Below, piece by piece: positions 1 to 64,000 of a stretch of DNA of 64,000 nt. The stretch covers positions 1-64,000 of the IMG/VR virus record IMGVR_UViG_3300046703_000100; one strand, written 5' to 3'. Source of the DNA: a virus. A program made the translations under genes and the position numbers. Every line of letters begins with the position of its first letter. Within the stretch, counting starts at the first letter, position 1. The notes under the pieces were generated by a model. It saw nothing but the letters and a program-made list of their open reading frames with translations, ran no database searches and was not told the origin of the DNA.

Positions 1-120
1 CAGAAAATTTTAAAAAAGCGACCAGAATATACAATTTTAAATATAGAATTAGAAAAATATACAATGGAACAATTAATAAAACATTATGAAGCGATATTGC
101 ACAAGCCGACATTAATATAA
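1..120 (+). CDS. 3' end of an unidentified protein, cut by the window edge
   Basis: The reading frame is open from base 1 to a TAA at 118-120 and gives 39 residues, rich in Lys, Glu and Ile. There is no start inside the window that would give a sensible full gene. It lies 11 bases before the next ORF on the same strand, so it is probably the last part of the preceding gene of the operon. No family is recognised. Confidence 0.55.
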   Translation, partial: QKILKKRPEYTILNIELEKYTMEQLIKHYEAILHKPTLI

Positions 121-131
121 AGAGATATAAA

Positions 132-287
132 ATGGACAATATGCTAACGATACTTTGTGATATTTGTAAAAAAAGACCGTATATAACTACAATTGATTAT
201 AAAGGTAATTGGGTTGGTGTTTGTAAAATCTGTAAAAAAGAAATAGAAAAAAGAGAAAAACATTGTTGTATAAATAAAGGAGATTAA
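132..287 (+). CDS. small zinc-ribbon protein, 51 aa
   Basis: A 51-residue ORF with two CxxC knuckles (CDIC at residues 9-12 and CKIC near 31-34), which suggests a single zinc ribbon. An AGAGAT sequence sits just before the ATG. It ends two bases before the next ATG, so the genes are translationally linked. Function is unknown; it is one of many Cys-rich mini-proteins in the first 40 kb. Confidence 0.6.
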   Translation: MDNMLTILCDICKKRPYITTIDYKGNWVGVCKICKKEIEKREKHCCINKGD

Positions 288-289
288 AA

Positions 290-646
290 ATGGAAAAATA
301 TATTTGTGATAAATGTGGAACAATTTATATAGAAAAATTTGAACATTGTTTAATTTGTCATGGACAACTTATATCAGAAGAACAAATGCAAGAAAAAGAA
401 GAAATAGCACGATTAACAGATGAAGAAAAAGGAGATGATAATATGACACCTAGAGAAGATAGTATTGACGAAGTTGTAGATTTAATTATTGTAGAAGCTA
501 TGCAGAAGAATATGAAAGAATTGGGTAATGCTAAACTTTATAAAAGTATAGAAGGAATTACAGAAGCGAAACAAAGAGTACGTTACCGCAAATATTTTTT
601 AATGGTTGGGGGTTATATTCCTATTACAGAAGAAATAATTAAATGA
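290..646 (+). CDS. hypothetical protein with N-terminal zinc ribbon, 118 aa
   Basis: The N-terminus has CDKC at residues 6-9 and CLIC about ten residues later, a short zinc ribbon. A Glu/Lys-rich, probably helical, segment follows, then a C-terminal basic region. The preceding sequence AAAGGAGATTAAAA is a clear ribosome binding site. It is the last gene before a sigma-70-like promoter at 656-685, so it ends a transcription segment. No family was recognised; DNA or protein binding is only a guess from the zinc ribbon. Confidence 0.65.
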   Translation: MEKYICDKCGTIYIEKFEHCLICHGQLISEEQMQEKEEIARLTDEEKGDDNMTPREDSIDEVVDLIIVEAMQKNMKELGNAKLYKSIEGITEAKQRVRYRKYFLMVGGYIPITEEIIK

Positions 647-655
647 AAAATAAAC

Positions 656-685
656 TTGACTTCGAGCATAGTATTGTGGTATACT
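656..685 (+). promoter_or_regulatory. sigma-70-like promoter with extended -10
   Basis: TTGACT at 656-661, an 18-base spacer and TATACT at 680-685, with TGG directly before the -10 hexamer (extended -10). It lies between two genes and drives the ORF at 727, whose AAAGGAG ribosome site begins about 27 bases downstream. Confidence 0.8.
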
Positions 686-726
686 TGCTATATGAAGTTA
701 AGAAAAACTAAAAAGGAGATAAGCAT

Positions 727-1134
727 ATGTGTGAATTTATTAGTTGGATAGAATATGGTAATAAGAATTATTTTTTAACAAAAAACGATTTAAACACTAA
801 AGAAGGTAGAAAATTATTACAGCCTGATGTAATAGCAGATTTATGTGGTCATGGGACTATCAGAGTATATTATCCAGAATTAAAAGATTTAGGAATAAAT
901 AAAGAAAGTACAAATTTTTCTAATCCTAACAATTTTCCTGATGATATAATAAAAGCAATTAAAACAGGACAATTTGAAGGTATAGGAATTTGTTTAGATA
1001 TTCTTAATGATGAAGGTAAAAAGAAATACGAAGAAATAAAAGCACCAGCATGGAAGAAATACGAAGAAATAGAAGCACCAGCATTTTGGAAAATTGCAAC
1101 ACAAAAGAAATATAGAATAGCAATATGGAAATAA
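727..1134 (+). CDS. hypothetical phage protein, 135 aa, with internal peptide repeat
   Basis: First gene after the promoter at 656-685, with the strong ribosome site AAAGGAGAT. The N-terminus (MCEFISWIEYGNKNYFLT) resembles a phage protein type that starts MCEF-SW; I know no function for it. The body is mixed alpha/beta. Near the C-terminus an 11-residue unit containing KKYEEI.APA occurs twice in tandem, encoded by a 33-base DNA duplication at 1021-1086, a likely recent slippage event. The 3' end overlaps an upstream ATG of the next gene. Confidence 0.65.
   Translation: MCEFISWIEYGNKNYFLTKNDLNTKEGRKLLQPDVIADLCGHGTIRVYYPELKDLGINKESTNFSNPNNFPDDIIKAIKTGQFEGIGICLDILNDEGKKKYEEIKAPAWKKYEEIEAPAFWKIATQKKYRIAIWK
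1021..1086 (+). repeat. two tandem copies of a 33-base unit
   Basis: Bases 1021-1053 and 1054-1086 match except for one A/G change and the last two or three bases. Each unit starts AAGAAATACGAAGAAATA and ends near GCACCAGCA. The duplication is in frame and adds 11 residues to the host protein. Confidence 0.85.
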
Positions 1135-1148
1135 AAAAAGAGGACAAT

Positions 1149-1334
1149 ATGCTAAGGTGTGCTTGCATTTCTAAAAACGGTACAACTTACTCTATTAATG
1201 GGAATAGAGAGGAAATAGACCTATTTTTGCTTGAAATTGAAGGCAATGAAGGCATAAAGGTATACCGGATACTTGATAAAGATACCGGACAAGTTATCGA
1301 AACACAAGACGGAGTGAAAAATAAGGAGAATTAA
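1149..1334 (+). CDS. hypothetical protein, 61 aa
   Basis: I place the start at the ATG at 1149 because AGAGG lies five bases upstream; an ATG at 1125 in the same frame would add eight residues but lies inside the previous gene without a ribosome site. The product is small and soluble, with Cys residues near the N-terminus (CACIS). It ends directly against the next gene. Not recognised. Confidence 0.55.
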   Translation: MLRCACISKNGTTYSINGNREEIDLFLLEIEGNEGIKVYRILDKDTGQVIETQDGVKNKEN

Positions 1335-1526
1335 ATGAAAATTTTAGGATTGATAATTTTAATAATTGGATTAATAATAGGCATTTTGACATGGTATCAC
1401 GTATCACAAATGCCAAAAATCAGTACCGTAAATTTTGAAGGAGTAACAATAAGTATTAAAATACCTTCAATAATTTCGCCGAATACCTTCAACGATATAA
1501 CTTGTACAACACGATTGACAGAATAA
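1335..1526 (+). CDS. small membrane-anchored or secreted protein, 63 aa
   Basis: Residues 4-22 form a strongly hydrophobic helix made mainly of Ile, Leu and Gly, followed by a polar tail of about 40 residues. This looks like a signal anchor with the tail outside the cytoplasm. The ribosome site is AAGGAG just before the start, and the ATG abuts the preceding stop. No lipobox Cys is present. Function unknown. Confidence 0.6.
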   Translation: MKILGLIILIIGLIIGILTWYHVSQMPKISTVNFEGVTISIKIPSIISPNTFNDITCTTRLTE

Positions 1527-1538
1527 AGGAGATAATCA

Positions 1539-1724
1539 ATGAACAAAAAACAATGGTATGAATTGTTTTCGTATAGCAAAGAAGAAGGAACACGCACAAT
1601 AGCGACTTTTGATACTTATTTAGAAGCATTACAGGAAAAAATAAGATTAGACGAATTAAAGACCGGACAGATTTTGAATATTGATAAATGGGAAGATACC
1701 GATAATCCTCACAATATAATGTAA
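1539..1724 (+). CDS. hypothetical protein, 61 aa
   Basis: Small soluble protein starting MNKKQWYELFSYSKEEGTR, with a clear AAAGGAGAT ribosome site upstream. The pattern of a short beta strand, a turn and a helix resembles many phage early proteins of unknown role. No metal-binding motif or membrane segment is visible. Confidence 0.55.
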   Translation: MNKKQWYELFSYSKEEGTRTIATFDTYLEALQEKIRLDELKTGQILNIDKWEDTDNPHNIM

Positions 1725-1735
1725 GGAGATAGAAG

Positions 1736-1987
1736 ATGTTTAATCATAGACCATATTGTAGAAAAGAAGGTAGATGTATTAAATGCGGTAGATATATTTG
1801 TGAAGGTTGCAACGCTATTGACGAAACAGGACATTACGGTATTTGTATTGCTTGTAATGCAAAAGAAATGAAATTTAGAAGCGACGTTAAATTACCATTT
1901 CGTCCTATTATAAAACCGAAAAATATAGAAAGATATACAAATACTTGTAATGATAGGTTTGACGGATATACAGAAGAACTAATATAA
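1736..1987 (+). CDS. Cys-rich zinc-binding protein, 83 aa
   Basis: Contains Cys pairs in the order CRKEGRC, CIKCG, CEGC and CIAC within the first 45 residues, enough for two zinc sites of ribbon or treble-clef type. The C-terminal third is basic and polar. It follows an AAGGAGAT ribosome site. The architecture suits a small nucleic-acid or protein adaptor, but no specific family was recognised. Confidence 0.6.
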   Translation: MFNHRPYCRKEGRCIKCGRYICEGCNAIDETGHYGICIACNAKEMKFRSDVKLPFRPIIKPKNIERYTNTCNDRFDGYTEELI

Positions 1988-2000
1988 AGGAGAAAAAGAT

Positions 2001-2177
2001 ATGAGAACAAAAACTATTACGGCATTGGCTTATAAAATGAGATACGCCGAGAACTATTATTTAGATAGCGGAACGGATTATAAAAAAGATAAAGTTATAA
2101 AGGAATTAAGAAGATTAAAGCCGTCAGAAAAAGAATATGATTTGTTTAATTCGCTTTGCAACAGTATGGGGTGCTAA
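2001..2177 (+). CDS. hypothetical basic protein, 58 aa
   Basis: ATG at 2001 follows AAAGGAGAAAAAGAT. The product is short, basic and probably helical, with a Lys/Arg-rich middle. It ends one base before the start of the next gene. No motif was recognised. It is too short for the usual ORF length cut-off but has good coding context. Confidence 0.55.
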   Translation: MRTKTITALAYKMRYAENYYLDSGTDYKKDKVIKELRRLKPSEKEYDLFNSLCNSMGC

Positions 2178-2178
2178 C

Positions 2179-2355
2179 ATGAACGATATAAAATATCCGA
2201 CAACATTAACAAAGATACAAAGGAAGATACAAAAATCAAAATGTCCGGCTTGTGGAGAGGGCAGATTACATAGAGTAGACGGAGAAAATGAAATAATGTT
2301 ATGGTGTAATTTATGCGATTGTGCAGTTGATAGCGACGGTGGATATACTGCTTAA
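2179..2355 (+). CDS. zinc-ribbon protein, 58 aa
   Basis: Starts at the ATG at 2179, one base after the previous stop; a longer in-frame start at 2137 lies inside the upstream gene. CPACG and CNLCD, about 20 residues apart, form a standard zinc ribbon, with a basic N-terminal segment. It resembles small transcription-factor-like ribbons of phages. Specific function unknown. Confidence 0.6.
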   Translation: MNDIKYPTTLTKIQRKIQKSKCPACGEGRLHRVDGENEIMLWCNLCDCAVDSDGGYTA

Positions 2356-2367
2356 AAAGAGGACAGT

Positions 2368-2472
2368 ATGAATAAAATTTTAATTTTATATTATGGTTTA
2401 ATGACATTAATCGTCGGTACATTGTCGTATATGTTTTATTTATTGAAGAACTTGACCTCGAATAAAAAATAG
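2368..2472 (+). CDS. single-span membrane peptide, 34 aa
   Basis: A 34-residue ORF with one hydrophobic segment (about residues 4-25) and a short polar C-terminus. AGAGG sits upstream of the ATG. Its last 21 bases carry the -35 element and spacer start of the next promoter (2452-2480). A function cannot be assigned. Confidence 0.45.
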   Translation: MNKILILYYGLMTLIVGTLSYMFYLLKNLTSNKK

Positions 2473-2480
2473 TGTATACT
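2452..2480 (+). promoter_or_regulatory. sigma-70-like promoter
   Basis: TTGACC at 2452-2457, a 17-base spacer, TATACT at 2475-2480. Transcription would start near 2487 and run into a folded leader before the ORF at 2591. Confidence 0.78.
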
Positions 2481-2486
2481 TATTAT

Positions 2487-2569
2487 TAAGAAGGCGAGGA
2501 AGGGTAGATTAGTCAACTACCGCAAAATTTGGATAAGGTGGACTATAAAACACTCCCCAAAACTTCTTA
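2487..2569 (+). ncRNA. candidate structured 5' leader RNA (three-way junction)
   Basis: The 110 bases between the promoter and the ORF at 2591 can fold into a closed three-way junction. The closing stem pairs 2487-2493 (TAAGAAG) with 2563-2569 (CTTCTTA), and its 5' arm is at the predicted transcript start. Hairpin one pairs GGTAG 2503-2507 with CTACC 2517-2521. Hairpin two pairs TTTGG 2528-2532 with CCAAA 2557-2561 and has an inner GGTG/CACT helix at 2537-2540 and 2551-2554. It is not a tRNA (no T-loop sequence) and matches no riboswitch I know. The fold was found by eye only. Confidence 0.4.
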
Positions 2570-2590
2570 TTATAAAAAGGAAAAGAAAAT

Positions 2591-3166
2591 ATGAGAGAAC
2601 ATTATAATTCAGCATATTGGATAATTTTTGAAACAATTATTTTAATAATAATGTGGACATATTTATCTACATTATCTTTCGCAGAAGAAACAAAACATAT
2701 CTATATAAATATGGATAAAACATATGAACAATGCGAAAACGAAGCATTTAAAAATATTTATCAAATAATAAACTCAATAGGAGAAAATAAAAACAATACA
2801 ATGCCCGAACAACTTTGCGATGATATAGAAAGTCATATACAATATAAAGATAATATAGATGTATATGGAAGCGATAGATATGCTTCTGTTGATGAAATTA
2901 TTAATAAAAGAGCCGGAGATTGCAAAGTGTTTGGAGTATTAACTTATGACAGTTTAAAAAAAGCAGGATATGAAACTCATTTAGTAGCATTATATAATAG
3001 ACACAGTGGACATATTATAGTTATTTTTAAAGAAAAAGATTATTGGAAAGCAATATCGAATGGAAATTTGTTAGATTATAAATGTAAAAATTATAGAGAT
3101 TTATTTAAAATTTTTATAGGATATTCTGACTATAAATTTATTAATGAAAAAGGATATGGAGAATAA
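2591..3166 (+). CDS. membrane-anchored transglutaminase-like cysteine peptidase
   Basis: 191 residues. A hydrophobic segment at about 10-30 ending in SFAEE looks like a signal peptide or anchor, so the catalytic part is probably outside the cytoplasm. The core AGDCKVFGVL, followed by SGHIIVIF and AISNG, fits the Cys-His-Asp/Asn triad of the transglutaminase-like fold, with C111, H141 and probably N157. Family members cleave or cross-link peptides; the target here is unknown. It is the first gene after a promoter and a folded leader, so it may be specially regulated. Host-envelope remodelling and superinfection control are possible roles. Confidence 0.6.
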   Translation: MREHYNSAYWIIFETIILIIMWTYLSTLSFAEETKHIYINMDKTYEQCENEAFKNIYQIINSIGENKNNTMPEQLCDDIESHIQYKDNIDVYGSDRYASVDEIINKRAGDCKVFGVLTYDSLKKAGYETHLVALYNRHSGHIIVIFKEKDYWKAISNGNLLDYKCKNYRDLFKIFIGYSDYKFINEKGYGE

Positions 3167-3170
3167 TTTT

Positions 3171-3308
3171 ATGGACAAAAAAATTTATTTATCGATTATA
3201 GATATTGTTCATTTAGGAAATTTTATAGAAACTTCCGAATGGCATGAAGCATTAAAATTAATTAGAGAAAAACTACCTCTTGACCGAAGAATTGCGAGGG
3301 AAGAATGA
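3171..3308 (+). CDS. hypothetical protein, 45 aa
   Basis: Small soluble ORF between the transglutaminase-like gene and the AAA ATPase. Its TGA overlaps the next start in an ATGA arrangement, which supports translation. The sequence is helical with mixed charge and has no recognised motif. Confidence 0.5.
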   Translation: MDKKIYLSIIDIVHLGNFIETSEWHEALKLIREKLPLDRRIAREE

Positions 3309-4426
3309 TAATTATATTTCTTACAATAGGTATATTTGCTATATATCTTTATAAACAACAAGAAAAAAGACAAGCACAAAAACAAATAAGAATAGAAGTA
3401 TCTTCTTTAGTAGGCGAAGATGCTATTGTTCCGATGGAAAATGTTAATCCTATTATTGATGTAAAAATTAAAGACGGACAAGTAGATACAAGCAAAATAA
3501 TACCATATACAGGAACAGAAGTCAAATGCTTTCAATGGCAACCACAATCATTTTCGCAATATATAGGACAGGAGGAGGCGAAAGAACAAGCAAAAACTAT
3601 AATAAAGAAAATTAATAGAGGAATAAAATGTCATGTATTACTTTCTGCAATACAAGGGCATGGGAAAAGTTTATTTGTTAAATTACTTGCAAGAGATTTA
3701 AATGCTCACTATATAGAAAGAGTAGGGAAAACATTAGACTATGACACAATCATAGATGTCATAAATGAAATTAATACTTGTGTAGAACAGAAAGTTATTT
3801 TTTTCCTCGACGAGACGGACACCGCAGACATGAAAATTTTAAAAATAATGAATCCTATTTTACAAGATTTTAAATTAAATAATATAAAAATTAAACCATT
3901 TTGTTTTTGTGGGGCGACAATTAATAAAGATATTTTAATATCTAAAGTACCAGATTTTCTTGATAGAATACAGACACAAATTCAGTTACATCGTTATAAC
4001 GATGAAGAAATAAAAATAATCTTAAAACAATATGTTTCTCATTTATATCCCGAAGAAAAAATATCAGAAAATATTTATGATTTAATAGCAAAATCATGTA
4101 AATATAATCCAAGATTAAGTATTGGTATTACAGAAGATTATATAGTTAATCAAAATTTAATCAAAACATTTAGAGATAGACAAATTATAAAAGACGGATT
4201 AACAGATATTGATATTAAGATATTATCAGTATTATCTCTCGCCTCAAAACCGCTTGGTGCTAATGCTCTTTCACAAAAAATAGGGATTTCTCAAAATATT
4301 TATACGAGACAATACGAACCTTATTTAAGTGAATTTAATTACTTAGAAAGATGTCCTTCTCGTAAAATAACTAATAAAGGTCGAGAACTTTTAAGGAGTT
4401 TAGAAAATGAAAATTTATTATTGTAA
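3305..4426 (+). CDS. RuvB-like AAA+ ATPase with N-terminal membrane segment
   Basis: 373 residues. Residues 1-16 are a hydrophobic helix. FSQYIGQEEAKEQ (about 83-95) matches the start of the RuvB AAA+ core. The Walker A region is AIQGHGKS (115-122), Walker B is FFLDE (166-170), and the C-terminal 75 residues look like a winged helix, as in RuvB. RuvB drives branch migration of Holliday junctions, and a RuvC-like resolvase is encoded at 23763. The membrane segment is not normal for RuvB. Clamp loader or another AAA+ role cannot be excluded. Confidence 0.7.
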   Translation: MIIIFLTIGIFAIYLYKQQEKRQAQKQIRIEVSSLVGEDAIVPMENVNPIIDVKIKDGQVDTSKIIPYTGTEVKCFQWQPQSFSQYIGQEEAKEQAKTIIKKINRGIKCHVLLSAIQGHGKSLFVKLLARDLNAHYIERVGKTLDYDTIIDVINEINTCVEQKVIFFLDETDTADMKILKIMNPILQDFKLNNIKIKPFCFCGATINKDILISKVPDFLDRIQTQIQLHRYNDEEIKIILKQYVSHLYPEEKISENIYDLIAKSCKYNPRLSIGITEDYIVNQNLIKTFRDRQIIKDGLTDIDIKILSVLSLASKPLGANALSQKIGISQNIYTRQYEPYLSEFNYLERCPSRKITNKGRELLRSLENENLLL

Positions 4427-5120
4427 AGACTGTTATAAAAAATTAAACGGACATATTGCTAAAAGATGTCGAAAATGTTATATACAATATAAAAATAAAA
4501 TTAATAAAAAAAGTTGTATTACTTTACAGATTTATCTATGTAAAGATTGTAAAATAAATAAAATTACTTATTTTACTGCAATAAAAGGAGAAGGTAGATG
4601 TCGTAAATGTGCTTCTATTATAAGAGGTAAAAAATATAGCGGTAGAAATCATAAATCTTGGAAAGGTGGAATTAAAAGACTTCCTTTATGTGAAATTTGT
4701 GGGAAAAGATTAAGTAAAATACAATGTAAAAGATGTAAACAATGTATGAATTTTGGACGAAAATTAACAAAACAAACAAAAGAAAAAATTAGAAAATCGG
4801 TACTAAATAATCCTCGAAAATCTAAAATTGAAATTAATAAACTTTTAAAAAGTGTTGATTTTTTATGTCATAGTATTTATAAGAAATTTAGAAATTATAT
4901 AAGAATGAAATATAAAAATACTTGTCAAATATGTAATAGAAAAAATGGTAGAAACATTGTTCATCATCTTAAAGAGAGAAGAAATTTTCCAGAATTATGT
5001 ATGAAAGAAAGTAATGTAATTCTATTATGTATAAATTGTCATACTACAATACATAATATTACTGATAAAGGAATAAGAATAATAACCGAACTAAGAAAAC
5101 AAATAAAGGAGAAAAAATAA
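4407..5120 (+). CDS. HNH homing-type endonuclease with zinc ribbons
   Basis: 237 residues, very Lys-rich. Several CxxC ribbons occupy the first 115 residues (CKDC, CRKC, CKDC, CRKC, CEICG, CKRC). The C-terminal HNH/treble-clef nuclease reads CQIC, then VHHLKER, then LLCINCHTTIH. Such enzymes cut DNA and spread themselves between phages. It overlaps the end of the AAA gene by 20 bases and follows its own AAGGAG. The N-terminal ribbon style recurs in three other nucleases of this window. Confidence 0.85.
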   Translation: MKIYYCKDCYKKLNGHIAKRCRKCYIQYKNKINKKSCITLQIYLCKDCKINKITYFTAIKGEGRCRKCASIIRGKKYSGRNHKSWKGGIKRLPLCEICGKRLSKIQCKRCKQCMNFGRKLTKQTKEKIRKSVLNNPRKSKIEINKLLKSVDFLCHSIYKKFRNYIRMKYKNTCQICNRKNGRNIVHHLKERRNFPELCMKESNVILLCINCHTTIHNITDKGIRIITELRKQIKEKK

Positions 5121-5260
5121 TGAATAAAAACATTAATAAAATGCTTGAACAAGAAGTTAGAGATTTATATGTAAAAAAGATGATGAATTATGCTGATAAA
5201 TTAATTGAGAAAAATGATATAAAAGGATTGAAGAAATTACTTAAAATGCTTGAAAAATAA
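5120..5260 (+). CDS. small helical protein, 46 aa
   Basis: ATG at 5120 overlaps the TAA of the HNH gene and follows AAAGGAG. The product is a Lys/Glu/Leu-rich single or paired helix. Function is unknown. Confidence 0.5.
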   Translation: MNKNINKMLEQEVRDLYVKKMMNYADKLIEKNDIKGLKKLLKMLEK

Positions 5261-5273
5261 AGGAGAAAGTTTT

Positions 5274-5663
5274 ATGAAAACAAAAAAATTTAATTATCGA
5301 GAGTATGTTGATTATTTAGAGAATGATATTAATATTAATACAATGCAACAATATATTAATAGTAAAAAACGTCTTAATCATCATTTAACTTCAGAACAAC
5401 GAAAAGAACTACAAGAGAATATTTTACCTCATTTTATTATTCAAATGAGAAAAGAAATAGATAAAGATATAAAATATTGGTATAACGCACCTATTTTTAG
5501 ATTATCCTATATACATTGTTTAAATATGAAAAAACCTTTAATAGATATATTCAAAGTCGCTAGCGAAATTTGTAATAGACTAACAGAAGATAATAATATG
5601 ATTGCTATAAAAAGAAGATTCAAAGAATATTACGACAGAATGGTAAACATAGAACTTATATAA
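5274..5663 (+). CDS. hypothetical protein, 129 aa
   Basis: I choose the ATG at 5274 because AAAGGAG lies eight bases upstream; an in-frame ATG at 5250 is inside the previous gene. The product is helical, basic and without membrane segments or Cys pairs. It starts MKTKKFNYREYVDYLEN. No family recognised. Confidence 0.6.
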   Translation: MKTKKFNYREYVDYLENDININTMQQYINSKKRLNHHLTSEQRKELQENILPHFIIQMRKEIDKDIKYWYNAPIFRLSYIHCLNMKKPLIDIFKVASEICNRLTEDNNMIAIKRRFKEYYDRMVNIELI

Positions 5664-5674
5664 AAGAGATAAAG

Positions 5675-5842
5675 ATGAAAAAAAATGAAACTGCATATTG
5701 TTCTATTCATGGGTCATTTTATTCTGGTTTTCCTAAATGTCCTTTTTGTAAAGAATTAAAAGACGCTTTAAAAGACGATTGCTCTTGGTGTTCTTATCGT
5801 ATTATAGAAAAAGAATGTCCGAATTGTGGAAGGAAACCATGA
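5675..5842 (+). CDS. Cys-rich zinc-binding mini-protein, 55 aa
   Basis: Contains CPFC, CSWC and CPNCG plus an N-terminal Cys/His pair, so one or two zinc sites are likely. The TGA overlaps the start of the integrase gene (ATGA). Co-translation suggests linkage with the recombinase, but no function can be shown. Confidence 0.55.
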   Translation: MKKNETAYCSIHGSFYSGFPKCPFCKELKDALKDDCSWCSYRIIEKECPNCGRKP

Positions 5843-6651
5843 ACGAAAAATTTAAGGATTATTTATTATTGAACGGTAGTGCTTTTTTAACGGCTCGTAA
5901 TTATATCAGTCGTATAGAACGAGTGTTATCAAAAGTTAAAGAAGAAAATTTTTCTGAAGAAACACTTACAAATTTTTTACGAGAACTTCAAAAGGAAAAT
6001 TCTATATCTACATTTAACGGATATTTAAATGCTTTAACGGCTTATTTAAAATTTATTAAAAAAGAAATCCCGTTACCGAAATATTTAAAAGATATAAAGA
6101 CATTACCAAAAAGTATTGACGAAAATCAACTAGAAAAATTCATAGATATTTTAGGACAAGTATTACATACAGACTTTTTAAAAATGAAAGCTGTTTTTTA
6201 TCTTTTCTTCTATTCTGGCATAAGAGTTAGCGAAATAAATATATTAAAACGATTTGATTTTGACTTTAATAAATTAGAAGTTAAAATATTAGTATCGAAA
6301 ACAAGAGAAGAACGTATTGCAGTATTTAATATAAAAACAAAGAACGCAATACAAGACTATTTTAATAGCGAAGAAGAACAAGATAATGCCTTTAATATTA
6401 ATTCAAATGCTATACAACAACGATTAAAAGGATTTAAACAATATCTACCAGAATTAGACATTCATGCTCATATATTCCGGCACAGTTTTGCTCGTTATTG
6501 TTTGGAAGTATTGGGATTGGATATATTAACGGTTAGTAAACTTATGGGTCATTCAAATATCGCTACAACTGAAAGATATTTAAGATTAACAAATACTCAA
6601 TTTAGAGATATTTATCATAAAAAAGCAGATAATAAAGGAGAAACAAAATGA
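5839..6651 (+). CDS. tyrosine recombinase / integrase (XerC/D-like)
   Basis: 270 residues from the ATG at 5839, which has AAGGA upstream and overlaps the previous stop; the longer ORF start at 5779 is inside that gene. Residues 1-80 are a SAM-like core-binding domain. The catalytic set is complete: R129 in SGIRVSEI, K154, H211 and R214 in HIFRHSF, H238 in LMGHSN and the nucleophile Y247 in ERYLRL. The family cuts and rejoins DNA at short sites for integration, excision or dimer resolution. No repressor or attachment site is visible, so lysogeny is not established. Confidence 0.9.
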   Translation: MNEKFKDYLLLNGSAFLTARNYISRIERVLSKVKEENFSEETLTNFLRELQKENSISTFNGYLNALTAYLKFIKKEIPLPKYLKDIKTLPKSIDENQLEKFIDILGQVLHTDFLKMKAVFYLFFYSGIRVSEINILKRFDFDFNKLEVKILVSKTREERIAVFNIKTKNAIQDYFNSEEEQDNAFNINSNAIQQRLKGFKQYLPELDIHAHIFRHSFARYCLEVLGLDILTVSKLMGHSNIATTERYLRLTNTQFRDIYHKKADNKGETK

Positions 6652-6761
6652 ACAGATATAGACGTGTTACAGACCATTTAACGAGGGATTTAATGGGAAT
6701 TATAATGGGTATGTTAAGTATTTTTACATTAATCTATGCTATATTAACAAGGAGATTATAA
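6648..6761 (+). CDS. single-span membrane peptide, 37 aa
   Basis: ATG at 6648 overlaps the stop of the integrase gene and is preceded by AAAGGAG. It has one hydrophobic helix from about residue 16 to 34 after a basic N-terminus. Function unknown. Confidence 0.45.
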   Translation: MNRYRRVTDHLTRDLMGIIMGMLSIFTLIYAILTRRL

Positions 6762-6763
6762 AC

Positions 6764-6937
6764 ATGAATAAAAGAGTATTAAAGATTAATAAAAAGAAAA
6801 TAAAAATACGTAAAATTTGGATAAGAAATCCGAATACACAAATTGTTCCGAATAAGAAAAAAGAGATAGAAGAAGATATATATTACGATAGAGATGAGGA
6901 AAGTTTGGAAGAATTTGAACGAGGTTTTCACGATTAA
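6764..6937 (+). CDS. basic/acidic bipartite small protein, 57 aa
   Basis: The first half is strongly basic (Lys/Arg-rich) and the second half strongly acidic (Asp/Glu-rich), typical of small phage proteins that contact nucleic acid or a protein partner. AAGGAGA precedes the ATG. No family recognised. Confidence 0.5.
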   Translation: MNKRVLKINKKKIKIRKIWIRNPNTQIVPNKKKEIEEDIYYDRDEESLEEFERGFHD

Positions 6938-6951
6938 TAAGGAGATATATT

Positions 6952-7293
6952 ATGAATTGTCCACTTGAAATTACCGAAAAATTTTCTGATTGGTCGAACA
7001 CTTGCCAAGAATGTAGACGTTATCAAGAATGTATGAATCAATCTTATGAAAACGTATCAGAAGATAAAGAAGTTTCTGGTGATAATTTTCCGACATATCA
7101 TATTATCGATGTACGTAAAATGATAAAAAAAGATAGAACAGAAATGATAGAGAAATTATTAATTGAAAATCTTGGGAAGATAACACAGGACGATGTAGAT
7201 GATATAGAAATTGATATAGGAATATATAATCAAAAATGTAGGAAAGAAAAAATAAAAAGACAATATAAAAAGAAAGTTAAACAAGATGAATAA
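6952..7293 (+). CDS. Cys-containing hypothetical protein, 113 aa
   Basis: N-terminal Cys cluster (MNCPL, then CQECRRYQEC) followed by an acidic middle and a Lys-rich tail. The spacing could hold one metal. It has an AAGGAGAT ribosome site and overlaps the deaminase gene by eight bases. No specific function. Confidence 0.55.
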   Translation: MNCPLEITEKFSDWSNTCQECRRYQECMNQSYENVSEDKEVSGDNFPTYHIIDVRKMIKKDRTEMIEKLLIENLGKITQDDVDDIEIDIGIYNQKCRKEKIKRQYKKKVKQDE

Positions 7294-7690
7294 AAAACAA
7301 TTATCGAAAATGAAAACAATTTTATTAGAATTAGCCGAAAATAATAAAGAAGGATTTCCTTTTTCAGCTTGTATCGAATATAAGAAACATTTTTATTTTG
7401 CTGTTAATCATGTTACATCGAAAAATGACCCAACAGCACATGCAGAAATAGAAGCTATCCGTTTGGCATGTAAAGAAGCAAAAGTACCAGAACTTCAAAA
7501 TGGTATAATATATTCTTCTGGCGACCCATGTCCGATGTGTTTAACCGCTTGTGCTTGGGCGGAAATTAAATTAATTTATTATGTCAACGATTATACGGTA
7601 GCTACCTCTAATAATTATTATTACGACAGACCTTCGAAAGAAGTTAATAAATTTTTAAATTTAAAACGAAATATAAGGGAAATAATATGA
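7286..7690 (+). CDS. CDA-fold deaminase, guanine/nucleoside deaminase type
   Basis: 134 residues. HAEIEAI (H52, E54) and PCPMC (C82, C85) form the zinc site and proton shuttle of the cytidine deaminase superfamily. DPTAHAE and SSGDPCPMCLTACAWAEI are closer to guanine deaminase and TadA-like proteins than to dCMP deaminase. Such enzymes hydrolytically deaminate a base, nucleoside or tRNA base. With the deoxyribosyltransferase-like and pyrophosphohydrolase genes downstream, a role in purine pools is plausible. The exact substrate is not determined. Confidence 0.85.
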   Translation: MNKKQLSKMKTILLELAENNKEGFPFSACIEYKKHFYFAVNHVTSKNDPTAHAEIEAIRLACKEAKVPELQNGIIYSSGDPCPMCLTACAWAEIKLIYYVNDYTVATSNNYYYDRPSKEVNKFLNLKRNIREII

Positions 7691-7854
7691 AATACATATA
7701 TACTTTAGAAATTAATAGAAGATTAGGTAGCTCTAATTGGTATTTGGACAGAATATATACTACAAAACAAGGTGCTATTAAAAAAGGAAAAGCAATTATA
7801 AAAAAATTTCCGACAAGCGGATTTGCAATTAAAAAATGGAGACTATATGAATGA
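7687..7854 (+). CDS. hypothetical basic protein, 55 aa
   Basis: ATG at 7687 overlaps the deaminase stop. The N-terminus reads MKYIYTLEINRRLGSSNWYL, and the rest is Lys-rich with an alternating strand-helix pattern. Its stop overlaps the start of the M16 peptidase. Not recognised. Confidence 0.5.
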   Translation: MKYIYTLEINRRLGSSNWYLDRIYTTKQGAIKKGKAIIKKFPTSGFAIKKWRLYE

Positions 7855-8998
7855 AATATTTATAAATAAAAAAGGATTCGCAACTTTTGTTGGAGTATTA
7901 ATTCCTTTTGGCTCATATTATGAAGATTCAAAAGTTAAAGGTATTGCTCATTTCATTGAACATATGACTTTTAAAGCAACAAAATATCGTACAAAAAAAC
8001 AGATAAACGAATCTATTGAAGGGGTTGGAGGCGATATTAATGCCTACACTTGCGAAGAACAGACTTTTTATCATGCTATTGTTGCTAATAAATATAAAGA
8101 TATGGCAATCGATGTTATCAAAGATATAGCTCTTAACCCCTCTTTTCCTGCTAAAGAAATAGATAAAGAACGTGAAGTGATTATACAAGAACTTAAAATG
8201 TATGAAGATAATCCTTCTGCTATTGTAGGAGAGTTATATAATAAGATTTATTATCCAAAAGAGAGTGGTTTTCATCTTCCGGTAATAGGAACTAAAGAAA
8301 CTTTACATAAAATAAATAGAAAAGTATTAAACGAATATCATAAAAACAATTATCAAAATCCCACATTAATTGTCATAGGGGATGTTAAAAGCAAAACAAA
8401 TAAAGAAGCGATAATAACAGAAACTACATTAAATACTATATATAAACAAAAAAAAGATGAATATTTAGAAAAAAGAAAAATAGAACAAGCTCATATGATT
8501 ATAGGGCATGATGTTTATTTATCGCAGTATTCGAAAATAGATACAATATTACTATTAAATTTAGTTAAATTACTTTTAAATGGTATGAGTGGCAGGTTAT
8601 TTGGTAAAATAAGAGAAGAAAATAACTTAGTTTATGGAATACATTTTAATTACACAGTTTGGTCAGGTGGTATGATTACATGGTACGTCAATTTAGGACT
8701 AGATAAATCAAAAATCTATAAAGCTCGTAAATTAATTGAACAAGAAATGACAAAAAATGTCTTAAAAAAAGAACTAAAAGAAACAATTATAAAAACGATA
8801 GGAACTAACGCTTTAGAAAGCGAAGATATAAATACTATATCCGAGTTAATTGTAGATTGTACACGTAAACAGATAGATTATAGCCCTTTATATCATGATT
8901 TCGAGAAGAATCTCCGTCGAGTAAGTGGAAATTTGAACGAATTTATAAAAGCGTTGAATTTTAAAGAAAATTTTATGTGTGGTATCGTTCCAAAATAA
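7847..8998 (+). CDS. M16-family zinc metallopeptidase
   Basis: 383 residues from the ATG at 7847, with GGAG six bases upstream. HFIEH (35-39) is the inverted HxxEH zinc motif of M16 peptidases (pitrilysin, insulinase, processing-peptidase beta). The downstream EREVIIQEL supplies the third zinc ligand Glu, and GMSGRLFGKIREENNLVYGI matches the conserved second-half GR/Y region. M16 enzymes cleave unstructured peptides. A single-unit M16 gene is unusual in phages. It is the last gene before the 9011 promoter. Targets could be host signal peptides or toxins; this is open. Confidence 0.85.
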   Translation: MNEIFINKKGFATFVGVLIPFGSYYEDSKVKGIAHFIEHMTFKATKYRTKKQINESIEGVGGDINAYTCEEQTFYHAIVANKYKDMAIDVIKDIALNPSFPAKEIDKEREVIIQELKMYEDNPSAIVGELYNKIYYPKESGFHLPVIGTKETLHKINRKVLNEYHKNNYQNPTLIVIGDVKSKTNKEAIITETTLNTIYKQKKDEYLEKRKIEQAHMIIGHDVYLSQYSKIDTILLLNLVKLLLNGMSGRLFGKIREENNLVYGIHFNYTVWSGGMITWYVNLGLDKSKIYKARKLIEQEMTKNVLKKELKETIIKTIGTNALESEDINTISELIVDCTRKQIDYSPLYHDFEKNLRRVSGNLNEFIKALNFKENFMCGIVPK

Positions 8999-9010
8999 AC
9001 TGTAAATTAC

Positions 9011-9039
9011 TTGACATCTTCAGGAAAATAGTGTATAAT
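9011..9039 (+). promoter_or_regulatory. consensus sigma-70-like promoter
   Basis: A perfect TTGACA at 9011-9016, a 17-base spacer and a perfect TATAAT at 9034-9039. It is the strongest-looking promoter of the window and places the start of the next gene downstream at 9082. Confidence 0.88.
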
Positions 9040-9081
9040 TTAGTTATGAGAGAAAGAGACTTTAAAAAAAGGAGTAATGAC

Positions 9082-9738
9082 ATGAAATCAGGACAAGAAA
9101 CTTTTGATTGGTCGAAATTTTGGCAAGGCTGTTTAGGTTTGTTCAATCCGGTTTTGTGGGCAAAGGATTTAGTAAGCCTTTTTAATGTTCGAAAATTAAT
9201 TATATACATTATAATAATTGCAGGAGTTTTCTTCTATGCTTATTCAATTGGAAATCAGAATGTTCCGGTACAGATTTCGCTTGGATATGGCAAAGAAGCA
9301 ATAATAAATCTCGGTTCGGGAGAATTCTTATGGATACAAAAATCTGGTGAAGTTGCAGTAATCGACAATGCTAATCCAGAAAAAGCAAAAATACTTCGAA
9401 TAATAAAAGTAAAAGATTTAGGTGCATTAAAAGGAAAATTAAGTGCTATTGGGGTACAGTTTGTTCCTATTGCGGTTGTAGGATATGGACTTGGTATAGG
9501 AACAGACGGTGGTATCGAAGGCGGAATAGAAGGTGGTGCAGGTATATCGTTTTTCAGATATTGGCAGGGGTCGGTAGAAGCATTTTTAACACAAAAAGGT
9601 GTATATGTAGGTACTTCATATAGACTTGATAGAATAAAATTATCAAATACTTCCGTTGGTATTGCTGTAGGAAAAGGTTATCAAGATTTTACTAATAGTA
9701 ATTATAGGATAATGATATATGGAAGTATTCGTTTCTAA
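9082..9738 (+). CDS. membrane-anchored Gly-rich hypothetical protein, 218 aa
   Basis: The start at 9082 is chosen because it follows both the promoter and AAAAAGGAG; the longer ORF from 8977 would begin upstream of the promoter. Residues about 38-55 are a single transmembrane helix. The rest is beta-rich with a Gly-rich stretch (GGIEGGIEGGAG) and ends in alternating strands finishing in Phe, which recalls small beta-barrel proteins. First gene under a consensus promoter, so probably well expressed. No family recognised. Confidence 0.65.
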   Translation: MKSGQETFDWSKFWQGCLGLFNPVLWAKDLVSLFNVRKLIIYIIIIAGVFFYAYSIGNQNVPVQISLGYGKEAIINLGSGEFLWIQKSGEVAVIDNANPEKAKILRIIKVKDLGALKGKLSAIGVQFVPIAVVGYGLGIGTDGGIEGGIEGGAGISFFRYWQGSVEAFLTQKGVYVGTSYRLDRIKLSNTSVGIAVGKGYQDFTNSNYRIMIYGSIRF

Positions 9739-9754
9739 ATTTTAAGAGGATAAA

Positions 9755-10000
9755 ATGAAAGATAGTTTATTAATTATGAATATACATCGTCATTTGCTTC
9801 ATATTACAGCAAAATTAATTACTGTCTTGGAACATCATACAGAAAAACAAGAAAAAGATATATCTCCTGAACTTAAAATGAAATATAAAGATTTTCGCAC
9901 CCATGCTCACAATTTAATAGAAGAATTCAACAATTCGTTACATCATTTAATAAAAATAGATACAGAACTTAAAGAATTAGAAGATAAGGAGATAAAATAA
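9755..10000 (+). CDS. helical His-rich protein, 81 aa
   Basis: Mostly alpha-helical with heptad-like Leu/Ile spacing and several His residues (NIHRHLLHI, HHT, HHL). No membrane segment. AGAGGAT lies before the start. The stop overlaps the next ATG. Function unknown. Confidence 0.55.
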   Translation: MKDSLLIMNIHRHLLHITAKLITVLEHHTEKQEKDISPELKMKYKDFRTHAHNLIEEFNNSLHHLIKIDTELKELEDKEIK

Positions 10001-10254
10001 TGCCATATATCAAAGCCGATTTGAGAATAAAATACGATAAAATTATTAATCAATTACCAGATATTGATAATAAAGGAGACCTTGAGTATATAGTAACTAA
10101 AATAATGAAAAGATTTATGAGCACAAGGGAAAGACGTTATTCAACTCTGCATGAAGTAGTTTATGCTATTATGCATTGTGCAGATGAATATAGACGAAGA
10201 CATTTAGATAAAAGAGAAGATGAAGCTATCATTGAGAATGGAGATGTGTTATGA
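10000..10254 (+). CDS. DUF6899-like protein, 84 aa
   Basis: Begins MPYIKADLRIKYD and ends IIENGDVL, framing a helical core. This matches the pattern I know from the phage and bacterial family DUF6899 (MPYI...RxxYD start, ENGDV end). Function of the family is unknown. It sits in a run of overlapping small genes with AAGGAGA as ribosome site. Confidence 0.65.
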   Translation: MPYIKADLRIKYDKIINQLPDIDNKGDLEYIVTKIMKRFMSTRERRYSTLHEVVYAIMHCADEYRRRHLDKREDEAIIENGDVL

Positions 10255-10409
10255 CCAGAAAAGAAGCCTTAATGACATTTTTAAAGAATTTAGATACCGA
10301 TTGTTTTAATTTTTCTCCAAAATCAGAAACAGTTTCTTTAGATGGATATTATACAAAAGAACAATTACAAATTATAATAGAATTATTAGAAGAATTTAAA
10401 AATGAATAG
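10251..10409 (+). CDS. hypothetical protein, 52 aa
   Basis: ATG overlaps the previous TGA and the gene ends inside the next one. Sequence is helical at both ends, with the middle reading NLDTDCFNFSP. No motif recognised. Confidence 0.5.
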   Translation: MTRKEALMTFLKNLDTDCFNFSPKSETVSLDGYYTKEQLQIIIELLEEFKNE

Positions 10410-10644
10410 ACAAAAAATACTTGATAAAATAGCTTATCGAATATACGAAATAAGAACTAAAGATATTAACAGTCCTTTATTTGGTTATGGAGATGAAGAA
10501 AGAGATTATTATTTAGCAGATAGAATATTACATTTTATTGAAAATTTAGAAGAATATAATTTAGATGACCCAATGATAAGAACTCAATATGAAGATTATA
10601 TAGATTTATACGGAGATATTTTGCAGGAGATAAAAGATGAATAA
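10402..10644 (+). CDS. acidic helical protein, 80 aa
   Basis: Rich in Asp, Glu, Tyr and Ile, with no membrane segment and no Cys pairs. Overlaps its neighbours by eight bases at both ends, showing tight translational coupling in the stretch leading to the deoxyribosyltransferase-like gene. Function unknown. Confidence 0.55.
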   Translation: MNRQKILDKIAYRIYEIRTKDINSPLFGYGDEERDYYLADRILHFIENLEEYNLDDPMIRTQYEDYIDLYGDILQEIKDE

Positions 10645-11275
10645 AAGATATAAATATACATGTTATAGTGCTGGAGCAATAGAACATGTATCGTCAAAAG
10701 AGATGAAGACATGGAGACAAGAAGTTACAGAGAAATTATTATCTCCAGACCTTCTTATGTATGACCCTGTTGTGCAAGAATCTTTTAAAGTAGGTAAACC
10801 TTCTGGCGAGCAAGTTGAATATATAAAAGGTTTAAAACAAGGGGGTCATTGGAAGAAATTTGAAGAAGAAATGCAAAAAATCTGGTGGGGGTCTATAACA
10901 CCACAAGCAGATTTAATTGATTTATTTAAAGAATTACAGACAAGAGCTTCAATAGATGGCAATTCTGCCGAAGAAATGGTTAGTTGGGGAGATTATGAAG
11001 CGGTAGCAAGAGCAAATTTTATTGTTGTATATCTTCCTAAAGATACGAAAACAGTTGGAACAATTTATGAAGTTATGTTGGCTTTTCTTTTAAGAATTCC
11101 AATTTATTTAATTTTACCAGACCATTCAAAAACAGAATGTAATTCTTCATTATTATATGGGGTTATTATTTCTGGAGGAGAAGTTTATTATTCAGTTTCT
11201 GAAGCATGTAAAGCAATTAGAGCAAAATATAATTTAACAGAAATTATTAAAGAAGAAGAAAAAAAGAAGGAGTAA
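10637..11275 (+). CDS. nucleoside 2-deoxyribosyltransferase-like protein
   Basis: 212 residues. YSAGAIEHV near the N-terminus, then WGDYEAVARANFIVVYLP and KTVGTIYEVMLAF, match the flavodoxin-like fold of phage and bacterial nucleoside 2-deoxyribosyltransferase-like proteins. The acidic residue at the DYEA/ARANF region and the Glu in GTIYE are the expected catalytic positions. Classical members exchange bases on 2'-deoxynucleosides; others hydrolyse deoxynucleotides. The insert at about 55-90 is larger than in short forms. It belongs to a nucleotide-metabolism group with the genes at 7286 and 11617. Confidence 0.7.
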   Translation: MNKRYKYTCYSAGAIEHVSSKEMKTWRQEVTEKLLSPDLLMYDPVVQESFKVGKPSGEQVEYIKGLKQGGHWKKFEEEMQKIWWGSITPQADLIDLFKELQTRASIDGNSAEEMVSWGDYEAVARANFIVVYLPKDTKTVGTIYEVMLAFLLRIPIYLILPDHSKTECNSSLLYGVIISGGEVYYSVSEACKAIRAKYNLTEIIKEEEKKKE

Positions 11276-11278
11276 AAC

Positions 11279-11617
11279 GTGAATCTAACCACGTGTGATT
11301 TGTGCAAAGAAATTTTGCCAGAAGGTGATAAAAAATTTGTATTTGCGTTATATCCGATGAACGAAGAAGATGAAGACACAAAAAAGATGAGATTTGCAGA
11401 AATATTAGACGCTCTATATAAAGGCAAAAGATATGAAGATAATTCTATTAAAGTAACTGAAATATGTAATCAATGTGCAGGAGTATTTGCTCACTTTATG
11501 AATCTTCGGAAAAAAGAATTGATAAAGTCAAGAAGAGAAGTAAAAAGAATGTTATCGAGAAAAGTAAGAACAGAAAAAAAGAAAGAAACTAAAAAAGATA
11601 ATAGAGGGAATAAATAA
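11279..11617 (+). CDS. zinc-finger protein with basic tail, 112 aa
   Basis: GTG start at 11279, supported by AAGAAGGAG seven bases upstream. CDLC near the N-terminus and CNQC at about residue 63 form one zinc site across a helical insert. The last 35 residues are extremely Lys/Arg-rich and probably bind nucleic acid. Function unknown; it lies between two nucleotide-pool genes. Confidence 0.6.
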   Translation: MNLTTCDLCKEILPEGDKKFVFALYPMNEEDEDTKKMRFAEILDALYKGKRYEDNSIKVTEICNQCAGVFAHFMNLRKKELIKSRREVKRMLSRKVRTEKKKETKKDNRGNK

Positions 11618-12000
11618 TGGCAGAATTTAATGAAGTAAAGGACAGTGGAAAAAGAGAAGATTTTAATACCGGAAGTAAGAGAGATACTCGTCAAGGTAAA
11701 GGAAGATTTGATTTAATCAGTCCTATCGCAGAAGAAAGATTAGCCAAGCATTATGAAAATGGAGCAGTAAAATATGGAGATAGGAATTGGGAAAAAGGAC
11801 AACCATTAACTCGTTATTTAGATTCTGCTAAAAGACATATAAATAAATTAATACAAGGTTATAAAGACGAAGACCATGCAACTGCTGTAGTTTGGAATTT
11901 AATGGCTTATATTCATACAGAAGAAATGATAGAAAGAGGTTTGCTTCCGAAAGAGTTAAATGATATGCCAAATTACAAAAAAGACAAAAAAGAGGAATAA
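11617..12000 (+). CDS. dATP/dGTP pyrophosphohydrolase-like protein (DUF5664 family)
   Basis: 127 residues. RFDLISPIAEERLAKHYENG, then KYGDRNWEKG, RYLDSAKRHI and DEDHATAVVWNLMAYIHTEE form the all-alpha MazG-like core of the family known as dATP/dGTP diphosphohydrolase N-terminal domain (DUF5664). Conserved acidic residues in the last helix pair bind metal. In phages with 2-aminoadenine DNA such an enzyme (MazZ) removes dATP or feeds dGMP to PurZ. No PurZ-like gene is in this window, so a general pool-cleaning role is equally possible. Confidence 0.75.
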   Translation: MAEFNEVKDSGKREDFNTGSKRDTRQGKGRFDLISPIAEERLAKHYENGAVKYGDRNWEKGQPLTRYLDSAKRHINKLIQGYKDEDHATAVVWNLMAYIHTEEMIERGLLPKELNDMPNYKKDKKEE

Positions 12001-12003
12001 TTT

Positions 12004-12192
12004 ATGTCAAAAGAAAGAGAAATAAAAGGGTATTGTTTATATTGCAAAAGTGCTATTTATTATGGAGATGCTTATACTGTGGATAAAAATAATAAAATAT
12101 ATCATCCTTCGTGCTATGAACAGTTAAATACATATTCTGATGAATTTGGTACTTATAACACAGACCAGTTTGGAGATTCTATAGATGAATAA
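12004..12192 (+). CDS. zinc-binding mini-protein, 62 aa
   Basis: CLYC followed 22-25 residues later by HPSC gives a treble-clef or LIM-like half site. The C-terminal half is acidic and Tyr/Thr-rich. Overlaps the next gene by eight bases. Unknown role. Confidence 0.55.
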   Translation: MSKEREIKGYCLYCKSAIYYGDAYTVDKNNKIYHPSCYEQLNTYSDEFGTYNTDQFGDSIDE

Positions 12193-12460
12193 AAGAATAA
12201 ATTATTTAAAATCTCTACAAAAAACTTTAGAACTATTTACAGATGGTTCAAGAGTTTTAGATGAATCAATTGATAGATGTTCTGAAATAGGATTTCGTGC
12301 TAAATTAAATGAATATCTTTTACAATATGCCCAATTAAATTTTGATTTTAGTTCTTACATTATTTTTAAATTGAGCGAAGCATATTCAAAAGATAAAGAA
12401 GAACAAGAATTTAATGATTTAATTAAAGGATTAGAAGAGGATATAGATGGAAACAAATAA
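12185..12460 (+). CDS. helical hypothetical protein, 91 aa
   Basis: All-helical prediction by eye, no membrane span, one Cys. It overlaps the following exonuclease gene by 14 bases. No family recognised. Confidence 0.55.
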   Translation: MNKRINYLKSLQKTLELFTDGSRVLDESIDRCSEIGFRAKLNEYLLQYAQLNFDFSSYIIFKLSEAYSKDKEEQEFNDLIKGLEEDIDGNK

Positions 12461-14336
12461 AGGTAAAATTATTATGGTGGATTTTGGGTGTTTAATGTTT
12501 AGTGCAATTTTTGCACATAAATTTACGCCCCAAATACCTGTTACATATACGACCACAAATATGATTTTAGCTAATCTTTTAAAAGTAGGTGTTCAATCAG
12601 AAGATATTATTATGATAGCTTGCGATGAAGGACATTCATGGAGAAAAGATTATGACCCTTGTTTAGACGAACAGACAGAAGTATTGACAAAATTAGGATG
12701 GAAATATTTAAAAGATATAGTGGAAAAGAAAGAAAAAGTAAAAATAGCTACTTTAAATCCAAAAACGAATAAAGTAGAATATCAATATCCTAATAATTAT
12801 TATAAACGGTTTTATAGAGGAGAAATGTTTAAATTCGGAGGACGTGGTTGTCAAATAGACCTTTTAATGACTCCAGAACATTCTCATTATACAAAGAATA
12901 CTACAGATGAAAAATTTACATTACAATTAGCAAAAGATATAAGAAGATATAAAATTAATCATAATAAACAATTTAATTATAATAAAAAAGGATTAAAATA
13001 TATTATTATTCCCAAACTAACAACCAAGTCTATTACAACAAGAGGAAGAGCAGAATATACATATATTGTTAAACATCCAAAACGAAAAATAGAAATTAAT
13101 TTATGGCTAAAGTTTTTGGGTTGGTATTTAACAGAAGGTTCTTGTGGAGGAAGACGATATTGTGGATATATAAAACCTTATAGCGTAGTTATTCCTCAAT
13201 CTTTTACTCATAATCCTGCAAACTGCAAAGAAATTGAAGACATTTTAAAAGAATTAAACGAAACTTTTTGTATAACTAAACGAAAAAATATTAATTCTTA
13301 TAGTATTTCAAATACTCAATTAGCGAACTATTTAAAAAACACATTTGGAAATTCTTTTCATAAATTTATTCCTCGTATATTATTAAACAAATTAAATAAA
13401 AAACAGTGTCAATTATTGTTAAAAACAATGATTAAAGGTGATGGAACGGTTCGAATAGGGAAAAAAACCGTTAGTTATGCATATACTACTGTATCAAAAC
13501 AGTTAGCGAATGATGTTCAGGAATTAGCATTAAAAGCAGGATATACTGCTACCATTACAATGCCAAATCAAGACAGAACTTGGTACGGAGTTAGTATTTT
13601 AGACAAATATATAACAGAAAGTTACAAAAATATAATCAAAAACTGGCAGGGGGATGTGTACGATATAGAAATTCCTAATCATATATTTTATATTAGACGC
13701 AACGGCAAATGTTGTTGGACAGGAAATTGTTATAAAGCAGACAGGAAAGAAAAAAGAGAATCACATACAGATATTAATTGGAAATTAACTTTTGAAATGA
13801 TGAACGATTTATTGGTAAAATTAGATATATCTACCAATTGGCATATAATTCAAATTGAAAGTATGGAAGCGGATGATATACAAGCAGTTGCCACAAGATA
13901 TTATAAAGATAATGAAGTAGTTTTAATCACATTTGACGCAGATATGGAGCAATTACTTGACAATAAAAATGTAAAAATATTTTCTCCAAAATCAAAGAAA
14001 TATAAATTTAATACTAATCCTCTTGCAATGTTAGCGAAGAAATTAAATAAAGAAGCAGTAGATGGGTTAACGAATCCGATTTTGAATGAAGAAGATTTTG
14101 ACAGAAGAAATTTAATCGTAAATTTAAGAGAATTGCCAGAATTTGTAGAAACACCTATTATAAATAAATTTAAAAATTTAGAAGTAAAAACACCTGATAT
14201 AGATGAGTTTCCTTTCTTTAGTTTAAAAGAAAAATATTTAAATCTTTGTAATAATAAGACAAAAATAGTTACAATAGAAAAATGTGAAAAAGAAATAGAA
14301 CGAAAGAAGAAAAGGAAGAAAGTAAAAAAATCATGA
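12447..14336 (+). CDS. 5'-3' exonuclease / FLAP-type nuclease interrupted by an intein
   Basis: 629 residues before splicing. The extein (1-71 joined to 428-629, 273 aa) is a PIN/FLAP nuclease: MVDFG at the N-terminus, ACDEGHSWRKDYDP before the insertion, CYKADRK directly after it, then ESMEADDIQAVA and ITFDADMEQLL, which carry the metal-binding acids. This resembles T4 RNase H and the 5' nuclease domain of DNA polymerase I, which remove RNA primers and flaps. The 356-residue insertion separates the Tyr-Asp-Pro and Tyr-Lys-Ala-Asp-Arg parts of the conserved active-site loop, so splicing is needed for activity. The C-terminus is a very basic Lys/Arg tail. Confidence 0.87.
   Translation: METNKGKIIMVDFGCLMFSAIFAHKFTPQIPVTYTTTNMILANLLKVGVQSEDIIMIACDEGHSWRKDYDPCLDEQTEVLTKLGWKYLKDIVEKKEKVKIATLNPKTNKVEYQYPNNYYKRFYRGEMFKFGGRGCQIDLLMTPEHSHYTKNTTDEKFTLQLAKDIRRYKINHNKQFNYNKKGLKYIIIPKLTTKSITTRGRAEYTYIVKHPKRKIEINLWLKFLGWYLTEGSCGGRRYCGYIKPYSVVIPQSFTHNPANCKEIEDILKELNETFCITKRKNINSYSISNTQLANYLKNTFGNSFHKFIPRILLNKLNKKQCQLLLKTMIKGDGTVRIGKKTVSYAYTTVSKQLANDVQELALKAGYTATITMPNQDRTWYGVSILDKYITESYKNIIKNWQGDVYDIEIPNHIFYIRRNGKCCWTGNCYKADRKEKRESHTDINWKLTFEMMNDLLVKLDISTNWHIIQIESMEADDIQAVATRYYKDNEVVLITFDADMEQLLDNKNVKIFSPKSKKYKFNTNPLAMLAKKLNKEAVDGLTNPILNEEDFDRRNLIVNLRELPEFVETPIINKFKNLEVKTPDIDEFPFFSLKEKYLNLCNNKTKIVTIEKCEKEIERKKKRKKVKKS
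12660..13727 (+). mobile_element. intein with LAGLIDADG homing domain (in the exonuclease)
   Basis: Encodes residues 72-427 of the exonuclease ORF. It begins with Cys (CLDEQTEVLTKLGWKYL, block A). Block B has LMTPEHSHYT, the TxxH site. Two LAGLIDADG-type motifs follow (FLGWYLTEGS and LLKTMIKGDG). Block F is VYDIEIPNHIFYI and the end is CCWTGN followed by Cys+1. The penultimate residue is Gly, not the usual His. The homing domain looks intact. Confidence 0.92.
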
Positions 14337-14695
14337 AATGGGATATAATAAAAAAAGAATGGGAATACAAAGAACCGAAATTTTGGTCTAAATGTACATT
14401 TTTTCATCATCATAAAAACGGTCTTTATTTTCCTGACGAATTAAACTGTATATGCGAACAATGTCACATCTGGTGGGCAAAATGGACACATAACAGACAT
14501 GACGAATCAATGCCTCCGATGTTTGATAATAGACAAAAATCACCAGAAAATCCAACAGGGATAAATTATCCTTTCTATTATGTCGAAGGTGAAGCAGGAA
14601 TAAAACCAAATCCAGAATATACTTATGGAGAATATCGTAAATGGCTCAATGGTCAAGGAGTAGCATTAAAAAGAGAACGGTATCCTGATGAATAA
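14333..14695 (+). CDS. Cys/His/Trp-rich hypothetical protein, 120 aa
   Basis: Contains a possible metal site (FFHHHK, then CICEQC, then HNRH) within residues 22-60 and a proline/aromatic-rich second half. ATGA overlap with the exonuclease gene suggests a linked role. I do not recognise the family; a DNA- or RNA-binding zinc module is plausible. Confidence 0.6.
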   Translation: MKWDIIKKEWEYKEPKFWSKCTFFHHHKNGLYFPDELNCICEQCHIWWAKWTHNRHDESMPPMFDNRQKSPENPTGINYPFYYVEGEAGIKPNPEYTYGEYRKWLNGQGVALKRERYPDE

Positions 14696-14816
14696 AATAA
14701 TCACTAAAATTATAATTGCTTTTGCATTAAGTATTTATTTTATGATGTTTTGTTTGTTTATTTATGCAGGAATAGATACATTGGGCGGGTTTGGATGGAT
14801 AACATTAGTACAATAA
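14688..14816 (+). CDS. single-span membrane peptide, 42 aa
   Basis: Hydrophobic helix at about residues 6-28, with the rest Gly-rich. Starts inside the end of the previous gene. One of several membrane mini-proteins; function unknown. Confidence 0.45.
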   Translation: MNKIITKIIIAFALSIYFMMFCLFIYAGIDTLGGFGWITLVQ

Positions 14817-14829
14817 AAAGGAGAAAAGT

Positions 14830-15006
14830 ATGAAAATTAGCAAAGGTCAGACAGCTTTAATAGTTATGAGTATTGCAGGAGTATTAGGTGCATTAGTATT
14901 AATTAATGCTATAAGATTACATCCTGTTATAGCGATATTAATTGGGCTTTCAGTTATTGGTGTTGGAATTGGTTATTATATGTATCGTCGAAATAAAGAC
15001 AAATAA
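14830..15006 (+). CDS. two-span membrane peptide, 58 aa
   Basis: Two hydrophobic helices (about 8-26 and 31-50) with a short turn and a basic C-terminal tail. AAAGGAGAAAAGT precedes the ATG. Size and topology would suit a small holin or pinholin, but position in an early region argues against lysis, so I leave it unassigned. Confidence 0.5.
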   Translation: MKISKGQTALIVMSIAGVLGALVLINAIRLHPVIAILIGLSVIGVGIGYYMYRRNKDK

Positions 15007-15023
15007 AAAAGGAGGAACAAATC

Positions 15024-15548
15024 GTGAAGTACTTGGTAGCTTATAAGAGTGATAAAGGAAAGTATTTAGTAAAATTGGAATTTGAAGTAGGAAAAGAAAA
15101 ATGGGCATCTACTTCAGAAGCCGTAGTAAATTATGCAAAAGCTAATTTTAAGGCGAATGAAGATGTAGATGTAGATTATACAGAGAAAAATGGCTCATAT
15201 ACCGTTTCAAGAATTACAAAGAAAGGGTCGACCCCTGCTCCAGTTGAAACAAAGACTGAAACTCCGAAAACAGAAGGATATAAATGTGAAGATTGTGGAG
15301 CTTCATTAAAAGATGGAAAATATAAAAAATGTTTTCCTTGTAATAAAAAGAATCCAACTCCGAAGAAAGAATATTCTGGTGGTGGACAGAGAGATGCAGT
15401 TGGTCAGTCAATCGAAAAACAGGCAATGATGAAAGCTTCTGCACAAGCAGTTGCTACAGTTATGCAAGGACAAGTCGGAGATGTAGATACTTTGTCAGAT
15501 ATGATTATAAAAGTTTATGAAAAACTATTAAAAAAACTTATAGAATAA
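15024..15548 (+). CDS. three-part zinc-ribbon protein, 174 aa
   Basis: GTG start with the very strong site AAAAAAGGAGG. Residues 1-66 form a beta-rich domain, then a Thr/Pro linker (about 68-84), a zinc ribbon with C88, C91, C103 and C106, and a C-terminal helical block (EKQAMMKASAQAVATVM). This layout resembles phage proteins thought to bind single-stranded DNA, and the strong ribosome site suggests an abundant product. A replisome role is my inference; no family name is certain. Confidence 0.6.
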   Translation: MKYLVAYKSDKGKYLVKLEFEVGKEKWASTSEAVVNYAKANFKANEDVDVDYTEKNGSYTVSRITKKGSTPAPVETKTETPKTEGYKCEDCGASLKDGKYKKCFPCNKKNPTPKKEYSGGGQRDAVGQSIEKQAMMKASAQAVATVMQGQVGDVDTLSDMIIKVYEKLLKKLIE

Positions 15549-15566
15549 GATATTAGAAAGGATATT

Positions 15567-16307
15567 ATGATTAAAAAAGTTTTACATATTATTAGTATAA
15601 TTGTGAAGTCTTTTATTAAGGGAAGTGTAGTTGCTTTGTTGATTTTAAATATGGTATTAATTATTAATGTAGCACAGTTAATGAATGACCTAGAAGCTAA
15701 AACAGATACAATGGTATCAGCAATACAAGAAAATAAAGTACCTACATTGCCAAATTTTGAAAATTTAGTCAGAGCAAATGTAGTTATTTACAATATATCA
15801 AAAGGTTGTATGGGAGCAGGTACAATAATTAATGTAAATGGAAAAATTTATATTCTTTCCGCAGGACATTTAGATGACCCTGACGATACATTTTTTGTTA
15901 AAGAAGGAGAAGAATATCGAGGTATCACATTAGTTAAAGTTAATCATAAAGTAGATTTAGCATTATTTGAATATGATTGTACTTATTGTGATTTAACAAT
16001 AGCTCCAATTGCTGTTGGAGAACCAAAAGTAGGAGACAAAGTTTGGGCAATAGGTAATCCTGCTTGTTTAGAAGACGCTATTACATCTGGTACTTTAGTT
16101 AGAAAATTAGGATTTAATTATCTAATGGATGCTAAAATTTATCATGGTAATAGTGGCGGAGGATTATTTAATACAAAAGGCGAATTAATAGGAGTAAATG
16201 TAGCAATGACAGGAATACCAGGTTATATGTTAGGTATGACGGTTAATTTAAGTACAGTAAAAGCTTTTGTTTTAGGTTTAATTCCAAACGAACTTGATAA
16301 AGGATAA
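15567..16307 (+). CDS. membrane-anchored trypsin-like (S1/HtrA-type) serine protease
   Basis: 246 residues. A hydrophobic anchor at about 17-38 is followed by a protease domain with LSAGHLDD (H101), VDLALFEYD (D130) and YHGNSGGGLFN (S196), the complete His-Asp-Ser triad in the order of trypsin/DegP. No PDZ domain follows, so it is shorter than HtrA. The topology suggests that the catalytic domain faces the periplasm or outer side. Possible roles are degrading envelope proteins or blocking superinfection; substrate unknown. Confidence 0.85.
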   Translation: MIKKVLHIISIIVKSFIKGSVVALLILNMVLIINVAQLMNDLEAKTDTMVSAIQENKVPTLPNFENLVRANVVIYNISKGCMGAGTIINVNGKIYILSAGHLDDPDDTFFVKEGEEYRGITLVKVNHKVDLALFEYDCTYCDLTIAPIAVGEPKVGDKVWAIGNPACLEDAITSGTLVRKLGFNYLMDAKIYHGNSGGGLFNTKGELIGVNVAMTGIPGYMLGMTVNLSTVKAFVLGLIPNELDKG

Positions 16308-16308
16308 A

Positions 16309-16569
16309 ATGTTTGAAAAATTCTATAATTGGCTACTTTATTTAACCAACAATGAAAAAAAATCCGTAGAACTTTGGCGAGCAGATGAAATTCATTTTGA
16401 TATAGGATTTTTGATTTCAGGTTTTGTCTTATTAATGCTTGGAGTCATAGGTGTAATATTGTATGTTATTACAAAACAAGATGTATATTTAGGCATTATG
16501 TTTGGTTGCGAATTTATTATATGTTTCATCTGGCTCTGGGATAATATTCGTCATAATCGGGAGGATTAA
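16309..16569 (+). CDS. two-span membrane protein, 86 aa
   Basis: Start taken at 16309, directly after AAAGGATAAA; the ORF extends to 16294 but that start is inside the protease gene. Two hydrophobic helices (about 28-49 and 55-76) follow a polar N-terminal part, with a basic end. Coupled to both neighbours. Function unknown. Confidence 0.6.
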   Translation: MFEKFYNWLLYLTNNEKKSVELWRADEIHFDIGFLISGFVLLMLGVIGVILYVITKQDVYLGIMFGCEFIICFIWLWDNIRHNRED

Positions 16570-17144
16570 TGATAGATTTTGAAGGGATGCCTAAAATTGC
16601 AAGACTATCGAGAGAAATAATAATCTCGGAAAAACTGGATGGGTCTAATGCATTAGTTTATATTTCAGATGATTTGTCTACTATTACTTTACAATCTGGC
16701 AGAGAAGTTCCTTTTTTAGTTGGAAGTAGAACTCGCTGGATATTGCCAGAGAACGATAATCATGGTTTTGCTCGATGGGCTTATGAGCATACTGACGAAC
16801 TTTTAAAATTAGGTAAAGGTTGGCATCGAGGCGAATGGATGGGGCAAGGAATAAATAGAAATTATGGACTTAAAGAAAAAAGATTTTATTTATTTAATAC
16901 TTCAAAATGGACAGATGATACAATAAGACCAAAATGTTGTCATGTTGTTCCTGTTCTTTATCAAGGTATTTTTAATGAAGACGAAATAAATAATTGTATT
17001 GATAGATTATTTTTAGATGGAAGTATTGCAGTACCTACATTTATGAAACCAGAAGGAATAGTTATCTATCATACTGCTGGAAAAATATACTTTAAGAAAA
17101 CAATAGAAAATGATGAAAAACCTAAAGGTCAAGTAGATGAATAA
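16569..17144 (+). CDS. RNA/DNA ligase family protein (nucleotidyltransferase)
   Basis: 191 residues. EKLDGSN (K22) is motif I with the nucleotide-accepting lysine. SRTRW, GEWMGQGI (motif III, E89), FYLFN (motif IIIa), EGIVIY (motif IV, E162) and KIYFKKT (motif V) complete the catalytic core, as in RNA_ligase/Rnl2-like proteins. It lacks a large C-terminal domain. Phage members repair nicked tRNA or RNA after host defence, or seal DNA nicks. Which one applies cannot be told from sequence. Confidence 0.85.
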   Translation: MIDFEGMPKIARLSREIIISEKLDGSNALVYISDDLSTITLQSGREVPFLVGSRTRWILPENDNHGFARWAYEHTDELLKLGKGWHRGEWMGQGINRNYGLKEKRFYLFNTSKWTDDTIRPKCCHVVPVLYQGIFNEDEINNCIDRLFLDGSIAVPTFMKPEGIVIYHTAGKIYFKKTIENDEKPKGQVDE

Positions 17145-17475
17145 GATAATTAAGAGTATAATACTTATAAGTATCTTAATTTCTATATTTATAGTAGGTT
17201 ACTTTATGCCTTTCTGGAGACAAAAACCTATTCCAAAACCAATACCAATAGAAAATTTAAAACCACTTCCATATGGGTCAACATCTTGTATTAAGGATGG
17301 AATTCTTTTTACAAGTGTTAAAGCAATTCCTATTGCATGTATAACTAAAATAACAAGAATAGATTCAATGAGTGTAATGATAGAGTATAAAATTTCGAAT
17401 ATTCATAGAGGTTCTTTAATGATGAAATATTCGGAGTATAAAAGATTATTCGAGGTAAATGATGCCAAGACTTAA
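17137..17475 (+). CDS. single-span membrane protein, 112 aa
   Basis: Hydrophobic helix at about 4-26 followed by a Pro/Lys-rich linker (PIPKPIPIENLKP) and a beta-rich domain. Probably anchored with the C-terminal domain outside the cytoplasm. It overlaps both neighbours. Not recognised. Confidence 0.6.
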   Translation: MNKIIKSIILISILISIFIVGYFMPFWRQKPIPKPIPIENLKPLPYGSTSCIKDGILFTSVKAIPIACITKITRIDSMSVMIEYKISNIHRGSLMMKYSEYKRLFEVNDAKT

Positions 17476-18127
17476 AACAAAAAGAACATTAGAGAATACA
17501 AGATTTTCAATCGAAATTGAATGTGAATTTCCATCAGCCAAAGATAGTCAAAAATTAATTTCAAAACATAGAATTATTAGAGGTTGGGAATTAGATTATG
17601 ATGGGTCATTGGATAATGGAGCAGAGTATCGTCCGAAAAATCGGAATAAACTTTATTGGAACGAAGATTGTATAGACCAAATAAAGGAAATTATAGGACT
17701 TATTAAGGCACATAGAGGACATATTAAAGGCAGTACATGTGGGTTTCATATACATATAGATATGAGCAAGTTTACCAATAAAGAAATTTGTAATATTATA
17801 AAAGCATATATTAAACAACAAAATAAAATTTGTAAACAATTTGGCATGTTAAAATGTCGTTTAGACTATGCCCAAAAAATACCTACAAACACCATAAAAT
17901 ATTTAACAGAAAGAAATATTCAAAAAATTAAAGAAAATAATGATAATTGCCGAGATATATGTATTTATATGTCAGAAAGACATTTTGCTCTAAATCTTTT
18001 GGCTTTACAGCGACATGGAACACTCGAATGGAGATTATTTAACGGCTCAATACAAATTAATCGTATTAAAGGATATATTAAATTTGTTCTTAATTTCTGT
18101 TTAAATAACGCAAAAGGCGATAAATGA
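17459..18127 (+). CDS. amidoligase-like enzyme (ATP-grasp/glutamine-synthetase fold)
   Basis: 222 residues. RFSIEIECEF at the N-terminus, the acidic/aromatic pair WELDYDGSLDNGAEYRP, then GFHIHIDMS (about 95-103) and GTLEWRLFNGS match the putative amidoligase family, whose Glu and HxH residues bind metal and ATP. Family members are predicted to join amino groups to carboxylates in peptide-tag or cell-wall chemistry. Either of two consecutive ATGs could be used. It is followed by small transporter-like membrane genes, so a metabolite or peptide modification cassette is conceivable. Confidence 0.75.
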   Translation: MMPRLKTKRTLENTRFSIEIECEFPSAKDSQKLISKHRIIRGWELDYDGSLDNGAEYRPKNRNKLYWNEDCIDQIKEIIGLIKAHRGHIKGSTCGFHIHIDMSKFTNKEICNIIKAYIKQQNKICKQFGMLKCRLDYAQKIPTNTIKYLTERNIQKIKENNDNCRDICIYMSERHFALNLLALQRHGTLEWRLFNGSIQINRIKGYIKFVLNFCLNNAKGDK

Positions 18128-18498
18128 TAGACCCATTATGGACAACTAAACAAATATTTGGTGCATTACTTATCTTTACTTCTATCTTTGATGCAGTAAA
18201 ATATAGTGTACAAGCCTTAAAAATACATAGACTACATTCAGCGAAAGGAATGTCAAGAAGATTTACGAATTGGGCTATTTCAAATGATATTGTAAAACTA
18301 ATTTACGGAAGTATTATTATAGATATATATATTGTTTTATCAAGTATCTTAGCATTAATTTGTATGACTCATCTTTGGATAGAAACCTATCTTAATTATC
18401 CATATCGTTATCGTGGATTGGAACATTTTAAAAGACCTAATCCAATTTTATACTTAATAAACAGTGTTATGCCCAATTCTTTGAGAAAAAGGTTATAA
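18124..18498 (+). CDS. SemiSWEET/PQ-loop-like membrane protein, 124 aa
   Basis: Three hydrophobic spans (about 8-30, 47-66 and 67-87). Between the first two lies a Q...K..R motif followed by SAKGMSRRFTNW, which matches the PQ-loop of SemiSWEET sugar transporters and related lipid-A-type repeats. A polar C-terminal tail of about 30 residues is extra. SemiSWEETs dimerise to carry small sugars. Substrate is unknown; it is next to a PnuC-like and an MFS gene. Confidence 0.55.
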   Translation: MIDPLWTTKQIFGALLIFTSIFDAVKYSVQALKIHRLHSAKGMSRRFTNWAISNDIVKLIYGSIIIDIYIVLSSILALICMTHLWIETYLNYPYRYRGLEHFKRPNPILYLINSVMPNSLRKRL

Positions 18499-18499
18499 A

Positions 18500-18739
18500 A
18501 TGCCTAAATATATAATGTATTTATTAATAACATTGTGTTTAATAGGACAAATTTTAGTTACTAAGCATAAAAGAAGTGGATATATGCTCTGGATAATTAG
18601 CGATTTTGCATGGGCTGGTTTTAACTTTTCCCAATGGCAAGTTATTGGAGCAATAGAACAAGGAATTTTATGGTCTATTTATTTAATAATTTCTGTTTGG
18701 GGATTTGTAATTTTTAAGAAAGATAAAGATGAAAAATAG
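18500..18739 (+). CDS. PnuC-like small membrane protein, 79 aa
   Basis: Three hydrophobic helices in 79 residues. The KRSGYMLWIISDFAW and AIEQGILWSIYLIISVWGF segments look like the second half of PnuC vitamin transporters (nicotinamide riboside type), a fold related to SWEET. Being a half-length unit it would have to oligomerise or pair with the protein encoded at 18124. The identification rests on pattern only. Confidence 0.45.
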   Translation: MPKYIMYLLITLCLIGQILVTKHKRSGYMLWIISDFAWAGFNFSQWQVIGAIEQGILWSIYLIISVWGFVIFKKDKDEK

Positions 18740-19910
18740 AAATATATTCTATTTATATTTATTAATAGGAAGCGTGTTCGGACTTCAGGCATTAGAAGGA
18801 CTTCCAGGTTCAGCTATTTCATTTTATTTTAAAGAGACTTTACATTTAAATGCAAGTACAATGATGTATATTTCATCAATTATTTCATTAGTATGGTTCG
18901 TAAAATTTTTGTGGGGTTATCTTATTGACAATGTAGTATCAGTTAAATTTTGGATGATTTTATCTATATTAATAAGTTTAGGAACATCTCTTTATTTCGG
19001 GTTGAATCAAATTATTGTTCTTCCTTTATTAATAGGACTTATGTTAATTAATGGATGGGCAGAAGCCTTACGGTCAACAGGTGCAGGTGGATTAACTTGT
19101 AGCGAAGGTAAAAGATATGAAAATACAGGAAAATTACAAAGTATTAGAGAAGGTAGTCAGATTATTATCGGTATATTAACAGGAATTGCCGGAGGATGGA
19201 TTGCACAATACACTTCCTATCATTTTGGGTTCTTGTGTTTGATTCCATTTTATATAATTTTATTAATAATTGTTTGTCTTTATAAACCTGCTAAAAAAGA
19301 GACATTACGTATTAAAATGTCATTTATAGATACAATAAAATCTTATAAAGAAGTTTTTACGAACAAACAATTTTTATGGATATGTTTAATTGTTTTTCTT
19401 TATAATTTTAATCCGAGTTTCGGAACGCCATTGTGGTTCAAAATGCGAGATTCGTTTCATTTTTCGAAGATATTTTTTGGAGTTTTAGATTCTTTAACTG
19501 CAATAACAGCTTTAATAGGAGTAGTATTTTATTATAAATTCAGTAAAAAAATTAATATACAAAGATGGATTAAAAATTCGATTTTCATTGGAGCAATAAC
19601 AAGTATGTGTTATTTATATTTTACCAAATATACTGCAATTATATATCCTCTGATATTTAGTATTGTAGGAGCGTTTATTTCGCTTATATTATTAGATTTT
19701 ATGGCACAATCCTCTATTAAAGGCAAAGAAGCAGTTTCTTTTGCAGTATTGTGTAGTATAATAAATTTAAGCGGTACTTGTTCATTATTATCAGGAGCTT
19801 GGTTATTACCTAAGATTGGATTACAACCTTTAATAATTTTAGCATCAGTTACAAGTTTTTTATGCCTTCCTTTTATTGGACATCTAAAATTGGAGACAAA
19901 AAATGGATAA
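18729..19910 (+). CDS. major facilitator superfamily transporter (AmpG/BT1-like)
   Basis: 393 residues with about twelve hydrophobic helices. The N-terminal part (LEGLPGSAISFYFKE, then WFVKFLWGYLIDNV) follows the AmpG and folate-biopterin (BT1) MFS pattern with a degenerate GxLxD motif A. A polar loop near residue 190-205 separates two six-helix halves. Such carriers import muropeptides, folates or other small solutes. A complete MFS carrier is rare in phages. It overlaps the PnuC-like gene by eleven bases, pointing to a transport cassette. Confidence 0.85.
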   Translation: MKNRNIFYLYLLIGSVFGLQALEGLPGSAISFYFKETLHLNASTMMYISSIISLVWFVKFLWGYLIDNVVSVKFWMILSILISLGTSLYFGLNQIIVLPLLIGLMLINGWAEALRSTGAGGLTCSEGKRYENTGKLQSIREGSQIIIGILTGIAGGWIAQYTSYHFGFLCLIPFYIILLIIVCLYKPAKKETLRIKMSFIDTIKSYKEVFTNKQFLWICLIVFLYNFNPSFGTPLWFKMRDSFHFSKIFFGVLDSLTAITALIGVVFYYKFSKKINIQRWIKNSIFIGAITSMCYLYFTKYTAIIYPLIFSIVGAFISLILLDFMAQSSIKGKEAVSFAVLCSIINLSGTCSLLSGAWLLPKIGLQPLIILASVTSFLCLPFIGHLKLETKNG

Positions 19911-20079
19911 ATGTAACTATTGTGGACGGAGAATACCGAATGAAGAATTTCGTACTCCCAAAGGTTGCAAATGGTGTGATTATGATTATAATGTGGAAAA
20001 AATAATAAAACGTAATAAACTTGCTATCTCTAATCAAATATGGTATACTTATGACATGGATAAAAAGGAGACCTTATGA
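19903..20079 (+). CDS. zinc-ribbon mini-protein, 58 aa
   Basis: CNYCG at the N-terminus and CKWCD about 20 residues later form one zinc ribbon. ATG at 19903 overlaps the end of the MFS gene, and its TGA overlaps the next start. The promoter at 20021-20049 lies inside its 3' half. Confidence 0.55.
   Translation: MDKCNYCGRRIPNEEFRTPKGCKWCDYDYNVEKIIKRNKLAISNQIWYTYDMDKKETL
20021..20049 (+). promoter_or_regulatory. sigma-70-like promoter with extended -10
   Basis: TTGCTA at 20021-20026, a 17-base spacer and TATACT at 20044-20049 preceded by TGG. The weak -35 is offset by the extended -10. It drives the group starting at 20076 that contains the methyltransferase and PrimPol genes. Confidence 0.75.
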
Positions 20080-20228
20080 ATAAGACACCAAAGAAAGATG
20101 TTAGTAAGTCTCGTAATGGAGAATTGTATTGCGAAAAATGCGGTTTCAAAAAGCGTGGCAAGAACCACGATGCCGGAGAACATCATACGAAAGGCAAAGA
20201 AGGTAAAGCAGACGTAAGCAAACCTTAA
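20076..20228 (+). CDS. small basic protein with CxxC, 50 aa
   Basis: ATG at 20076 follows AAAAAGGAGAC. Contains CEKCGFKKRGK and a His/Gly/Lys-rich second half. One CxxC plus His residues could bind zinc. First gene after the 20021 promoter. Function unknown. Confidence 0.55.
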   Translation: MNKTPKKDVSKSRNGELYCEKCGFKKRGKNHDAGEHHTKGKEGKADVSKP

Positions 20229-20236
20229 AGAAAACT

Positions 20237-20383
20237 ATGAACAATCCAATATTATTAATACTTATTTTCTTTCAATTATGTGTAGCTGTAAATTATTTTA
20301 TACACAATGGGTTATTATTAGGTTGTTTGTTTATAATTTATGCTTTGGCAAATGTAATAACACTATTTATAAAGGTGCAATAA
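20237..20383 (+). CDS. two-span membrane peptide, 48 aa
   Basis: Nearly all hydrophobic, two helices around residues 3-20 and 25-45. Stop overlaps the start of the methyltransferase. Unknown function. Confidence 0.45.
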   Translation: MNNPILLILIFFQLCVAVNYFIHNGLLLGCLFIIYALANVITLFIKVQ

Positions 20384-21135
20384 TGAAAATAGAAAATATG
20401 TTAAATAAAATATTTTTAGAAACTCAAGAAAATTTTGAATATTTAAAACAAATACCAGATAATAGTATTGACCTTATTATTATTGACCCTCCTTATTTAA
20501 CTACGAAAGAATCTTGGGATAAAAAAGAAGTAGTTACAGAATGGTTATCTAAAGAATTATTTAGGGTATTAAAAAATACTGGTAGTTTATATTGTTGGTG
20601 TGGTATAGGAGAGAAAAGTCAATCTTTAATAAGATGGTTTCCAGTTTTTGCTAAAGACTGGTATTTTAAAGATTTAATTACTTGGAAAAAGCAAAGAGGA
20701 ATTGGTATGCGAAAAGGATGGTTATATACGAGAGAAGAAATAATGTGGTTTGTCAAAAATAATAAACAATTTATTTGGAATAAAGAAGTGCAATATAGTA
20801 ACGAAAAAAGAGAAGTTTTTGCAAATAATGACCAAACTAAATACGGAAGTGATAAAAAAAGATGGACAAATATTTGGATAGATATAAATGAAGATGGTAT
20901 GAGAGGTGGCAAAATTTTATATACTGGCAATGTTCATCCTACTCAAAAACCTATAAAAGCATTAGAAAGAATAATAAAATTACATACTCAAGAAAATGAT
21001 ATAGTATTAGATTGTTTTATGGGGGCAGGTTCTACTGCTCTTGCTTGTCAGAATTTAAATCGTAATTTTATAGGTATGGAAATATATCAGAATTATATAG
21101 ATATATCTTATAAAAGACTAAAAGGAGAATTATGA
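20383..21135 (+). CDS. DNA methyltransferase, beta-class N6-adenine/N4-cytosine type
   Basis: 250 residues from the ATG at 20383; the longer ORF start at 20278 lies inside the membrane peptide gene. IIDPPY (35-38 = DPPY) is the catalytic motif IV, and CFMGAGSTAL near residue 212 is the AdoMet-binding motif I, which gives the beta order with the target-recognition part between. HPTQKP before motif I is also typical. It transfers a methyl group to adenine N6 or cytosine N4. No matching restriction gene is next to it, so self-protection against host restriction or regulation is likely. Confidence 0.9.
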   Translation: MKIENMLNKIFLETQENFEYLKQIPDNSIDLIIIDPPYLTTKESWDKKEVVTEWLSKELFRVLKNTGSLYCWCGIGEKSQSLIRWFPVFAKDWYFKDLITWKKQRGIGMRKGWLYTREEIMWFVKNNKQFIWNKEVQYSNEKREVFANNDQTKYGSDKKRWTNIWIDINEDGMRGGKILYTGNVHPTQKPIKALERIIKLHTQENDIVLDCFMGAGSTALACQNLNRNFIGMEIYQNYIDISYKRLKGEL

Positions 21136-21320
21136 AAAGTGAAAAATATAATATAGAGTTTTATCCTATGACAAAACACCTCGAAGGAATACAATCGCCA
21201 GACGAATATATAAAAACTCTTATAGATTATTTATATGGAGAACTCTTTGACAGAAGAATCGATAAAGAAAATAGTATTAAAATATTAAAAGAGACAATAA
21301 AAAAATTTGAGGAAAATTAA
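21132..21320 (+). CDS. hypothetical protein, 62 aa
   Basis: ATGA overlap with the methyltransferase. Short, acidic-basic mixed helices, no motif. It lies between the methyltransferase and the PrimPol-helicase genes. Confidence 0.55.
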   Translation: MKSEKYNIEFYPMTKHLEGIQSPDEYIKTLIDYLYGELFDRRIDKENSIKILKETIKKFEEN

Positions 21321-21342
21321 ACCTTAAAGAAAAGGAAACACA

Positions 21343-23280
21343 ATGGAAAAAGAAATAATAGTAGGTTATCTTTTAGAATATTTAAAAAAGAGAGAAGTAA
21401 AAATTAAAGTCGCTGGTGCATGTACGATGTTGGAATGTCCTTATTGTCATAAAGTTCCCATGTCCGCCACCATACCACCTCGCTGTACCTTTATCAATTG
21501 TTTTTCTTGCAATGCCAAAAAGAAGAATATAATCGATATAGTAAGAGATACTGAAAAGGTAGAAGGAACAGATGACGATGTAATTCATTATATTAAGGAA
21601 TTATTAAATTTAGATATGGTTACAAAAAAGGATACAGAAAAAATAAATGAAGTCTTAAAATTCTATGTGGAAAACGGATTTGATTTAGTTCCGGTAGCCA
21701 AAGATAAGAAAATACCTGTAGAACAAGACTGGACACATAAAATTCATAAAGATATTGATGAATGGCAAACATGGTTAGGGGATGGAATTAATTTAGGAAT
21801 AAAGACTGGCAAATCTTCAAATCTTACAATTCTTGATGTAGACGTAAAACCAGTACCTAAAGAAATTTTAGCATTAGTAGGAGATACTTTTACATTAGAG
21901 ACTTCTAAAGGATTTCAATATTATTATAAATATATCGCAGAATTACCAAAAACTCGTATCAACGATTTAAAAATAGATTTAGAAAACGAAGGTGGTCAAT
22001 GTGTTGCTTTTCCTTCTATAGTAGATGGAGTGAAAAGAAAAATAAATTCTTTTAAACCTATTATAGAAATGCCTAAAGATTTACTAGATTATTTAAAAAC
22101 AAAAGTAACAGTACCTTTAAAATCCTTTAGTGAAAAATTAAAAGAAGATATTCAGACTGAGAACTTTAACCTTAATCTTCTCAATGAGGGTGAGAGAAAT
22201 GTTTCTTTATTAAAATTAGGCGGTCTTCTTCGTAAAGAATTGAATGTTAACCAAACAGAACGAGTTTTAAGTATACTTAATAGACATATTTGTACAAATC
22301 CTATTTCTTCAAAAGATTTAAATGCTATGGTTAAAAGTTTGTCTCGCTATACAGATTTCGATGAAAAAGAATTAGCTCATAGAGTAATGATTTATCTCAA
22401 AGATGTAGAAGAAGCAGGAAGAATGGAAATTTGTTCTGCTATTATGGGAACGAATCGTGGAGAAGAAAAAATAAGAATAGATAAAGTATTAAATTATTTA
22501 GTAAAAGAAGGATATATACAGAAGAAAGGTTCTCGTTATATTCTTTTACAGAAAATGACTTGGGCAAATTCTTTATTAGATACTGACAATAATATAGGAT
22601 TTAAAATACCTTATTTTTATGATATTGCAAATATTGAGTATGGAGATTTAATTTTAATTGGAGGTACTCCAAAATTAGGTAAAACACATATTTCTATGAA
22701 TATAATAAAACAATTAGTAGAACAAGGAATAAAACCTTATTATATTTCATTAGAATCGGGAAGTCGTTTTAAAAAAATTGCTCTTCAATTAGGATTAAAA
22801 GACGACGATTTTAATTATAATAAAAAATGGATAGACCCTGTTGGAATCCAATTAGAATCTAAAGCAATCATGATTATAGATTGGTTATGTCCTGATAATT
22901 TTGCAGAAGTAGATAAAATATTTAGACATTTTACAGAACAATTAGCTAAAACAGGTGGAATATTGATTGTATTTATGCAATTAAAAGGAGATGGAAATTG
23001 GTTTTCTTCGAACCTTGTTATGCAATTTCCAGCATTATGTGTAAAATATATTTACGACGATGAAAAAGATGGTACTTATGGCAAATTTGTTATAAACGCT
23101 GTTAGAGACCCAAAATCACATATTAAAACATGGGAAATAGCATGTAAATATGACTGGCAGACTAAATTGTTTTTACGAATAGATGAATTAGAAAAGAAAG
23201 AAATAAAAGAACAAGGGAGTACTAAAGAATTACCAAAAGACGGAGAAATACAAATTGATACGCAGGAGATAAGCAATTGA
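21343..23280 (+). CDS. primase-polymerase fused to a RecA-type helicase/ATPase
   Basis: 645 residues. The N-terminus has a zinc site: CPYC at 32-35 and CFSC at 53-56. An archaeo-eukaryotic primase-like PrimPol domain follows (VPVAKDKKIPV, a WLGDGINLGIKTGKSSNLTIL strand, then the metal-binding DVD at 164-166). The C-terminal half carries a Walker A GGTPKLGKT near 440-448 in a RecA/DnaB-like ATPase core. Such fusions make primers and unwind DNA at the phage fork. No separate DnaB or DnaG gene is in the window, so this is probably the replicative primase-helicase. Confidence 0.85.
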   Translation: MEKEIIVGYLLEYLKKREVKIKVAGACTMLECPYCHKVPMSATIPPRCTFINCFSCNAKKKNIIDIVRDTEKVEGTDDDVIHYIKELLNLDMVTKKDTEKINEVLKFYVENGFDLVPVAKDKKIPVEQDWTHKIHKDIDEWQTWLGDGINLGIKTGKSSNLTILDVDVKPVPKEILALVGDTFTLETSKGFQYYYKYIAELPKTRINDLKIDLENEGGQCVAFPSIVDGVKRKINSFKPIIEMPKDLLDYLKTKVTVPLKSFSEKLKEDIQTENFNLNLLNEGERNVSLLKLGGLLRKELNVNQTERVLSILNRHICTNPISSKDLNAMVKSLSRYTDFDEKELAHRVMIYLKDVEEAGRMEICSAIMGTNRGEEKIRIDKVLNYLVKEGYIQKKGSRYILLQKMTWANSLLDTDNNIGFKIPYFYDIANIEYGDLILIGGTPKLGKTHISMNIIKQLVEQGIKPYYISLESGSRFKKIALQLGLKDDDFNYNKKWIDPVGIQLESKAIMIIDWLCPDNFAEVDKIFRHFTEQLAKTGGILIVFMQLKGDGNWFSSNLVMQFPALCVKYIYDDEKDGTYGKFVINAVRDPKSHIKTWEIACKYDWQTKLFLRIDELEKKEIKEQGSTKELPKDGEIQIDTQEISN

Positions 23281-23513
23281 ATAAATTAAATATTAATATA
23301 CCTATCTGGAAAACAAAATCTATTGGCATAGCCGAGAGATTATTAAATGATGACGTGGAGATAGAGATTCTTTATAAGGACAAGAATGGTAATAGATTGT
23401 ATCCGGCTACTTACACGATTAAAAAAGAACTTGCAAAGAAGTTTCCTGTACAATTTATAAGAGGAATGAAATTATACATTGTACCGATAGCAAAGTTAAA
23501 GATAAAGGTATAA
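23277..23513 (+). CDS. hypothetical protein, 78 aa, TTG start
   Basis: The frame opens with TTG at 23277, overlapping the previous TGA (TTGA), with CAGGAG upstream. The product is beta-rich and basic; no motif recognised. Base composition is a little richer in G+C than its neighbours. Linked to the PrimPol gene. Confidence 0.6.
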   Translation: MNKLNINIPIWKTKSIGIAERLLNDDVEIEILYKDKNGNRLYPATYTIKKELAKKFPVQFIRGMKLYIVPIAKLKIKV

Positions 23514-23515
23514 AA

Positions 23516-23770
23516 ATGTTAAGCAAATGGTTTGAAAATACTTTTCAAGATATGTTAAGAGAAGAAACTCTTTTAAAAAAACAATTAGAAAAATTATTTT
23601 ATGTAAATCCAAAAGATTTAGACTCTATTAACGAGTATTTAAAAACAGCAACCGAAGTTAGAATGGACGCAATGCAAAAATTGCAGAAACATCTTGTTTC
23701 TTTACAACTTGATATGGGTCGTATGAATGATTATATATTTATAGAACAGAAAAGAGAAAACAATGAATAA
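23516..23770 (+). CDS. helical hypothetical protein, 84 aa
   Basis: Coiled-coil-like pattern with many Leu, Lys and Glu residues and no Cys. Overlaps the RuvC-like gene by eight bases. A small accessory or dimerising protein is likely; no family recognised. Confidence 0.55.
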   Translation: MLSKWFENTFQDMLREETLLKKQLEKLFYVNPKDLDSINEYLKTATEVRMDAMQKLQKHLVSLQLDMGRMNDYIFIEQKRENNE

Positions 23771-24299
23771 ATTCGTATGGTCGATAGACAAAATCGAGAA
23801 GCGGTTCGAAATTGCTCTTAAACGCAATGCAATCGTACTTGGACTTGATTGTGCGACAAAGACAGGATATTGTGTTGCTAAAACCGATGAAAAAAAATTG
23901 ATATTAGAACTTGGTTTTATAAATATTGACGTTTCCAAAATTGAAGACAAATATGCTAAAAATGAATTTAGATATAATGCCTTCTATGATGCGATTAATT
24001 CTCTAATTGTACCAAAATTTGAAGCGATTGTAATAGAAGATGTATTCTTTTCAAGAAATGTACTTAGTTTGATTTTGCTTGCCAGAATAGGAGCGATAGC
24101 ATACACGATTTGTAAAGTAAAAGGAATAAAAGAGATTATATGGAAGAGTGCAATTTCTGCCAGAAAACTTTTGAAACTTCCTTGTAACAAAAAGAAAGTT
24201 ATAGTGCAGAAGGAATTTAGTAAAAAACTCGGAATACTTTTAAAGAATGAAGATGAAATCGACGCAATTATATTAGCATTAGTGGGGTTATTACAATGA
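23763..24299 (+). CDS. RuvC-like Holliday junction resolvase
   Basis: 178 residues with an RNase H-like fold. LGLDCATKTGYCV (D29), AIVIEDVFF (E92) and EDEIDAIILA (D164, D167) are the four acidic positions of RuvC. The KKKVIVQKEFSKKLG segment corresponds to the basic helix before the last acids. RuvC resolves four-way junctions; phage versions also debranch DNA before packaging. It may work with the RuvB-like ATPase at 3305. Confidence 0.8.
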   Translation: MNKFVWSIDKIEKRFEIALKRNAIVLGLDCATKTGYCVAKTDEKKLILELGFINIDVSKIEDKYAKNEFRYNAFYDAINSLIVPKFEAIVIEDVFFSRNVLSLILLARIGAIAYTICKVKGIKEIIWKSAISARKLLKLPCNKKKVIVQKEFSKKLGILLKNEDEIDAIILALVGLLQ

Positions 24300-24967
24300 A
24301 AAAATGTAAAGATTGTAAAGAAATTTGCGATGATAGAGCTATTAGATGCCATTCTTGTGCTAATAAAATATTAGGACAGAATCAAACAGGAAAAAATCAT
24401 CCTATGTATATAAATGGTAAAAGTAGAACAAAAAAATATCAAAAAGAATACAACAAAAAATATAGAGAAGAACACAAAGAAACTATGAAAATAAAATCTA
24501 AAATATATAGAACAAAAAATAAGGATATTAAAAAAGAATACGACAAACAATATCGTTTAAAAAATAAAATTAAAAGACAAAAATTACAACGAAAATATAA
24601 ACAAGAACATAAAAAAGAAAGAAAAATTTATAGAGATAATAAATTTAAAACGGATGTAGGATTTAAAATAGAACATAATTTAAGAGGTAGAATACACAGT
24701 GCTTTAAAAGGTAAAAACAAAAGTAAATCAACTATGAAATTAATAGGTTGTAGTATTGAAAATTTAAAAATACATTTAGAAAATAAATTTACCAAAGGTA
24801 TGACATGGAAGAATTATGGTAAAGGTGGTTGGGAGATAGACCATATCAGACCTTGTTGTAGTTTTAATCTTATTAATATTAAAGAACAATTAAAATGCTT
24901 CAATTATATAAATCTTCAACCCCTGTGGGCAGAAGATAATAGAAGAAAACATACAAAGGAGATATAA
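24296..24967 (+). CDS. HNH homing-type endonuclease
   Basis: 223 residues. N-terminal ribbon CKDCKEICDDRAIRCHSC, a long Lys-rich linker, and the C-terminal HNH domain with GGWEIDHIRPCCSF and FNYINLQPLWAEDNRRK, a pattern seen in many free-standing phage HNH genes. ATGA overlap with the RuvC-like gene, just upstream of recA, the kind of site where homing genes settle. Not required for the phage cycle by inference. Confidence 0.87.
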   Translation: MKKCKDCKEICDDRAIRCHSCANKILGQNQTGKNHPMYINGKSRTKKYQKEYNKKYREEHKETMKIKSKIYRTKNKDIKKEYDKQYRLKNKIKRQKLQRKYKQEHKKERKIYRDNKFKTDVGFKIEHNLRGRIHSALKGKNKSKSTMKLIGCSIENLKIHLENKFTKGMTWKNYGKGGWEIDHIRPCCSFNLINIKEQLKCFNYINLQPLWAEDNRRKHTKEI

Positions 24968-24971
24968 ATTT

Positions 24972-26033
24972 ATGGGTCGCCATTTAAAAACATGCTCATG
25001 CGAAAGTTGTAAAGAACGAGAGTCTCAAGAAATTATGAAAGAACAAATAGAACCAAAGATTGAAACACCTAAAGAGAATACTGAGTTTAATCGTACTATG
25101 AAAGAACTCGAACGAAAGTATTCTATGAAACCTGCATCTGAAATAGTAATTGAACCAAAGATTAGAACAGGTGTGTACGCATTTGATTATGTGTTGTCAG
25201 GGGGTATAGCACAATGTGAAGGTGGATGCAAAATTGAACTTTATGGTAGAGAATCAAGCGGAAAAACAACTTTGGCTATGAAAGTTGTAGCCAAATTTCA
25301 GGAATTAGGAAAATCTTGTATCTGGATAAATGCCGAGAATAACCTTGATTCGCTTTGGGCAGAAATGAACGGCGTAGATATAAACAAACTTTTAGTTACC
25401 AAACCAGAAACTCTTGAAGGTGCAGGAGACATGATTATAGATTTAGTCGGAAAGGTTGATTTAATAGTAATAGATAGTATTTCTATGCTTATTCCAGCAG
25501 AAGAATTAGAAGGAGGACTTGAGGATAAATCGATGGCATCTCAAGCAAAAGTGCTTTCTCCTTTTTGTCGAAAACTTTTACAATATTACAAAGATGCTAA
25601 AACTACGATTATCTTTATTAATCAGATGCGAGAAAAAGTCGGTGTTATGTATGGCAATCCCGAAACCACAAGCGGAGGCAGGGCAATTCGTCATCTTTAC
25701 GATATTCGAGTAGAAGTTCGTAAAGGTAAACCAATTGAAGAAGGAACAGGAGAAAGTAAAGAAGTAATAGGACATGAAATTCAACTAAAATGTACAAAAA
25801 ACAAAAAAGGTAGAGCGTATTTACAAAGTATCGTAGATTTTTTCAGTATTGCCAAGTTCGACAATCGTAAATCTTTAATTTTTGCTGGTCTAAAATATTG
25901 CGTGATTAAACGAGAAGGAAACACATACACTTTCAAGAATATATCAGCAGTAGGACAAGATAAGTTTATAGATAAATTCGATGATAAATTACTTAAAGAA
26001 CTTGAAGACGAAATTTGGAAATTGGAAAAATAA
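24972..26033 (+). CDS. recA: RecA-family recombinase
   Basis: 353 residues with AAAGGAGAT before the start. Walker A is GRESSGKT (92-99); YAFDYVLSGGIAQ precedes it, and LIVIDSISMLIPAEELEG plus TTIIFINQMREKVG are the RecA Walker B and loop-L2 regions. It coats single-stranded DNA and drives strand exchange. The N-terminus is unusual: an extra segment of about 60 residues starting with a CSCESC cluster. With SbcC/D, RuvC and RuvB-like genes it completes a phage-encoded recombination set. Confidence 0.93.
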   Translation: MGRHLKTCSCESCKERESQEIMKEQIEPKIETPKENTEFNRTMKELERKYSMKPASEIVIEPKIRTGVYAFDYVLSGGIAQCEGGCKIELYGRESSGKTTLAMKVVAKFQELGKSCIWINAENNLDSLWAEMNGVDINKLLVTKPETLEGAGDMIIDLVGKVDLIVIDSISMLIPAEELEGGLEDKSMASQAKVLSPFCRKLLQYYKDAKTTIIFINQMREKVGVMYGNPETTSGGRAIRHLYDIRVEVRKGKPIEEGTGESKEVIGHEIQLKCTKNKKGRAYLQSIVDFFSIAKFDNRKSLIFAGLKYCVIKREGNTYTFKNISAVGQDKFIDKFDDKLLKELEDEIWKLEK

Positions 26034-26047
26034 CTAAAAGGAGATTT

Positions 26048-26293
26048 ATGGAAAATGTACCTGTTGTACCTCTTAAATTAAACGGTCTTCGAGTAGAAGT
26101 TCGTCCAGCAGACTCAAAAGATGCCCAATTGTTTCAATTAGAAAAGGCATTAAAAATATTTAAGAAAAAACTTGAAAAAGATGGCATCTTATTTGAGGTA
26201 CGTGAAAGAAGATATTATACCAAACCTTCCATTATAATAAGAACGGCATATAAGAAATTACATCCAAAAAAGAAAAGAGTGCAAGCTAAATAA
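26048..26293 (+). CDS. rpsU: bS21-like ribosomal protein (phage-encoded S21)
   Basis: 81 residues from the ATG at 26048, with AAAAGGAG upstream; the ORF could open at 26015 but that overlaps recA. Residues 29-61 (FQLEKALKIFKKKLEKDG, then ILFEVRERRYYTKPS) follow the bacterial bS21 pattern of a first basic helix, ILxE and RRxYxKPS, and end in a basic Lys tail. An N-terminal part of about 25 residues is extra. bS21 sits by the 16S 3' end on the small subunit, where it can affect mRNA choice. Phage bS21 genes are known from other large phages. Confidence 0.8.
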   Translation: MENVPVVPLKLNGLRVEVRPADSKDAQLFQLEKALKIFKKKLEKDGILFEVRERRYYTKPSIIIRTAYKKLHPKKKRVQAK

Positions 26294-26294
26294 C

Positions 26295-26843
26295 ATGATA
26301 TACTTCACTTCTGATTGGCACATTAATCACGCTAATATTATAAAATATACCAATCGCCCTTTTAAAAATGTTGCAGATATGAACAATAAAATTATTTCTA
26401 ATTGTAATGAAAGGGTGAAAGAAGAAGATACTTTGTTCTTTGTAGGTGATATAGGATTTAAGTCAGGAACAGGAAGAGGTGAAGGAGAACCAGAAAAATT
26501 ACAAATTTATCTTAATAAAATTAAATGTAAAAATATTATTTATATTGAAGGAAATCATGATTATTCGGGAAGAAACGGCTTTAAGACTATTATCAGAAAA
26601 ATAATAGTGCATTACGGTGGTAAAGATATATGTATTTTACACGACCCCAAATTTTGTGATACTAATTATGAAATAAATCTCGTTGGTCATGTACATAATA
26701 ATTGGGATATTCAGAGAATAAGAAGAGGGGAATCTTTTACGGATTGTGTTAATGTAGGTATAGATGTCAATAATTTTTATCCTGTAACTTATGGAGAAAT
26801 AATTTCTAAATTAAATAAATGGAGGAAACAAAATCATGAATAA
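26295..26843 (+). CDS. calcineurin-like metallophosphoesterase
   Basis: 182 residues. DWHINHANII, FVGDIGF, YIEGNHDYSG, CILHDP and VGHVHNNWD are the five conserved metal-binding blocks in order. Small stand-alone members of this type in phages are thought to hydrolyse nucleotides or phosphoesters. It is translated right after the bS21-like gene (one base between). Substrate unknown. Confidence 0.85.
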   Translation: MIYFTSDWHINHANIIKYTNRPFKNVADMNNKIISNCNERVKEEDTLFFVGDIGFKSGTGRGEGEPEKLQIYLNKIKCKNIIYIEGNHDYSGRNGFKTIIRKIIVHYGGKDICILHDPKFCDTNYEINLVGHVHNNWDIQRIRRGESFTDCVNVGIDVNNFYPVTYGEIISKLNKWRKQNHE

Positions 26844-27405
26844 AACAGAAGAAGAGCGACTTTTCGAAGTAGGTAAAGGAAAAGAATATGAAACAATTGA
26901 TGAAATGTTAGATGACACGTCTTCAAAATATAAATATACCTATTTAGATTATTTAGAAATATATTTCAATAGATATATTCGTAATCCTATCGAAGAAGCC
27001 ATCAGATATATCAAGAGATTTTGGCAAAGAGGAATAAGAGGATATGGAGATAGCGATGTTTGGAATTTTGATTATTATCTTGCAACTGTTATATCATCAG
27101 GTGTAAAACACCTTATCAAATACGGTAATTCATGCTGGACAAAGAAGGATTTGGCTTCTTTGAAAGAAATAATCAAAACATTTGAGACTGCTAACGAAAT
27201 AAACGAACATAATTTGATTTATACACCTTCGAAAAAGTTTACTTGGTCGGCTTATAAGAAACAAAAGAGAACGTGTATATACATGAATAAGAAAAGGTCG
27301 TATCCAAGAGACAAAAAATATAGAGTTATGACTCTTCGGGAAGTATTACGTTTTGAAAAAGGGTTCGATACTTTCAAAGAAAAATTCTTTTATCTTTGGG
27401 ACTGA
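26836..27405 (+). CDS. conserved phage protein of unknown function, 189 aa
   Basis: The central region FWQRGIRGYGDSDVWNFDYYL followed by ISSGVKHL is a pattern I recall from many phage proteins of unknown function. The C-terminal half is basic. No metal motif or membrane span. It overlaps its upstream neighbour by eight bases. Confidence 0.65.
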   Translation: MNKTEEERLFEVGKGKEYETIDEMLDDTSSKYKYTYLDYLEIYFNRYIRNPIEEAIRYIKRFWQRGIRGYGDSDVWNFDYYLATVISSGVKHLIKYGNSCWTKKDLASLKEIIKTFETANEINEHNLIYTPSKKFTWSAYKKQKRTCIYMNKKRSYPRDKKYRVMTLREVLRFEKGFDTFKEKFFYLWD

Positions 27406-27406
27406 T

Positions 27407-27571
27407 ATGACAATACATGAAGCAGATGAAATTTTATGTAATTATGAACGATTACAAGATAAATGTTGTACTTGTTTTCAAGGTTGTGCTCCTTGTTCTT
27501 ATTGTATTGATATGCCTTCAGAAGAACAAATTAAAGAAGCTTATATTACTTTAAATCAAAAGGAGACATAA
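27407..27571 (+). CDS. Cys-rich mini-protein, 54 aa
   Basis: Start at 27407, one base after the previous stop; an in-frame ATG at 27353 is inside the upstream gene. Six Cys in KCCTCFQGCAPCSYC are packed in 15 residues, enough for a zinc cluster. Function unknown. Confidence 0.55.
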   Translation: MTIHEADEILCNYERLQDKCCTCFQGCAPCSYCIDMPSEEQIKEAYITLNQKET

Positions 27572-27572
27572 C

Positions 27573-27725
27573 ATGGAAATATGTTCTGGAAGATTTACGA
27601 ATGAACCACATGAAGAAATTTGTTATGAAGGTAAAAAATGTCCTTTATGCGAAACAATGCAAGAGGTAGTAAAGTTACAGAAAACAATAGAGAATTTGGA
27701 AGATAGTTTAAAACAATACGAATAA
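27573..27725 (+). CDS. small protein with CPLC site, 50 aa
   Basis: ATG at 27573 after AAAAGGAGAC. Contains CSG...C...KCPLC and a C-terminal coiled-coil-like helix (VVKLQKTIENLEDSLK). Probably one zinc site plus a dimerising helix. Unknown. Confidence 0.5.
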   Translation: MEICSGRFTNEPHEEICYEGKKCPLCETMQEVVKLQKTIENLEDSLKQYE

Positions 27726-27733
27726 GGAGACAT

Positions 27734-27940
27734 ATGAAATTTAAAAGTTATTGCGATTGTAAGTTTCACATGATGGAAGTTGATACTACTCCGATATATG
27801 GAGAAGATTATATAGGAATAACAATATATAATCATATATCAGAAAACACAGGAAAATTATTAAAGAAACCTATTGAATTAGGTACAGTGGTTTTGATTGG
27901 TAAAGAAGCCAGAAAATTTAAAAAAGAGATAATGAAATGA
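27734..27940 (+). CDS. hypothetical protein, 68 aa
   Basis: AAGGAGACAT precedes the start. The product begins MKFKSYCDCKFHMMEVD and looks like a small beta domain with one CxC. ATGA overlap with the following gene. No family recognised. Confidence 0.55.
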   Translation: MKFKSYCDCKFHMMEVDTTPIYGEDYIGITIYNHISENTGKLLKKPIELGTVVLIGKEARKFKKEIMK

Positions 27941-28098
27941 AAAAGAAAAAATTATTTAAAACTAAATGTAATTATTGTGGATGTCCTATTATAGAATGTC
28001 CAGAAAAAGAAGGTGTTATAAGAATTTTCGATATATGGTATAAAATAAATAAAAAGGAGATACAAAATGAGAATATTAGAAATCGAACAAGCGTTTAA
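27937..28098 (+). CDS. zinc-ribbon mini-protein, 53 aa
   Basis: CNYCGCP and a further Cys (IECPE) at residues 11-21 suggest one zinc site. The C-terminal end overlaps the next gene by 32 bases in another frame, and the AAAAGGAG of that gene lies inside it. Confidence 0.45.
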   Translation: MKKKKLFKTKCNYCGCPIIECPEKEGVIRIFDIWYKINKKEIQNENIRNRTSV

Positions 28099-28516
28099 AG
28101 ATGAAGCGAAATTGAACACAGTATTAGAATTATGTAAGGAAGACATCGAATTGGTAGATTATTATGCCAGAGATATTCTGAAATCAAAATTGGCTAATAA
28201 TGCCGAAGAAGCAAAGTCCGCAGTACTTGTTCTTGCTGGAGTATATTCGAATCTTACCACAGTTTTGTCAGTAGCTATGACAGAAAAAAAGAATAGAGAA
28301 ATTAGAGAATATAACAGAATTCGAATTGAAGCAGAAAATGCAGAGAAAAAATTTACTTCTGCTATTGGCGAAGTACAAGCAAGCGAGTTTGTTGCTTCTT
28401 ATAGACGTATTAGAAATATTATAGAGGGATATTGTAATGGTTGTGAAAAACAAATTTCTGCTTTACAGTCCACAATTAAAAATGAAAAAAGGACTTATAA
28501 TGCCCCGACAGAATAA
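28067..28516 (+). CDS. coiled-coil protein, 149 aa
   Basis: Strongly helical throughout with Glu/Lys/Ala-rich heptads, preceded by AAAAGGAGAT. A single CNGC occurs near residue 124-127. No membrane span. Could be a structural or scaffolding helper in replication; family unknown. Confidence 0.6.
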   Translation: MRILEIEQAFKDEAKLNTVLELCKEDIELVDYYARDILKSKLANNAEEAKSAVLVLAGVYSNLTTVLSVAMTEKKNREIREYNRIRIEAENAEKKFTSAIGEVQASEFVASYRRIRNIIEGYCNGCEKQISALQSTIKNEKRTYNAPTE

Positions 28517-28670
28517 AAAAGAAGAATGTTTTTTTTATATGAGAGGTAAATGTGCCAGAGATGAAGAGAATCCTATTGCTATAATACCTTGTACAAAGAA
28601 ATGTAAGTTTTTTCTTTCATGGGAACATATGTTGAATGGTTTATCAGAAAAGGATTATGATGCGAATTAA
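28500..28670 (+). CDS. Cys-containing protein, 56 aa
   Basis: Start at 28500, with AAGGA upstream; the longer ORF (28437) starts inside the coiled-coil gene. CFFYMRGKC and CTKKCKFF resemble a CCCH or paired-Cys metal site. It overlaps the polymerase start by about ten bases. Confidence 0.5.
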   Translation: MPRQNKKEECFFYMRGKCARDEENPIAIIPCTKKCKFFLSWEHMLNGLSEKDYDAN

Positions 28671-31600
28671 TAACTTATTTTCAGAACATAAAGACCTTTA
28701 CGTATTTTATCGTGATGATTTATGTAATTTAAAGATTACAAAATTCACTGGTTTTTTCCCATATTTCTATGAACCAGACCCTTCTGGAAATTTTGAATCT
28801 TTTAAAGGTGAAAAACTTCGTAAAATAATTATATCAAATCCTTCAGAAATTCGAAAACAAGCAAGTACAAAAGCTTTTGAATCAGATATATTATTTGTAA
28901 AAAGATTTATGATAGATAAAGTAGATGTTATCGAACCTGCTCCTATTAAATACTGTTTCATAGATATTGAAACTCTTTCTCCCGAAATGCCAAATGTACA
29001 AGAAGCCAAATATCCAATTTCTTGTATTTCGATTTATAATTCATTATCTAAAGAAATTAAAACTTTCTATCTACCAGATTATGAATCAGAATACATGATG
29101 TTGGTTGCCTTTACAACATATATGAAAAAAGAAAAGTTTGATATATGGTTTTCATGGAATGTAAAGTTCGACTATAATTATTTATACAATCGCACTCTGT
29201 CGATATTCGATTTAGAAGGAATAAAAAACGCAGACTTGGCAGAATGTATAAGTCCAATAGATAAAAGTAGATATGGAGACGGAGAAGTAAAATATCCGGC
29301 AGGTACTTCGGTTGTAGATTATCTTGAATGGTTTAAAATAATTACATTAAAAAGAGAGAAAATGTATACTCTCGATTATATTGCACAGAAATTTTTAAAA
29401 GTTCCTCCAAAGGAAAAAGTAGATTTTAGTAAATTATCACCAAAATTAAAACAACATAATATTGATGATATAAAACTACTCGTAGGATTGGAAGAACTAA
29501 TGCATTTAGTATCCTATTACGACGAAATTAGACGAATTACACAAGTTGAGTGGGAAGATTTTATATATAATAGTAGAAGTATTGATATGCTTATTTTAAA
29601 AGAAGCTAAACGAAGAAATATAGTATTGCCAAATAGACCTTCTGGAGAAGGAGATGAAGAGATTTTCGAGGGAGCCTTTAGAGAGATATACGAGACTGGT
29701 CGTCTGGAGAACGTTGGTAAGGCAGATTTAGGTTGTTATTCAGAAGATACTGATATTTTAACTATAGAAGGATTTAAAAAATATAACGAATTAAAAATAG
29801 GAGAATCGGTAGCATCTTTTAATACAAAAATCAATAAAATCGAGTTTCAACCTATCCTTCATTTAAATATACAAAATGTAAAAAACCTACCTATGATAAA
29901 TCTGAAAAACTCTTATTCAACAGACCAACTTTTAACTTTAAATCATAAAGTTTTATTTAAAACTTCTTCAAAAAATCATAAAACGATAGAAAATACGACA
30001 AATGATTGGGAAATTTGTTACGCAAAAGATTTTCGAATTTCTCATTCTTTATTACCATTAACCGCTGAAATGAAAGATAAAGAGAATTATCCAATTTCTG
30101 ATGATATAATAAAAATACATGCTTGGATTATAACAGAGGGTTATGCATCAGGTAAAAATAAAGATATTTATCATATTAGTCAGAGCGAATCAATTAATCC
30201 TTTATTTTGTAAAGAAATTGATGAATCTTTCAAAAACCTAAATTGGAATGTAACTCGTTATGCAAGAATACGAAAAAATAATAGAATAGAAGTAGAATGG
30301 AATTTGAAATGGCTTTGGTCTACTTATATCGAGTTAGAAGAAAATTACAAAGCGATTCCTTTATGGATGCTCCAAAAATTATCAAAAAGACAATTAACCG
30401 TTTTATACGATACTTTAATGAAAGGGGATGGAGATAAAAAACGATATTGTTATTATGCTATTGACAAACTTGCTAAAGAAAGATTTCAATATTTATGTGC
30501 ATTACTTGGAAAAGCTTCTTATCAAAATAATAGAAAAGAAGTTTATTGTAAACCTAATAAATTTACAAGTCTTGAATCTGCAAATTTTAAAACTCAACAT
30601 AAAATTATAAATTATTCAGGTGTAGTATGGTGTCCTACAATTGCAAATGGATTTGTTTTAGTAAGAAGAAAAGGAAAGATATTTATTTCAGGAAATTCAG
30701 CCTATCCTTATGCTATTATAGAATTTTGTCTTGACCCTGCAAATGTAGTACAAGATAGCGGAGAAAATATTATACAGGTAGGAGACAATTATTTTAAACA
30801 AGATTCTAAAGCACTTATACCAACTATTATTAAAAAATTACTTGTTTTAAAAGCCACAATTAAAAAAGAATTATCAGAATGTTCAGTAGACGACCCAAAC
30901 CACAAAAATATTAAATTAAAATACGATGCTATAAAATCATTATGTAATACCGCATATGGAGTTACCGCTTTGAAGTTTTTTAGATTGTTTGATGTGCGTG
31001 TTGCATCGGCTACAACCTTCGTTGTACGTTCTTTACTACATTATATTAAAGATAAATTAGATGGTTCTGGACATCCGGTAGTTTATATAGATACAGATGG
31101 TGTATTTTATAAGAACCCTTCGACAGAAATAAATACAAAATTAAACGAATGGATTCAACAATGGGTAAAAGAAACTTTTAAAAAAGAAAGTGTGCAAATT
31201 TCGTTTGATTTTGAAGGTGTATACGAAAGTATTCTTTTATTGGCAAAATGTAGATACGTAGGAAGATTAAGAAAAAATAATGGAGAACTTGAAATAGAAA
31301 CAAAAGGTATTGAAGCAAAAAGAAAAGATTCTACCAAATATATGAGCAATTTTCAAAAGATATTAATAGATAAGATTTTAGACAACGAACCTAAAGAAAA
31401 AATATATGATTGGATAAAAGAAGAAATTAAAAATTTCCCAAAACAAAATATTATAGATATATCATTTCCTTGTAAAATGGCAAAATCAAAAATAGAATAT
31501 AAGTCAGTTCCCATCTTCTCCAGAGCTTTAGATAATACTCCGGAATTTAAGACAAGGGTAGGAGATAATTTCTACTATATTTATATGGAAGGTCTGGATG

Positions 31601-32145
31601 AAACAAAAAAAGATAAGGTTCTTGCTTTTGATGAATATAGATATGAACATATAAACAGAGAAGAAGTCGATTGGCAGAGGATGTTGGAAAGAAACATAGT
31701 TGCAAAAATAGACGTAATCTTTACAGCTCTAAAATGGAACTTAACGGACATTTACGTAGCTCCGCCGACTTCAAAGATATGTGATAAATGCCTAAAAGAC
31801 AAGTCGTTTTGTCGATTCCCATTAACCGGAAATACCTGCAAGGCGTGTATTACTCTCATAGAGAAGGCAAATAAGCCAAAGAGGGTCAAAAAGACCATAG
31901 AATCCTCTATTAGCGACACCCTGCCGAGCGATAAGGCGGATAAGGTAGGTCAGGATACCCCCGATTTGACAGGAAATACCCCTATTTTAACACAAAGTAC
32001 TGATAATAAAGGGGTTAAGATGGACAAAATCGATGACAAAGACCTCGTTACAGGCACTCCGGTCAAGTCCTTAAAAAAGAGGGGTAGACCACGAAAAATC
32101 AAGAAACCAGAAGACCTTAATTATGGGAAAGTAAAAAATGCATAG
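28660..32145 (+). CDS. family B DNA polymerase interrupted by an intein
   Basis: 1161 residues from the ATG at 28660, which has AAAAGG six bases upstream (28636 and 28657 are alternatives). Exonuclease motifs: FIDIE (about 101-104), WNVKFDYNYL and NIDDIKLL. Polymerase motif A is DLG joined to SAYPYAII after removal of the intein (359-679). Motif B is SLCNTAYGV (about 759) and motif C YIDTDG (about 809-814), where Gly replaces the usual Ser. A C-terminal extension carries CDKC/CKAC zinc pairs and an AT-hook-like RGRPRK near 1141; its DNA is clearly richer in G+C. It is the replicative polymerase. Confidence 0.92.
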   Translation: MRINNLFSEHKDLYVFYRDDLCNLKITKFTGFFPYFYEPDPSGNFESFKGEKLRKIIISNPSEIRKQASTKAFESDILFVKRFMIDKVDVIEPAPIKYCFIDIETLSPEMPNVQEAKYPISCISIYNSLSKEIKTFYLPDYESEYMMLVAFTTYMKKEKFDIWFSWNVKFDYNYLYNRTLSIFDLEGIKNADLAECISPIDKSRYGDGEVKYPAGTSVVDYLEWFKIITLKREKMYTLDYIAQKFLKVPPKEKVDFSKLSPKLKQHNIDDIKLLVGLEELMHLVSYYDEIRRITQVEWEDFIYNSRSIDMLILKEAKRRNIVLPNRPSGEGDEEIFEGAFREIYETGRLENVGKADLGCYSEDTDILTIEGFKKYNELKIGESVASFNTKINKIEFQPILHLNIQNVKNLPMINLKNSYSTDQLLTLNHKVLFKTSSKNHKTIENTTNDWEICYAKDFRISHSLLPLTAEMKDKENYPISDDIIKIHAWIITEGYASGKNKDIYHISQSESINPLFCKEIDESFKNLNWNVTRYARIRKNNRIEVEWNLKWLWSTYIELEENYKAIPLWMLQKLSKRQLTVLYDTLMKGDGDKKRYCYYAIDKLAKERFQYLCALLGKASYQNNRKEVYCKPNKFTSLESANFKTQHKIINYSGVVWCPTIANGFVLVRRKGKIFISGNSAYPYAIIEFCLDPANVVQDSGENIIQVGDNYFKQDSKALIPTIIKKLLVLKATIKKELSECSVDDPNHKNIKLKYDAIKSLCNTAYGVTALKFFRLFDVRVASATTFVVRSLLHYIKDKLDGSGHPVVYIDTDGVFYKNPSTEINTKLNEWIQQWVKETFKKESVQISFDFEGVYESILLLAKCRYVGRLRKNNGELEIETKGIEAKRKDSTKYMSNFQKILIDKILDNEPKEKIYDWIKEEIKNFPKQNIIDISFPCKMAKSKIEYKSVPIFSRALDNTPEFKTRVGDNFYYIYMEGLDETKKDKVLAFDEYRYEHINREEVDWQRMLERNIVAKIDVIFTALKWNLTDIYVAPPTSKICDKCLKDKSFCRFPLTGNTCKACITLIEKANKPKRVKKTIESSISDTLPSDKADKVGQDTPDLTGNTPILTQSTDNKGVKMDKIDDKDLVTGTPVKSLKKRGRPRKIKKPEDLNYGKVKNA
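29734..30696 (+). mobile_element. intein with LAGLIDADG homing domain (in DNA polymerase B)
   Basis: Encodes 321 residues inserted in motif A, between DLG and SAYPYAI. It starts CYSEDTDILTIEGFKKYNEL (block A) and has LLTLNHKVLFK (block B, TxxH). The degenerate LAGLIDADG motifs are AWIITEGYAS and LYDTLMKGDGD. It ends VWCPTIANGFVLV and FISGN before Ser+1. Penultimate Gly replaces His, as in the other intein of this window. Confidence 0.93.
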
Positions 32146-32632
32146 CGGAGATATAGAAATAGCATTAGCAAATCATTTAGGTACTAATTGTAATTTAATA
32201 GTTCCTAATATTTCTTATGGATTGGGTTTTCATTATGAATTAGATTTATTAGTAGTAACAAAAAGCGGATATGCGGATGAGATAGAAATTAAGATTTCTA
32301 AATCTGATTTAAAAGCAGATGCGAAGAAAGAACATGGTCATCACAGTGAGAAGATTAAAAGATTATATTTTGCAGTACCAAAATTTATGGAAGAATATGC
32401 TTTAAAGAATATTCCTAAAAGAGCAGGGTTGTTTATAATAAATGAAAAGAACGGTTTTATATATGTTACTTGTGTAAAAGTAGCAGACCGAAACAAAACA
32501 GCAAGAAAGTTAAACGAAAAAGAAATTAATCATCTTTATGAACTTGTGGCTTTAAGAATGTGGTCGTTAAAACGAGCATTATATAGTTTACAAAGAAGAA
32601 ATAAGTCCGAGAACGAAGCAGTAAAATTCTAA
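32138..32632 (+). CDS. PD-(D/E)XK nuclease-like protein, 164 aa
   Basis: HYELDLLVV followed by ADEIEIKISKSDLKAD gives the D...ExK core of the restriction-endonuclease fold, and the SEKIKRLYFAVPK strand after it is typical of MmcB-like DNA repair nucleases. Starts inside the end of the polymerase gene (8-base overlap), which implies a replication or repair job. Substrate not determinable. Confidence 0.7.
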   Translation: MHSGDIEIALANHLGTNCNLIVPNISYGLGFHYELDLLVVTKSGYADEIEIKISKSDLKADAKKEHGHHSEKIKRLYFAVPKFMEEYALKNIPKRAGLFIINEKNGFIYVTCVKVADRNKTARKLNEKEINHLYELVALRMWSLKRALYSLQRRNKSENEAVKF

Positions 32633-32650
32633 AGAAAGGAGGATTATACC

Positions 32651-32872
32651 ATGATAAGGTCTGAACATGCGAAGGATGATTTCACAGTTCTGGAGACCAA
32701 AATTAAGGAAGGCAAGGTTGAAATAGCCGATGTAGCGAAGGTTGTTTTGACGCTCGGTAAGCTCCTTCTTTCTATTAGGTCAAATCAGATAGCTTCAATG
32801 AAAGCGTCTGGTGTAGAATTACAGAAGCCGAGAGTTACAACCGATGCGAAAGCACCGGAGAAAAAGGCGTAA
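32651..32872 (+). CDS. hypothetical protein, 73 aa, compositionally distinct
   Basis: Strong ribosome site AAAGGAGG. The gene is visibly richer in G+C than its surroundings, like the 3' end of the polymerase gene. Helical N-terminal 50 residues and a Pro/Ala/Lys tail ending PEKKA. It is the last gene before the terminator at 32902. A good ribosome site and separate composition suggest a well-expressed or recently acquired gene. Confidence 0.6.
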   Translation: MIRSEHAKDDFTVLETKIKEGKVEIADVAKVVLTLGKLLLSIRSNQIASMKASGVELQKPRVTTDAKAPEKKA

Positions 32873-32901
32873 GAAATTACATCAATCAGTGTAATAAAAA
32901 A

Positions 32902-32933
32902 GAGAGGGGTATATCCCCTCTCCCAAGTTTTTT
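32902..32933 (+). terminator. intrinsic transcription terminator, probably bidirectional
   Basis: Perfect 8-base stem GAGAGGGG (32902-32909) / CCCCTCTC (32915-32922), loop TATAT, followed by six T at 32928-32933 and preceded by a run of A. It closes the operon ending at 32872 and lies just before a new promoter. Confidence 0.88.
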
Positions 32934-32971
32934 AAAGACATGTTAAGTAGGAAAAAGTAAGCACAAAATAC

Positions 32972-33000
32972 TTGTAATCTATAATCAAATATGTTATACT
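32972..33000 (+). promoter_or_regulatory. sigma-70-like promoter with extended -10
   Basis: TTGTAA at 32972-32977, a 17-base spacer and TATACT at 32995-33000 preceded by TGT. It sits between the terminator and the ORF at 33028, restarting transcription for the nuclease and SbcC/D group. Confidence 0.8.
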
Positions 33001-33027
33001 TATAGTGTAGATAGAAAGAGAGATAAA

Positions 33028-33306
33028 ATGAAGAAGAATAAAGGCAGAAAATTTGAAGAGGAATGTCAGAAGACAATTAATAGTGGTGCTTTTTTTAAAG
33101 ACCACGATTTATCTACTGACCAATATTGTGTGGAATGTAAGTTTACCGAAAAAAAAGGATTTAAAATTACCACCGCAATTTTAGATAAATTATGGGAAGA
33201 TGCTTTTTCAGCAAATAAATTACCATTACTTTTGGTAGGAATTAAAGATAGAAATATACAATATAATTTACGAATAACAATTAACAAGGAGATAAAAAAT
33301 GGGTAA
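33028..33306 (+). CDS. small PD-(D/E)XK-like nuclease, 92 aa
   Basis: KGRKFEEECQKTI (Glu helix), DQYCVECKFTEKKGFKITT (D...ExK core) and PLLLVGIKD match compact Holliday-junction-resolvase-like nucleases (VRR/Hjc type). It is first in the operon after the 32972 promoter and overlaps the HTH-phosphoesterase by eight bases. DNA junction or end processing is inferred. Confidence 0.65.
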   Translation: MKKNKGRKFEEECQKTINSGAFFKDHDLSTDQYCVECKFTEKKGFKITTAILDKLWEDAFSANKLPLLLVGIKDRNIQYNLRITINKEIKNG

Positions 33307-34441
33307 AATACATTGGAATGGAGATAAAGTACAATTATTGCTTAATTATTTAAATCAAAGTTTAAAAGTAAGCGATATTGCTATAAAAATGAATGAAACA
33401 GATGATAGTATAGACCATGCTATTCGACGTTATCATCTTCGTAAAAATATTACAAATAATTCTGAAGAAAATGTATCTCCTACTTGTAAAATTAAGAAAA
33501 CTGATATAGATGAACTTTCTCGACAACTTGGTGAAAAAATGTATGAAGGTTATAAATCTTTAAAATTAATAGAACCAAAAGTATACGAAAGTAAAGGAAA
33601 GAGAGAAGAAGTATCTATATTAACATTAAGTGATTGTCATATAGGCACATATAACACTGTTTTTGATAAAAATTCAGGACAAAAATTAGTTACTTATAAC
33701 GAAAAAATTTTTGAACAAGAATTACAAACACTTCAAGATTCTATTATAGAAATTCATAATATATTAAGTCATTCTTATTCGTTAAAGAAATTGGTGATTT
33801 TTGTATTGGGAGATATTCTTACAAATGATAGAATATTTGAAGGACAACAATGGGAAATTGAAAAGACCGTAGGACTTCAATTATGGGATGGAGTAAATTA
33901 TTTTACGAAGTTTTTTAATAATCTTTTAAAAGTTTATGATACAATCGAAGTGGTCGGAGTAGTCGGAAATCATGGTAGAAGTCAACCACTTAAAGATTCA
34001 GACGATGAACCAGTTGAATCAAATTTCGAATATCATCTTTATCGTATTTGGCAAAAACAATTTGAAAACAGTAAAAGAATAAAAGTTATTGTTCCAAATA
34101 CTCGTAGATATATTTATAATGTAAATGGTTGGAATCATATGATTGAACACGGAGATGCTATTAAAGGTATGTCAGAACAAGCACAAATAAAACAGATTAA
34201 AGACCTATATGTAAATACAGGAGTATTTGATGTATTTCAGATGGGTCATGTGCATAGCATTAAAGAAATAGAAGTATCTGATAAAATAATCGCAAAAATA
34301 AATGGAGCATGGATAGAAAAAGATAATTACGCTTATCGTAAATTTAAGACATATTCTATTCCGAAACAATGGTTTTTTGGATGTTCAAAATCTCGACCTG
34401 AAACATGGTCGTATAAGTTGGATTTAAGGAAAACAAAATAA
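33299..34441 (+). CDS. metallophosphoesterase with N-terminal helix-turn-helix
   Basis: 380 residues. Residues 1-50 (SLKVSDIAIKMNETDDSIDHAI) form a helix-turn-helix. The C-terminal calcineurin-like domain has LTLSDCHIG, FVLGDIL, GVVGNHGRS, MIEHGD and FQMGHVHS in order. This pairing is common in phage replication regions; such proteins are predicted DNA exonucleases or phosphatases. It starts with AAGGAGAT. Exact substrate unknown. Confidence 0.8.
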   Translation: MGKIHWNGDKVQLLLNYLNQSLKVSDIAIKMNETDDSIDHAIRRYHLRKNITNNSEENVSPTCKIKKTDIDELSRQLGEKMYEGYKSLKLIEPKVYESKGKREEVSILTLSDCHIGTYNTVFDKNSGQKLVTYNEKIFEQELQTLQDSIIEIHNILSHSYSLKKLVIFVLGDILTNDRIFEGQQWEIEKTVGLQLWDGVNYFTKFFNNLLKVYDTIEVVGVVGNHGRSQPLKDSDDEPVESNFEYHLYRIWQKQFENSKRIKVIVPNTRRYIYNVNGWNHMIEHGDAIKGMSEQAQIKQIKDLYVNTGVFDVFQMGHVHSIKEIEVSDKIIAKINGAWIEKDNYAYRKFKTYSIPKQWFFGCSKSRPETWSYKLDLRKTK

Positions 34442-34578
34442 TGATACCAGATTACATTTATATTCTTTGTATTTATTGTCATAGTAAAATTTTACAAATC
34501 TCTAAAGAATTAGAAGGTATTGTTTGTGATTGTGGAAACCATATAAAAAATCCATATTATAAGGAGGAAAATATATGA
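34441..34578 (+). CDS. zinc-ribbon mini-protein, 45 aa
   Basis: CIYCHS and CDCGN about 20 residues apart form one ribbon. ATG overlaps the previous TAA; TGA overlaps the next ATG. Unknown. Confidence 0.5.
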   Translation: MIPDYIYILCIYCHSKILQISKELEGIVCDCGNHIKNPYYKEENI

Positions 34579-34856
34579 AAGGTGTGAGATTCGAAAAAGT
34601 TGATGACAATACTCTTAGAGTTATAATAGAAAAACCAGATGATGTACAAATTGAGAAGTTAATAGAAAATAGAGCAAAAGTATTAGAAAGTATAGAAGCA
34701 GAACAGAAAAGTCTTGATACTCATGAAGCAGAAACACAACAAAGAGCAAGTATAGAAGCACAGAAAAAAATAATAGCAAACATCGACGAAATGCTTAAAT
34801 ATTGTAAGCTCAATGGTATTGTTCCTAAACCTAATGAAATCGCAAAGAAAGAATAA
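34575..34856 (+). CDS. coiled-coil protein, 93 aa
   Basis: Strong ribosome site AAGGAGG. After a short beta N-terminus the protein is one long Glu/Gln/Ala-rich helix (about 25-80), suggesting a dimeric coiled coil. Function unknown. Confidence 0.6.
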   Translation: MKGVRFEKVDDNTLRVIIEKPDDVQIEKLIENRAKVLESIEAEQKSLDTHEAETQQRASIEAQKKIIANIDEMLKYCKLNGIVPKPNEIAKKE

Positions 34857-34857
34857 T

Positions 34858-35028
34858 ATGAATTTCTGGAAGTATGTTTGGGTATCTATAGATGCAAGTA
34901 ATCCTATTGATAGATTTTGGACTTTTATTGGTGGATTATTTGGTATGGGATTGATGATTTTAGCAATATTGAATTTATTTGGAGGATTTGGTTATATTTT
35001 AGGAATGTTAATAGGAGTAATTAAATGA
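34858..35028 (+). CDS. membrane protein, 56 aa
   Basis: Start at 34858; the ORF from 34813 starts inside the previous gene. Residues about 22-53 are hydrophobic and Gly-rich (two short spans or one long hairpin). Unknown function. Confidence 0.5.
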   Translation: MNFWKYVWVSIDASNPIDRFWTFIGGLFGMGLMILAILNLFGGFGYILGMLIGVIK

Positions 35029-35108
35029 TAACTTTAATACTTAGTCTTAGTATATTATTTACATTGTTTATTGCTTATATGCTTATTAAAAAAGGATATT
35101 TAAAATGA
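35025..35108 (+). CDS. single-span membrane peptide, 27 aa
   Basis: Tiny ORF with ATGA overlaps at both ends and AGGAG upstream. Twenty hydrophobic residues and a basic end. Coding status is supported only by the chained overlaps. Confidence 0.35.
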   Translation: MITLILSLSILFTLFIAYMLIKKGYLK

Positions 35109-35272
35109 TATGGAAATTAAGAAAAGATGATGTTTTGAAATTAACAGGAGAAATCTGTCATTATAAAGTTACAGATATGTATGGATGTCATATAATTTTA
35201 GAAAATTGTTTAACCCATGAAAAGAAAGATATTTTTAATTCAGAACTTATCGATGGTACAGTAATAAGGTGA
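35105..35272 (+). CDS. hypothetical protein, 55 aa
   Basis: ATG overlaps the previous TGA. Mixed alpha/beta small soluble protein, two Cys, no recognised motif. Confidence 0.45.
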   Translation: MIWKLRKDDVLKLTGEICHYKVTDMYGCHIILENCLTHEKKDIFNSELIDGTVIR

Positions 35273-35280
35273 AAAGACTA

Positions 35281-35415
35281 ATGAGCAGATATTATGAAGA
35301 CCATTCTGACCAATTATCAGAAAAATTTAAAGACCAATATGATTGCGATAAAGGCGATTTTGTATTTTTTGCTGTAATTGCAATTATTATTTTAATATTA
35401 TTTATTATAGGATAA
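35281..35415 (+). CDS. tail-anchored membrane peptide, 44 aa
   Basis: Polar acidic N-terminal half and a hydrophobic C-terminal helix (about 25-43) made of Ile, Leu, Val and Phe. The layout is that of a C-tail anchored protein. Unknown. Confidence 0.45.
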   Translation: MSRYYEDHSDQLSEKFKDQYDCDKGDFVFFAVIAIIILILFIIG

Positions 35416-35419
35416 ATTT

Positions 35420-35593
35420 ATGATATGTGAATTATGTAAAATAAAAGAAGCTACTATTCATTTGAAAAGTACGAGAGATTTACTTGATATATGCAATTCT
35501 TGTTTGGAAGACCTTCAGACAAGTCTTGGTTATTATATTGCAGGAGAGGAAGTCGTTAAAGAAGAATATGACCAAAGAACCCAAAATACATAA
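35420..35593 (+). CDS. zinc-binding mini-protein, 57 aa
   Basis: CELC at residues 3-6 and CNSC about 25 residues later make a zinc site; the rest is helical and acidic. Overlaps the following Cys-rich gene by 26 bases. Confidence 0.5.
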   Translation: MICELCKIKEATIHLKSTRDLLDICNSCLEDLQTSLGYYIAGEEVVKEEYDQRTQNT

Positions 35594-35702
35594 ATGCAGA
35601 AAATGTAAAATGTTAGTATGTTGGCTTTGTGATTATTGTAAAAATATACAATGTTCTGAATGTTATTGCTTTGACTCTGAGAAAGAGAAATACGATGTCT
35701 AA
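35568..35702 (+). CDS. Cys-rich zinc mini-protein, 44 aa
   Basis: Start at 35568 is preferred because the longer ORF (35484) is inside the previous gene. Pairs CRKC, CWLC, CKNIQC and CYC occur in 25 residues, like a compact two-zinc cluster. Overlaps the SbcD-like start by eight bases. Confidence 0.5.
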   Translation: MTKEPKIHKCRKCKMLVCWLCDYCKNIQCSECYCFDSEKEKYDV

Positions 35703-36576
35703 AACTTTAATTATAGGCGATTTACATATAAATGAAAGAGCAATAGAGGAAATAGAAACTATCTTTGACAAAGATATTTGTCCTATTGATGCAGACCGAT
35801 TAATACAATTGGGAGATTATTATGATTCTAATTTTCCAAGTGCTTTAGAATTAAAATTCGGTACAAACTTGGCAAAACGATTGTCTTCAAAATACAGAGA
35901 AGTTATTATTCTTTCTGGTACAGGAACACACGACCTATGCAGAGGATATTCGGTAATAGAATATTTACAGGAAGTAAAAGGTGTACATGCTAATAAAGGC
36001 GATTTTATAGAAGGTGTAGACTTATTTTGCGGTCATTTTATGTTGTACGAGTCCGCACTTGCTTTTGGGTCAGCAAACATGGGGATTGGTGATTTGTCGA
36101 AGTATGACAAAGTTTTTCTCGGACACCAACATTCGCCCCAAACGCTTGTAAAAAATAATATATATCATCTTGGTTCAGTAAGATATTGCAGTTTTAATGA
36201 AGTAAATGATAAGAAACACGTCGTCCTTCTGGAAGATAGTAAGATGTCATTTATAGCATTAAAACACTGTATTCCTATGTTAGATGTATCAGATGTGAGC
36301 CAATTGGAACAAATAGATGCCAGAACAAAGGTCAGAGTTATATTTAATTCTTTTGAAGATTATAAGAAGAACGCTTCTTATGTTAATAAATTAGGTAAGA
36401 AGTTTTTTCAGTTTAAACTGAAATTAAATTTTGAAGAATCTAAAATAATAATCAATCAATCTAATAAATTAGACACAAATATAAATAAAAGTAACATTAT
36501 AAAAGATTATATAACAAAGATAGAAGATAAAGATGTCAGGCAAATGCTCGAACAACAATTTAAGGAGAACATATAA
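35695..36576 (+). CDS. SbcD/Mre11-like nuclease subunit (T4 gp47-like)
   Basis: 293 residues from the ATG at 35695; the ORF start at 35629 lies within the upstream gene. Phosphoesterase blocks: GDLHIN (D9, H11), LGDYYD (40-44), GTHD (77-80), CGHFML and FLGHQHSP. GTHD replaces the usual GNHD, losing the metal-bridging Asn. With the SbcC-like ATPase at 37165 it would form the Mre11-Rad50-type complex that processes DNA ends in recombination-dependent replication. Confidence 0.83.
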   Translation: MSKTLIIGDLHINERAIEEIETIFDKDICPIDADRLIQLGDYYDSNFPSALELKFGTNLAKRLSSKYREVIILSGTGTHDLCRGYSVIEYLQEVKGVHANKGDFIEGVDLFCGHFMLYESALAFGSANMGIGDLSKYDKVFLGHQHSPQTLVKNNIYHLGSVRYCSFNEVNDKKHVVLLEDSKMSFIALKHCIPMLDVSDVSQLEQIDARTKVRVIFNSFEDYKKNASYVNKLGKKFFQFKLKLNFEESKIIINQSNKLDTNINKSNIIKDYITKIEDKDVRQMLEQQFKENI

Positions 36577-36863
36577 TGTATTGTTATTGTGGAAAAGAAA
36601 TAAAATCTATTACAAGTAATACAGTTGTTTGGCAAAGATGTGCTTACAATGATAAAGGTAAAATAATATATGCTATTTGTATGCATGGTATAGTTTGTAT
36701 TGATGAAAATAATGACATCCTAAATAAAATTGATATTTTAGAAGATTTAAAAATCTCTGTGCAAAATGAAATAGTAGGATATGAACCTTGTGACAGAGAG
36801 AAGGATAGAATTGATGCTTTAGAAAAAGCTATTGAAATATTAAAAGAGGAGATAAAACAATGA
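36576..36863 (+). CDS. hypothetical protein with N-terminal CYCG, 95 aa
   Basis: Starts MYCYCGKEI, has further Cys residues near 28, 37 and 42, and ends in a helical acidic tail. A zinc site is possible. It starts at the stop of the SbcD-like gene. Not recognised. Confidence 0.55.
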   Translation: MYCYCGKEIKSITSNTVVWQRCAYNDKGKIIYAICMHGIVCIDENNDILNKIDILEDLKISVQNEIVGYEPCDREKDRIDALEKAIEILKEEIKQ

Positions 36864-37033
36864 CACTTGAATCTAAGATACGAAAAATATTAAAAGAAGG
36901 TTTAGTATCTCCAGTATTAAAACTTAAAGAAACACATCCTGACCATTATTTTACAGAAAAAGGATACGAAACTTTATTATCTAATACTATAGAAGAGATT
37001 ATGACATTATTAAGAAGGGGAGACTATGAATAA
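36860..37033 (+). CDS. hypothetical protein, 57 aa
   Basis: ATGA overlap with the previous gene; AGAGGAGA before the start. Helical, no Cys, no membrane segment. Lies between sbcD-like and sbcC-like genes. Confidence 0.5.
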   Translation: MTLESKIRKILKEGLVSPVLKLKETHPDHYFTEKGYETLLSNTIEEIMTLLRRGDYE

Positions 37034-37175
37034 CGATATTTATACATTTGGTAAATGCGAAGAATGTGGAGAAGATAAACCATTAAAAAATGATTTATGT
37101 AATAATTGTAATAATAAGAATTTTCCAGATATATTAAAAGATTTATTTAGAAAAAAGGACGACCATGATTCTTAA
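37026..37175 (+). CDS. zinc-ribbon mini-protein, 49 aa
   Basis: CEECG and CNNC about 17 residues apart form one ribbon; the C-terminus is Lys/Asp-rich. Overlaps both neighbours. Unknown. Confidence 0.5.
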   Translation: MNNDIYTFGKCEECGEDKPLKNDLCNNCNNKNFPDILKDLFRKKDDHDS

Positions 37176-38880
37176 AAAGATTTCACTCAAGAATTTTAAA
37201 TGCTTCGAAGATTGTTCTGTAGAATTTTCTAAAATTAATCTTATACAAGGAGCAATAGGTATTGGCAAATCTACTATTTTACAGGCACTAATCTTTGCTC
37301 TTTATGGTTATAGCGAAAGTACTCTCGCAGACCTGCCTACACGTGGAAAAGCAATTTCTTGTAAGATAACAGCGATTATAGAAGATTCAGGACATATTAT
37401 TGAGATATGTAGAGAATATCCTCTTAAATTGATAATCAAAGAGGACAGTAAGACTCTTAAAATGTCTACATCAGAAGGTAACTCTTATTTAATAGATAGA
37501 TTTGGTAGTAGACAGGATTTTTTCCAGTTTCGCATTGTTGATGCATATTCAAAGGAAACTAATTTACTCGAACAAGGTAATGTAGTATTTAAGAAGATTC
37601 TTTTTGCCGGAACGGATGAAAAATTTAATGAAGTTCGAAATAATCTTAATATAATCAAATTAGAACGAGAAAAACTTAATAAAGATTCTGTGGTTATTTA
37701 TAAACATCATCCTTCTGAAAAAAGATTAGAAATATTGAAAAAAGGATATAAAGAAATTAACGAACTTGTTATAAGTCATGAAAATACTGTAGGAGAATTA
37801 CAAAATAGTATAAATAAGAAAACTTCAAATTTTTCTAAAAACGAAAGTAGACAAGAATCTAATAAACAAACTATAGAACGACTTCAAAAACAAGTTAATA
37901 ATATAGATACAATCAAATCTTCTTATGACAGTAAATTATATCAATCAGAATCAAGACATACTGAAATACAAAGAACCGTTGGAGATTTAAATAAACAATT
38001 TATGGAAGTTATTAAAAATACTGAAACTATTAAAAAAGATAAAAAATGTTATGTGTGTCAACAATCTATATTAGATACTTCAAATATTGTTATAGAACAA
38101 AAATTAAAAGAAGAAAAACTTCAAAAACAATTTGAAAATATAAAAAACGAAGATATTGAACTTTGTAGTCAGATACCTATTTTAAAGGAAAATATTTTAG
38201 AAGAAAGAAAAAAGAAAATAGAAGAATATAAAATAGAAATAGAGGGATTAAATCAAGAGATTATATCTTTGTCAGAAGAAAATTCTAATATTAAAACTGA
38301 AATAGATATGGACAAAGAAATTATAACACAGTATCTTAATGATAGAGATAATTATAGGAAAGAAAAAGAAAGTATTCAATCATTGGTTATTAAATTAGAA
38401 GGACGATTGCAACAAAAAGAGTATATTTATACAGAACAAGATGTCATTATCGTTAAAAAAGCTTTAACCGAACTCGACAATCTTTCAAGTATTTATTTAT
38501 GTGAAACAGTAAGAAGTTTAGAACCAATTATAAATTCAGTCTTGGAAAAGATAGGTTTCCAAATTACTTTTGACGTGGACATTAAAGGCAAATTTAATAT
38601 TCTTTTAAGTAAAGATGATATACAATATAAATATACCGATTTAAGTTGTGGTCAACGCCTTATTTTACAAATAGCATTAAAACTATCGTTGCTCCTTCAA
38701 CAGAGCAAAACAGGTATAATTTTGAGCGATGAAGGGTTGAGTGCCCTTGAGAATAACAACCTTGAGGATATTATCAATCTATTTAAAGAATTAAATTTTC
38801 AATTAGTCTTCGTCTTGCACAGAGCAAGTATAGAAGACCCCGAAATTAATGTAATTAAATTAGGAGGAAATGATGAGTAA
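37165..38880 (+). CDS. SbcC/Rad50-like ATPase (T4 gp46-like)
   Basis: 571 residues, short for the family. Walker A is GAIGIGKST (29-37). Long coiled coils flank a zinc hook CYVC near 295-298. The C-terminal half has DLSCGQRLILQIA (signature) and GIILSDEG (Walker B). Rad50-like proteins tether and process DNA ends with their SbcD partner. The gene pair is split by three small ORFs. It overlaps the next gene by eleven bases. Confidence 0.88.
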   Translation: MILKKISLKNFKCFEDCSVEFSKINLIQGAIGIGKSTILQALIFALYGYSESTLADLPTRGKAISCKITAIIEDSGHIIEICREYPLKLIIKEDSKTLKMSTSEGNSYLIDRFGSRQDFFQFRIVDAYSKETNLLEQGNVVFKKILFAGTDEKFNEVRNNLNIIKLEREKLNKDSVVIYKHHPSEKRLEILKKGYKEINELVISHENTVGELQNSINKKTSNFSKNESRQESNKQTIERLQKQVNNIDTIKSSYDSKLYQSESRHTEIQRTVGDLNKQFMEVIKNTETIKKDKKCYVCQQSILDTSNIVIEQKLKEEKLQKQFENIKNEDIELCSQIPILKENILEERKKKIEEYKIEIEGLNQEIISLSEENSNIKTEIDMDKEIITQYLNDRDNYRKEKESIQSLVIKLEGRLQQKEYIYTEQDVIIVKKALTELDNLSSIYLCETVRSLEPIINSVLEKIGFQITFDVDIKGKFNILLSKDDIQYKYTDLSCGQRLILQIALKLSLLLQQSKTGIILSDEGLSALENNNLEDIINLFKELNFQLVFVLHRASIEDPEINVIKLGGNDE

Positions 38881-39262
38881 ATGTAAGCAGTGTAAAAAGA
38901 ATAAAAACATTCTCTGGTTTTTTGATGAGATATATCGACAAGAATTCATGGTTATATTCGCTCCTAATCATCGAAAATTTGCAGAACTTCTTAAAAAAGA
39001 AACTGGATTTGTTGTAGAACCTTGTGAAGAAGAATGTGTTGCTGGACAATTTAATGAATTAAAAAGTAAACATGGAGATTTAGCAGTAATTTGGGCAAGC
39101 GATAAAAACTTGGTATTAATGCATGAGACCTTCCATGCTTGTTCCTGCATTTTACAACAAAGAGATATTTGGCTTAATCCTGAAACAGAAGAAAGTTATT
39201 CATATTATTATTGTTATATAATGCGTAGTATACAAGAACGACTTAGAGAGGGAGGAAAATAA
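38870..39262 (+). CDS. putative zinc metallopeptidase-like protein, 130 aa
   Basis: VLMHETFHACS (HETFH at 85-89) is a HExxH zinc motif, and NPETEESYSYYY downstream could supply the third ligand. Phage proteins with this HExFH...ETEExYAY pattern are common but uncharacterised. An N-terminal CKQC zinc pair is also present. AGGAGG precedes the start. A peptidase role is inferred from the motif. Confidence 0.65.
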   Translation: MMSKCKQCKKNKNILWFFDEIYRQEFMVIFAPNHRKFAELLKKETGFVVEPCEEECVAGQFNELKSKHGDLAVIWASDKNLVLMHETFHACSCILQQRDIWLNPETEESYSYYYCYIMRSIQERLREGGK

Positions 39263-39263
39263 C

Positions 39264-39542
39264 ATGATGGACGCTCTCTTTGTAATTGGTTTTTTATGTT
39301 TACTTTTAGTACCTTTTATTGTTTATAAACTTTGGTGGTGGGTTGGTACTCTTGCTATCATAGCAATTATATTAGGGTCTGGCGAAGGAATAAGTGCTTT
39401 AATTACTGGACGAACTTTAAGTCAAGAATTTTGGAAACTCTCGCAAGAAAATCAAATGGGTGCAATGATAATTACTATTTGTATTACGATTGCTTGGATA
39501 TTTTTACTTTGTCATCTCAATTGGAAAATAATGACTAAATAA
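39264..39542 (+). CDS. three-span membrane protein, 92 aa
   Basis: Hydrophobic helices at about 4-22, 25-45 and 67-86, with a polar loop between the second and third. GGGAGG lies upstream. Size would suit a small holin, but no endolysin is next to it. Unknown. Confidence 0.55.
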   Translation: MMDALFVIGFLCLLLVPFIVYKLWWWVGTLAIIAIILGSGEGISALITGRTLSQEFWKLSQENQMGAMIITICITIAWIFLLCHLNWKIMTK

Positions 39543-39553
39543 AGGAGAAATCA

Positions 39554-39877
39554 ATGGACAAAAACGAAGACCTTGTTACAGGAACGCCTGTTACTAAAAC
39601 TCCCTTAGCATTAAGAGCAGTGTTGGCTGTTCCTGAATATTGGAAAGAAATTTTTATATATTTCCAACGATTAATTATGGTTATTTTAACTGTCGCTGTA
39701 GTATTAAGTCTTTATAAAGCTTCAGAAGAAATTAAAGCCCTAAGAGTACAAACAACTCGTATTGCAAATATAGCTGAAAATGGTTGTAGAATAGCAGAAG
39801 AAACACGAACAGAAATTTATCGACAGATAGAAGAGATTCAAAGAGATGGTATTAAATTACATTTTCGTATTTTTTAA
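39554..39877 (+). CDS. membrane-anchored protein sharing a motif with the polymerase tail, 107 aa
   Basis: Begins MDKNEDLVTGTPVTKTP. A transmembrane helix at about 36-55 is followed by a coiled-coil-like helix. The octapeptide DLVTGTPV is also present in the C-terminal extension of DNA polymerase B (DKDLVTGTPVKS). AAAGGAG precedes the ATG. Function unknown; the shared motif hints at a common partner. Confidence 0.6.
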   Translation: MDKNEDLVTGTPVTKTPLALRAVLAVPEYWKEIFIYFQRLIMVILTVAVVLSLYKASEEIKALRVQTTRIANIAENGCRIAEETRTEIYRQIEEIQRDGIKLHFRIF

Positions 39878-39897
39878 CTAACAAAAGGAGGTAGTAA

Positions 39898-40386
39898 ATG
39901 AAGTTTTTAGCAAATCTATGTACGAAATATATGACTCATTTGCAGAAGAAGGGTCAAAAGATTCAGAAACAAATACAAGATAAGAAGTTAGAAGAAGCTG
40001 GTAATCAATTAAAAGCATTATATGAATTTGTTAAATTTATTAATGAAAAATGCTTGTTAAAACGTCATGAACGTAAGACTTTTTGGAGAAACGTATCAGA
40101 AGGTCAGCCATTAGTTGAGAAAACTCTTTTAGATATGCTCCGAAAATATGGAGTAAAAGAAGAGAGTATTAAAGAGATAGAACAAGCGAAATATAGAGCA
40201 CAAAAACAGGCAGAAGCACAAGAAGTAGTAGCAAAAAGAGAAAAAGAAGAACAACAAAAAGTAAATGGGAAAATATGTGCTCCCGATTGTTCTGCTGAAT
40301 GTTCAGAATGTTATCATAAACCTGTAAAAAGTGAAGACACTCAGAGAGCAGAAGATTATAGAAACAATATGAATGGACAGATATAA
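39898..40386 (+). CDS. helical protein with C-terminal Cys cluster, 162 aa
   Basis: Very strong ribosome site AAAAGGAGGT. The N-terminal 120 residues are basic helices, then a Gln/Lys/Glu coiled coil, then CAPDCSAECSEC, a compact metal-binding cluster. Abundant expression is likely. No family recognised. Confidence 0.6.
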   Translation: MKFLANLCTKYMTHLQKKGQKIQKQIQDKKLEEAGNQLKALYEFVKFINEKCLLKRHERKTFWRNVSEGQPLVEKTLLDMLRKYGVKEESIKEIEQAKYRAQKQAEAQEVVAKREKEEQQKVNGKICAPDCSAECSECYHKPVKSEDTQRAEDYRNNMNGQI

Positions 40387-40389
40387 ATA

Positions 40390-40560
40390 ATGTTACATAA
40401 TCTTTTAATTGCTGTTTATAGTGGAACTCTTACTGGAATATTGATTGTCTTTCTTTTAATACCGATAGCGTTCTTATTAGGGCTTAATTGCCCTTTAACA
40501 TTATCGAATTTTAGAAAGATATGGTACATTATATTTGTAGGATATAAACATGACAAATAA
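40390..40560 (+). CDS. membrane peptide, 56 aa
   Basis: One long hydrophobic stretch at about 4-32 and an amphipathic aromatic C-terminal segment. It overlaps the glycosyltransferase gene by eleven bases. Possibly anchors or assists the glycan cassette; no proof. Confidence 0.45.
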   Translation: MLHNLLIAVYSGTLTGILIVFLLIPIAFLLGLNCPLTLSNFRKIWYIIFVGYKHDK

Positions 40561-42334
40561 TCTTGAATATTGCGAACATTGTAATAAAGAAACTTCATTT
40601 CAATATATCCAACATATTAAAGGATATACGATTAAAAAATGTTTAGATTGTTATACTATTACTAAAATAGAATCTAATTCAGAAGAGATTGATTCTAATA
40701 AAATTTTATTAAGTATAATAATTCCTTCTTATAAAAGACCTGAATTATTAAAATGGGGATTGTATTCTTTAAGTCAACAGATAACTACTTTTCCATTTGA
40801 AATAATAGTTTTAAATGACGGTATTAAGGACGAGACTGAAAATATATGTAACTCTTATCAAGATAAATTAAATATTCGATATATTTATATTGGACATCGT
40901 AATGAAAAAGAAGACCATTGGAGAATTCCAGGATATGCTATAAATATTGGAGTTAAACAATCATTAGGAGAAAATATAATTTTGTCATGTCCTGAAATTT
41001 TTATCATGGATAATTGTTTACAAGAAATTATAAATTTACTTTCTAAAAATAAAAAATTATTGATAAATACTAACGGATTTCATGAAAAAAGAGATAATTA
41101 TATTAATCAATTAAAAACAACTGGAAAAATAAATTTAGATTTATCTACTATGACATCTTTAGATACTGAATTACCTTTTTTTATAGCAATGAATAAAGAA
41201 GAATTTATTAATATTGGAGGATACGATGAAGATTTTATTGGTTATTGTTGGGATGATAATGATATAATAAGTAGATTAAAATTAAATAAATGCACTTTTC
41301 TAAAACTTAATAAAACAATTATTCATTTATGGCATGATAAATTAAATTATAACAATCCTAAAATTATGGACATGTGGCGTTATAATAAGAATTTATACGA
41401 TACTCGAAGAAATATGATTATAAGAAATGAAAGTAAAGAATGGGGAGTATTAAAAGTTCCTCCGCCAGAAGATATTTGGGTTTTAAAGAATATACCAAAA
41501 ATCGCTCATTTTTATTGGGGTCATCCTTATATTTCTTATTTAAATTATTTATCAATTTATACTTTTCAAAAATATAATCCAGATTGGGATATTAGACTTT
41601 ATTATCCTAAAAAAGCATTTTTAGAACAAACATGGAAAGACCCAAATCAAAAATTTACTTTTAAAGGTAAAGATTATTGTTCTGAACTCAAAAAACTTCC
41701 AATAAAATTTATAGAATTTGATATGAAAAGTATTGAAATAAGTAACGATATTGCAGAAGTATTTAAATCTGAATATTTAAAAAATTATCTATTAAGTACA
41801 ATAGGCGGTTTATGGTCAGATATGGATATTCTATATTTTAAACCAATGAATAAAATTAACGTTAATATAAAATATAATGAAGATATTACAAATGTAGTAT
41901 CAATTGATACTAAATATACTAATAAATGGTTTCATTCAATAGGCTTTTTATTATCCTCTCCTAATAACGAATATCATGATTTCTTTTTTAAAGAAGGAAA
42001 AAAACAATTTGACCCTACAAGTTATCAAAGTCTTGGAGCAGTATTATTTAATAAGATTTGTCCAAGTATAATATCTATTCATGCTAAATTTCCTAATACT
42101 AAAGCAGTTAATATGTCTTATGATACCGTTTATGCTTATGGTTATATTAATAGACGATGGGGTTTAATATATAATAGTAATAATACTGTATATTATACAA
42201 ATGAATCAATTGGTTGTCATTGGTATGGAGGATGGAAAGAAGCGGAAAAATATATAAACGAAGTAAATGATACTAATTATAAAAAATATAATAATGTATT
42301 ATGTAAAACAATTAGGATGGCATTAAATGACTAA
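40550..42334 (+). CDS. bifunctional glycosyltransferase, GT2 fused to GT32-like
   Basis: 594 residues. The N-terminal zinc ribbon (CEHCNK, CLDCYT) is followed by a GT-A domain of GT2 type at about 50-290 (SIIIPSYKRPELLKWGLYSL, EIIVLNDG, GYCWDDNDI). A second domain at about 320-590 resembles the GT32 capsular/mannosyltransferase type (PKIAHFYWGHPYIS, LLSTIGGLWSDMDILYFKP with the DxD). Each would transfer a sugar from a nucleotide-sugar. First gene of the glycan cassette; cytoplasmic by sequence. Confidence 0.83.
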   Translation: MTNNLEYCEHCNKETSFQYIQHIKGYTIKKCLDCYTITKIESNSEEIDSNKILLSIIIPSYKRPELLKWGLYSLSQQITTFPFEIIVLNDGIKDETENICNSYQDKLNIRYIYIGHRNEKEDHWRIPGYAINIGVKQSLGENIILSCPEIFIMDNCLQEIINLLSKNKKLLINTNGFHEKRDNYINQLKTTGKINLDLSTMTSLDTELPFFIAMNKEEFINIGGYDEDFIGYCWDDNDIISRLKLNKCTFLKLNKTIIHLWHDKLNYNNPKIMDMWRYNKNLYDTRRNMIIRNESKEWGVLKVPPPEDIWVLKNIPKIAHFYWGHPYISYLNYLSIYTFQKYNPDWDIRLYYPKKAFLEQTWKDPNQKFTFKGKDYCSELKKLPIKFIEFDMKSIEISNDIAEVFKSEYLKNYLLSTIGGLWSDMDILYFKPMNKINVNIKYNEDITNVVSIDTKYTNKWFHSIGFLLSSPNNEYHDFFFKEGKKQFDPTSYQSLGAVLFNKICPSIISIHAKFPNTKAVNMSYDTVYAYGYINRRWGLIYNSNNTVYYTNESIGCHWYGGWKEAEKYINEVNDTNYKKYNNVLCKTIRMALND

Positions 42335-43406
42335 AATAATGACAATTTGCGGAACTAGACCCGAAATAATACGTCTTTCTTGTATTATTCCTAAATTAGA
42401 CAAGATATGTGAACATATATTAGTCTATACCGGACAAAATTTTAATACTCGTTTAAAAGATATATTTTTTCAAGATTTAGGAATACGTACTCCTAATTAT
42501 GATTTAGGTGCTATGGGATGTTTTGGAGAACAAATAGGTGTAATGTTCACTAAACTTGAATGTATATTAAAGACTGAACATCCTGATAAAGTTCTCATTC
42601 TTGGTGATACAAACAGTGCATTATGTTGCATTGTCGCTGAGAGATTGGGTATTCCGGTTTATCATATGGAAGCAGGAAATAGATGCGGAGATAAAATTGC
42701 AGAAGAGATTAACAGAAAAATAGTAGATAATACCTGTACAATTAATCTACCGTATACTAAAAGAAGCAGAGATAATCTTATTAATGAAGGGTTCGATTTA
42801 AAACGAATATTTGTTACTGGTAATCCAATCAAAGAAGTAATAGAATTTTATCAAAATCAAATAATTGATAGTACAATATTAACAACTTTAAATTTAAAAC
42901 ATGAAAATTATATATTAGCAACGCTCCACCGTAGTGAAAACGTCGATGATTTAAAACGATTAACTGATATAATATCTGCTTATAATCAAATTTCAGTTAC
43001 AACTGGTAAAGAAATTATTGTATCTACACATCCTCGAACACAAAGTAAATTATCGCAATTAATGATAACTATTTATGATAAAGTAAGATTCTTACCTGCT
43101 TTTGGATTTTTTGATTTTATTAGATTAGAAAAAAGTGCTTCATGTTTATTGACAGATTCTGGTACTTGTCAGGAAGAAGCAGGACTACTTCATATTTCTT
43201 GTGTAGTTACTCGCAGAGCAACTGAAAGAACAGAATTAATAGAATGTGGAGCAAGTATATTAGGAGGTATTGAATTTTCATCTATTTTAGAATCTTATCA
43301 ATATGCTAGTAAAATAGACAGAAATTGGGAATTACCGAAAGAATATTTAGACCTTAATGTTTCTAATAAAGTAATTTCAATATTAATGGGAGAAATCAAT
43401 GTTTAA
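42327..43406 (+). CDS. UDP-HexNAc 2-epimerase (WecB/WbjD/WbvD-like)
   Basis: 359 residues. TICGTRPEIIRLS, VLILGDTNSALC, YHMEAGNRCGD with EEINRKIVD, LATLHRSENVDD, STHPRTQSKL and LLTDSGTCQEEA cover the whole 2-epimerase active site. The MEAGNRC...EEINR form is closer to WbjD/CapG/WbvD of L-sugar pathways than to WecB. It would invert C2 of a UDP-acetamido-6-deoxy-L-sugar. Overlaps the upstream gene by eight bases and is followed by the two other pathway enzymes. Confidence 0.85.
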   Translation: MTKIMTICGTRPEIIRLSCIIPKLDKICEHILVYTGQNFNTRLKDIFFQDLGIRTPNYDLGAMGCFGEQIGVMFTKLECILKTEHPDKVLILGDTNSALCCIVAERLGIPVYHMEAGNRCGDKIAEEINRKIVDNTCTINLPYTKRSRDNLINEGFDLKRIFVTGNPIKEVIEFYQNQIIDSTILTTLNLKHENYILATLHRSENVDDLKRLTDIISAYNQISVTTGKEIIVSTHPRTQSKLSQLMITIYDKVRFLPAFGFFDFIRLEKSASCLLTDSGTCQEEAGLLHISCVVTRRATERTELIECGASILGGIEFSSILESYQYASKIDRNWELPKEYLDLNVSNKVISILMGEINV

Positions 43407-44361
43407 AGACAAAATTATAACAATTTCGGGGGGTACAGGTTCTTGGGGAAATGAATTAACAACTCAGTTATTAACTTATAATCCGAAAGAAATACGAATA
43501 TATTCAAGAGGAGAATTTGCTCAAGTTACGATGCAGAGAAAGTTCAATAATCCTAAATTAAAATTTATTATCGGTGATGTAAGGGATTTCGGAGCTTTAA
43601 AAAAAGCAACAAAAAATGTAAATTATCTTTTTCATTTAGCAAGCTTAAAACATGTGCCGATTTGTGAATTACAACCTGATGAAGCTATTAAAACTAATAT
43701 TATCGGTATTCAAAATATAATCGAATGTGCAATAGAAAATAATATTCAAAAAGTAATAGATGTATCAACTGATAAAGCTTGTAATCCTTTCTGTTTTTAT
43801 GGTATGACAAAAGCTGTTGGAGAAAAACTTACACAAGAAGCTTCAAGACAAACGACTAATACTCAATTTTTAGTTATTAGAGGAGGCAATGCTCTTGGTT
43901 CAAGCGGAAGCGTTTTAGGATATTTTATTGACCAAATTAAACGGTATAATAAGATTACAATTACAGATATTGAAATGACCAGATATTTTATTACTTTACA
44001 AGAAGCAATCAAACTTCTTTTTGTTTCAATAGCAAGTGAATATTCTGGTAGTATCTTGGTTATGAAAATGCCAGCTTGTAAAATTATAGATTTAGCAAGG
44101 GTGTTAATTCAAGAATACGGAAATACATATACAAAGATAGAAATAATTGGAGTTCGTCCTGGAGAAAAACTTCATGAATCTCTTGTTTCTACTTATGAAT
44201 CAGTTAATTGTTATGAATATAATAAAGATTATTATCTTGTTTATCCTTATGGTAAACTTGATTTACCTAAAGTTGAATTTAAAGAATATTCTTCTAATGA
44301 CAAACTTATGAACACAGGTGAAATAATGAATATGTTAAAAAAAGGTGGATTTATAAAATGA
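43399..44361 (+). CDS. UDP-GlcNAc 4,6-dehydratase/5-epimerase (CapE/WbjB-like)
   Basis: 320 residues, short-chain dehydrogenase fold. GGTGSWG (10-16) binds the cofactor, STDKACNPFCFYGMTKAVGEK holds the active-site YxxxK with the DK pair of the FlaA1/CapE/PseB group, and GVRPGEKLHE is the C-terminal signature. The enzyme makes a UDP-2-acetamido-2,6-dideoxy-4-keto-hexose from UDP-GlcNAc. Between the 2-epimerase and the reductase, it fits the L-hexosamine route better than the pseudaminic route. Confidence 0.85.
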   Translation: MFKDKIITISGGTGSWGNELTTQLLTYNPKEIRIYSRGEFAQVTMQRKFNNPKLKFIIGDVRDFGALKKATKNVNYLFHLASLKHVPICELQPDEAIKTNIIGIQNIIECAIENNIQKVIDVSTDKACNPFCFYGMTKAVGEKLTQEASRQTTNTQFLVIRGGNALGSSGSVLGYFIDQIKRYNKITITDIEMTRYFITLQEAIKLLFVSIASEYSGSILVMKMPACKIIDLARVLIQEYGNTYTKIEIIGVRPGEKLHESLVSTYESVNCYEYNKDYYLVYPYGKLDLPKVEFKEYSSNDKLMNTGEIMNMLKKGGFIK

Positions 44362-45212
44362 AAAAAATTCTTATCTTAGGTTCAAATGGAATGGCAGGTC
44401 ATTGTATTTATAATTATTTAAAATCTTTAAATAAATACGATATTTACGCCACTCGCCAAAAAGATAGTGATGAATCTCAACATATTTATGCTTGTAATGT
44501 TAAATCACAATTATATTTCTTAGAACCTTTAATAAAACGTATTCAACCAGATATTATAATTAATTGTATTGGGATACTTGTTAAAGCCAGTGAAGATAAC
44601 TCTGAAACTGCTATTTTCATTAATGCGTATTTTCCTCATTGGCTTGAAAAAATAACTAAAAATACTCAAACAAAAATTATTCATTTGAGTACTGATTGTG
44701 TTTTTGATGGTAAAAAAGGTAATTATCTTGATACTGATATACCTGATGGGATAGGATTTTATGCTCGTAGTAAAGCATTGGGAGAGATTATCAATAAGAA
44801 GGATTTAACCCTTAGAATGAGCATTATAGGCAAAGAACTTAAAATTGATGGCACAGGGCTATTTGAGTGGTGTTTGAGGCAAGAAGGAGTCATTTCGGGC
44901 TATTCTAAGGCATATTTTAATGGGATTTCGACCTTAGAATTGGTAAAAGCGATAGATAAACTTATAGAGTCGAATATAATAGGTCTTTATCAATTAGCTC
45001 CTAATTATAAAATAAATAAATATCATTTGTTACAATTATTACAAAAAATTTGGAATAAACAAAATATAACTATTCATCCCGATTCAAGTTTAGACCAAGA
45101 CAAAACTTTAATAAATAGCGAACCCCCAATACCTAATTATATTATGCCTTCTTCTTATGAAATAATGCTTAAAGAATATAAGGAATATTTAGATGCAAAC
45201 GAATCTAACTGA
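44358..45212 (+). CDS. RmlD-like 4-ketosugar reductase (WbvR-like)
   Basis: 284 residues. LGSNGMAGHCIYNYL is the NAD(P)-binding start, HLSTDCVFDGKKGNYLD and YARSKALGE hold the catalytic Thr/Tyr-Lys set of RmlD-type reductases. There is no C-terminal cupin, as CapF/WbjC would have, so it resembles WbvR, which reduces the 4-keto sugar on the path to UDP-L-RhaNAc and, after 2-epimerisation, UDP-L-QuiNAc. ATGA overlap upstream. Confidence 0.82.
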   Translation: MKKILILGSNGMAGHCIYNYLKSLNKYDIYATRQKDSDESQHIYACNVKSQLYFLEPLIKRIQPDIIINCIGILVKASEDNSETAIFINAYFPHWLEKITKNTQTKIIHLSTDCVFDGKKGNYLDTDIPDGIGFYARSKALGEIINKKDLTLRMSIIGKELKIDGTGLFEWCLRQEGVISGYSKAYFNGISTLELVKAIDKLIESNIIGLYQLAPNYKINKYHLLQLLQKIWNKQNITIHPDSSLDQDKTLINSEPPIPNYIMPSSYEIMLKEYKEYLDANESN

Positions 45213-45747
45213 AATACAAAATTATCTTAAAGATAAACAAATTTGTCTATTAGGTAATGCTCGGTCTATTTTAAATAATCCTAAAGATATAGATAAATAT
45301 GAAATTATAATTAGAATGAATAGAGGAATACCTAAAGGTAAAGAAAAATATATAGGTAGTAGAACAGATGTTTTATGTACTTCTACTAAAAATACTCTTT
45401 ACGAAATTCATCAATTTAATCCAATGTTTATAATTTGGATGACAAAAGACCAAAATTTAAAAAATCCTATGATAGATTATTATATTCAAAATCCTCCTGA
45501 AGATTGGCAAGAATTAAAAGACAGTTATCCTGATAAATATTTACCTTCTACTGGATGTATTGTTATTAATTTTTTATTAAAACATGTTGAATTTAAATCT
45601 TTAACTCTTATGGGTTACGATTTTTTCTGTACAGGAACGTTTTACCACAATTTAAAAAATCAGTCGTGGCATCCTGCCGAATTTGAAGAATATTTTATTA
45701 AAGATATGATATTTCCTTATAAAAATGTGGAGTTAATAATCAAATGA
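45193..45747 (+). CDS. GT29/sialyltransferase-like glycosyltransferase, 184 aa
   Basis: CLLGNARSIL, YEIIIRMNRG, SRTDVLCTST and LPSTGCIVINFLL followed by LMGYDFF and FYHNLKNQSWH match the core motifs of bacterial and phage GT29-like proteins. Classical members transfer sialic acid from CMP-sialate; no CMP-sialate genes are seen, so the donor may differ. Starts 20 bases before the end of the reductase gene. Confidence 0.7.
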   Translation: MQTNLTEIQNYLKDKQICLLGNARSILNNPKDIDKYEIIIRMNRGIPKGKEKYIGSRTDVLCTSTKNTLYEIHQFNPMFIIWMTKDQNLKNPMIDYYIQNPPEDWQELKDSYPDKYLPSTGCIVINFLLKHVEFKSLTLMGYDFFCTGTFYHNLKNQSWHPAEFEEYFIKDMIFPYKNVELIIK

Positions 45748-46340
45748 TAATAGTTTCCTTCGCCACAAAAAATACGCCCTATGAAGGCGTGATAAAAGAA
45801 TTTTTGTTATCTTCTTTGGAACAACTGAAACTTTCTTACGATATTGCTTATCCAGAAGATAGAGGTTCTTGGCAATTAAATACTCAATGGAAACCTACTA
45901 TAATTAAAGAAATGCTTCTTAAACATAAAGAAGCTATTACTTATATAGATTCAGATGCTACTATAATGCTTTATCCTGAATTATTATATAAATTACAAAA
46001 GTATGATATTGGGGTACATTATTTTGATTGGTATTATTTCTGGAAAAATATAGAAGGAAATCCTAAACGAGAAATTTTAGGAGGAACTTTATATTTTAAT
46101 TATAACGATAAGACATTAGCATTTGTAGATGAATGGATAAAAGTAACTAAAGAAAAAAGTTATAATGACCAACAAAGTTTAAATGAGTTAGTTCCAAAAT
46201 GTAACCAACTGAAAATTTATTCGTTACCAATAGAATATTGTGCGATTTGTAAAAGTACAAAAGTTCCTGATTGGCTTATTAATCCAGTAATCGTACATCA
46301 TCAGTGTTCCAGAAAATACAAAGGATGGAGAAAGAAATGA
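45744..46340 (+). CDS. GT-A type glycosyltransferase with DxD, 198 aa
   Basis: ITYIDSDATIML carries the metal-binding DxD of nucleotide-sugar transferases, preceded by a Rossmann-like start (IIVSFATKNTPYEGVIKEF), and followed by LGGTLYFN and a YNDQQSLNEL segment typical of the nucleotide-diphospho-sugar transferase family. Acceptor and donor unknown. ATGA overlap with both neighbours. Confidence 0.75.
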   Translation: MIIVSFATKNTPYEGVIKEFLLSSLEQLKLSYDIAYPEDRGSWQLNTQWKPTIIKEMLLKHKEAITYIDSDATIMLYPELLYKLQKYDIGVHYFDWYYFWKNIEGNPKREILGGTLYFNYNDKTLAFVDEWIKVTKEKSYNDQQSLNELVPKCNQLKIYSLPIEYCAICKSTKVPDWLINPVIVHHQCSRKYKGWRKK

Positions 46341-47029
46341 ATAAACCTTCTCAAATCGTAATTGTAGGCGGAGGGTCAAGTATTTCTGAAGGCATTAACT
46401 TAGGACTTTGGGAAAAACTTAAAGAAAAATTTACTTTTGGTATTAATTATTCCTACAAATACTTTAATGCCACTGCACAATTATATTGCGACAATTCGTT
46501 CTATAATAATGAATCTCCTAAAATGACTAATATACCTCTTATTATAGGAACAACTTATCAGGTAAAACAAAGAATAAATAATTCTATTCATCTTACCGCT
46601 ACAAATAAATATTCTAGAGACCTTTCTAATGGAGTATATTCACCACGTTTAACAGGTATGTTCGCTTTAACATTAGCGATATATTTATTAAATGTTGGAG
46701 AAATATTTCTTTTAGGTTATGATAATGGCAATATTACCGAAGAAAAAGATGATAAAGGACGAGCGATAACACATTTCTACCAAAAAGAATTGATTCATGG
46801 AGGCAGTGGAAAAATTTATTACTATAACAGGAAATCCGCAGAAGAGACCGATTATGGAGTATATAAACAAGAAAAAAACGTTAAAATTTTTAACGTTTCT
46901 TTAAATAGTAAATTAAATATATTTCCTAAAATATCTTATGAAGAATTTTTTAAACAATTAAATAACGAAACTTATGACCAAAATCTTTTAAGACAAGAAA
47001 TTTTATCAAAATTAAAAGGTAAATATTAA
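46337..47029 (+). CDS. MptE-like/GT42-like protein of the glycan cassette, 230 aa
   Basis: Start at 46337 (ATGA overlap, AAGGATGGAG upstream); the ORF runs back to 46304 inside the previous gene. IVIVGGGSSISEGIN and FGINYSYKYF, then LTGMFALTLAIYLLNVGEIFLLGYD are typical of DUF115/MptE-like and GT42-related proteins that bind nucleotide-activated substrates. It probably transfers a sugar in the same pathway. The coding DNA holds a perfect 11-base inverted repeat at 46876-46898. Confidence 0.65.
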   Translation: MNKPSQIVIVGGGSSISEGINLGLWEKLKEKFTFGINYSYKYFNATAQLYCDNSFYNNESPKMTNIPLIIGTTYQVKQRINNSIHLTATNKYSRDLSNGVYSPRLTGMFALTLAIYLLNVGEIFLLGYDNGNITEEKDDKGRAITHFYQKELIHGGSGKIYYYNRKSAEETDYGVYKQEKNVKIFNVSLNSKLNIFPKISYEEFFKQLNNETYDQNLLRQEILSKLKGKY

Positions 47030-47536
47030 ATGAAAGATACTAATACCTCTAATACTTTTTGGGGTTCAATTATTGCAGGATTTTTAGGTGCATTAGGAGG
47101 TGCTGAAAATTCTAATAAAAACTTTCGAAGAATTGGATTACCTCTATTTCTTGCTGGTATCGCTTGGCAACAATTTCATAATTGGTATATTTTTAGTATC
47201 TTCTTAATGATTCCTATATTATGTATAGGATATGGGTTAAACTCTCTATTATATAGGGTATTTTATGCCTTATTTGGTCATAATGGCCTATTAGCCGATA
47301 TATTTACAAGAAGTACGTTAGGATGTCTTCTTTCTTGTACTTTAGCTCCTATAGCCCTTATAACACAAAATTACCTACTGTTTATAGTAGGTATGTTAAC
47401 GATTATTTTAGTTTTTGGGTCGTTAAGTTGGAGAGATTTAGGTAGTTTTAAATTTCAAGGAAAACAATTGATTTGGTCAGAATTCATCCCTTATGCTAGT
47501 ATAGGAATTGTTTCTCTAATTTTAATCTATTTTTAG
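47030..47536 (+). CDS. polytopic membrane protein, 168 aa
   Basis: Four to five hydrophobic helices from about residue 12 to the end, with small polar loops. It follows the last glycosyltransferase with no gap and is the last + strand gene before the convergent late genes. A role in moving or anchoring the glycan is possible but unproved. It is not recognised as flippase or GtrA. Confidence 0.6.
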   Translation: MKDTNTSNTFWGSIIAGFLGALGGAENSNKNFRRIGLPLFLAGIAWQQFHNWYIFSIFLMIPILCIGYGLNSLLYRVFYALFGHNGLLADIFTRSTLGCLLSCTLAPIALITQNYLLFIVGMLTIILVFGSLSWRDLGSFKFQGKQLIWSEFIPYASIGIVSLILIYF

Positions 47537-47554
47537 ATAAGTAGTTCTATTTAG

Positions 47555-48013
47555 TTAAACCTTAATAACTTTCCATTTCAACCATTTAATCTTTAGATTT
47601 AATTCCGCATCAAACCATCTGCTTTTAATTTGTTCAAAGATAGATTTGTGGATTAATCGCAATCCCGATTCAGTAATAAATATTTTATATTCTTCTTCAT
47701 GCCAAAATAAAGCATTATCTAACCGTTGAATATCTTCTGTCAACGGATTTTTTATTTGATTTACAAGTAAAATCCAATCGTAACCTTCTTGGGAGAATGT
47801 TCTCGCTCCTAATTGAATTATAAAAGATTTATTTCGTCTTGGATAAATACATACTGCTGGAATCTCTTTTAACCAAAGATTAGTTGCTGTTTTATCTTTT
47901 GAACCATTATCTATAAAAACATAAGGAACTTCTAATTTATCTAATTCATCGGCTAATCTTTCAACATTATTTTCTTCATTATAGACAGGAATTAAAACTG
48001 CAAATTTATCCAT
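47555..48013 (-). CDS. GT2-like glycosyltransferase, short form, 152 aa
   Basis: FAVLIPVYNEENNVERLADEL and YVFIDNGSKDKTA are the N-terminal GT2 signature. The middle is shorter than usual and lacks a clear DxD, and the end (SGLRLIHKSIFEQ, then WFDAELNLKIKWLKW) matches the C-terminal part of the GT2 core. It may be a minimal or degenerate enzyme. It is the last gene of the - strand unit, next to the + strand glycan cassette. AAGGGG precedes the start. Confidence 0.65.
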   Translation of the reverse strand: MDKFAVLIPVYNEENNVERLADELDKLEVPYVFIDNGSKDKTATNLWLKEIPAVCIYPRRNKSFIIQLGARTFSQEGYDWILLVNQIKNPLTEDIQRLDNALFWHEEEYKIFITESGLRLIHKSIFEQIKSRWFDAELNLKIKWLKWKVIKV

Positions 48014-48022
48014 ATGTACCCC

Positions 48023-48124
48023 TTATAGTTCATGAGTTACATTACGACCACGTTTACACCTATTAAAGTCTTCCGGTGTAATAAATTTATAATGAATTTT
48101 GTTAATGTAATAACCTTGTTTCAT
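48023..48124 (-). CDS. hypothetical peptide, 33 aa
   Basis: Short ORF in the gap between two longer genes, with AAAAGGAAT just before the ATG. The product is basic (CKRGRN near the end). Coding status is supported by ribosome site and spacing only. Confidence 0.4.
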   Translation of the reverse strand: MKQGYYINKIHYKFITPEDFNRCKRGRNVTHEL

Positions 48125-48134
48125 AAAATTCCTT

Positions 48135-49256
48135 TTAAGAAATAAAAGACATTTGACTTACTATTAATGTACCTGAACATACAAAACTTTCTGGAGAGAA
48201 ATCGGGGTGATTCCACTCGATAAATGGAGGAGGATTAAGACCTACAGTTGCTTTTGCTAAACAATGTACAGAAAATACTTTATCTAAAGCAGTTGGTACA
48301 CGACCCATAGAACTTGTAAAAAATGAATATATATTAGTACCAGATGGAGGCATAAAAAAGAAATTTGTAGTTCCATTGTTTATAAATGTAATATATTTTT
48401 CAAGTAGTCCACCAGAATTGGAAACACTATGATATAAAGTTAATGTTGGAGTAATTGGAATATAAGGAGTATAATTTTGAAAATATCTTAAATATACTAA
48501 AGTATAATATACAGTATCCGGGTCATACATTCCAATCCAGTAATGTGTTGCAGAAACGACTCCTGAAGCATTGCCAATGTATCTGCCTTTGGAAGTAACT
48601 GATGCAGAAGCATCTACAAAAGGTACATATACAGCAGAATCAGTTTTGTTTCCAAGTGTTACTTGAGCTGTTCCAGAATTGATACCAAGATATACATACA
48701 CTTGATGTCCTGCTGTGCAATCCATCATCGCTACATCTTGTGTTGTAAATTTTCTTAAATCTTCAATGTGCATATGTGTAATATTCCCCTGCCAAAGAGG
48801 AGAAGTTAAAGTTGGGTCTATCCAATCTAATTGATGAGGTTTTTGACGTTCTATTCCATCTACATCGTAATTCAGATATTGTTCCATAATTGCAGTACGC
48901 TCTATTGGAGTCGTACTTCCTGTAATACCTAAACCTTTTTCTATAGCATCTCTTAATTCTTTTATATGTATTTTATTAGGAATCCAAAAACTACCTGGTG
49001 CTCCTTCAACTGGAGTCCATCCAGCAATAGGTTTATTATCATCGTTGGCATCTTGTAATTCTTTTATATGTTTATTTTTAACAATTGTAAATCCTTGATA
49101 AAGATTTTTTGTAGGGTCTGTTTGAGGCACTAATAAACCAGAAATTTCATCATAAATAAACTTAGACCCACCTTTTACAAGTAGTGGGTCTTCTGTATAT
49201 TTTAAATCTGCAAATTTACTGAAACAATAAGGGCAAAGGTCTGAATTAAGAGACAT
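48135..49256 (-). CDS. tail fibre / adhesin-type structural protein, 373 aa
   Basis: N-terminal zinc pair CPYC, then three repeats of a helix like HIKELRDA (HIKELQDAND, HIKELRDAIE, MHIEDLRKFT) spaced about 50 and 100 residues, a pattern seen in phage structural proteins. The last 200 residues are beta-rich with many Thr, Ser, Gly and Tyr, as in receptor-binding tips. Next to other fibre genes at the end of the late operon, it is probably a host-contact protein. Confidence 0.6.
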   Translation of the reverse strand: MSLNSDLCPYCFSKFADLKYTEDPLLVKGGSKFIYDEISGLLVPQTDPTKNLYQGFTIVKNKHIKELQDANDDNKPIAGWTPVEGAPGSFWIPNKIHIKELRDAIEKGLGITGSTTPIERTAIMEQYLNYDVDGIERQKPHQLDWIDPTLTSPLWQGNITHMHIEDLRKFTTQDVAMMDCTAGHQVYVYLGINSGTAQVTLGNKTDSAVYVPFVDASASVTSKGRYIGNASGVVSATHYWIGMYDPDTVYYTLVYLRYFQNYTPYIPITPTLTLYHSVSNSGGLLEKYITFINNGTTNFFFMPPSGTNIYSFFTSSMGRVPTALDKVFSVHCLAKATVGLNPPPFIEWNHPDFSPESFVCSGTLIVSQMSFIS

Positions 49257-49270
49257 AATTATTCCTTATT

Positions 49271-50137
49271 TTAATCCATTCTTTCGTCAGGAATTAAAGT
49301 AAAAGTTTGATGAATTTTTACCCATTCATCTGAATGTACTGGAGCTACATATGCAGGAGAATCATGAACAGCAGGTTGTCCTGGTGCTGGACTAACAGGA
49401 GTTATATCTTCAGCATAAACAGCATAAAATCTCCAACATTTTGCTGTTTTATCCCAAACTACAGAATTTTTTGCATCATCTTGTGCTATTTCATTTTGTT
49501 TTGATATTGAATTTATCTGTCCTTTTGGAATATATAGTAAGGATTTCATTTCGTTTCCGTTTACATCTTTTAAAAGATTACCGTCTTTATCTCTTAAAAC
49601 AAAATAACATTTAGCTAAATCTATTTCGAATGTAGAAACTCCCCATTTTTGAGCATTTGGGTTAAAAATAAAATCAATATTTCCTATTTTATCTACACTT
49701 GTACTTTTTCCTGTTTCATCAATAGCATCTGCTTTTTTTATTGGCGGATTATCTTTCCAAAATTGTTGAGAATGTTGTCCATGAGTAATATCTGTTGACC
49801 AATTAGTGTCGTATTCTACAATCTCTAAAGATTTAATATCTAAAGCTCCACCAGAATAACGTGTATGAAAATGACAATTATAACCTTTGGTGGGTTCTGG
49901 TGGTTTTGTATATAACGGAGGATTTTTTAATTCGGAGTCATTCCAAGCTATACTTCCATCACTATTTGTACCTATATCTGAAATACGAAAAGCTTTTGTT
50001 TCTGTTCCTCCTAATGAATAAGGAACAGGGTCTTTTTCTTCAGTATTTGTTGAAAAATCTTCTACTTTATTTTCTAATCCAGCTATTTTAAGATATATTT
50101 CCTCTAATTGTTCACTTAAAGTTTTAAATTCTTCCAT
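49271..50137 (-). CDS. tail-associated structural protein, 288 aa
   Basis: An N-terminal coiled coil (about 5-28, EQLEEIYLKIAGLENKVED) followed by a beta-rich body with many Trp, Tyr, Pro and Asp residues and a Pro-rich linker (about 240-265). The layout is that of a trimeric fibre or baseplate protein. It overlaps the hub gene by one base. No family recognised. Confidence 0.55.
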   Translation of the reverse strand: MEEFKTLSEQLEEIYLKIAGLENKVEDFSTNTEEKDPVPYSLGGTETKAFRISDIGTNSDGSIAWNDSELKNPPLYTKPPEPTKGYNCHFHTRYSGGALDIKSLEIVEYDTNWSTDITHGQHSQQFWKDNPPIKKADAIDETGKSTSVDKIGNIDFIFNPNAQKWGVSTFEIDLAKCYFVLRDKDGNLLKDVNGNEMKSLLYIPKGQINSISKQNEIAQDDAKNSVVWDKTAKCWRFYAVYAEDITPVSPAPGQPAVHDSPAYVAPVHSDEWVKIHQTFTLIPDERMD

Positions 50138-53100
50138 TAGAAATAATCCTCTCCTCTTGACTGTATTGAAACACTTCGTATATAAGTTCTATTATTTTCT
50201 AATTGTAAAGTAACTTGAAAATCTGATAATCGATAAGTCATATTTATAATATTCAAAGGAGTATTCATAACTCCAGGAATTTGTATACGTTTAGATAAAT
50301 CAATATTATAAAAACAAACTGCATCTAATGTTAAATTAATATTTCCTATTATTTTTTCATCGCAAGTTTTACTTAGTTGCCAATTAGCATAATCAATTGC
50401 AAAAGTAGTATCGTTCCAAGTGGGTATATATTGTACATTTCCATTATCGTCTGTATAAAAACCACCTTTTTGTATACTTAATCCAGATAATGATAAATCT
50501 CCATAATATGTAGTGGGATATGTTCCCATTTTACCAGTATAAAACCATAGTGGATAAGGATAAGTAGTAGGTGATTGATGTACTTTTTTATATAACGTTA
50601 CAAATACAGTAGGACGTTGAACTGCAATACATTCTCCATGTTCGTTATATTTTTTAAAATATATTCGTTCATTAAATGTAAGTGTCGAATTTTTATAATC
50701 TATTGAATAACCGTCTTTTTGTACACCTATTGTTTTGTTACATATCCAACCAAATCCACCTCCGTTTATTTCAACTCTAGGAGCATATCGGTCAGACCAA
50801 GTATCGTCTGGAGAATTTAAAGTTCCATAAGCGTCTAAACTATATTTTTTAAATACATCGTTATATAAATGTTCTTTTCCTGTTTCAGGATGATTAAAAT
50901 CATATCCTAATTGATTTTCGGGTGTTGCCAGAATTTCGAGGGAATTTTCCCATGTAGGATTGGGTTGAAAATAAACATTTTCATAATAATAAGATTGATA
51001 ACTTCTATTACCTAAAGTATCTACATAAATCCCCATTTGAACACGTAAATCGTTTATTATATTAGTAGCGTCTGATTTGAAAGATTGACTTAATACATCG
51101 TACAATCCTAAATTTTGATTAAATTGTTGAGCGTTTAACTTAACAATACTGCCTTGTCCTGCTCGCCAAAGAATAGGATTATCGCTTTCATTATAAAACC
51201 AGCCATAATTACCGCAATTATTAATTAATTCGGTAATACTTTCTGATTTAGCTTTTCCCCAACAATTTACAGTTTGAGGAATAAAATTACCAAATTCTAC
51301 AGGAACTCCTAAAGCAGAAAGAGCTACAGCAGGAGTTTTATAATATAATTCTCCTGGAACTGCTCCATAAGGTAAATGTCCAACAAGAAAATATACTCTT
51401 GTTTTATTTTGTTTCCACATTTCGTCTGCACAAGAAAGTTGTATATGTTCTGGATTATCTGTAGGAGTTATTTGTGTAATATAACCTTTAAATAATGTCC
51501 ATATATGATATTTTATTTCAATTACCGATTCTATTGCAGGAATAGTATCGTCATAAGGTCTAGCTAAAACTACATTAGCAGTATGAGCATTATTAAGACC
51601 TTTAGTAATAGAAATAGAATCTACATCAACATCTGTGGTTTCTATAGTATTAATGTATACTTTGATATAGTCTTTTCCTAATGATTGTATTTCTCCAGTT
51701 GCAGGAACTTGCCAAGATGCTCTCATTCTAAAATCGTTGTTACAAGAATATACTCCAGGACTACGAAAAAGAATTTTATTAGTCCAATTAATAAAAGTAC
51801 TTTGTAACATTGAAAATTTATTGTTTATATTTGAAATAATTTGAGACATGAAACTAAATTTGTTATGTATAAATGCAAGTGGTAAACGTGCTTCTATTTC
51901 ATCGGATAAATTCAAAGTATCTATTTCTTCTTCAGAAATAGTTTGTGATAAATCTATCATATCTGATAAACTTAAAAGGTCTGTTTCAATTGCTTTTTGT
52001 GGTCTTTCTATAACTAAAATATCATCTGATAAAGAAAAAGAATCTGTATCTTCTTCGTCTTCATTTAACCAATGTATGTTATCTGCTAAAGTTAAAGTAT
52101 CTGATTTAATTACGTTTTCAAGTGGTATATTTGCATAGATTTCATCTGATAATGTTAATGTATCTGTTTCAATTACTTGTTCCACTACAGGCAAAGAAAA
52201 TTTTTCAAAATATTCTTCATTGGCACTACTTTTTTTATAAGTATAATATAAATATGGAGTATTAAATAATAAATTAGGTAATTGTAAATTACAATTTGTT
52301 GCAGATGCTAATAAAAGAGTTTCAATAGACCAAGAAGAACCGTTCCATAATACATAATAAAGATTTGAAGTACCGTTTATTTCATAAACTAAATAAATAT
52401 TATTTCCGTAAGTCATTATACTCTGAAAATTTTGATAATTATTGGTAGTATTAGTAATTATAGTTGTCCAACTACCCCAAGAACCTTCAGATTTCTTTTT
52501 ATATTGTAATTGATAATCTGAACCTGTTTTATATGACCTAAACATCCATATAGTATCTGAATCTCTTTCTGCTACAATAGATAAAGCTCTATAAAGGGTT
52601 GTATCGCTTATATCTATAGTTTCTACAACCCAAGAATCAGGACTGTTTTCAGTTTTAGTAATTTTTGTTTCTTTGATTAATGTAGAACTATTTAACCACA
52701 TAGCATATAAATGAGAATTAAAAGCTAAACAAAAACTTCCTTGATAATTATAAACGCCAACATTTAAAGTTTTAGAGTCTATTTCTTCAACCCAAGTAGT
52801 ACCTCCATCAATACTTGTATGACAACAATAATAATAATATCCAGAATCATTGCCTCCACCAAAAAGAATTAAATTATTGTCTGAATCTATTTCAGCGTTT
52901 ATACTTGCTCTATAATTAGTAGCTCCTGTAATGGATGTAACGCTTCCCCATGTTCCAGAAATTTTTTGAAAAAATTTAACTTGTCCTGAATCTGTATAAA
53001 AAACAGAAATATTACCCAAAGAATCTACTACAATTGCAGGATTTGTATTAGGGAATCCAAGAGTAACTAATGTTTTATAAGTTCCGCTACCACCTCCATC

Positions 53101-53274
53101 ACCATCTTTAAATGTAGTTCCTCCATCGATAGAAACTGCATAATACAAATGACTAGTAGAAGCTCTAGCATCCCACCCACATATATGAATATAACCAGAA
53201 GAATCTATAAAAATAGAATTACTAACGAAGAATCCTGCTCCATAAAATGTAGTGTTCCATAATTTAACAGCCAT
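50137..53274 (-). CDS. large tail hub/spike protein with BNR-like propeller and repeat linker, 1045 aa
   Basis: Residues 1-370 show repeated SxDGGTTF/W and Asp-box-like units (SIDGGTTFKDG, SIDGGTTWVEE), typical of sialidase-type beta-propellers. Residues about 370-470 hold five copies of a DTLxLSDxI-like unit. The C-terminal 550 residues (DYIKVYINTIETTDVDVDSI onward) resemble siphovirus tail-hub proteins. It is probably a tail tip protein that binds glycans. No sialidase catalytic residues could be checked. Confidence 0.65.
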   Translation of the reverse strand: MAVKLWNTTFYGAGFFVSNSIFIDSSGYIHICGWDARASTSHLYYAVSIDGGTTFKDGDGGGSGTYKTLVTLGFPNTNPAIVVDSLGNISVFYTDSGQVKFFQKISGTWGSVTSITGATNYRASINAEIDSDNNLILFGGGNDSGYYYYCCHTSIDGGTTWVEEIDSKTLNVGVYNYQGSFCLAFNSHLYAMWLNSSTLIKETKITKTENSPDSWVVETIDISDTTLYRALSIVAERDSDTIWMFRSYKTGSDYQLQYKKKSEGSWGSWTTIITNTTNNYQNFQSIMTYGNNIYLVYEINGTSNLYYVLWNGSSWSIETLLLASATNCNLQLPNLLFNTPYLYYTYKKSSANEEYFEKFSLPVVEQVIETDTLTLSDEIYANIPLENVIKSDTLTLADNIHWLNEDEEDTDSFSLSDDILVIERPQKAIETDLLSLSDMIDLSQTISEEEIDTLNLSDEIEARLPLAFIHNKFSFMSQIISNINNKFSMLQSTFINWTNKILFRSPGVYSCNNDFRMRASWQVPATGEIQSLGKDYIKVYINTIETTDVDVDSISITKGLNNAHTANVVLARPYDDTIPAIESVIEIKYHIWTLFKGYITQITPTDNPEHIQLSCADEMWKQNKTRVYFLVGHLPYGAVPGELYYKTPAVALSALGVPVEFGNFIPQTVNCWGKAKSESITELINNCGNYGWFYNESDNPILWRAGQGSIVKLNAQQFNQNLGLYDVLSQSFKSDATNIINDLRVQMGIYVDTLGNRSYQSYYYENVYFQPNPTWENSLEILATPENQLGYDFNHPETGKEHLYNDVFKKYSLDAYGTLNSPDDTWSDRYAPRVEINGGGFGWICNKTIGVQKDGYSIDYKNSTLTFNERIYFKKYNEHGECIAVQRPTVFVTLYKKVHQSPTTYPYPLWFYTGKMGTYPTTYYGDLSLSGLSIQKGGFYTDDNGNVQYIPTWNDTTFAIDYANWQLSKTCDEKIIGNINLTLDAVCFYNIDLSKRIQIPGVMNTPLNIINMTYRLSDFQVTLQLENNRTYIRSVSIQSRGEDYF

Positions 53275-53321
53275 AAAAACACTTCTCCCTACTTATATAA
53301 TTAAAATTATTATATTTTCTT

Positions 53322-53759
53322 TTAAGATACCGTTACAGTAATTTTTACATAAAGATTCGTAGAAATATCTACATTCTTTGCAGAAAATGTAAAACTATCT
53401 AACATAATAGAACCAGAAGGAACCTCTGAATTAAAAGTTCCTGCTTCTATAATAGCATAAGATTCTGCCGTTCCAAATGTAAAAGTATGTTCAAATACTG
53501 CTTTAGCAGATGCTAAATAACTTAAAGTAGCAAGAGAACGTGCAACCTCTGTACCTAATGCACTTGAACCTGGAGTACTTGTTCCTATAGCAATAGCTCT
53601 AAAATAAGTAGAATCTACACCATTAAGTAGTTTAGCTACTTCTACTTTACCATCAGTGGTTATTGTATTATCTGTTTCCCATCTGTCTAAAATTTTACCT
53701 GTAACTGCATCTCTTATTTCAAACTCTCCATGACCTTTTAAAACAATCTTATCTTTCAT
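53322..53759 (-). CDS. structural tail/fibre protein, 145 aa
   Basis: Beta-rich with KGHGEFEIRDAVTGKILDRWE, TTDGKVEVAKLLNG and RAIAIGTSTPG, a pattern found in small tail fibre or decoration proteins. It lies between hub and distal tail genes, with AGGAGGAAT as ribosome site. Exact role unknown. Confidence 0.55.
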   Translation of the reverse strand: MKDKIVLKGHGEFEIRDAVTGKILDRWETDNTITTDGKVEVAKLLNGVDSTYFRAIAIGTSTPGSSALGTEVARSLATLSYLASAKAVFEHTFTFGTAESYAIIEAGTFNSEVPSGSIMLDSFTFSAKNVDISTNLYVKITVTVS

Positions 53760-53772
53760 GACTTTATTCCTC

Positions 53773-54144
53773 CTATTTTTTCCAACCTATTTTATTTAAA
53801 GACTTTACATATTCGTTATTTTCGTCAAATAAATGAACTTTTATATCTCCCGACAAAACATGTATTTTATATTCTATCACTTTATCTTTTTTTTGACCTA
53901 ATATATGAATATTTTGTATTTGGGTTTTTCCTGCACTTTCTCCTGATAAAATTTTTGTACATTCTATATACTGATAATACCGAGAATATTCTGACATAAT
54001 AAAATAATCTCCTGTAGGCATACGAAAGAATATTTTTTTAATAGATTTATCAGGTATTTCTTTCCATCCACTATTAAAATAATCTTTTTTTCCATAATAA
54101 GTATCGTTATCAGCAAAAAGAATTATAAATAAAGGTGTGTTCAT
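53773..54144 (-). CDS. hypothetical late protein, 123 aa
   Basis: Beta-rich soluble protein, starts MNTPLFIILFADNDTYYGKK. No motif. AAAGGAT precedes the start. Position in the tail operon suggests a minor tail protein. Confidence 0.5.
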   Translation of the reverse strand: MNTPLFIILFADNDTYYGKKDYFNSGWKEIPDKSIKKIFFRMPTGDYFIMSEYSRYYQYIECTKILSGESAGKTQIQNIHILGQKKDKVIEYKIHVLSGDIKVHLFDENNEYVKSLNKIGWKK

Positions 54145-54158
54145 ATTTATCCTTTCGC

Positions 54159-54818
54159 TTAGATGAAGGAAAATCTCACGACGAGAGAGAATGTCTCAAT
54201 CGCAGGAATTGAATAATTTGCAGGTATTACAATTTTAATATTTGCGTATAACTCTTGTGAAGTTTCAGCAGAAATTAAAACAGGTAATGCTCCAATTCCA
54301 TCATTTAAAGGAACAACTCTTGTAGCACCACTTCCTGCAATAGCAGTACCAACCCAAGCAGAACCAGGTAATGCAGAAGTAGTACAAACTGCTGTAACCA
54401 TTGAATTAGCTGGTGTACCTGCTCCTAATACATTTTTATTAGTAGTAAGCATTGTATCATCATCCCACGCTTCTAATTGTGGTTCAGTTGCAGTCGCACC
54501 GTCAAAAGAAAAACAAAATACATATTGTGCGTTATCGCCCATGCCTTTAACTTCTCTTGTATAAATTCCTCCTGGAGCAGAATAATCCATCAACAAACAT
54601 AAAGCAACCATAACATCTACACTCGGACTAATAATTGGAGAAGCATTTGTTAATTCAGTTTGAGATGGTTCATGTGTCATTCCATCTTTTACAATTGTAT
54701 TACCTGCCGTCCATATAAGGTAATCCAACAAGAGGTCGACATCAAGATAATCTCCTGGAGTTGTTGAAAAAGGTATATCTGCATCTACGGTATTGACTTT
54801 GAATATTAAATCTGTCAT
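54159..54818 (-). CDS. tail structural protein, 219 aa
   Basis: Beta-rich, Thr/Ala/Gly-rich sequence without charged clusters, as in virion proteins. Preceded by AAGGAGAT. It lies between the distal tail and fibre genes. No family recognised. Confidence 0.55.
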   Translation of the reverse strand: MTDLIFKVNTVDADIPFSTTPGDYLDVDLLLDYLIWTAGNTIVKDGMTHEPSQTELTNASPIISPSVDVMVALCLLMDYSAPGGIYTREVKGMGDNAQYVFCFSFDGATATEPQLEAWDDDTMLTTNKNVLGAGTPANSMVTAVCTTSALPGSAWVGTAIAGSGATRVVPLNDGIGALPVLISAETSQELYANIKIVIPANYSIPAIETFSLVVRFSFI

Positions 54819-54837
54819 ATATTTATCTCCTTACTTT

Positions 54838-55266
54838 CTAAAAACTTGTAATTAAAAATTTTACATTATATTCCAAACTTTCGGTTCTCATACTCGTTCC
54901 AAAAGTTATATCTTCAGTTCTTATTACTGCAAAACTCCAAGAAGTAATCCATTGACCTCCGCCAGAAGCATTAGGGTCGTAATACTGGAGTGTAAGAGTA
55001 GCTGGTAAAGTAGTTATATTAGTTCGCAATTCACCTTGTTTTGTCATTAAATCTACATAACCATCGTTTGACCATAATATTCCTTTAACATCTATGTCTA
55101 CAGATTTCTTACCCCCTTTGATGACAATACTTCCATCTGCTCTTATACCTCTTATAACATTAGCTTTCATTCCAGGAACAGGGTCAGAAATATTTTGAAC
55201 ATATGGTAAATCATGGTCTCCACCACCGTCATTAAATGTAAGTTTTACAGAATAATCTTGATACAT
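54838..55266 (-). CDS. distal tail-like protein, 142 aa
   Basis: Small beta protein (YSVKLTFNDGGGDHDLPYVQ, KSVDIDVKGILW) located directly after the tape measure gene, where siphophages encode the distal tail protein. It is shorter than typical Dit proteins. The call rests mainly on position and beta content. Confidence 0.55.
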   Translation of the reverse strand: MYQDYSVKLTFNDGGGDHDLPYVQNISDPVPGMKANVIRGIRADGSIVIKGGKKSVDIDVKGILWSNDGYVDLMTKQGELRTNITTLPATLTLQYYDPNASGGGQWITSWSFAVIRTEDITFGTSMRTESLEYNVKFLITSF

Positions 55267-55278
55267 ATATTACTCCTT

Positions 55279-57579
55279 TTAAGGCTTCGTATTTGTTACA
55301 ATTTTTGTCATTGTTCTTTGTAATTGAGGGTCTGTTTCTAGTAAAGCTTTTACTCTTTTACGTACTTCGGCTTCCCATTCAGTATGTGCACCACCAAAAG
55401 GAATATTAACGTTTATTTCCATTTGAGTATTTACACCTTCTCCTTTATGTACACCAGAAGTACCTTCTGTAAGTTTCTTGAATAATTCACTGAGTCCATT
55501 AACATTAGTACCTATATTGCCTAATCCTGCAAATTCGTTCATTGCTGATTGAGCAAAATCTTTACCAAATGTTTTTGCTTTATCGTGTTCAAGTCTATCC
55601 CATTCATCCCAAAATTGAGATGCTCCTGTTTTAAATCCTTTAATTGCTTCTTCGGGAACTTTTGTTATTCCTTCTTCGGGCATACCTGTAGGAAGTTTGT
55701 TTTTTTCGGCTATTAATCCACCAATCGTTTCTTGTTGTTGTTTAGTAAAATTTTTGCGATATTGTTCAATTATTCCAGTATCATAAGGATTTGTTTGATA
55801 TTGTTTTTGTATATCTTCGCCAGACATTAAACGTAATTCCATCATTCTACGTAATCTACCTTTTTCCATATCGTCTGCTTTTTCATATTGAAAAGCCAAA
55901 TCAGATTCCGCAGATTTTTCTTTCTCTTTTTCTTTAGCAATTGCAATAACTTGTTGAAGTCTTAATTTTTCTAATTCTAATCTATCTACTTCGATACCTT
56001 TTGAGGAAGCATCTATTTGTAATTGTTGCATTTTTACTTCAAGAATTTGAGTTTCAGAAGCTCCCATTGTTTGTAATAATGCACCAAGTTCTTTAGCATA
56101 TTGGGTTTCTTCTTTTTTAGAATCTAATTTTATTCCTTGTTGAACTGCTTCCTCACTGGCAACTCCTTGACTACGTTTTTGATGTTCTTCCATTGTTCTT
56201 TGAGACTTTAACCATTCGTCTACATAGGCAGTAAAGCCTATATTATGAACCTGAAGTCCACCTGTTATATTACCATGTAAAAATTTATCATATATTTCTA
56301 CATATCTTTTAAAATTTTCTGTTAAAAAACCTAATCCTATTCCCAATCCTTGTACATTAGGTCTTATACTTACAAGCCAATCATTCAAACTTTGTAAAAA
56401 TCCTTGATATTTTGTAACGTGTCCTGCTCCATTTGTAAATTCAATTGATAATGCTCCTAAATCTGCTTTAAATTGTTTAAATTGAGCTGAAATAGTGTTA
56501 TCTACTATTTTTTTAGTTTTGTCAGCAAATCCAGTGGCGTTCATTTCAGCATCTTGTAATTTAGCAATTAATTCATCAAAGAATGTTAAAATTTCTCTTG
56601 AAGGAGCTGAAGTTCTTGCACCGCCAAAAACTTTAGACAATGCATCCGACTGAGAAGCTGACAAAGTTGTGGAATTTTTTAGTTTTTCTCGAAGTTGTGT
56701 AAAAGTATCTATTATACTAATAGGTTTATTTGGATTTAATTGTAAATTAAAGACATTGGCTAATTCTTTTGAATTTTTACTTAAATTAACAATTTCTTGA
56801 GATAATGATTGACCTGCACGACCACCTTCCACAAAATGAGTATTCAACATACCTAATAAAGTAATCATATTTTCAAATTTATCGCTTGTACCAGTTAAAA
56901 AAGGAGCTAATTTAGAATATCCTTGTGCAACACTGTCTACAGATGCTCCTTGACGAAATTCTGTAAAAGTTAAAATATCAACAATTTTATTAAATTTTTC
57001 AGCAGGTGTAAGTGCTTTGTCCATTTTATCAGCAACTTGTAAATAAGTTTGTGCTATTAATTTTCCTGCTTTTTCAGCTCCCATTCCAGTATCAGTCATT
57101 AAAGCTTCTGTAGCTTTTAATCCTGACATTGCAATACTTGTATCTCCTATAATTCGTTGTAAAGGAATAAAAGCTTTCGATAATTCCGCAACTCCAAATC
57201 TACTATTCATAGAGGTATCTAAAATTTCTTTTTGAATAGAATTTAATTGGGCAGAAATTTCTGAAGTAGTTCCACGCAAAGAGGCTTGTAATTTAGCCAT
57301 ATTATCTTCTAATTCAATATTTGCTTGTATCATGTCTTTAATAGTAGTTAATACTGCTAACATAACTGTTCTTATTGCCATCCATATAGGAGCTACTATT
57401 AAAGCACGTTGTCCAGCTTTTTCAATTATATTGCCAAAATCGTTAGTTTTTGCTCCTGCTATTTGAGCAGTGTCCCCTACTTGAGAAGTTACCGTTCCAA
57501 GTCCTTGTAAACCAGAAAGAACAGCTTGTTGCCCTTTTAATTGAGCTAAAATTGATAATATATATTCTTTGGCTTCCAT
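55279..57579 (-). CDS. tail tape measure protein, 766 aa
   Basis: Long, mostly helical protein. The part at about 100-330 (ELSKAFIPLQRIIGDTS, MTDTGMGAEKAGKLIAQTYL, GRAGQSLSQEIVNLSKNSK) is the conserved phage tape measure core. A hydrophobic span occurs at about 55-80, and a long Glu/Lys/Gln coiled coil at about 490-600. It sets tail length and enters the cell with DNA. By the usual relation a tail of roughly 110 nm is expected (inference). Confidence 0.88.
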   Translation of the reverse strand: MEAKEYILSILAQLKGQQAVLSGLQGLGTVTSQVGDTAQIAGAKTNDFGNIIEKAGQRALIVAPIWMAIRTVMLAVLTTIKDMIQANIELEDNMAKLQASLRGTTSEISAQLNSIQKEILDTSMNSRFGVAELSKAFIPLQRIIGDTSIAMSGLKATEALMTDTGMGAEKAGKLIAQTYLQVADKMDKALTPAEKFNKIVDILTFTEFRQGASVDSVAQGYSKLAPFLTGTSDKFENMITLLGMLNTHFVEGGRAGQSLSQEIVNLSKNSKELANVFNLQLNPNKPISIIDTFTQLREKLKNSTTLSASQSDALSKVFGGARTSAPSREILTFFDELIAKLQDAEMNATGFADKTKKIVDNTISAQFKQFKADLGALSIEFTNGAGHVTKYQGFLQSLNDWLVSIRPNVQGLGIGLGFLTENFKRYVEIYDKFLHGNITGGLQVHNIGFTAYVDEWLKSQRTMEEHQKRSQGVASEEAVQQGIKLDSKKEETQYAKELGALLQTMGASETQILEVKMQQLQIDASSKGIEVDRLELEKLRLQQVIAIAKEKEKEKSAESDLAFQYEKADDMEKGRLRRMMELRLMSGEDIQKQYQTNPYDTGIIEQYRKNFTKQQQETIGGLIAEKNKLPTGMPEEGITKVPEEAIKGFKTGASQFWDEWDRLEHDKAKTFGKDFAQSAMNEFAGLGNIGTNVNGLSELFKKLTEGTSGVHKGEGVNTQMEINVNIPFGGAHTEWEAEVRKRVKALLETDPQLQRTMTKIVTNTKP

Positions 57580-57582
57580 TTT

Positions 57583-57933
57583 TTATTTACCTGACTTTCT
57601 ACGAAAAACTATACTTCCCTCTCCATAATTACTATCGATATGTTTCTGAGTTTCATCTTCTGATTTTTTAAGTCTTTTTTCTTTTCTATATAATAAATAA
57701 GCTTCGGTACGTATATCATCCTCTATAACTGCTTCTGATATGTATTTTTCTTGTAAATTTAAATCGTTAAATAATACTCCATAAATTTCTAAATAATAAA
57801 GATACATAATTTGTATTTTAGATAAATCTTTATCATTCTCAAATAAATGAAGAGTTCCGATTTCTTTTGCTCTGTTATAATATATTTGAGCATAATGGGA
57901 ACGAGCTAATTTTTGTAAATGTTCAATATTCAT
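57583..57933 (-). CDS. tail assembly chaperone-like protein, 116 aa
   Basis: Helical, polar protein placed between the 210-aa gene and the tape measure, where siphophages encode their second tail assembly chaperone. Starts three bases after the previous stop, in another frame. A frameshifted fusion, as in lambda G/GT, is not obvious. Call is positional. Confidence 0.5.
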   Translation of the reverse strand: MNIEHLQKLARSHYAQIYYNRAKEIGTLHLFENDKDLSKIQIMYLYYLEIYGVLFNDLNLQEKYISEAVIEDDIRTEAYLLYRKEKRLKKSEDETQKHIDSNYGEGSIVFRRKSGK

Positions 57934-57935
57934 TT

Positions 57936-58568
57936 TTATTTCTTTTCGTTATAGGAATATATCAAATAGGAAAGATAATAAAAAGCTTCGTTAATAACTT
58001 TTGAATCTGATTTCTTAAATTCTTCATAATTACTATAAACTCTCTTCCAATCAGTATCTGTTTTTTCTTCAAGAACAAGAAAGGTAGTATAAGAATTCAC
58101 ATAAAGTAATGATTGGTTTTCGATACTGTAAGAAAGAAGGTCTGTAACTTCCATTGAAATGCCAAATTGTTCTTCTCTCAAACGATGAATTTCTTTCTTT
58201 AATGATTCTATATCTTTAGACAATTCAGCAGTGGCTAATCTAAGTAATGTGCTCTTGATGTCTTCTTGTAAAGAAAGTATTCTTTTTTCTTTTTCAACGA
58301 TATTAATACCTTTTGCAAGATATTTTGTTATCCATTGATTTTTAAACATATAACTATCATCGTTAATCATTTCTAAATATTTTTTACGACGAACCGTATC
58401 CATTTCTTGATGTTCTGTAAAAGTAGGTTTGCGAACTCTATAAGTTTTATTCTCAATAATAAATTCTATTTTATTATCTTTAACTAAATTTTCCATCTTT
58501 ATCGTATCTTCGAGGTCATTAAGAGCTTTCATCGCTTCAAGTGCTATCTCTTTTTTATTCTTATCCAT
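57936..58568 (-). CDS. tail assembly chaperone-like protein, 210 aa
   Basis: Helical, Glu/Lys-rich; starts MDKNKKEIALEAMKALNDLE and has a central coiled-coil-like region (IESLKKEIHRLREEQFG). Encoded between tail tube and tape measure genes, the normal site of the first chaperone. Sequence itself gives no family. Confidence 0.5.
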   Translation of the reverse strand: MDKNKKEIALEAMKALNDLEDTIKMENLVKDNKIEFIIENKTYRVRKPTFTEHQEMDTVRRKKYLEMINDDSYMFKNQWITKYLAKGINIVEKEKRILSLQEDIKSTLLRLATAELSKDIESLKKEIHRLREEQFGISMEVTDLLSYSIENQSLLYVNSYTTFLVLEEKTDTDWKRVYSNYEEFKKSDSKVINEAFYYLSYLIYSYNEKK

Positions 58569-58612
58569 TTTATTCTCCTTACGTTTAATTGTTACATAAA
58601 AAATAGCAAAGA

Positions 58613-58828
58613 CTATTTTATTGTGTCTTTGCTCTTAAATTGCACACTTCCATTTATTAATGTTTTTATATTTCTAATCCATTCATAACAATGCTCTTTA
58701 ACCAAAGCCTTGTATAAATTTGGGGTTAAAGCATTTTCTTTTTCGAGCAATTCTATCCGTTTTAACAACACTCCGACAAGTACTTTACTTTGGTTGTCAA
58801 GTATTTCAAAAATTTCTTTAGTTTCCAT
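58613..58828 (-). CDS. small helical late protein, 71 aa
   Basis: Helical and charged, METKEIFEILDNQSKVLVGV at the N-terminus. AAGGAAAT precedes the start. It lies downstream of two hairpins after the tail tube gene. Function unknown. Confidence 0.55.
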   Translation of the reverse strand: METKEIFEILDNQSKVLVGVLLKRIELLEKENALTPNLYKALVKEHCYEWIRNIKTLINGSVQFKSKDTIK

Positions 58829-58866
58829 CTTACATTTCCTTACATAAAATTATTTTGAAATGCGGA

Positions 58867-58900
58867 GGGAGAACTTCAGTTTTATTTGCTGAAGTCTCCC
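58867..58900 (-). terminator. strong hairpin downstream of the tail tube gene
   Basis: Arms 58867-58879 and 58889-58900 pair over 12 bases with one bulged base (GGGAGACTTCAG against CTGAAGTTCTCCC on the - strand), loop of nine. No good T-run follows, so it may protect or process mRNA rather than terminate. Confidence 0.55.
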
Positions 58901-58927
58901 TTCGCCACTGCTATAACCCAAAAAGAA

Positions 58928-58945
58928 CTCTATCGCTAAATAGAG
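58928..58945 (-). terminator. weak hairpin plus T-rich tract after the tail tube gene
   Basis: On the - strand CTCTAT (58945-58940), a six-base loop and ATAGAG (58933-58928), followed by TTCTTTTT. It lies 25 bases after the tail tube stop. The short stem suggests partial termination. Confidence 0.5.
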
Positions 58946-58969
58946 AATCTCTCTGGGGGTAAATAAAAA

Positions 58970-60223
58970 TTAAATTCCTATAATCGTAGGGTCGGCACTA
59001 ATGGTTAATTCTTGCCCCTCTAACTGATTTTCGGCTTTGACATACTCTTTCACTGTGATGCCCCCTCTTACTTCTTTAGGAGCGAGTTTTGTTGCTTTCA
59101 TTCCATATTTGAAATGAGTTTTTGTATTATCAGAGAATATCTTTATGATAAGAGTAGCGTTATCTGTAAATTTTTCTATATCTATTTGACCAATATTGCC
59201 AGCCCCTCTCATAACTTCTTCAATCGTGAATTCTTCAAGAATTCTACCTAATGTAATGGTTACTGCCTTATCTCTAATGCCTCTCTGAACTACGTTTTTA
59301 TTACCTAATTCTTTTAAATCCTCTCGTGTGTATTTTACATCAATTTTACAACTCTGCAATGTATAAAGATAATCCTGAGCATCTGGATGAGCAGTTGCGG
59401 GTATGTACAAATAAATAGATACGCAATCTCCTAAAATACCAGCTATGTCTGTATCATTTAATACAAATACTTCTGGTGAAGTAGCAGATGTATACCAATA
59501 TTTTATAACATCGGAAGTATAACAATGGTCAACTGTAATTATTCCTGCTGAACCATAAGTAACCTGCCCTAAATCTATAGAAGTTTTCAAATCTAATAGA
59601 ATAGTTGACACTCCTGCTCTAACTCTAACAACTCTTAATATATATTTGTCAGTATTATCAGGAAGTTCAACAGGCATATAAGACGAAACATCTATTACCA
59701 CAGATTCATCGCTAACACTGCTTCCAACTATTTCTTGATTATTTATAATGTACTGATTTGCTCCTCTAAAAATTTCACCAGCTTCTCCAATAAAGTCAAA
59801 AGTTCTTTCTGCCTTTGTCTCTGGTGCTCCTATATTAAGACCCCATGAATTCGTTCTTAAATTAGGATACCAATATGTACCTTCGAATGTTCCATCATCA
59901 TTTGTTAAATAAGCGGAAATATCGAAAATAGATGTTTTGAAATCGTTCATTACTATTCCGTCTTCTCCGTCATTTCCTTTTACTTCATCATTAATTAATT
60001 TCTGCCAAAACTCTATATTACCATATTCTAACTGTGTTAAACGATAAGTAACATTTGGTGTTTTGTTCAAATAACCAACTAAATCTTCTCTACCAATTTC
60101 ATCAACACGCTCTCTATTAAGAGCGATAGCAGGGTCTATGGCTTGGGCACGGTCTATATTAGCAGACGCACCTATACCTAAAACCGGCGTTAATTTTGGT
60201 GCATAAAACGAACTGTGAATCAT
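58970..60223 (-). CDS. major tail tube protein (probable), 417 aa
   Basis: The start at 60223 is chosen because AAAGGAGGGC lies seven bases upstream; the longer frame to 60271 has no ribosome site. Beta-rich virion-like protein with no Cys-rich modules. NPTVTYRLT-like and KYTREDLKELGNKNVVQRG segments and its place before the chaperone and tape measure genes fit the tail tube protein. It is larger than usual (possible extra Ig-like domain), and no sheath gene accompanies it. Hairpins both before and after suggest a stable, abundant mRNA. Confidence 0.68.
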   Translation of the reverse strand: MIHSSFYAPKLTPVLGIGASANIDRAQAIDPAIALNRERVDEIGREDLVGYLNKTPNVTYRLTQLEYGNIEFWQKLINDEVKGNDGEDGIVMNDFKTSIFDISAYLTNDDGTFEGTYWYPNLRTNSWGLNIGAPETKAERTFDFIGEAGEIFRGANQYIINNQEIVGSSVSDESVVIDVSSYMPVELPDNTDKYILRVVRVRAGVSTILLDLKTSIDLGQVTYGSAGIITVDHCYTSDVIKYWYTSATSPEVFVLNDTDIAGILGDCVSIYLYIPATAHPDAQDYLYTLQSCKIDVKYTREDLKELGNKNVVQRGIRDKAVTITLGRILEEFTIEEVMRGAGNIGQIDIEKFTDNATLIIKIFSDNTKTHFKYGMKATKLAPKEVRGGITVKEYVKAENQLEGQELTISADPTIIGI

Positions 60224-60243
60224 ATTATTTGCCCTCCTTTGGC

Positions 60244-60343
60244 AATCTCTCTTTCGGAGATTTTTCTTCACCTTTAAGAAAAACCAAGAGATATACTTCT
60301 AATACTTCATACAATTATTACAATTAGCATTTTATCTAATGCT
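60244..60343 (-). promoter_or_regulatory. structured 5' untranslated region of the tail tube gene
   Basis: The 133-base gap (60224-60356) holds two hairpins: AATCTC/GAGATT (60244-60249 with 60257-60262) just before the ribosome site, and TAGCATT/AATGCTA (60325-60331 with 60338-60344). No convincing -35/-10 pair was seen on the - strand here. Confidence 0.4.
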
Positions 60344-60356
60344 ACTTACATATTCT

Positions 60357-60617
60357 TTATCTATTTTTCTTTATTGCTTTTATTTTTCGATTAAATCTTT
60401 GATTTTTTGTTCTTTCATCTACTCTTGCAAACCCGACTTCAAGTTTTGCAATACGTTCTTCTTCTTTTTCTTGTGATTTTTTAATTTCTTTAACGTCTAA
60501 TGTAAGATGTTTGAGGTCATTTGCGATAATTTTAACAAATCCTGCAACAGTTATAATTATACCAAGTATTTGTAATATCGTTAAAGACGCTCCAAGTATC
60601 CAATAAGAATTTGGCAT
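60357..60617 (-). CDS. membrane-anchored coiled-coil protein, 86 aa
   Basis: A hydrophobic helix (about 7-30) is followed by a coiled coil (KEIKKSQEKEEERIAKLE) and a basic tail. The layout recalls XhlA-like haemolysin or holin partners, but without a neighbouring endolysin this stays open. AAGGAGAA precedes the start. Confidence 0.55.
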   Translation of the reverse strand: MPNSYWILGASLTILQILGIIITVAGFVKIIANDLKHLTLDVKEIKKSQEKEEERIAKLEVGFARVDERTKNQRFNRKIKAIKKNR

Positions 60618-60629
60618 ATTATTTTCTCC

Positions 60630-61358
60630 TTATATTAACTGATAAATTTTATTTATTATTTCTGTAAAATAAGCGAACCAAAAGTCTCTATTAAAATTGC
60701 TTTTGCAGTGACATTTATCGCATAAACTAACTAAATTTTCTTCTTTACAGTTTGTTTTATTATAATCTATATGATGTATACTTAATTTTCTATTATTGTC
60801 TTTAAGTTCTTGTTTTTGTATTTTGTCACAGTATTGACATTTGTAATTATCTCTGTTTCTAATCGAGTCCTTAAAATCGTTTGTAAATTCAAAAGTATAA
60901 GGTTCTAAAGAACTCCAATTATTAAAATTGGGATTGTTTTCCCCCATCATTAATTTACTGTGTTCTGGACGTTTTTTACCTTTATGACTTTCAGTTTTTG
61001 TTCGAATTGGAATATCTAATTTTAATAACCAAGCATATATATTTTCATTAGAACAATTATATTCTTTTGCTATTTGAACAATGGATTTATTTTCATCTAT
61101 ATAATCTTTAGATAATTGTTCTATAGTAATATGAAATTTATTTTTGCAACAACTACGGCATAACGCTGTGCCATATAACGCCGAAGACCAACTTATTTTA
61201 CTATTACATTGTATACAATAATAATTTTGTTTATCTCGTCTTTGTCCGATTTTTAATAATTGTTTATTAGCACATTTTCGACATCTTGTAGATTGATAAT
61301 GTATTAATTTATTACATTCAATACAATGATTTTTTAAATAATATTTTTTCTTCTTCAT
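60630..61358 (-). CDS. HNH homing-type endonuclease with zinc ribbons and HTH
   Basis: 242 residues. N-terminal ribbons (CIECNKLI, CRKC, CIQC, CRSCC), a helix-turn-helix near 80-115 (SIVQIAKEYNCSNENIYAWL), then the HNH core CQYCD, SIHHIDYNKTN and LVSLCDKCH. It sits between tail terminator and the coiled-coil gene and has a private promoter at 61365-61393. No ribosome site precedes its ATG. A free-standing selfish nuclease. Confidence 0.88.
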   Translation of the reverse strand: MKKKKYYLKNHCIECNKLIHYQSTRCRKCANKQLLKIGQRRDKQNYYCIQCNSKISWSSALYGTALCRSCCKNKFHITIEQLSKDYIDENKSIVQIAKEYNCSNENIYAWLLKLDIPIRTKTESHKGKKRPEHSKLMMGENNPNFNNWSSLEPYTFEFTNDFKDSIRNRDNYKCQYCDKIQKQELKDNNRKLSIHHIDYNKTNCKEENLVSLCDKCHCKSNFNRDFWFAYFTEIINKIYQLI

Positions 61359-61364
61359 ACTACT

Positions 61365-61393
61365 ATTATACCATATTTTATGATAGATTGCAA
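61365..61393 (-). promoter_or_regulatory. private promoter of the HNH gene, next to the start codon
   Basis: Read on the - strand: TTGCAA (61393-61388), a 17-base spacer and TATAAT (61370-61365) preceded by TGG. The ATG at 61358 is six bases after the -10, about where transcription should start, so the mRNA may be leaderless. Confidence 0.78.
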
Positions 61394-61412
61394 GTTTTTT
61401 ACACTCTTAATT

Positions 61413-61910
61413 TTATTCTAACTTTCCTCGATTAACGGTAAGTGTGATAAGATGTCTGTATCTATCTATTGTCTCTAATTTCGATTTTTCTGTATCGAAT
61501 TTAATTGAAGTATCTCCAATTTTTAATACTCTTATTCTTCCTTCAGCAGTTTTTGATTGTATAATTGTACTTCTACCATCAGAAGATTTTTGAGTTATAT
61601 ATTTATAATAAGGACATCCGACTTTCATAATATCTATTATAAAATCTTTTAAATCCAATCTTTGTCCATCTGACGTACTAAACAGATTAATTAATACTTG
61701 ATAATCTCTTACTTCAGCATTGTCTCCCAATTCTCCATGATTAGTAACTGAACTTTCGCTTCTTACCGCAATTACTGGAAGATTTAATCCATATGCTTCT
61801 TCAAATCCTTTAACAACTGCAATTCCTGTCCATGAGGCAGATGCAAGTTGAGCAATGATGTAGTCGATTACACTCGCCTCGATATTGCGTGTTCTTCTGT
61901 AAATAGCCAT
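61413..61910 (-). CDS. tail terminator / head-tail connector-like protein, 165 aa
   Basis: Begins MAIYRRTRNIEASVIDYI with a central EVRDYQVLINLFSTSDGQRLD strand pair, and ends in a LITLTVNRGKLE strand. This is the alpha/beta pattern and length of tail terminator or neck proteins. It lies between the HK97 gp10-like and tail tube genes, the normal order. Identification is positional plus fold. Confidence 0.6.
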   Translation of the reverse strand: MAIYRRTRNIEASVIDYIIAQLASASWTGIAVVKGFEEAYGLNLPVIAVRSESSVTNHGELGDNAEVRDYQVLINLFSTSDGQRLDLKDFIIDIMKVGCPYYKYITQKSSDGRSTIIQSKTAEGRIRVLKIGDTSIKFDTEKSKLETIDRYRHLITLTVNRGKLE

Positions 61911-61912
61911 TA

Positions 61913-62482
61913 TTAAACTCCTGATTTAATTACTTTTATAAGATTTTGTAATTCATTGTCGAGCATTAATGTAGTACTTTCGATGTAGTTAATTCCTTTT
62001 ATTGGAGAATGTACGTGCATAAAATAATTGCCTTCTTTACCATGTTCATTTTTAATATAAGGAGAGTGTGTAAATCTTTCATTTCCAACACCTGTTCCTG
62101 CCATATTAAAATCGGGGGCGTGTCCATCAAAAGAACCTGGTACTGCTTTACCAGTTAAACCTGCCCAAGACATACCACCAAAATTTAGCAATGTCCAATA
62201 TTTTGCTATACTATTTAATTCAGGAATGTGCCCAATACCCCACCAAATTTGTGCTGTACCTGCTCCTGCTTGACCATATAATTTTATTGCTTGTATTAAA
62301 TTTCCAGTTTTACCACTTCTTTTAGAATTATCGGCAATATAATTTCTCATATACGCTAACATTTTTTCACCTAAAGAATAAGCTTCTGATTGAAAAATCA
62401 TCCAGTCTTTTTCAATAGTTTCGTGATAAATTATTTTAGAATCAAATTGGGGCGTTATAGATGCTGTTATGGAAAATTGCAT
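61913..62482 (-). CDS. HK97 gp10-like neck protein, 189 aa
   Basis: Helical N-terminal third with SEAYSLGEKMLAYMRNYI, then a Gly-rich region (YWTLLNFGGMSWAGLTGKAVPG) and a C-terminal helix LDNELQNLIKVIKSG. This suits HK97 gp10-type head-tail joining proteins. Three bases separate it from the next connector. Moderate certainty. Confidence 0.6.
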   Translation of the reverse strand: MQFSITASITPQFDSKIIYHETIEKDWMIFQSEAYSLGEKMLAYMRNYIADNSKRSGKTGNLIQAIKLYGQAGAGTAQIWWGIGHIPELNSIAKYWTLLNFGGMSWAGLTGKAVPGSFDGHAPDFNMAGTGVGNERFTHSPYIKNEHGKEGNYFMHVHSPIKGINYIESTTLMLDNELQNLIKVIKSGV

Positions 62483-62488
62483 ATTAAT

Positions 62489-63109
62489 TTACTTTCTTAT
62501 AGCAATTCCTAATTCTTTTAAATCTTTTTCCATTATTAATTGTATTTTTATCTCTGGATAAAATATTTTCGTTAAATCAAATTTAAATTTAGCATCATCT
62601 ATCCAGTAACCTTTTATTTCTATATATTCATTGGTTTCAGGTAAATAAAAATCAGGTGTATAAGTAGTATCGCCTAAGTCAAATGCTTTTGGTTCGTATA
62701 TCCATTTAATATCATTGTCGTCTAAAAATTGAGCGAAATTAACTTCCCATTGTGAATGAAAACAATTATCTTTATACCAAATTCGTTTACCATGAAAAAG
62801 AACTTTACCGAAATGAGGATGTTTTCTTCCTTGCATTTCTTTATGAAAACAATCTGCACATCTTCCTTTACCAGCGAAAACAGTTTGATGACTTGTTTCT
62901 TTACCGCATTTACAATAATAATGTTTATCTTGACAAGTTAATCCATGAATAAATTGATTATTATTACTGCCTCCATGTATTATTTTATTTTCTGGTCTTT
63001 TTTTACCAAACATAGAATTTAAAGAACCTTTATGAGAACAAGATTTACATCTTATCGATTTTGACCAAATTAATGTTCCACAATCAATACATTTATTATG
63101 TTTATGCAT
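62489..63109 (-). CDS. zinc-ribbon PD-(D/E)XK homing-type nuclease, 206 aa
   Basis: Two zinc ribbons in the first 95 residues (CIDCG, CKSC; CKCG, CADC) with NUMOD3-like GKKRPEN and GRKHPHFGK repeats. The C-terminal nuclease has SQWEVNFAQFLDDN (Glu), TYTPDFYLP (Asp) and YIEIKGYW (ExK), as in VSR/T7 endonuclease I-like enzymes. It splits two connector genes (stop and start overlap at 63109), an expected homing site. Confidence 0.85.
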   Translation of the reverse strand: MHKHNKCIDCGTLIWSKSIRCKSCSHKGSLNSMFGKKRPENKIIHGGSNNNQFIHGLTCQDKHYYCKCGKETSHQTVFAGKGRCADCFHKEMQGRKHPHFGKVLFHGKRIWYKDNCFHSQWEVNFAQFLDDNDIKWIYEPKAFDLGDTTYTPDFYLPETNEYIEIKGYWIDDAKFKFDLTKIFYPEIKIQLIMEKDLKELGIAIRK

Positions 63110-63471
63110 TATACTAATTTCCTATATATATATGCTCTGATAAAATGATAGGGTGATTCTCCTTCTAATTTATATTGAAGACGACCTGAAATACGCCATC
63201 CTTCAAAATATTCCTCTCCAACTTGTATTTTATAAGAATTAAGAAGTATTGAAAGATTTCTTGCTTCGATGATAATTTGTTTAGCATTGTCGGTAACTAT
63301 TCCTGGCATTGCCCAGGTAACTTTTTCAAATGCTAAATCAGTTACTATTGCTTTTATAGTGATTGGATTTAATTCTATATCGGTTTTGTTGTGTTCGTAT
63401 GGGTCATTATCGCTTGATATAGAAGGATATAATCTAATTGGTTGTGAATGGTCTCTGAAAACGGTTTTCAT
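63109..63471 (-). CDS. head closure / connector-like protein, 120 aa
   Basis: Beta-rich protein with MKTVFRDHSQPIRLYPS at the N-terminus and EEYFEGWRISGRLQYKLEGE near the end. Its place before the gp10-like gene and its size fit a head closure protein. It follows a weak AAAGAAAG site. Positional call. Confidence 0.5.
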   Translation of the reverse strand: MKTVFRDHSQPIRLYPSISSDNDPYEHNKTDIELNPITIKAIVTDLAFEKVTWAMPGIVTDNAKQIIIEARNLSILLNSYKIQVGEEYFEGWRISGRLQYKLEGESPYHFIRAYIYRKLV

Positions 63472-63562
63472 ATATTTACTTTCTTTTAATATTTATTTCT
63501 TATATTGTTCCATCGAATAATATTTTATAGTTTACTCCTTATGCACATATATCCCCTTTATA

Positions 63563-63706
63563 CTATTTCCGCAGGTCTTTATATTTTTCTTGGCACTCTA
63601 CGCATTTCATATTCTTATCACCAGAAAATATACCTTTATCATGGTCGCAAGGAATATACGGTGTCTGTGCACCTACTACAATACAAGTTACGCCTTTATC
63701 TTTCAT
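63563..63706 (-). CDS. zinc-binding mini-protein, 47 aa
   Basis: ATG at 63706 (- strand) after AAAGGAGAT. PCDHDKG and KCVECQ provide Cys/His ligands for one metal. It lies in the gap between the decoration-type gene and the connector. The remaining 91 bases to the next gene hold only seven-codon ORFs. Confidence 0.55.
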   Translation of the reverse strand: MKDKGVTCIVVGAQTPYIPCDHDKGIFSGDKNMKCVECQEKYKDLRK

Positions 63707-63715
63707 ATATCTCCT

Positions 63716-64000
63716 TTAAGCTGAAGCTTTCAATCTAATGGTTGCTATAACAGCAGTAATACTTGTTCCCATTTTATTCTCAACTCTGTAATAAGAGCTT
63801 GCATAGCAACCAACATTTATTTTGTTATCTGTGCCCAAAGTAGTTGTAAAATCAGCCCCATTTTGCCATAGTATAGCTTGTTCTCCACTAAAACCGATAA
63901 CCAATGCACAAGAGCCAGTAGCAGCAACTGTAACTGAAATAAGTCCAGCACCAGTTGACAAAGTGCAAGTTCCATCATCAGCCAATATAACAGTATTAGC
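63716..64000 (-). CDS. decoration or structural protein, 5' end beyond the window
   Basis: The frame is open through the right edge; a TTG at 63985 could be a start, but upstream codons (ANTVILA) continue in frame, so the gene probably extends out of the window. 95 residues visible, beta-rich, with DGTCTLSTG, SGEQAILWQNG and KINVGCYASS, like small capsid decoration or head fibre proteins. No family certain. Confidence 0.55.
   Translation of the reverse strand, partial: ANTVILADDGTCTLSTGAGLISVTVAATGSCALVIGFSGEQAILWQNGADFTTTLGTDNKINVGCYASSYYRVENKMGTSITAVIATIRLKASA

Follow-up and report, generated by a model that had tools for sequence, protein, structure and literature searches.

Four genes follow one another closely on the + strand of the window, the 64-kb stretch of DNA analysed here. 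They encode an amidoligase, a small membrane protein related to SemiSWEETs (ORF2), half of a PnuC-type transporter (half-PnuC) and a major facilitator superfamily (MFS) carrier of the BT1 family (Table 1). The initial annotation had described these genes, overlapping or abutting, at 17459–19910, and both their coordinates and their coding status were confirmed. The amidoligase and SWEET-like genes overlap by 4 bp, a 1-nt gap separates the SWEET-like gene from half-PnuC, and half-PnuC overlaps the MFS gene by 11 bp. All four ORFs are coding-like in their own frame, with codon usage matching that of the phage. The block belongs to a more extended + strand run of overlapping genes that starts at ~15.5 kb; tight packing is unremarkable in itself since most genes of the phage abut. 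Predicted promoter sites were no more numerous than in shuffled sequence. Profile searches with each protein returned Amidoligase_2, NMN_transporter (half) and MFS_1/BT1, with SemiSWEET homology solid only as a family profile. PHROGs and NCBIfam agree with the Pfam results.

Table 1. Genes of the four-gene block and its flanks
Feature	Coordinates	Strand	Evidence and relatives
Membrane-anchored trypsin-like/DegP-like protease, upstream gene	15567..16307	+	PF13365 E 1.8e-13; equivalent position in G683
RNA ligase, flanking gene	16569..17144	+	PF09414 E 2e-14; 53% identity, equivalent position in G683
Amidoligase, short GS-like (COOH-NH2 ligase), 222 aa	17459..18127	+	PF12224 E 2e-17
SemiSWEET-related small membrane protein (ORF2), 124 aa	18124..18498	+	Family profile against SemiSWEET (hhalign)
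Half-PnuC, 79 aa, C-terminal three-helix half of NMN/nicotinamide riboside transporter	18500..18739	+	PF04973 E 5e-5
BT1 (folate/biopterin transporter) family MFS carrier, 393 aa, divergent	18729..19910	+	MFS_1 1e-22, BT1 E 1.9e-12
Primase-helicase, downstream gene, lineage marker	21343..23280	+	PHROG DNA primase; 64% identity in G683; in 7 relatives

The window covers positions 1–64,000 of the 91,572-bp virus record IMGVR_UViG_3300046703_000100. The first 127 bases of the record are identical to its last 127, so that the assembled genome forms a complete circle. The window has a G+C content of 30% and no tRNA genes. A family-B DNA polymerase, primase-helicase, RecA, proteins resembling RuvB and RuvC, a tyrosine recombinase and a tape measure protein are encoded, which identifies the virus as a tailed phage. 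A bS21 ribosomal protein homologue (26015–26293) adjoins RecA and recurs in G683, G690, G687, G688 and G686. Two nucleotide-pool genes encode the N-terminal domain of a dATP/dGTP diphosphohydrolase and a dCMP-deaminase-like protein (11617–12000 and 7286–7690). The 5′–3′ exonuclease-like protein (12447–14336) and DNA polymerase B (28636–32145) carry inserts, at residues ~70–428 and ~366–687, respectively, that are absent from the nearest relative, G683, and resemble inserts of other phage proteins. Both inserts are probably inteins, with a LAGLIDADG-type domain in at least one of them. An HNH-type homing endonuclease-like family is repeated in the window (62489–63109) and further along the genome (72093–72746, 77065–77670 and 79947–80720), and is also present in relatives. 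A sugar gene cluster (40550–47029) encodes a glycosyltransferase, UDP-GlcNAc 2-epimerase, FnlA-like and RmlD-like enzymes, and sialyltransferase-like and nucleotide-sugar transferase-like proteins. Its FnlA-like protein is 59–60% identical to Patescibacteria proteins, but best matches of the gene are divided among Patescibacteria, Bacillaceae and methanogens and so do not point to one host.

Relatives of the block were recovered by alignment. Searches of 50,697 phage records with tblastn, loose limits included, yielded no relative of the MFS, SWEET-like or PnuC proteins. Single-protein scans of viral and bacterial contigs (MFS, SWEET-like and one other protein) were also empty because exact peptide patterns were too strict; the alignment-based search succeeded. 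Against plasmids, the MFS carrier gave one weak partial match at 20% identity. The first lead was a carrier from Patescibacteria, 27–29% identical to that of the window. An alignment of its family neighbours retrieved two phage carriers from IMG/VR, and alignments of these two carriers and of the ORF2 homologues on their contigs retrieved the remainder. The outcome was 11 IMG/VR contigs that share genes with the window (G681–G691) and a distant BT1-bearing contig, G692. Using the primase as final query returned only G683, again.

BT1 is encoded by nine of the 11 related contigs and by G692, the SWEET-like protein by ten of the 11 and the short amidoligase by six, while the amidoligase of G682 is of another, longer type. 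Where BT1 or the SWEET-like gene is missing, the contig is a fragment of <30 kb; both genes are present in all eight contigs of at least 32 kb, the window counted. Because either BT1 or ORF2 served as the query, co-occurrence is judged without bias on whichever gene did not retrieve the contig. G684, G688 and G689, retrieved by ORF2 alone, also carry BT1, and G683, G690, G687, G681 and G682, retrieved by BT1, also carry the SWEET-like gene. The amidoligase, a query in neither retrieval, is present in six contigs. Distances between BT1 proteins correlate with those between SWEET-like proteins (r 0.72–0.87, fewer than 10 sequences). The ORF2 proteins of G684, G685 and G686 are identical, and these contigs may represent one virus population. 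The lineage is one of AT-rich tailed phages of roughly 90 kb, absent from the named-phage collection, in which BT1 is near-constant, the SemiSWEET-related protein is almost always present and the short amidoligase often is.

One relative, G683 (IMGVR_UViG_3300031834_000002), is syntenic with the window. Its order is protease, small ORF, RNA ligase, ORF, amidoligase (62% identity), SWEET-like protein (66%), M50 protease, 48-aa ORF, BT1 (47%), small ORFs and primase. This matches the window except that the M50 gene and 48-aa ORF of G683 occupy the place of half-PnuC, and that a DNA methylase gene precedes the primase in the window. Elsewhere among the relatives, some 10–30 kb separate the dispersed amidoligase, SWEET-like and BT1 genes. 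The gene set is therefore conserved, but the block is not shown to be a fixed operon. The proposal of a single block holds for G683, with one replacement, and overstated the linkage elsewhere. Complete loss of order together with decayed motifs was not what we observed: G683 keeps the order, and the amidoligase motifs are intact.

The neighbourhood of BT1 in relatives is rich in peptidase genes. The M50 gene adjoins BT1 or lies within a few genes of it in G683, G690, G687, G688, G684 and G691; ClpP is near BT1 in G690, G687, G688, G684, G691 and G681, with BT1 and ClpP together in eight contigs; and deformylase is near BT1 in G690, G687, G688 and G689. An M16 gene directly adjoins BT1 in G687, whereas in the window M16 is 10 kb away. 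Across L186, L188, L189 and G683–G691, the genes near BT1 encode an M50 site-2-type protease, a peptide deformylase and a ClpP-like protein, with an M17-like aminopeptidase in G684. The M16 (insulinase-type) peptidase of the window adjoins a two-helix membrane protein (7823–9738), the latter kept in six relatives and M16 in three. No M50, ClpP or deformylase gene was found in the window. The lineage is unusually peptidase-rich for phages.

The amidoligase-like enzyme of the initial annotation is well founded. It scores 64.4 bits against PF12224 (cut-off 22), and ten residues (E19, E21, D48, S50, C94, H97, H99, N179, E190 and R192) are invariant relative to seven other phage amidoligases and across all lineage members; every active-site residue is kept. 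The protein shares its GS-like core and invariant residues with known phage amidoligase modules. Those modules pair the enzyme with a gamma-glutamyl cyclotransferase, an ATP-grasp, a COOH-NH2 ligase or a glutamine amidotransferase, whereas no gamma-glutamyl cyclotransferase, ATP-grasp or amidotransferase was found among nearly all predicted proteins of this phage. Lineage amidoligases also differ from other phage amidoligases in being 217–231 aa long and without a C-terminal extension. In 49 other amidoligase-bearing virus records PnuC occurs in none and an MFS gene in one, indicating that the pairing of amidoligase and carrier is peculiar to the present lineage. Around 88 amidoligase loci, mostly from IMG/VR, tblastn found no MFS, SWEET-like or PnuC relative. 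A papain-family protease encoded elsewhere in the genome (84364–85101; L003:4364-5101) is 47% identical to one on the amidoligase-bearing virus contigs L085 and L088.

The carrier had been described as AmpG/BT1-like, and it is the BT1 part that stands. The window protein scores 47.1 bits against Pfam BT1 (PF03092; curated cut-off 22), the model for the folate-biopterin transporter (FBT) family that includes Synechocystis slr0642, and the carriers of relatives score 79.7–124.2 bits (E 7.6e-36, 1e-28, 4.5e-25 and 2.4e-22). The model is specific, since E. coli AmpG and LacY, used as negative controls, do not match it. An AmpG identity was not supported: AmpG hits its extra family Acatn but lacks a BT1 match, and the phage carrier shows the converse pattern. 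The statement that phages almost never carry an MFS carrier is broadly correct for carriers of this type, given the 50,697 phage records, but PHROGs does contain a phage MFS family, phrog_2034. The profile of that family hit most genomes tried and 14/14 controls, proved generic for MFS proteins and was discarded as uninformative. AlphaFold models from single sequences (pTM 0.34 and 0.26) were too poor for fold searching.

In a tree, the phage BT1 proteins form a single clade apart from Patescibacteria BT1 (support 100/100), which, with their being phage-encoded, distinguishes them from known members of the BT1/FBT family. Patescibacteria BT1 proteins nonetheless share with the phage carrier a C-terminal KEA..FA.L.S..N....L.GAWL stretch. 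The window carrier is 30–52% identical to those of eight related contigs with an intact gene; in G687 the gene (L189:10001-11370) is split into ORFs of 302 and 128 aa, owing to an insertion or frameshift within it. The window protein has a branch of 1.24, compared with 0.13 for its sister G690, and, of the 59 positions at which the other eight phage carriers never vary, is altered at 14, including P60F, D116S, D120G, Q140R and W141E. Only the distant G682 is more deviant (31/76). The KPLYG..SD..P..G.RR..Y loop typical of the family is missing from the window carrier, which reads KFLWGYLIDN, and both aspartates of D...DG are lost; the D...DG aspartates are present in relatives, and the loop is complete in G682. 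The ORF is full length and coding-like. From these substitutions we take the carrier to be under changed or relaxed constraint in this phage, which may have affected its activity.

BT1 is a family label rather than proof of substrate, and it is genome context and family knowledge that point to folate or pterin transport. When produced in E. coli, one cyanobacterial BT1-family protein acts as a folate transporter (PMC1971073). The closest bacterial homologue of the phage carriers sits in a Patescibacteria run, tmk-folD-purF-purD-BT1 (gene names from translations), and purD adjoins BT1 in all 12 Patescibacteria loci checked, which fits a context of folate-dependent purine synthesis.

ORF2 had been called PQ-loop/SemiSWEET-like. 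The homology holds for the family profile, whereas the PQ motif (VQ in the window protein and xQ across the family) and the substrate-binding Asn of TM3 (replaced by Ser or Ala) are absent. The ORF2 family has 11 members including the window protein, to which those in related contigs are 42–66% identical. ORF2 has no Pfam match and on its own reaches E 0.04 against SemiSWEET and E 0.16 against PDB 4rng; with SemiSWEET profiles it beats 1000/1000 of its own shuffles for two of three profiles (best E 0.008). The family profile aligns to SemiSWEET by hhalign with 82–90% probability (E 1e-5 to 2e-6), compared with <1% for three other families of the same phages used as controls. Likeness to SemiSWEETs (MtN3/PQ-loop) comprises three-helix length and a match over ~80 residues of the profile that includes Q, an S..S stretch and YG. 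Unlike the SemiSWEETs compared, the family conserves D23 and K26 in helix 1 and N54 and D55 in helix 2, and has a basic tail, FKRPN...PN..RK.L, at the C terminus. These sequence features suggest that ORF2 is a member of a new conserved SemiSWEET-related family, separate from SemiSWEETs. Having its own conserved residues and neither the PQ proline nor the TM3 Asn, the family should not be assumed to transport sugar. A split PnuC, formed of ORF2 as N-half and the third ORF as C-half, was rejected, as the ORF2 family aligns to PnuC with a probability of only 0.7%.

The half-size PnuC-like call survives in part. PF04973 aligns to the ORF at profile positions 113–175 of 175, that is, over the C-terminal half of the PnuC family (phage KVP40 PnuC included), but at 23.7 bits it is below the cut-off of 27.3. 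Whereas PnuC is a 3+1+3 helix protein, the 79-aa product is half that length, no N-half was found in the phage genome and none of the 12 other contigs has a counterpart. The slot is variable, and half-PnuC is best regarded as an orphan gene inserted there late.

Our preferred reading, held tentatively and at a little short of even confidence, is that the membrane genes are expressed early and bring a folate-like cofactor into the host; we infer the substrate, direction, timing and cooperation of the genes. The BT1 carrier would insert in the host membrane during infection and increase uptake of folate or a related pteridine, thereby supplying one-carbon-dependent nucleotide synthesis during phage replication, and the SWEET-like protein would transport another small solute. 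The amidoligase would ligate an amine to a carboxylate; the amine could plausibly be an amino acid, for instance glutamate, and the imported compound might be trapped by this ligation, or some other target modified. Folylpolyglutamate synthase adds an amino acid to folate, retaining or modifying the cofactor. Cooperation of the amidoligase in folate-type import is nevertheless doubtful, and we regard as improbable a dedicated import-and-trap module in which BT1 imports folate or pterin, the amidoligase adds an amino acid, the SemiSWEET-derived protein moves a charged co-substrate and the protease/transporter-half slot is swappable. Against folate import, neither thymidylate synthase, DHFR nor other folate enzymes were found among nearly all predicted phage proteins, and D116, D120, P60, Q140 and W141 of the carrier are replaced. 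Loss of conserved Asp, Pro and Trp residues from the carrier, together with half-PnuC in the M50 slot, suggests that the module may be re-purposed or partly decayed in this phage.

The position of BT1 beside M50, ClpP, deformylase or M16 genes in most relatives hints at another partnership, in which the M50, M16, ClpP, M17-like and deformylase proteins would make or clear peptides, the amidoligase would join amino acids and the carriers would move the products, either for peptide recycling or as a secreted modified peptide. The intact amidoligase active site is compatible with such a role. We consider it unlikely, given that no precursor peptide was found, that in the window M16 is 10 kb off and neither M50, ClpP nor deformylase was found, and that BT1-family proteins are known for folates and not peptides. 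Somewhat less unlikely is that the genes are unrelated morons drifting in the early-gene region with separate roles (for example, superinfection exclusion or membrane conditioning), the carrier decaying here. Gene order dispersed in all relatives except one, an orphan half-PnuC, the altered window carrier and the split gene of G687 all fit this explanation; the joint presence of BT1 and the SWEET-like gene in every longer contig, their correlated protein distances and the full-length, coding-like carrier ORF do not. The initial annotation also raised salvage of imported cofactors. In its NAD-precursor form, a half-PnuC homodimer would import nicotinamide riboside and the other carriers would bring further precursors. 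Large phages such as KVP40 do have full-length PnuC and the PF04973 match covers the C-terminal half of the family, but this proposal comes down to a single orphan ORF of half the fold, below cut-off, and searches of the phage turned up no NAD enzyme; it is very improbable.

No described phage system with this gene set was found, as had been supposed. Secondary carriers are rarely reported as lasting phage genes, and here one persists across a phage lineage, accompanied by a new SemiSWEET-related family. The gene set also provides a concrete handle for identifying the hosts of this uncultured phage group. Folate-type import, if correct, would allow these phages to relieve a vitamin limitation on nucleotide synthesis in their hosts.

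Follow-up and report, generated by a model that had tools for sequence, protein, structure and literature searches.

Gene trios for rare 6-deoxy-L-amino sugars are common in bacterial surface-polysaccharide loci. Three overlapping genes for sugar-nucleotide enzymes in a phage raise the question of whether they form a complete route from UDP-GlcNAc to a UDP-2-acetamido-2,6-dideoxy-L-hexose and, if so, to which one. We analyzed a window of 64,000 nucleotides (the whole stretch of DNA considered here), compared each of the three products with characterized families, and examined how far the cassette recurs in other phages and in bacteria.

Phage genome and organization of the cassette

The window belongs to an IMG/VR virus record of 91,572 bp whose ends share a terminal direct repeat of 127 bp, as expected for a complete assembly. 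Tailed-phage genes in the record code for a tape-measure protein, a family B DNA polymerase, a clamp loader, and a primase. Given an integrase-family protein, the phage may be temperate, and in that case it could alter the host surface durably. A 604-amino-acid terminase-like protein had no match among named phages, which leaves the phage without a classification; its counterpart in a relative phage (G001) is 51% identical. A search for a tail sheath in the relatives gave none.

The three ORFs of the cassette are intact, lie on the same strand, and overlap successively by 4 to 8 nt (Table 1), exactly at the coordinates given in a preliminary description of this DNA, and chance cannot account for their family matches (Pfam Epimerase_2, E = 4e-77; Polysacc_synt_2, E = 3e-90; RmlD_sub_bind, E = 5e-20). 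Purine-rich stretches precede their starts. The cassette is part of a run of eight plus-strand genes (40550-47536) that stops at a switch in gene direction, after which the minus strand codes for a short GT2-like gene and presumed tail genes. Upstream, the gene for a two-part glycosyltransferase extends 8 nt into that of the 2-epimerase; the C-terminal half of the glycosyltransferase had no Pfam family match. For the alpha-2,3-sialyltransferase-like gene, a start at the ATG near 46337, which has a GGAG-containing stretch 5' of it, is more likely than the listed GTG.

Table 1. Position and assignment of the cassette genes, their neighbors, and the integrase-family gene.
Feature	Position	Strand	Remarks
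Integrase-family protein	5779-6651		
Two-part glycosyltransferase	40550-42334	+	GT2 half, Glycos_transf_2 (E = 2e-12) at residues 55-191; kept in locus L002 (44%)
2-Epimerase, CapG/WbjD/WbvD type	42327-43406	+	359 aa; predicted UDP-L-RhaNAc to UDP-L-QuiNAc
Dehydratase, own clade	43399-44361	+	320 aa; from Pfam, NCBIfam, and PDB matches, residues, tree, and model
Cupin-less RmlD-fold 4-reductase, WbvR/QnlA type	44358-45212	+	284 aa; predicted 3-epimerase/4-reductase
GT29-like (sialyltransferase-family) protein	45193-45747	+	184 aa; Glyco_transf_29 (E = 2.5e-7) over 39 residues; putative role
Nucleotide-diphospho-sugar transferase-like protein	45744-46340	+	Nucleotid_trans (E = 4e-5); kept in locus L002 (42%)
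Alpha-2,3-sialyltransferase-like protein, PHROG 4603	46304-47029	+	PHROG match (E = 5e-9); kept in locus L002 (50%)
Small membrane-like protein	47030-47536	+	Conserved beside the cassette; parts kept in locus L002 at 43-44%

The dehydratase

The first enzyme had been described as a dehydratase of the CapE/WbjB kind, an assignment that we do not retain. Its best NCBIfam score is with PseB (TIGR03589, 293 bits), followed by FnlA (TIGR04130, 253 bits), and both lie below their cut-offs (408 and 730 bits, respectively). Among solved relatives, 4j2o (Acinetobacter FnlA/WbjB), CapE, and FlaA1/PseB score 228 to 237 bits and Megavirus Mg534 scores 169 bits; the structural model (mean pLDDT, 94) superimposes on 6bwc, 2gn4, and 3vvc with a TM of about 0.9. 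The active-site residues D125, K126, and Y134 align with D132, K133, and Y141 of FlaA1, which are catalytic in that enzyme (PMC5774825), whereas in CapE and WbjB a methionine (Met134) replaces the catalytic tyrosine of other SDR enzymes (PMC3699295, PMC5774825). We found Met at this position in CapE and 4j2o, as well as in almost every trio dehydratase from the bacterial loci examined, while the phage protein has Tyr134 (STDKACNPFCFYGMTK), that is, YxxxK instead of MxxxK.

The tree of 68 rows places the phage protein in a clade of 12 members, nine viral and three bacterial (support, 100/100), apart from the 48 MxxxK rows, which include CapE and FnlA, and from the PseB rows, which form a group of their own (100/100 against the other named groups). 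An identity as CapE, WbjB, or FnlA is ruled out by Tyr134, the separate clade, and the low FnlA score, and an identity as PseB by its score and the tree, though the FlaA1 residues are present. Judged by sequence, the enzyme appears to represent a distinct clade of YGMTK-type dehydratases. Dehydration with inversion of C5 is common to both neighboring families, so the prediction for the first step is unaffected.

The reductase

The third ORF was predicted to fold like RmlD (pLDDT, 94; TM of about 0.8 to RmlD structures) and has the triad Thr112, Tyr135, and Lys139. A true RmlD identity is ruled out: the score with TIGR01214 is only 79.7 bits (cut-off, 224), the motif STDCVF contains Cys114 where RmlD has STDY, and the tree splits the protein from the RmlD rows at 100/99 and groups it with WbvR/QnlA-type reductases. 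The same cysteine occurs, as STDC or a variant of it, in 38/38 aligned family members. No cupin domain follows the reductase among the ORFs and Pfam matches beside the cassette, so the preliminary view of an RmlD-like reductase without a cupin, separate from the true dTDP-rhamnose enzymes, holds.

Bacterial relatives of the reductase adjoin dehydratase and 2-epimerase genes in polysaccharide loci, among them E. coli O181-type and O123/O186-type O-antigen loci; the O181-type copy is 37% identical to the phage protein. Genes of this kind of locus have been assigned to L-QuiNAc synthesis as QnlA/QnlB (PMC9723277). Fold, STDC motif, and gene context all point to a reductase of the WbvR/QnlA type, and UDP-L-RhaNAc is its predicted product.

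A cysteine that serves C3 epimerization in GDP-fucose synthase is conserved in Mg535, the 3-epimerase/4-reductase of Megavirus, where it is taken to be the residue for this step, and in mimivirus L780 Cys108 and Lys175 serve in this reaction (PMC9614988). By motif position, Cys114 would be the counterpart of the Mg535 cysteine. No counterpart of L780 Lys175 was identified in the phage reductase, where the roughly matching stretch has an invariant Trp171. Since bacterial reductases whose partner is an MxxxK dehydratase have this cysteine as well, its presence is no proof that the reductase inverts C3 in this clade.

The 2-epimerase

For the remaining enzyme, the nearest solved relative is CapG (7ya2, 314 bits), far ahead of the 2-epimerase 1f6d (93 bits). 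The MEAGNRC motif previously noticed in it is indeed present (residues 114 to 120), together with GDT93, EAG115, EE126, and HR201, and the tree puts it in a clade with viral copies and the copy of the bacterial locus L028 (98/88). These data suggest a 2-epimerase of the CapG/WbjD/WbvD kind, closer to CapG than to WecB. The active-site residues expected of the pathway are thus present on alignment in this cassette, and the earlier pathway proposal is upheld in this respect.

Recurrence in phages and bacteria

Scanning viral contigs with the reductase returned 23 loci, which include near-identical records and should not be equated with independent events. The dehydratase gene lies directly or closely upstream of the reductase gene in all of the loci long enough to show it (22/22), and in 11 of those 22 the 2-epimerase is upstream as well. 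The dehydratase scan of viral contigs, which gave one locus only, added one trio (L025). In the relative phage G001, the cassette, the glycosyltransferases, and the adjoining minus-strand genes have the same arrangement; as protein identity is only 52 to 57%, the cassette and its order have been kept for long. A second lineage (G002 to G009) has a different terminase (Terminase_6N), and in one of its members a UvsX/RecA-like protein shares about 66% identity with its counterparts in large myoviruses. At least two lineages of phages that are unrelated to each other thus have the pair or the trio. The named phage collection contained no close trio; its best matches (43 to 45%), the Staphylococcus phages SA 1298/1306 Kay, were set aside, since these contigs, up to 283 kb long, lack annotation and their CapE/CapG-like genes resemble host capsule genes.

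Eleven viral records with dehydratase and reductase showed no 2-epimerase family match. Most are fragments, which leaves the absence of the gene unproven for them, and one measures 188 kb. The pair can probably stand alone, like Mg534 and Mg535, for which a two-enzyme route to UDP-L-RhaNAc has been demonstrated (PMC9614988), and phages with the pair only would fit such a route.

In bacteria, the dehydratase clade was found in 3 of 296 genomes of the phylum of G012 (575 to 598 bits; next best, 332 bits). One of the bacterial loci, L028, has the 2-epimerase-dehydratase-reductase order of the phage within a polysaccharide locus with rml-like genes of its own. In two others (L100 and L101), whose dehydratases belong to the same clade as that of the phage, the reductase forms one protein with the reductase half of WbjC/CapF, the cupin half being missing; from this fusion we infer that the RmlD-like domain may take on the C3 epimerization for which CapF uses its cupin.

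Proposed pathway and alternative readings

The cassette probably encodes a self-contained three-enzyme route from UDP-GlcNAc via UDP-L-RhaNAc to UDP-L-QuiNAc, the sugar then being transferred by phage glycosyltransferases. The dehydratase would remove water across C4/C6 and invert C5, giving UDP-4-keto-6-deoxy-L-IdoNAc; the RmlD-fold reductase would invert C3, with Cys114 as acid/base, and reduce C4 to yield UDP-L-RhaNAc; the 2-epimerase would turn this into UDP-L-QuiNAc; and the adjoining glycosyltransferases would attach this sugar to a glycan of the host or a protein of the virion. The chemistry of the steps, the configuration at C4 (L-rhamno or L-talo), and the final acceptor are predictions from characterized relatives. 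Published accounts disagree on the enzyme that inverts C3, an activity assigned to CapF/WbjC in the papers on CapE and Ab-WbjB (PMC3699295, PMC5774825), while FnlA is listed as a 3- and 5-epimerase in a study of Plesiomonas (PMC9723277).

A complete enzyme set for a UDP-2-acetamido-2,6-dideoxy-L-hexose, with L-QuiNAc or L-FucNAc as the possible sugars, had been put forward from the sequence, and our results support it with a preference for the L-QuiNAc branch. If the reductase formed an L-talo product instead, the 2-epimerase would convert it to UDP-L-FucNAc, as in WbjB/C/D and CapE/F/G systems, a reading to which both the closeness of the 2-epimerase to CapG among solved structures and the fusion of the RmlD-like domain to a WbjC-like reductase half in two bacterial relatives lend some weight. 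We consider it unlikely, however: there is no WbjC/CapF protein in the window and no cupin beside the cassette, and the reductase is of the family found in WbvR/QnlA-type loci, so that L-RhaNAc/L-QuiNAc is favored over L-FucNAc. A small probability also attaches to a PseB-like course, in which the dehydratase dehydrates and inverts C5 and the reductase does nothing but reduce C4, leading to another 6-deoxy-L-HexNAc (altro, ido, or C2 epimers). The FlaA1/PseB residues of the active site and the top rank of PseB among the NCBIfam scores agree with this course, but PseB-type enzymes work with an aminotransferase and none was seen among the neighboring genes examined, the PseB and FnlA scores are both under their cut-offs, and Cys114 and a CapG-type 2-epimerase suit an L-rhamno/L-gluco route.

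Trios of this kind are common in bacterial surface-polysaccharide loci, and the genes might be stray host DNA, or a recent acquisition in decay, with no function for the phage. This is highly improbable in view of the retention of the cassette and its gene order in the diverged relative G001 and of its presence in the unrelated lineage, where dN/dS among the phage copies is 0.03 to 0.14, indicating purifying selection (although dS approaches or exceeds saturation in several comparisons); in addition, the G+C of the three cassette genes is close to that of the remaining genome. The route to UDP-L-QuiNAc thus stays the preferred reading.

Fate of the sugar and significance

Next to the trio lie genes for four candidate transferases. 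The genome gave no match to a Wzx-type flippase (PF01943) or to an initiating phosphoglycosyltransferase (PF02397), and this speaks against a lipid-linked glycan made by the phage itself. As the acceptor, a protein of the virion, a glycan of the host, and some other product of the phage are all conceivable. If the proposed pathway is correct, tailed phages join bacteria and giant viruses, for which complete routes to rare amino sugars have been shown to date, an undescribed clade of dehydratases is indicated, and L-sugars could mark glycosylation of the phage virion or the host surface. Which enzyme inverts C3 can be tested directly with the naturally occurring pairs and trios and with the cupin-less bacterial fusion. 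Going further, we tentatively propose, at somewhat less than an even chance of being right, that the YGMTK enzymes are a third lineage of inverting UDP-GlcNAc 4,6-dehydratases, spread mainly by phages and associated with a bifunctional RmlD-fold 3-epimerase/4-reductase, and that the pair (for UDP-L-RhaNAc) or trio (for UDP-L-QuiNAc) is an exchangeable cassette for virion decoration or re-coating of the infected cell.

Comparison with known systems

The closest viral parallel is Megavirus, which encodes its own genes for UDP-L-RhaNAc/L-QuiNAc synthesis (PMC9614988, PMC10117803). By published description, Mg534, Mg535, and Mg536 of Megavirus chilensis resemble the phage cassette in being three viral genes with a YxxxK dehydratase/5-epimerase (PMC9614988, PMC10117803), a stand-alone RmlD-like reductase with the conserved Cys, and a WbvD/WbjD-like 2-epimerase (PMC9614988). 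They differ in gene order and in belonging to a giant virus of amoebae, not to a phage. Among structure matches, the phage dehydratase is 33% identical to Mg534, 40% to FlaA1, and 42% to CapE, with 4tqg ranking below 2gn4, CapE, and WbjB; this ranking is from the matches, as the trees were built without the Mg534, Mg535, and Mg536 sequences.

The same three functions are found in WbvB/WbvR/WbvD of Vibrio cholerae O37 (by description) and in the enterobacterial FnlA/QnlA/QnlB. Both of these have the order dehydratase-reductase-2-epimerase, whereas the phage has 2-epimerase-dehydratase-reductase, and in the copies examined from E. coli and Vibrio the dehydratase is of the MGxSK kind. With CapE/CapF/CapG and WbjB/WbjC/WbjD, the phage shares the dehydratase fold (at about 40% identity) and a CapG-type 2-epimerase, but those dehydratases have Met134, and the two-part cupin reductase CapF/WbjC is absent from the cassette. 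Like PseB/FlaA1, the phage dehydratase has the catalytic Asp, Lys, and Tyr; unlike them, it falls in a separate clade, scores below the PseB cut-off, and has no aminotransferase among the neighbors examined.

Cyanophage clusters of the P-SSM2 type similarly combine genes for NAD-dependent epimerases/dehydratases and glycosyltransferases, and have been suggested to alter the host surface, although no complete trio for a UDP-2-acetamido-2,6-dideoxy-L-hexose is described in the available portion of that account (PMC7824862). The pathway itself is already known in bacteria and giant viruses, and sugar clusters are known in cyanophages. Rare-sugar synthesis by a phage, called unusual in the preliminary description, is less so than it seemed, given the precedents of Megavirus and P-SSM2 and the occurrence of the cassette in many phage contigs. 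With respect to the open-licence literature, three things are new: tailed phages have the complete trio, lineages unrelated to each other share it, and its dehydratase forms a distinct clade.

Bacterial relatives of the cassette enzymes

In the bacterial loci L100 and L101, a cupin-less reductase of the WbvR-like type is fused to the SDR half of WbjC/CapF, and neither fusion has the cupin half. The bacterial dehydratases of L045, L046, L055, L060 and their relatives share the motif STDKACKPVN.MG[IM][ST]K and form a separate MxxxK subgroup (support 100/100), in many members of which the gene order is reductase-dehydratase.

Other gene content of the phage

Small zinc-ribbon, HNH-like ORFs, which look like homing endonucleases, form a repeated family dispersed across the phage genome, and one is also inserted in the cassette region of the viral locus L002. 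Given its integrase-family protein, the phage is possibly temperate; its genome is otherwise rich in replication genes of its own. The transporter genes are odd cargo in a phage; the small multi-pass protein had no Pfam match and, by eye, looks PQ-loop/SWEET-like. The diphosphohydrolase-type protein may be relevant to the supply of nucleotides (nucleotide pools) or to modified bases. A LAGLIDADG insert lies within the exonuclease, and the polymerase carries an intein-like insert (residues ~326-690) similar to an insert found in portal proteins of Gordonia phages.

Coordinates of features in the phage (G000, whole genome) and bacterial loci
Feature	Sequence	Position	Match
WbvR-like reductase fused to SDR half of WbjC/CapF	L100	9372-10994	
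Same fusion	L101	2008-3636	
Zinc-ribbon, HNH-like ORFs	G000	4407-5120, 24296-24967, 60630-61358, 62489-63109, 72093-72746, 77065-77670, 79947-80720	
Tyrosine recombinase/integrase-family protein	window	5779-6651	Pfam, E 4e-20
M16 (insulinase-like) peptidase	window	7823-8998	N and C domains both recognised
dATP/dGTP diphosphohydrolase-type protein	window	11617-12000	PF18909, E 1e-21
MFS/BT1-family transporter and adjoining small multi-pass protein	window	18124-18498 and 18729-19910	transporter, E 1e-22
Family B DNA polymerase and 5'-3' exonuclease, each with insert	window	28636-32145 and 12447-14336
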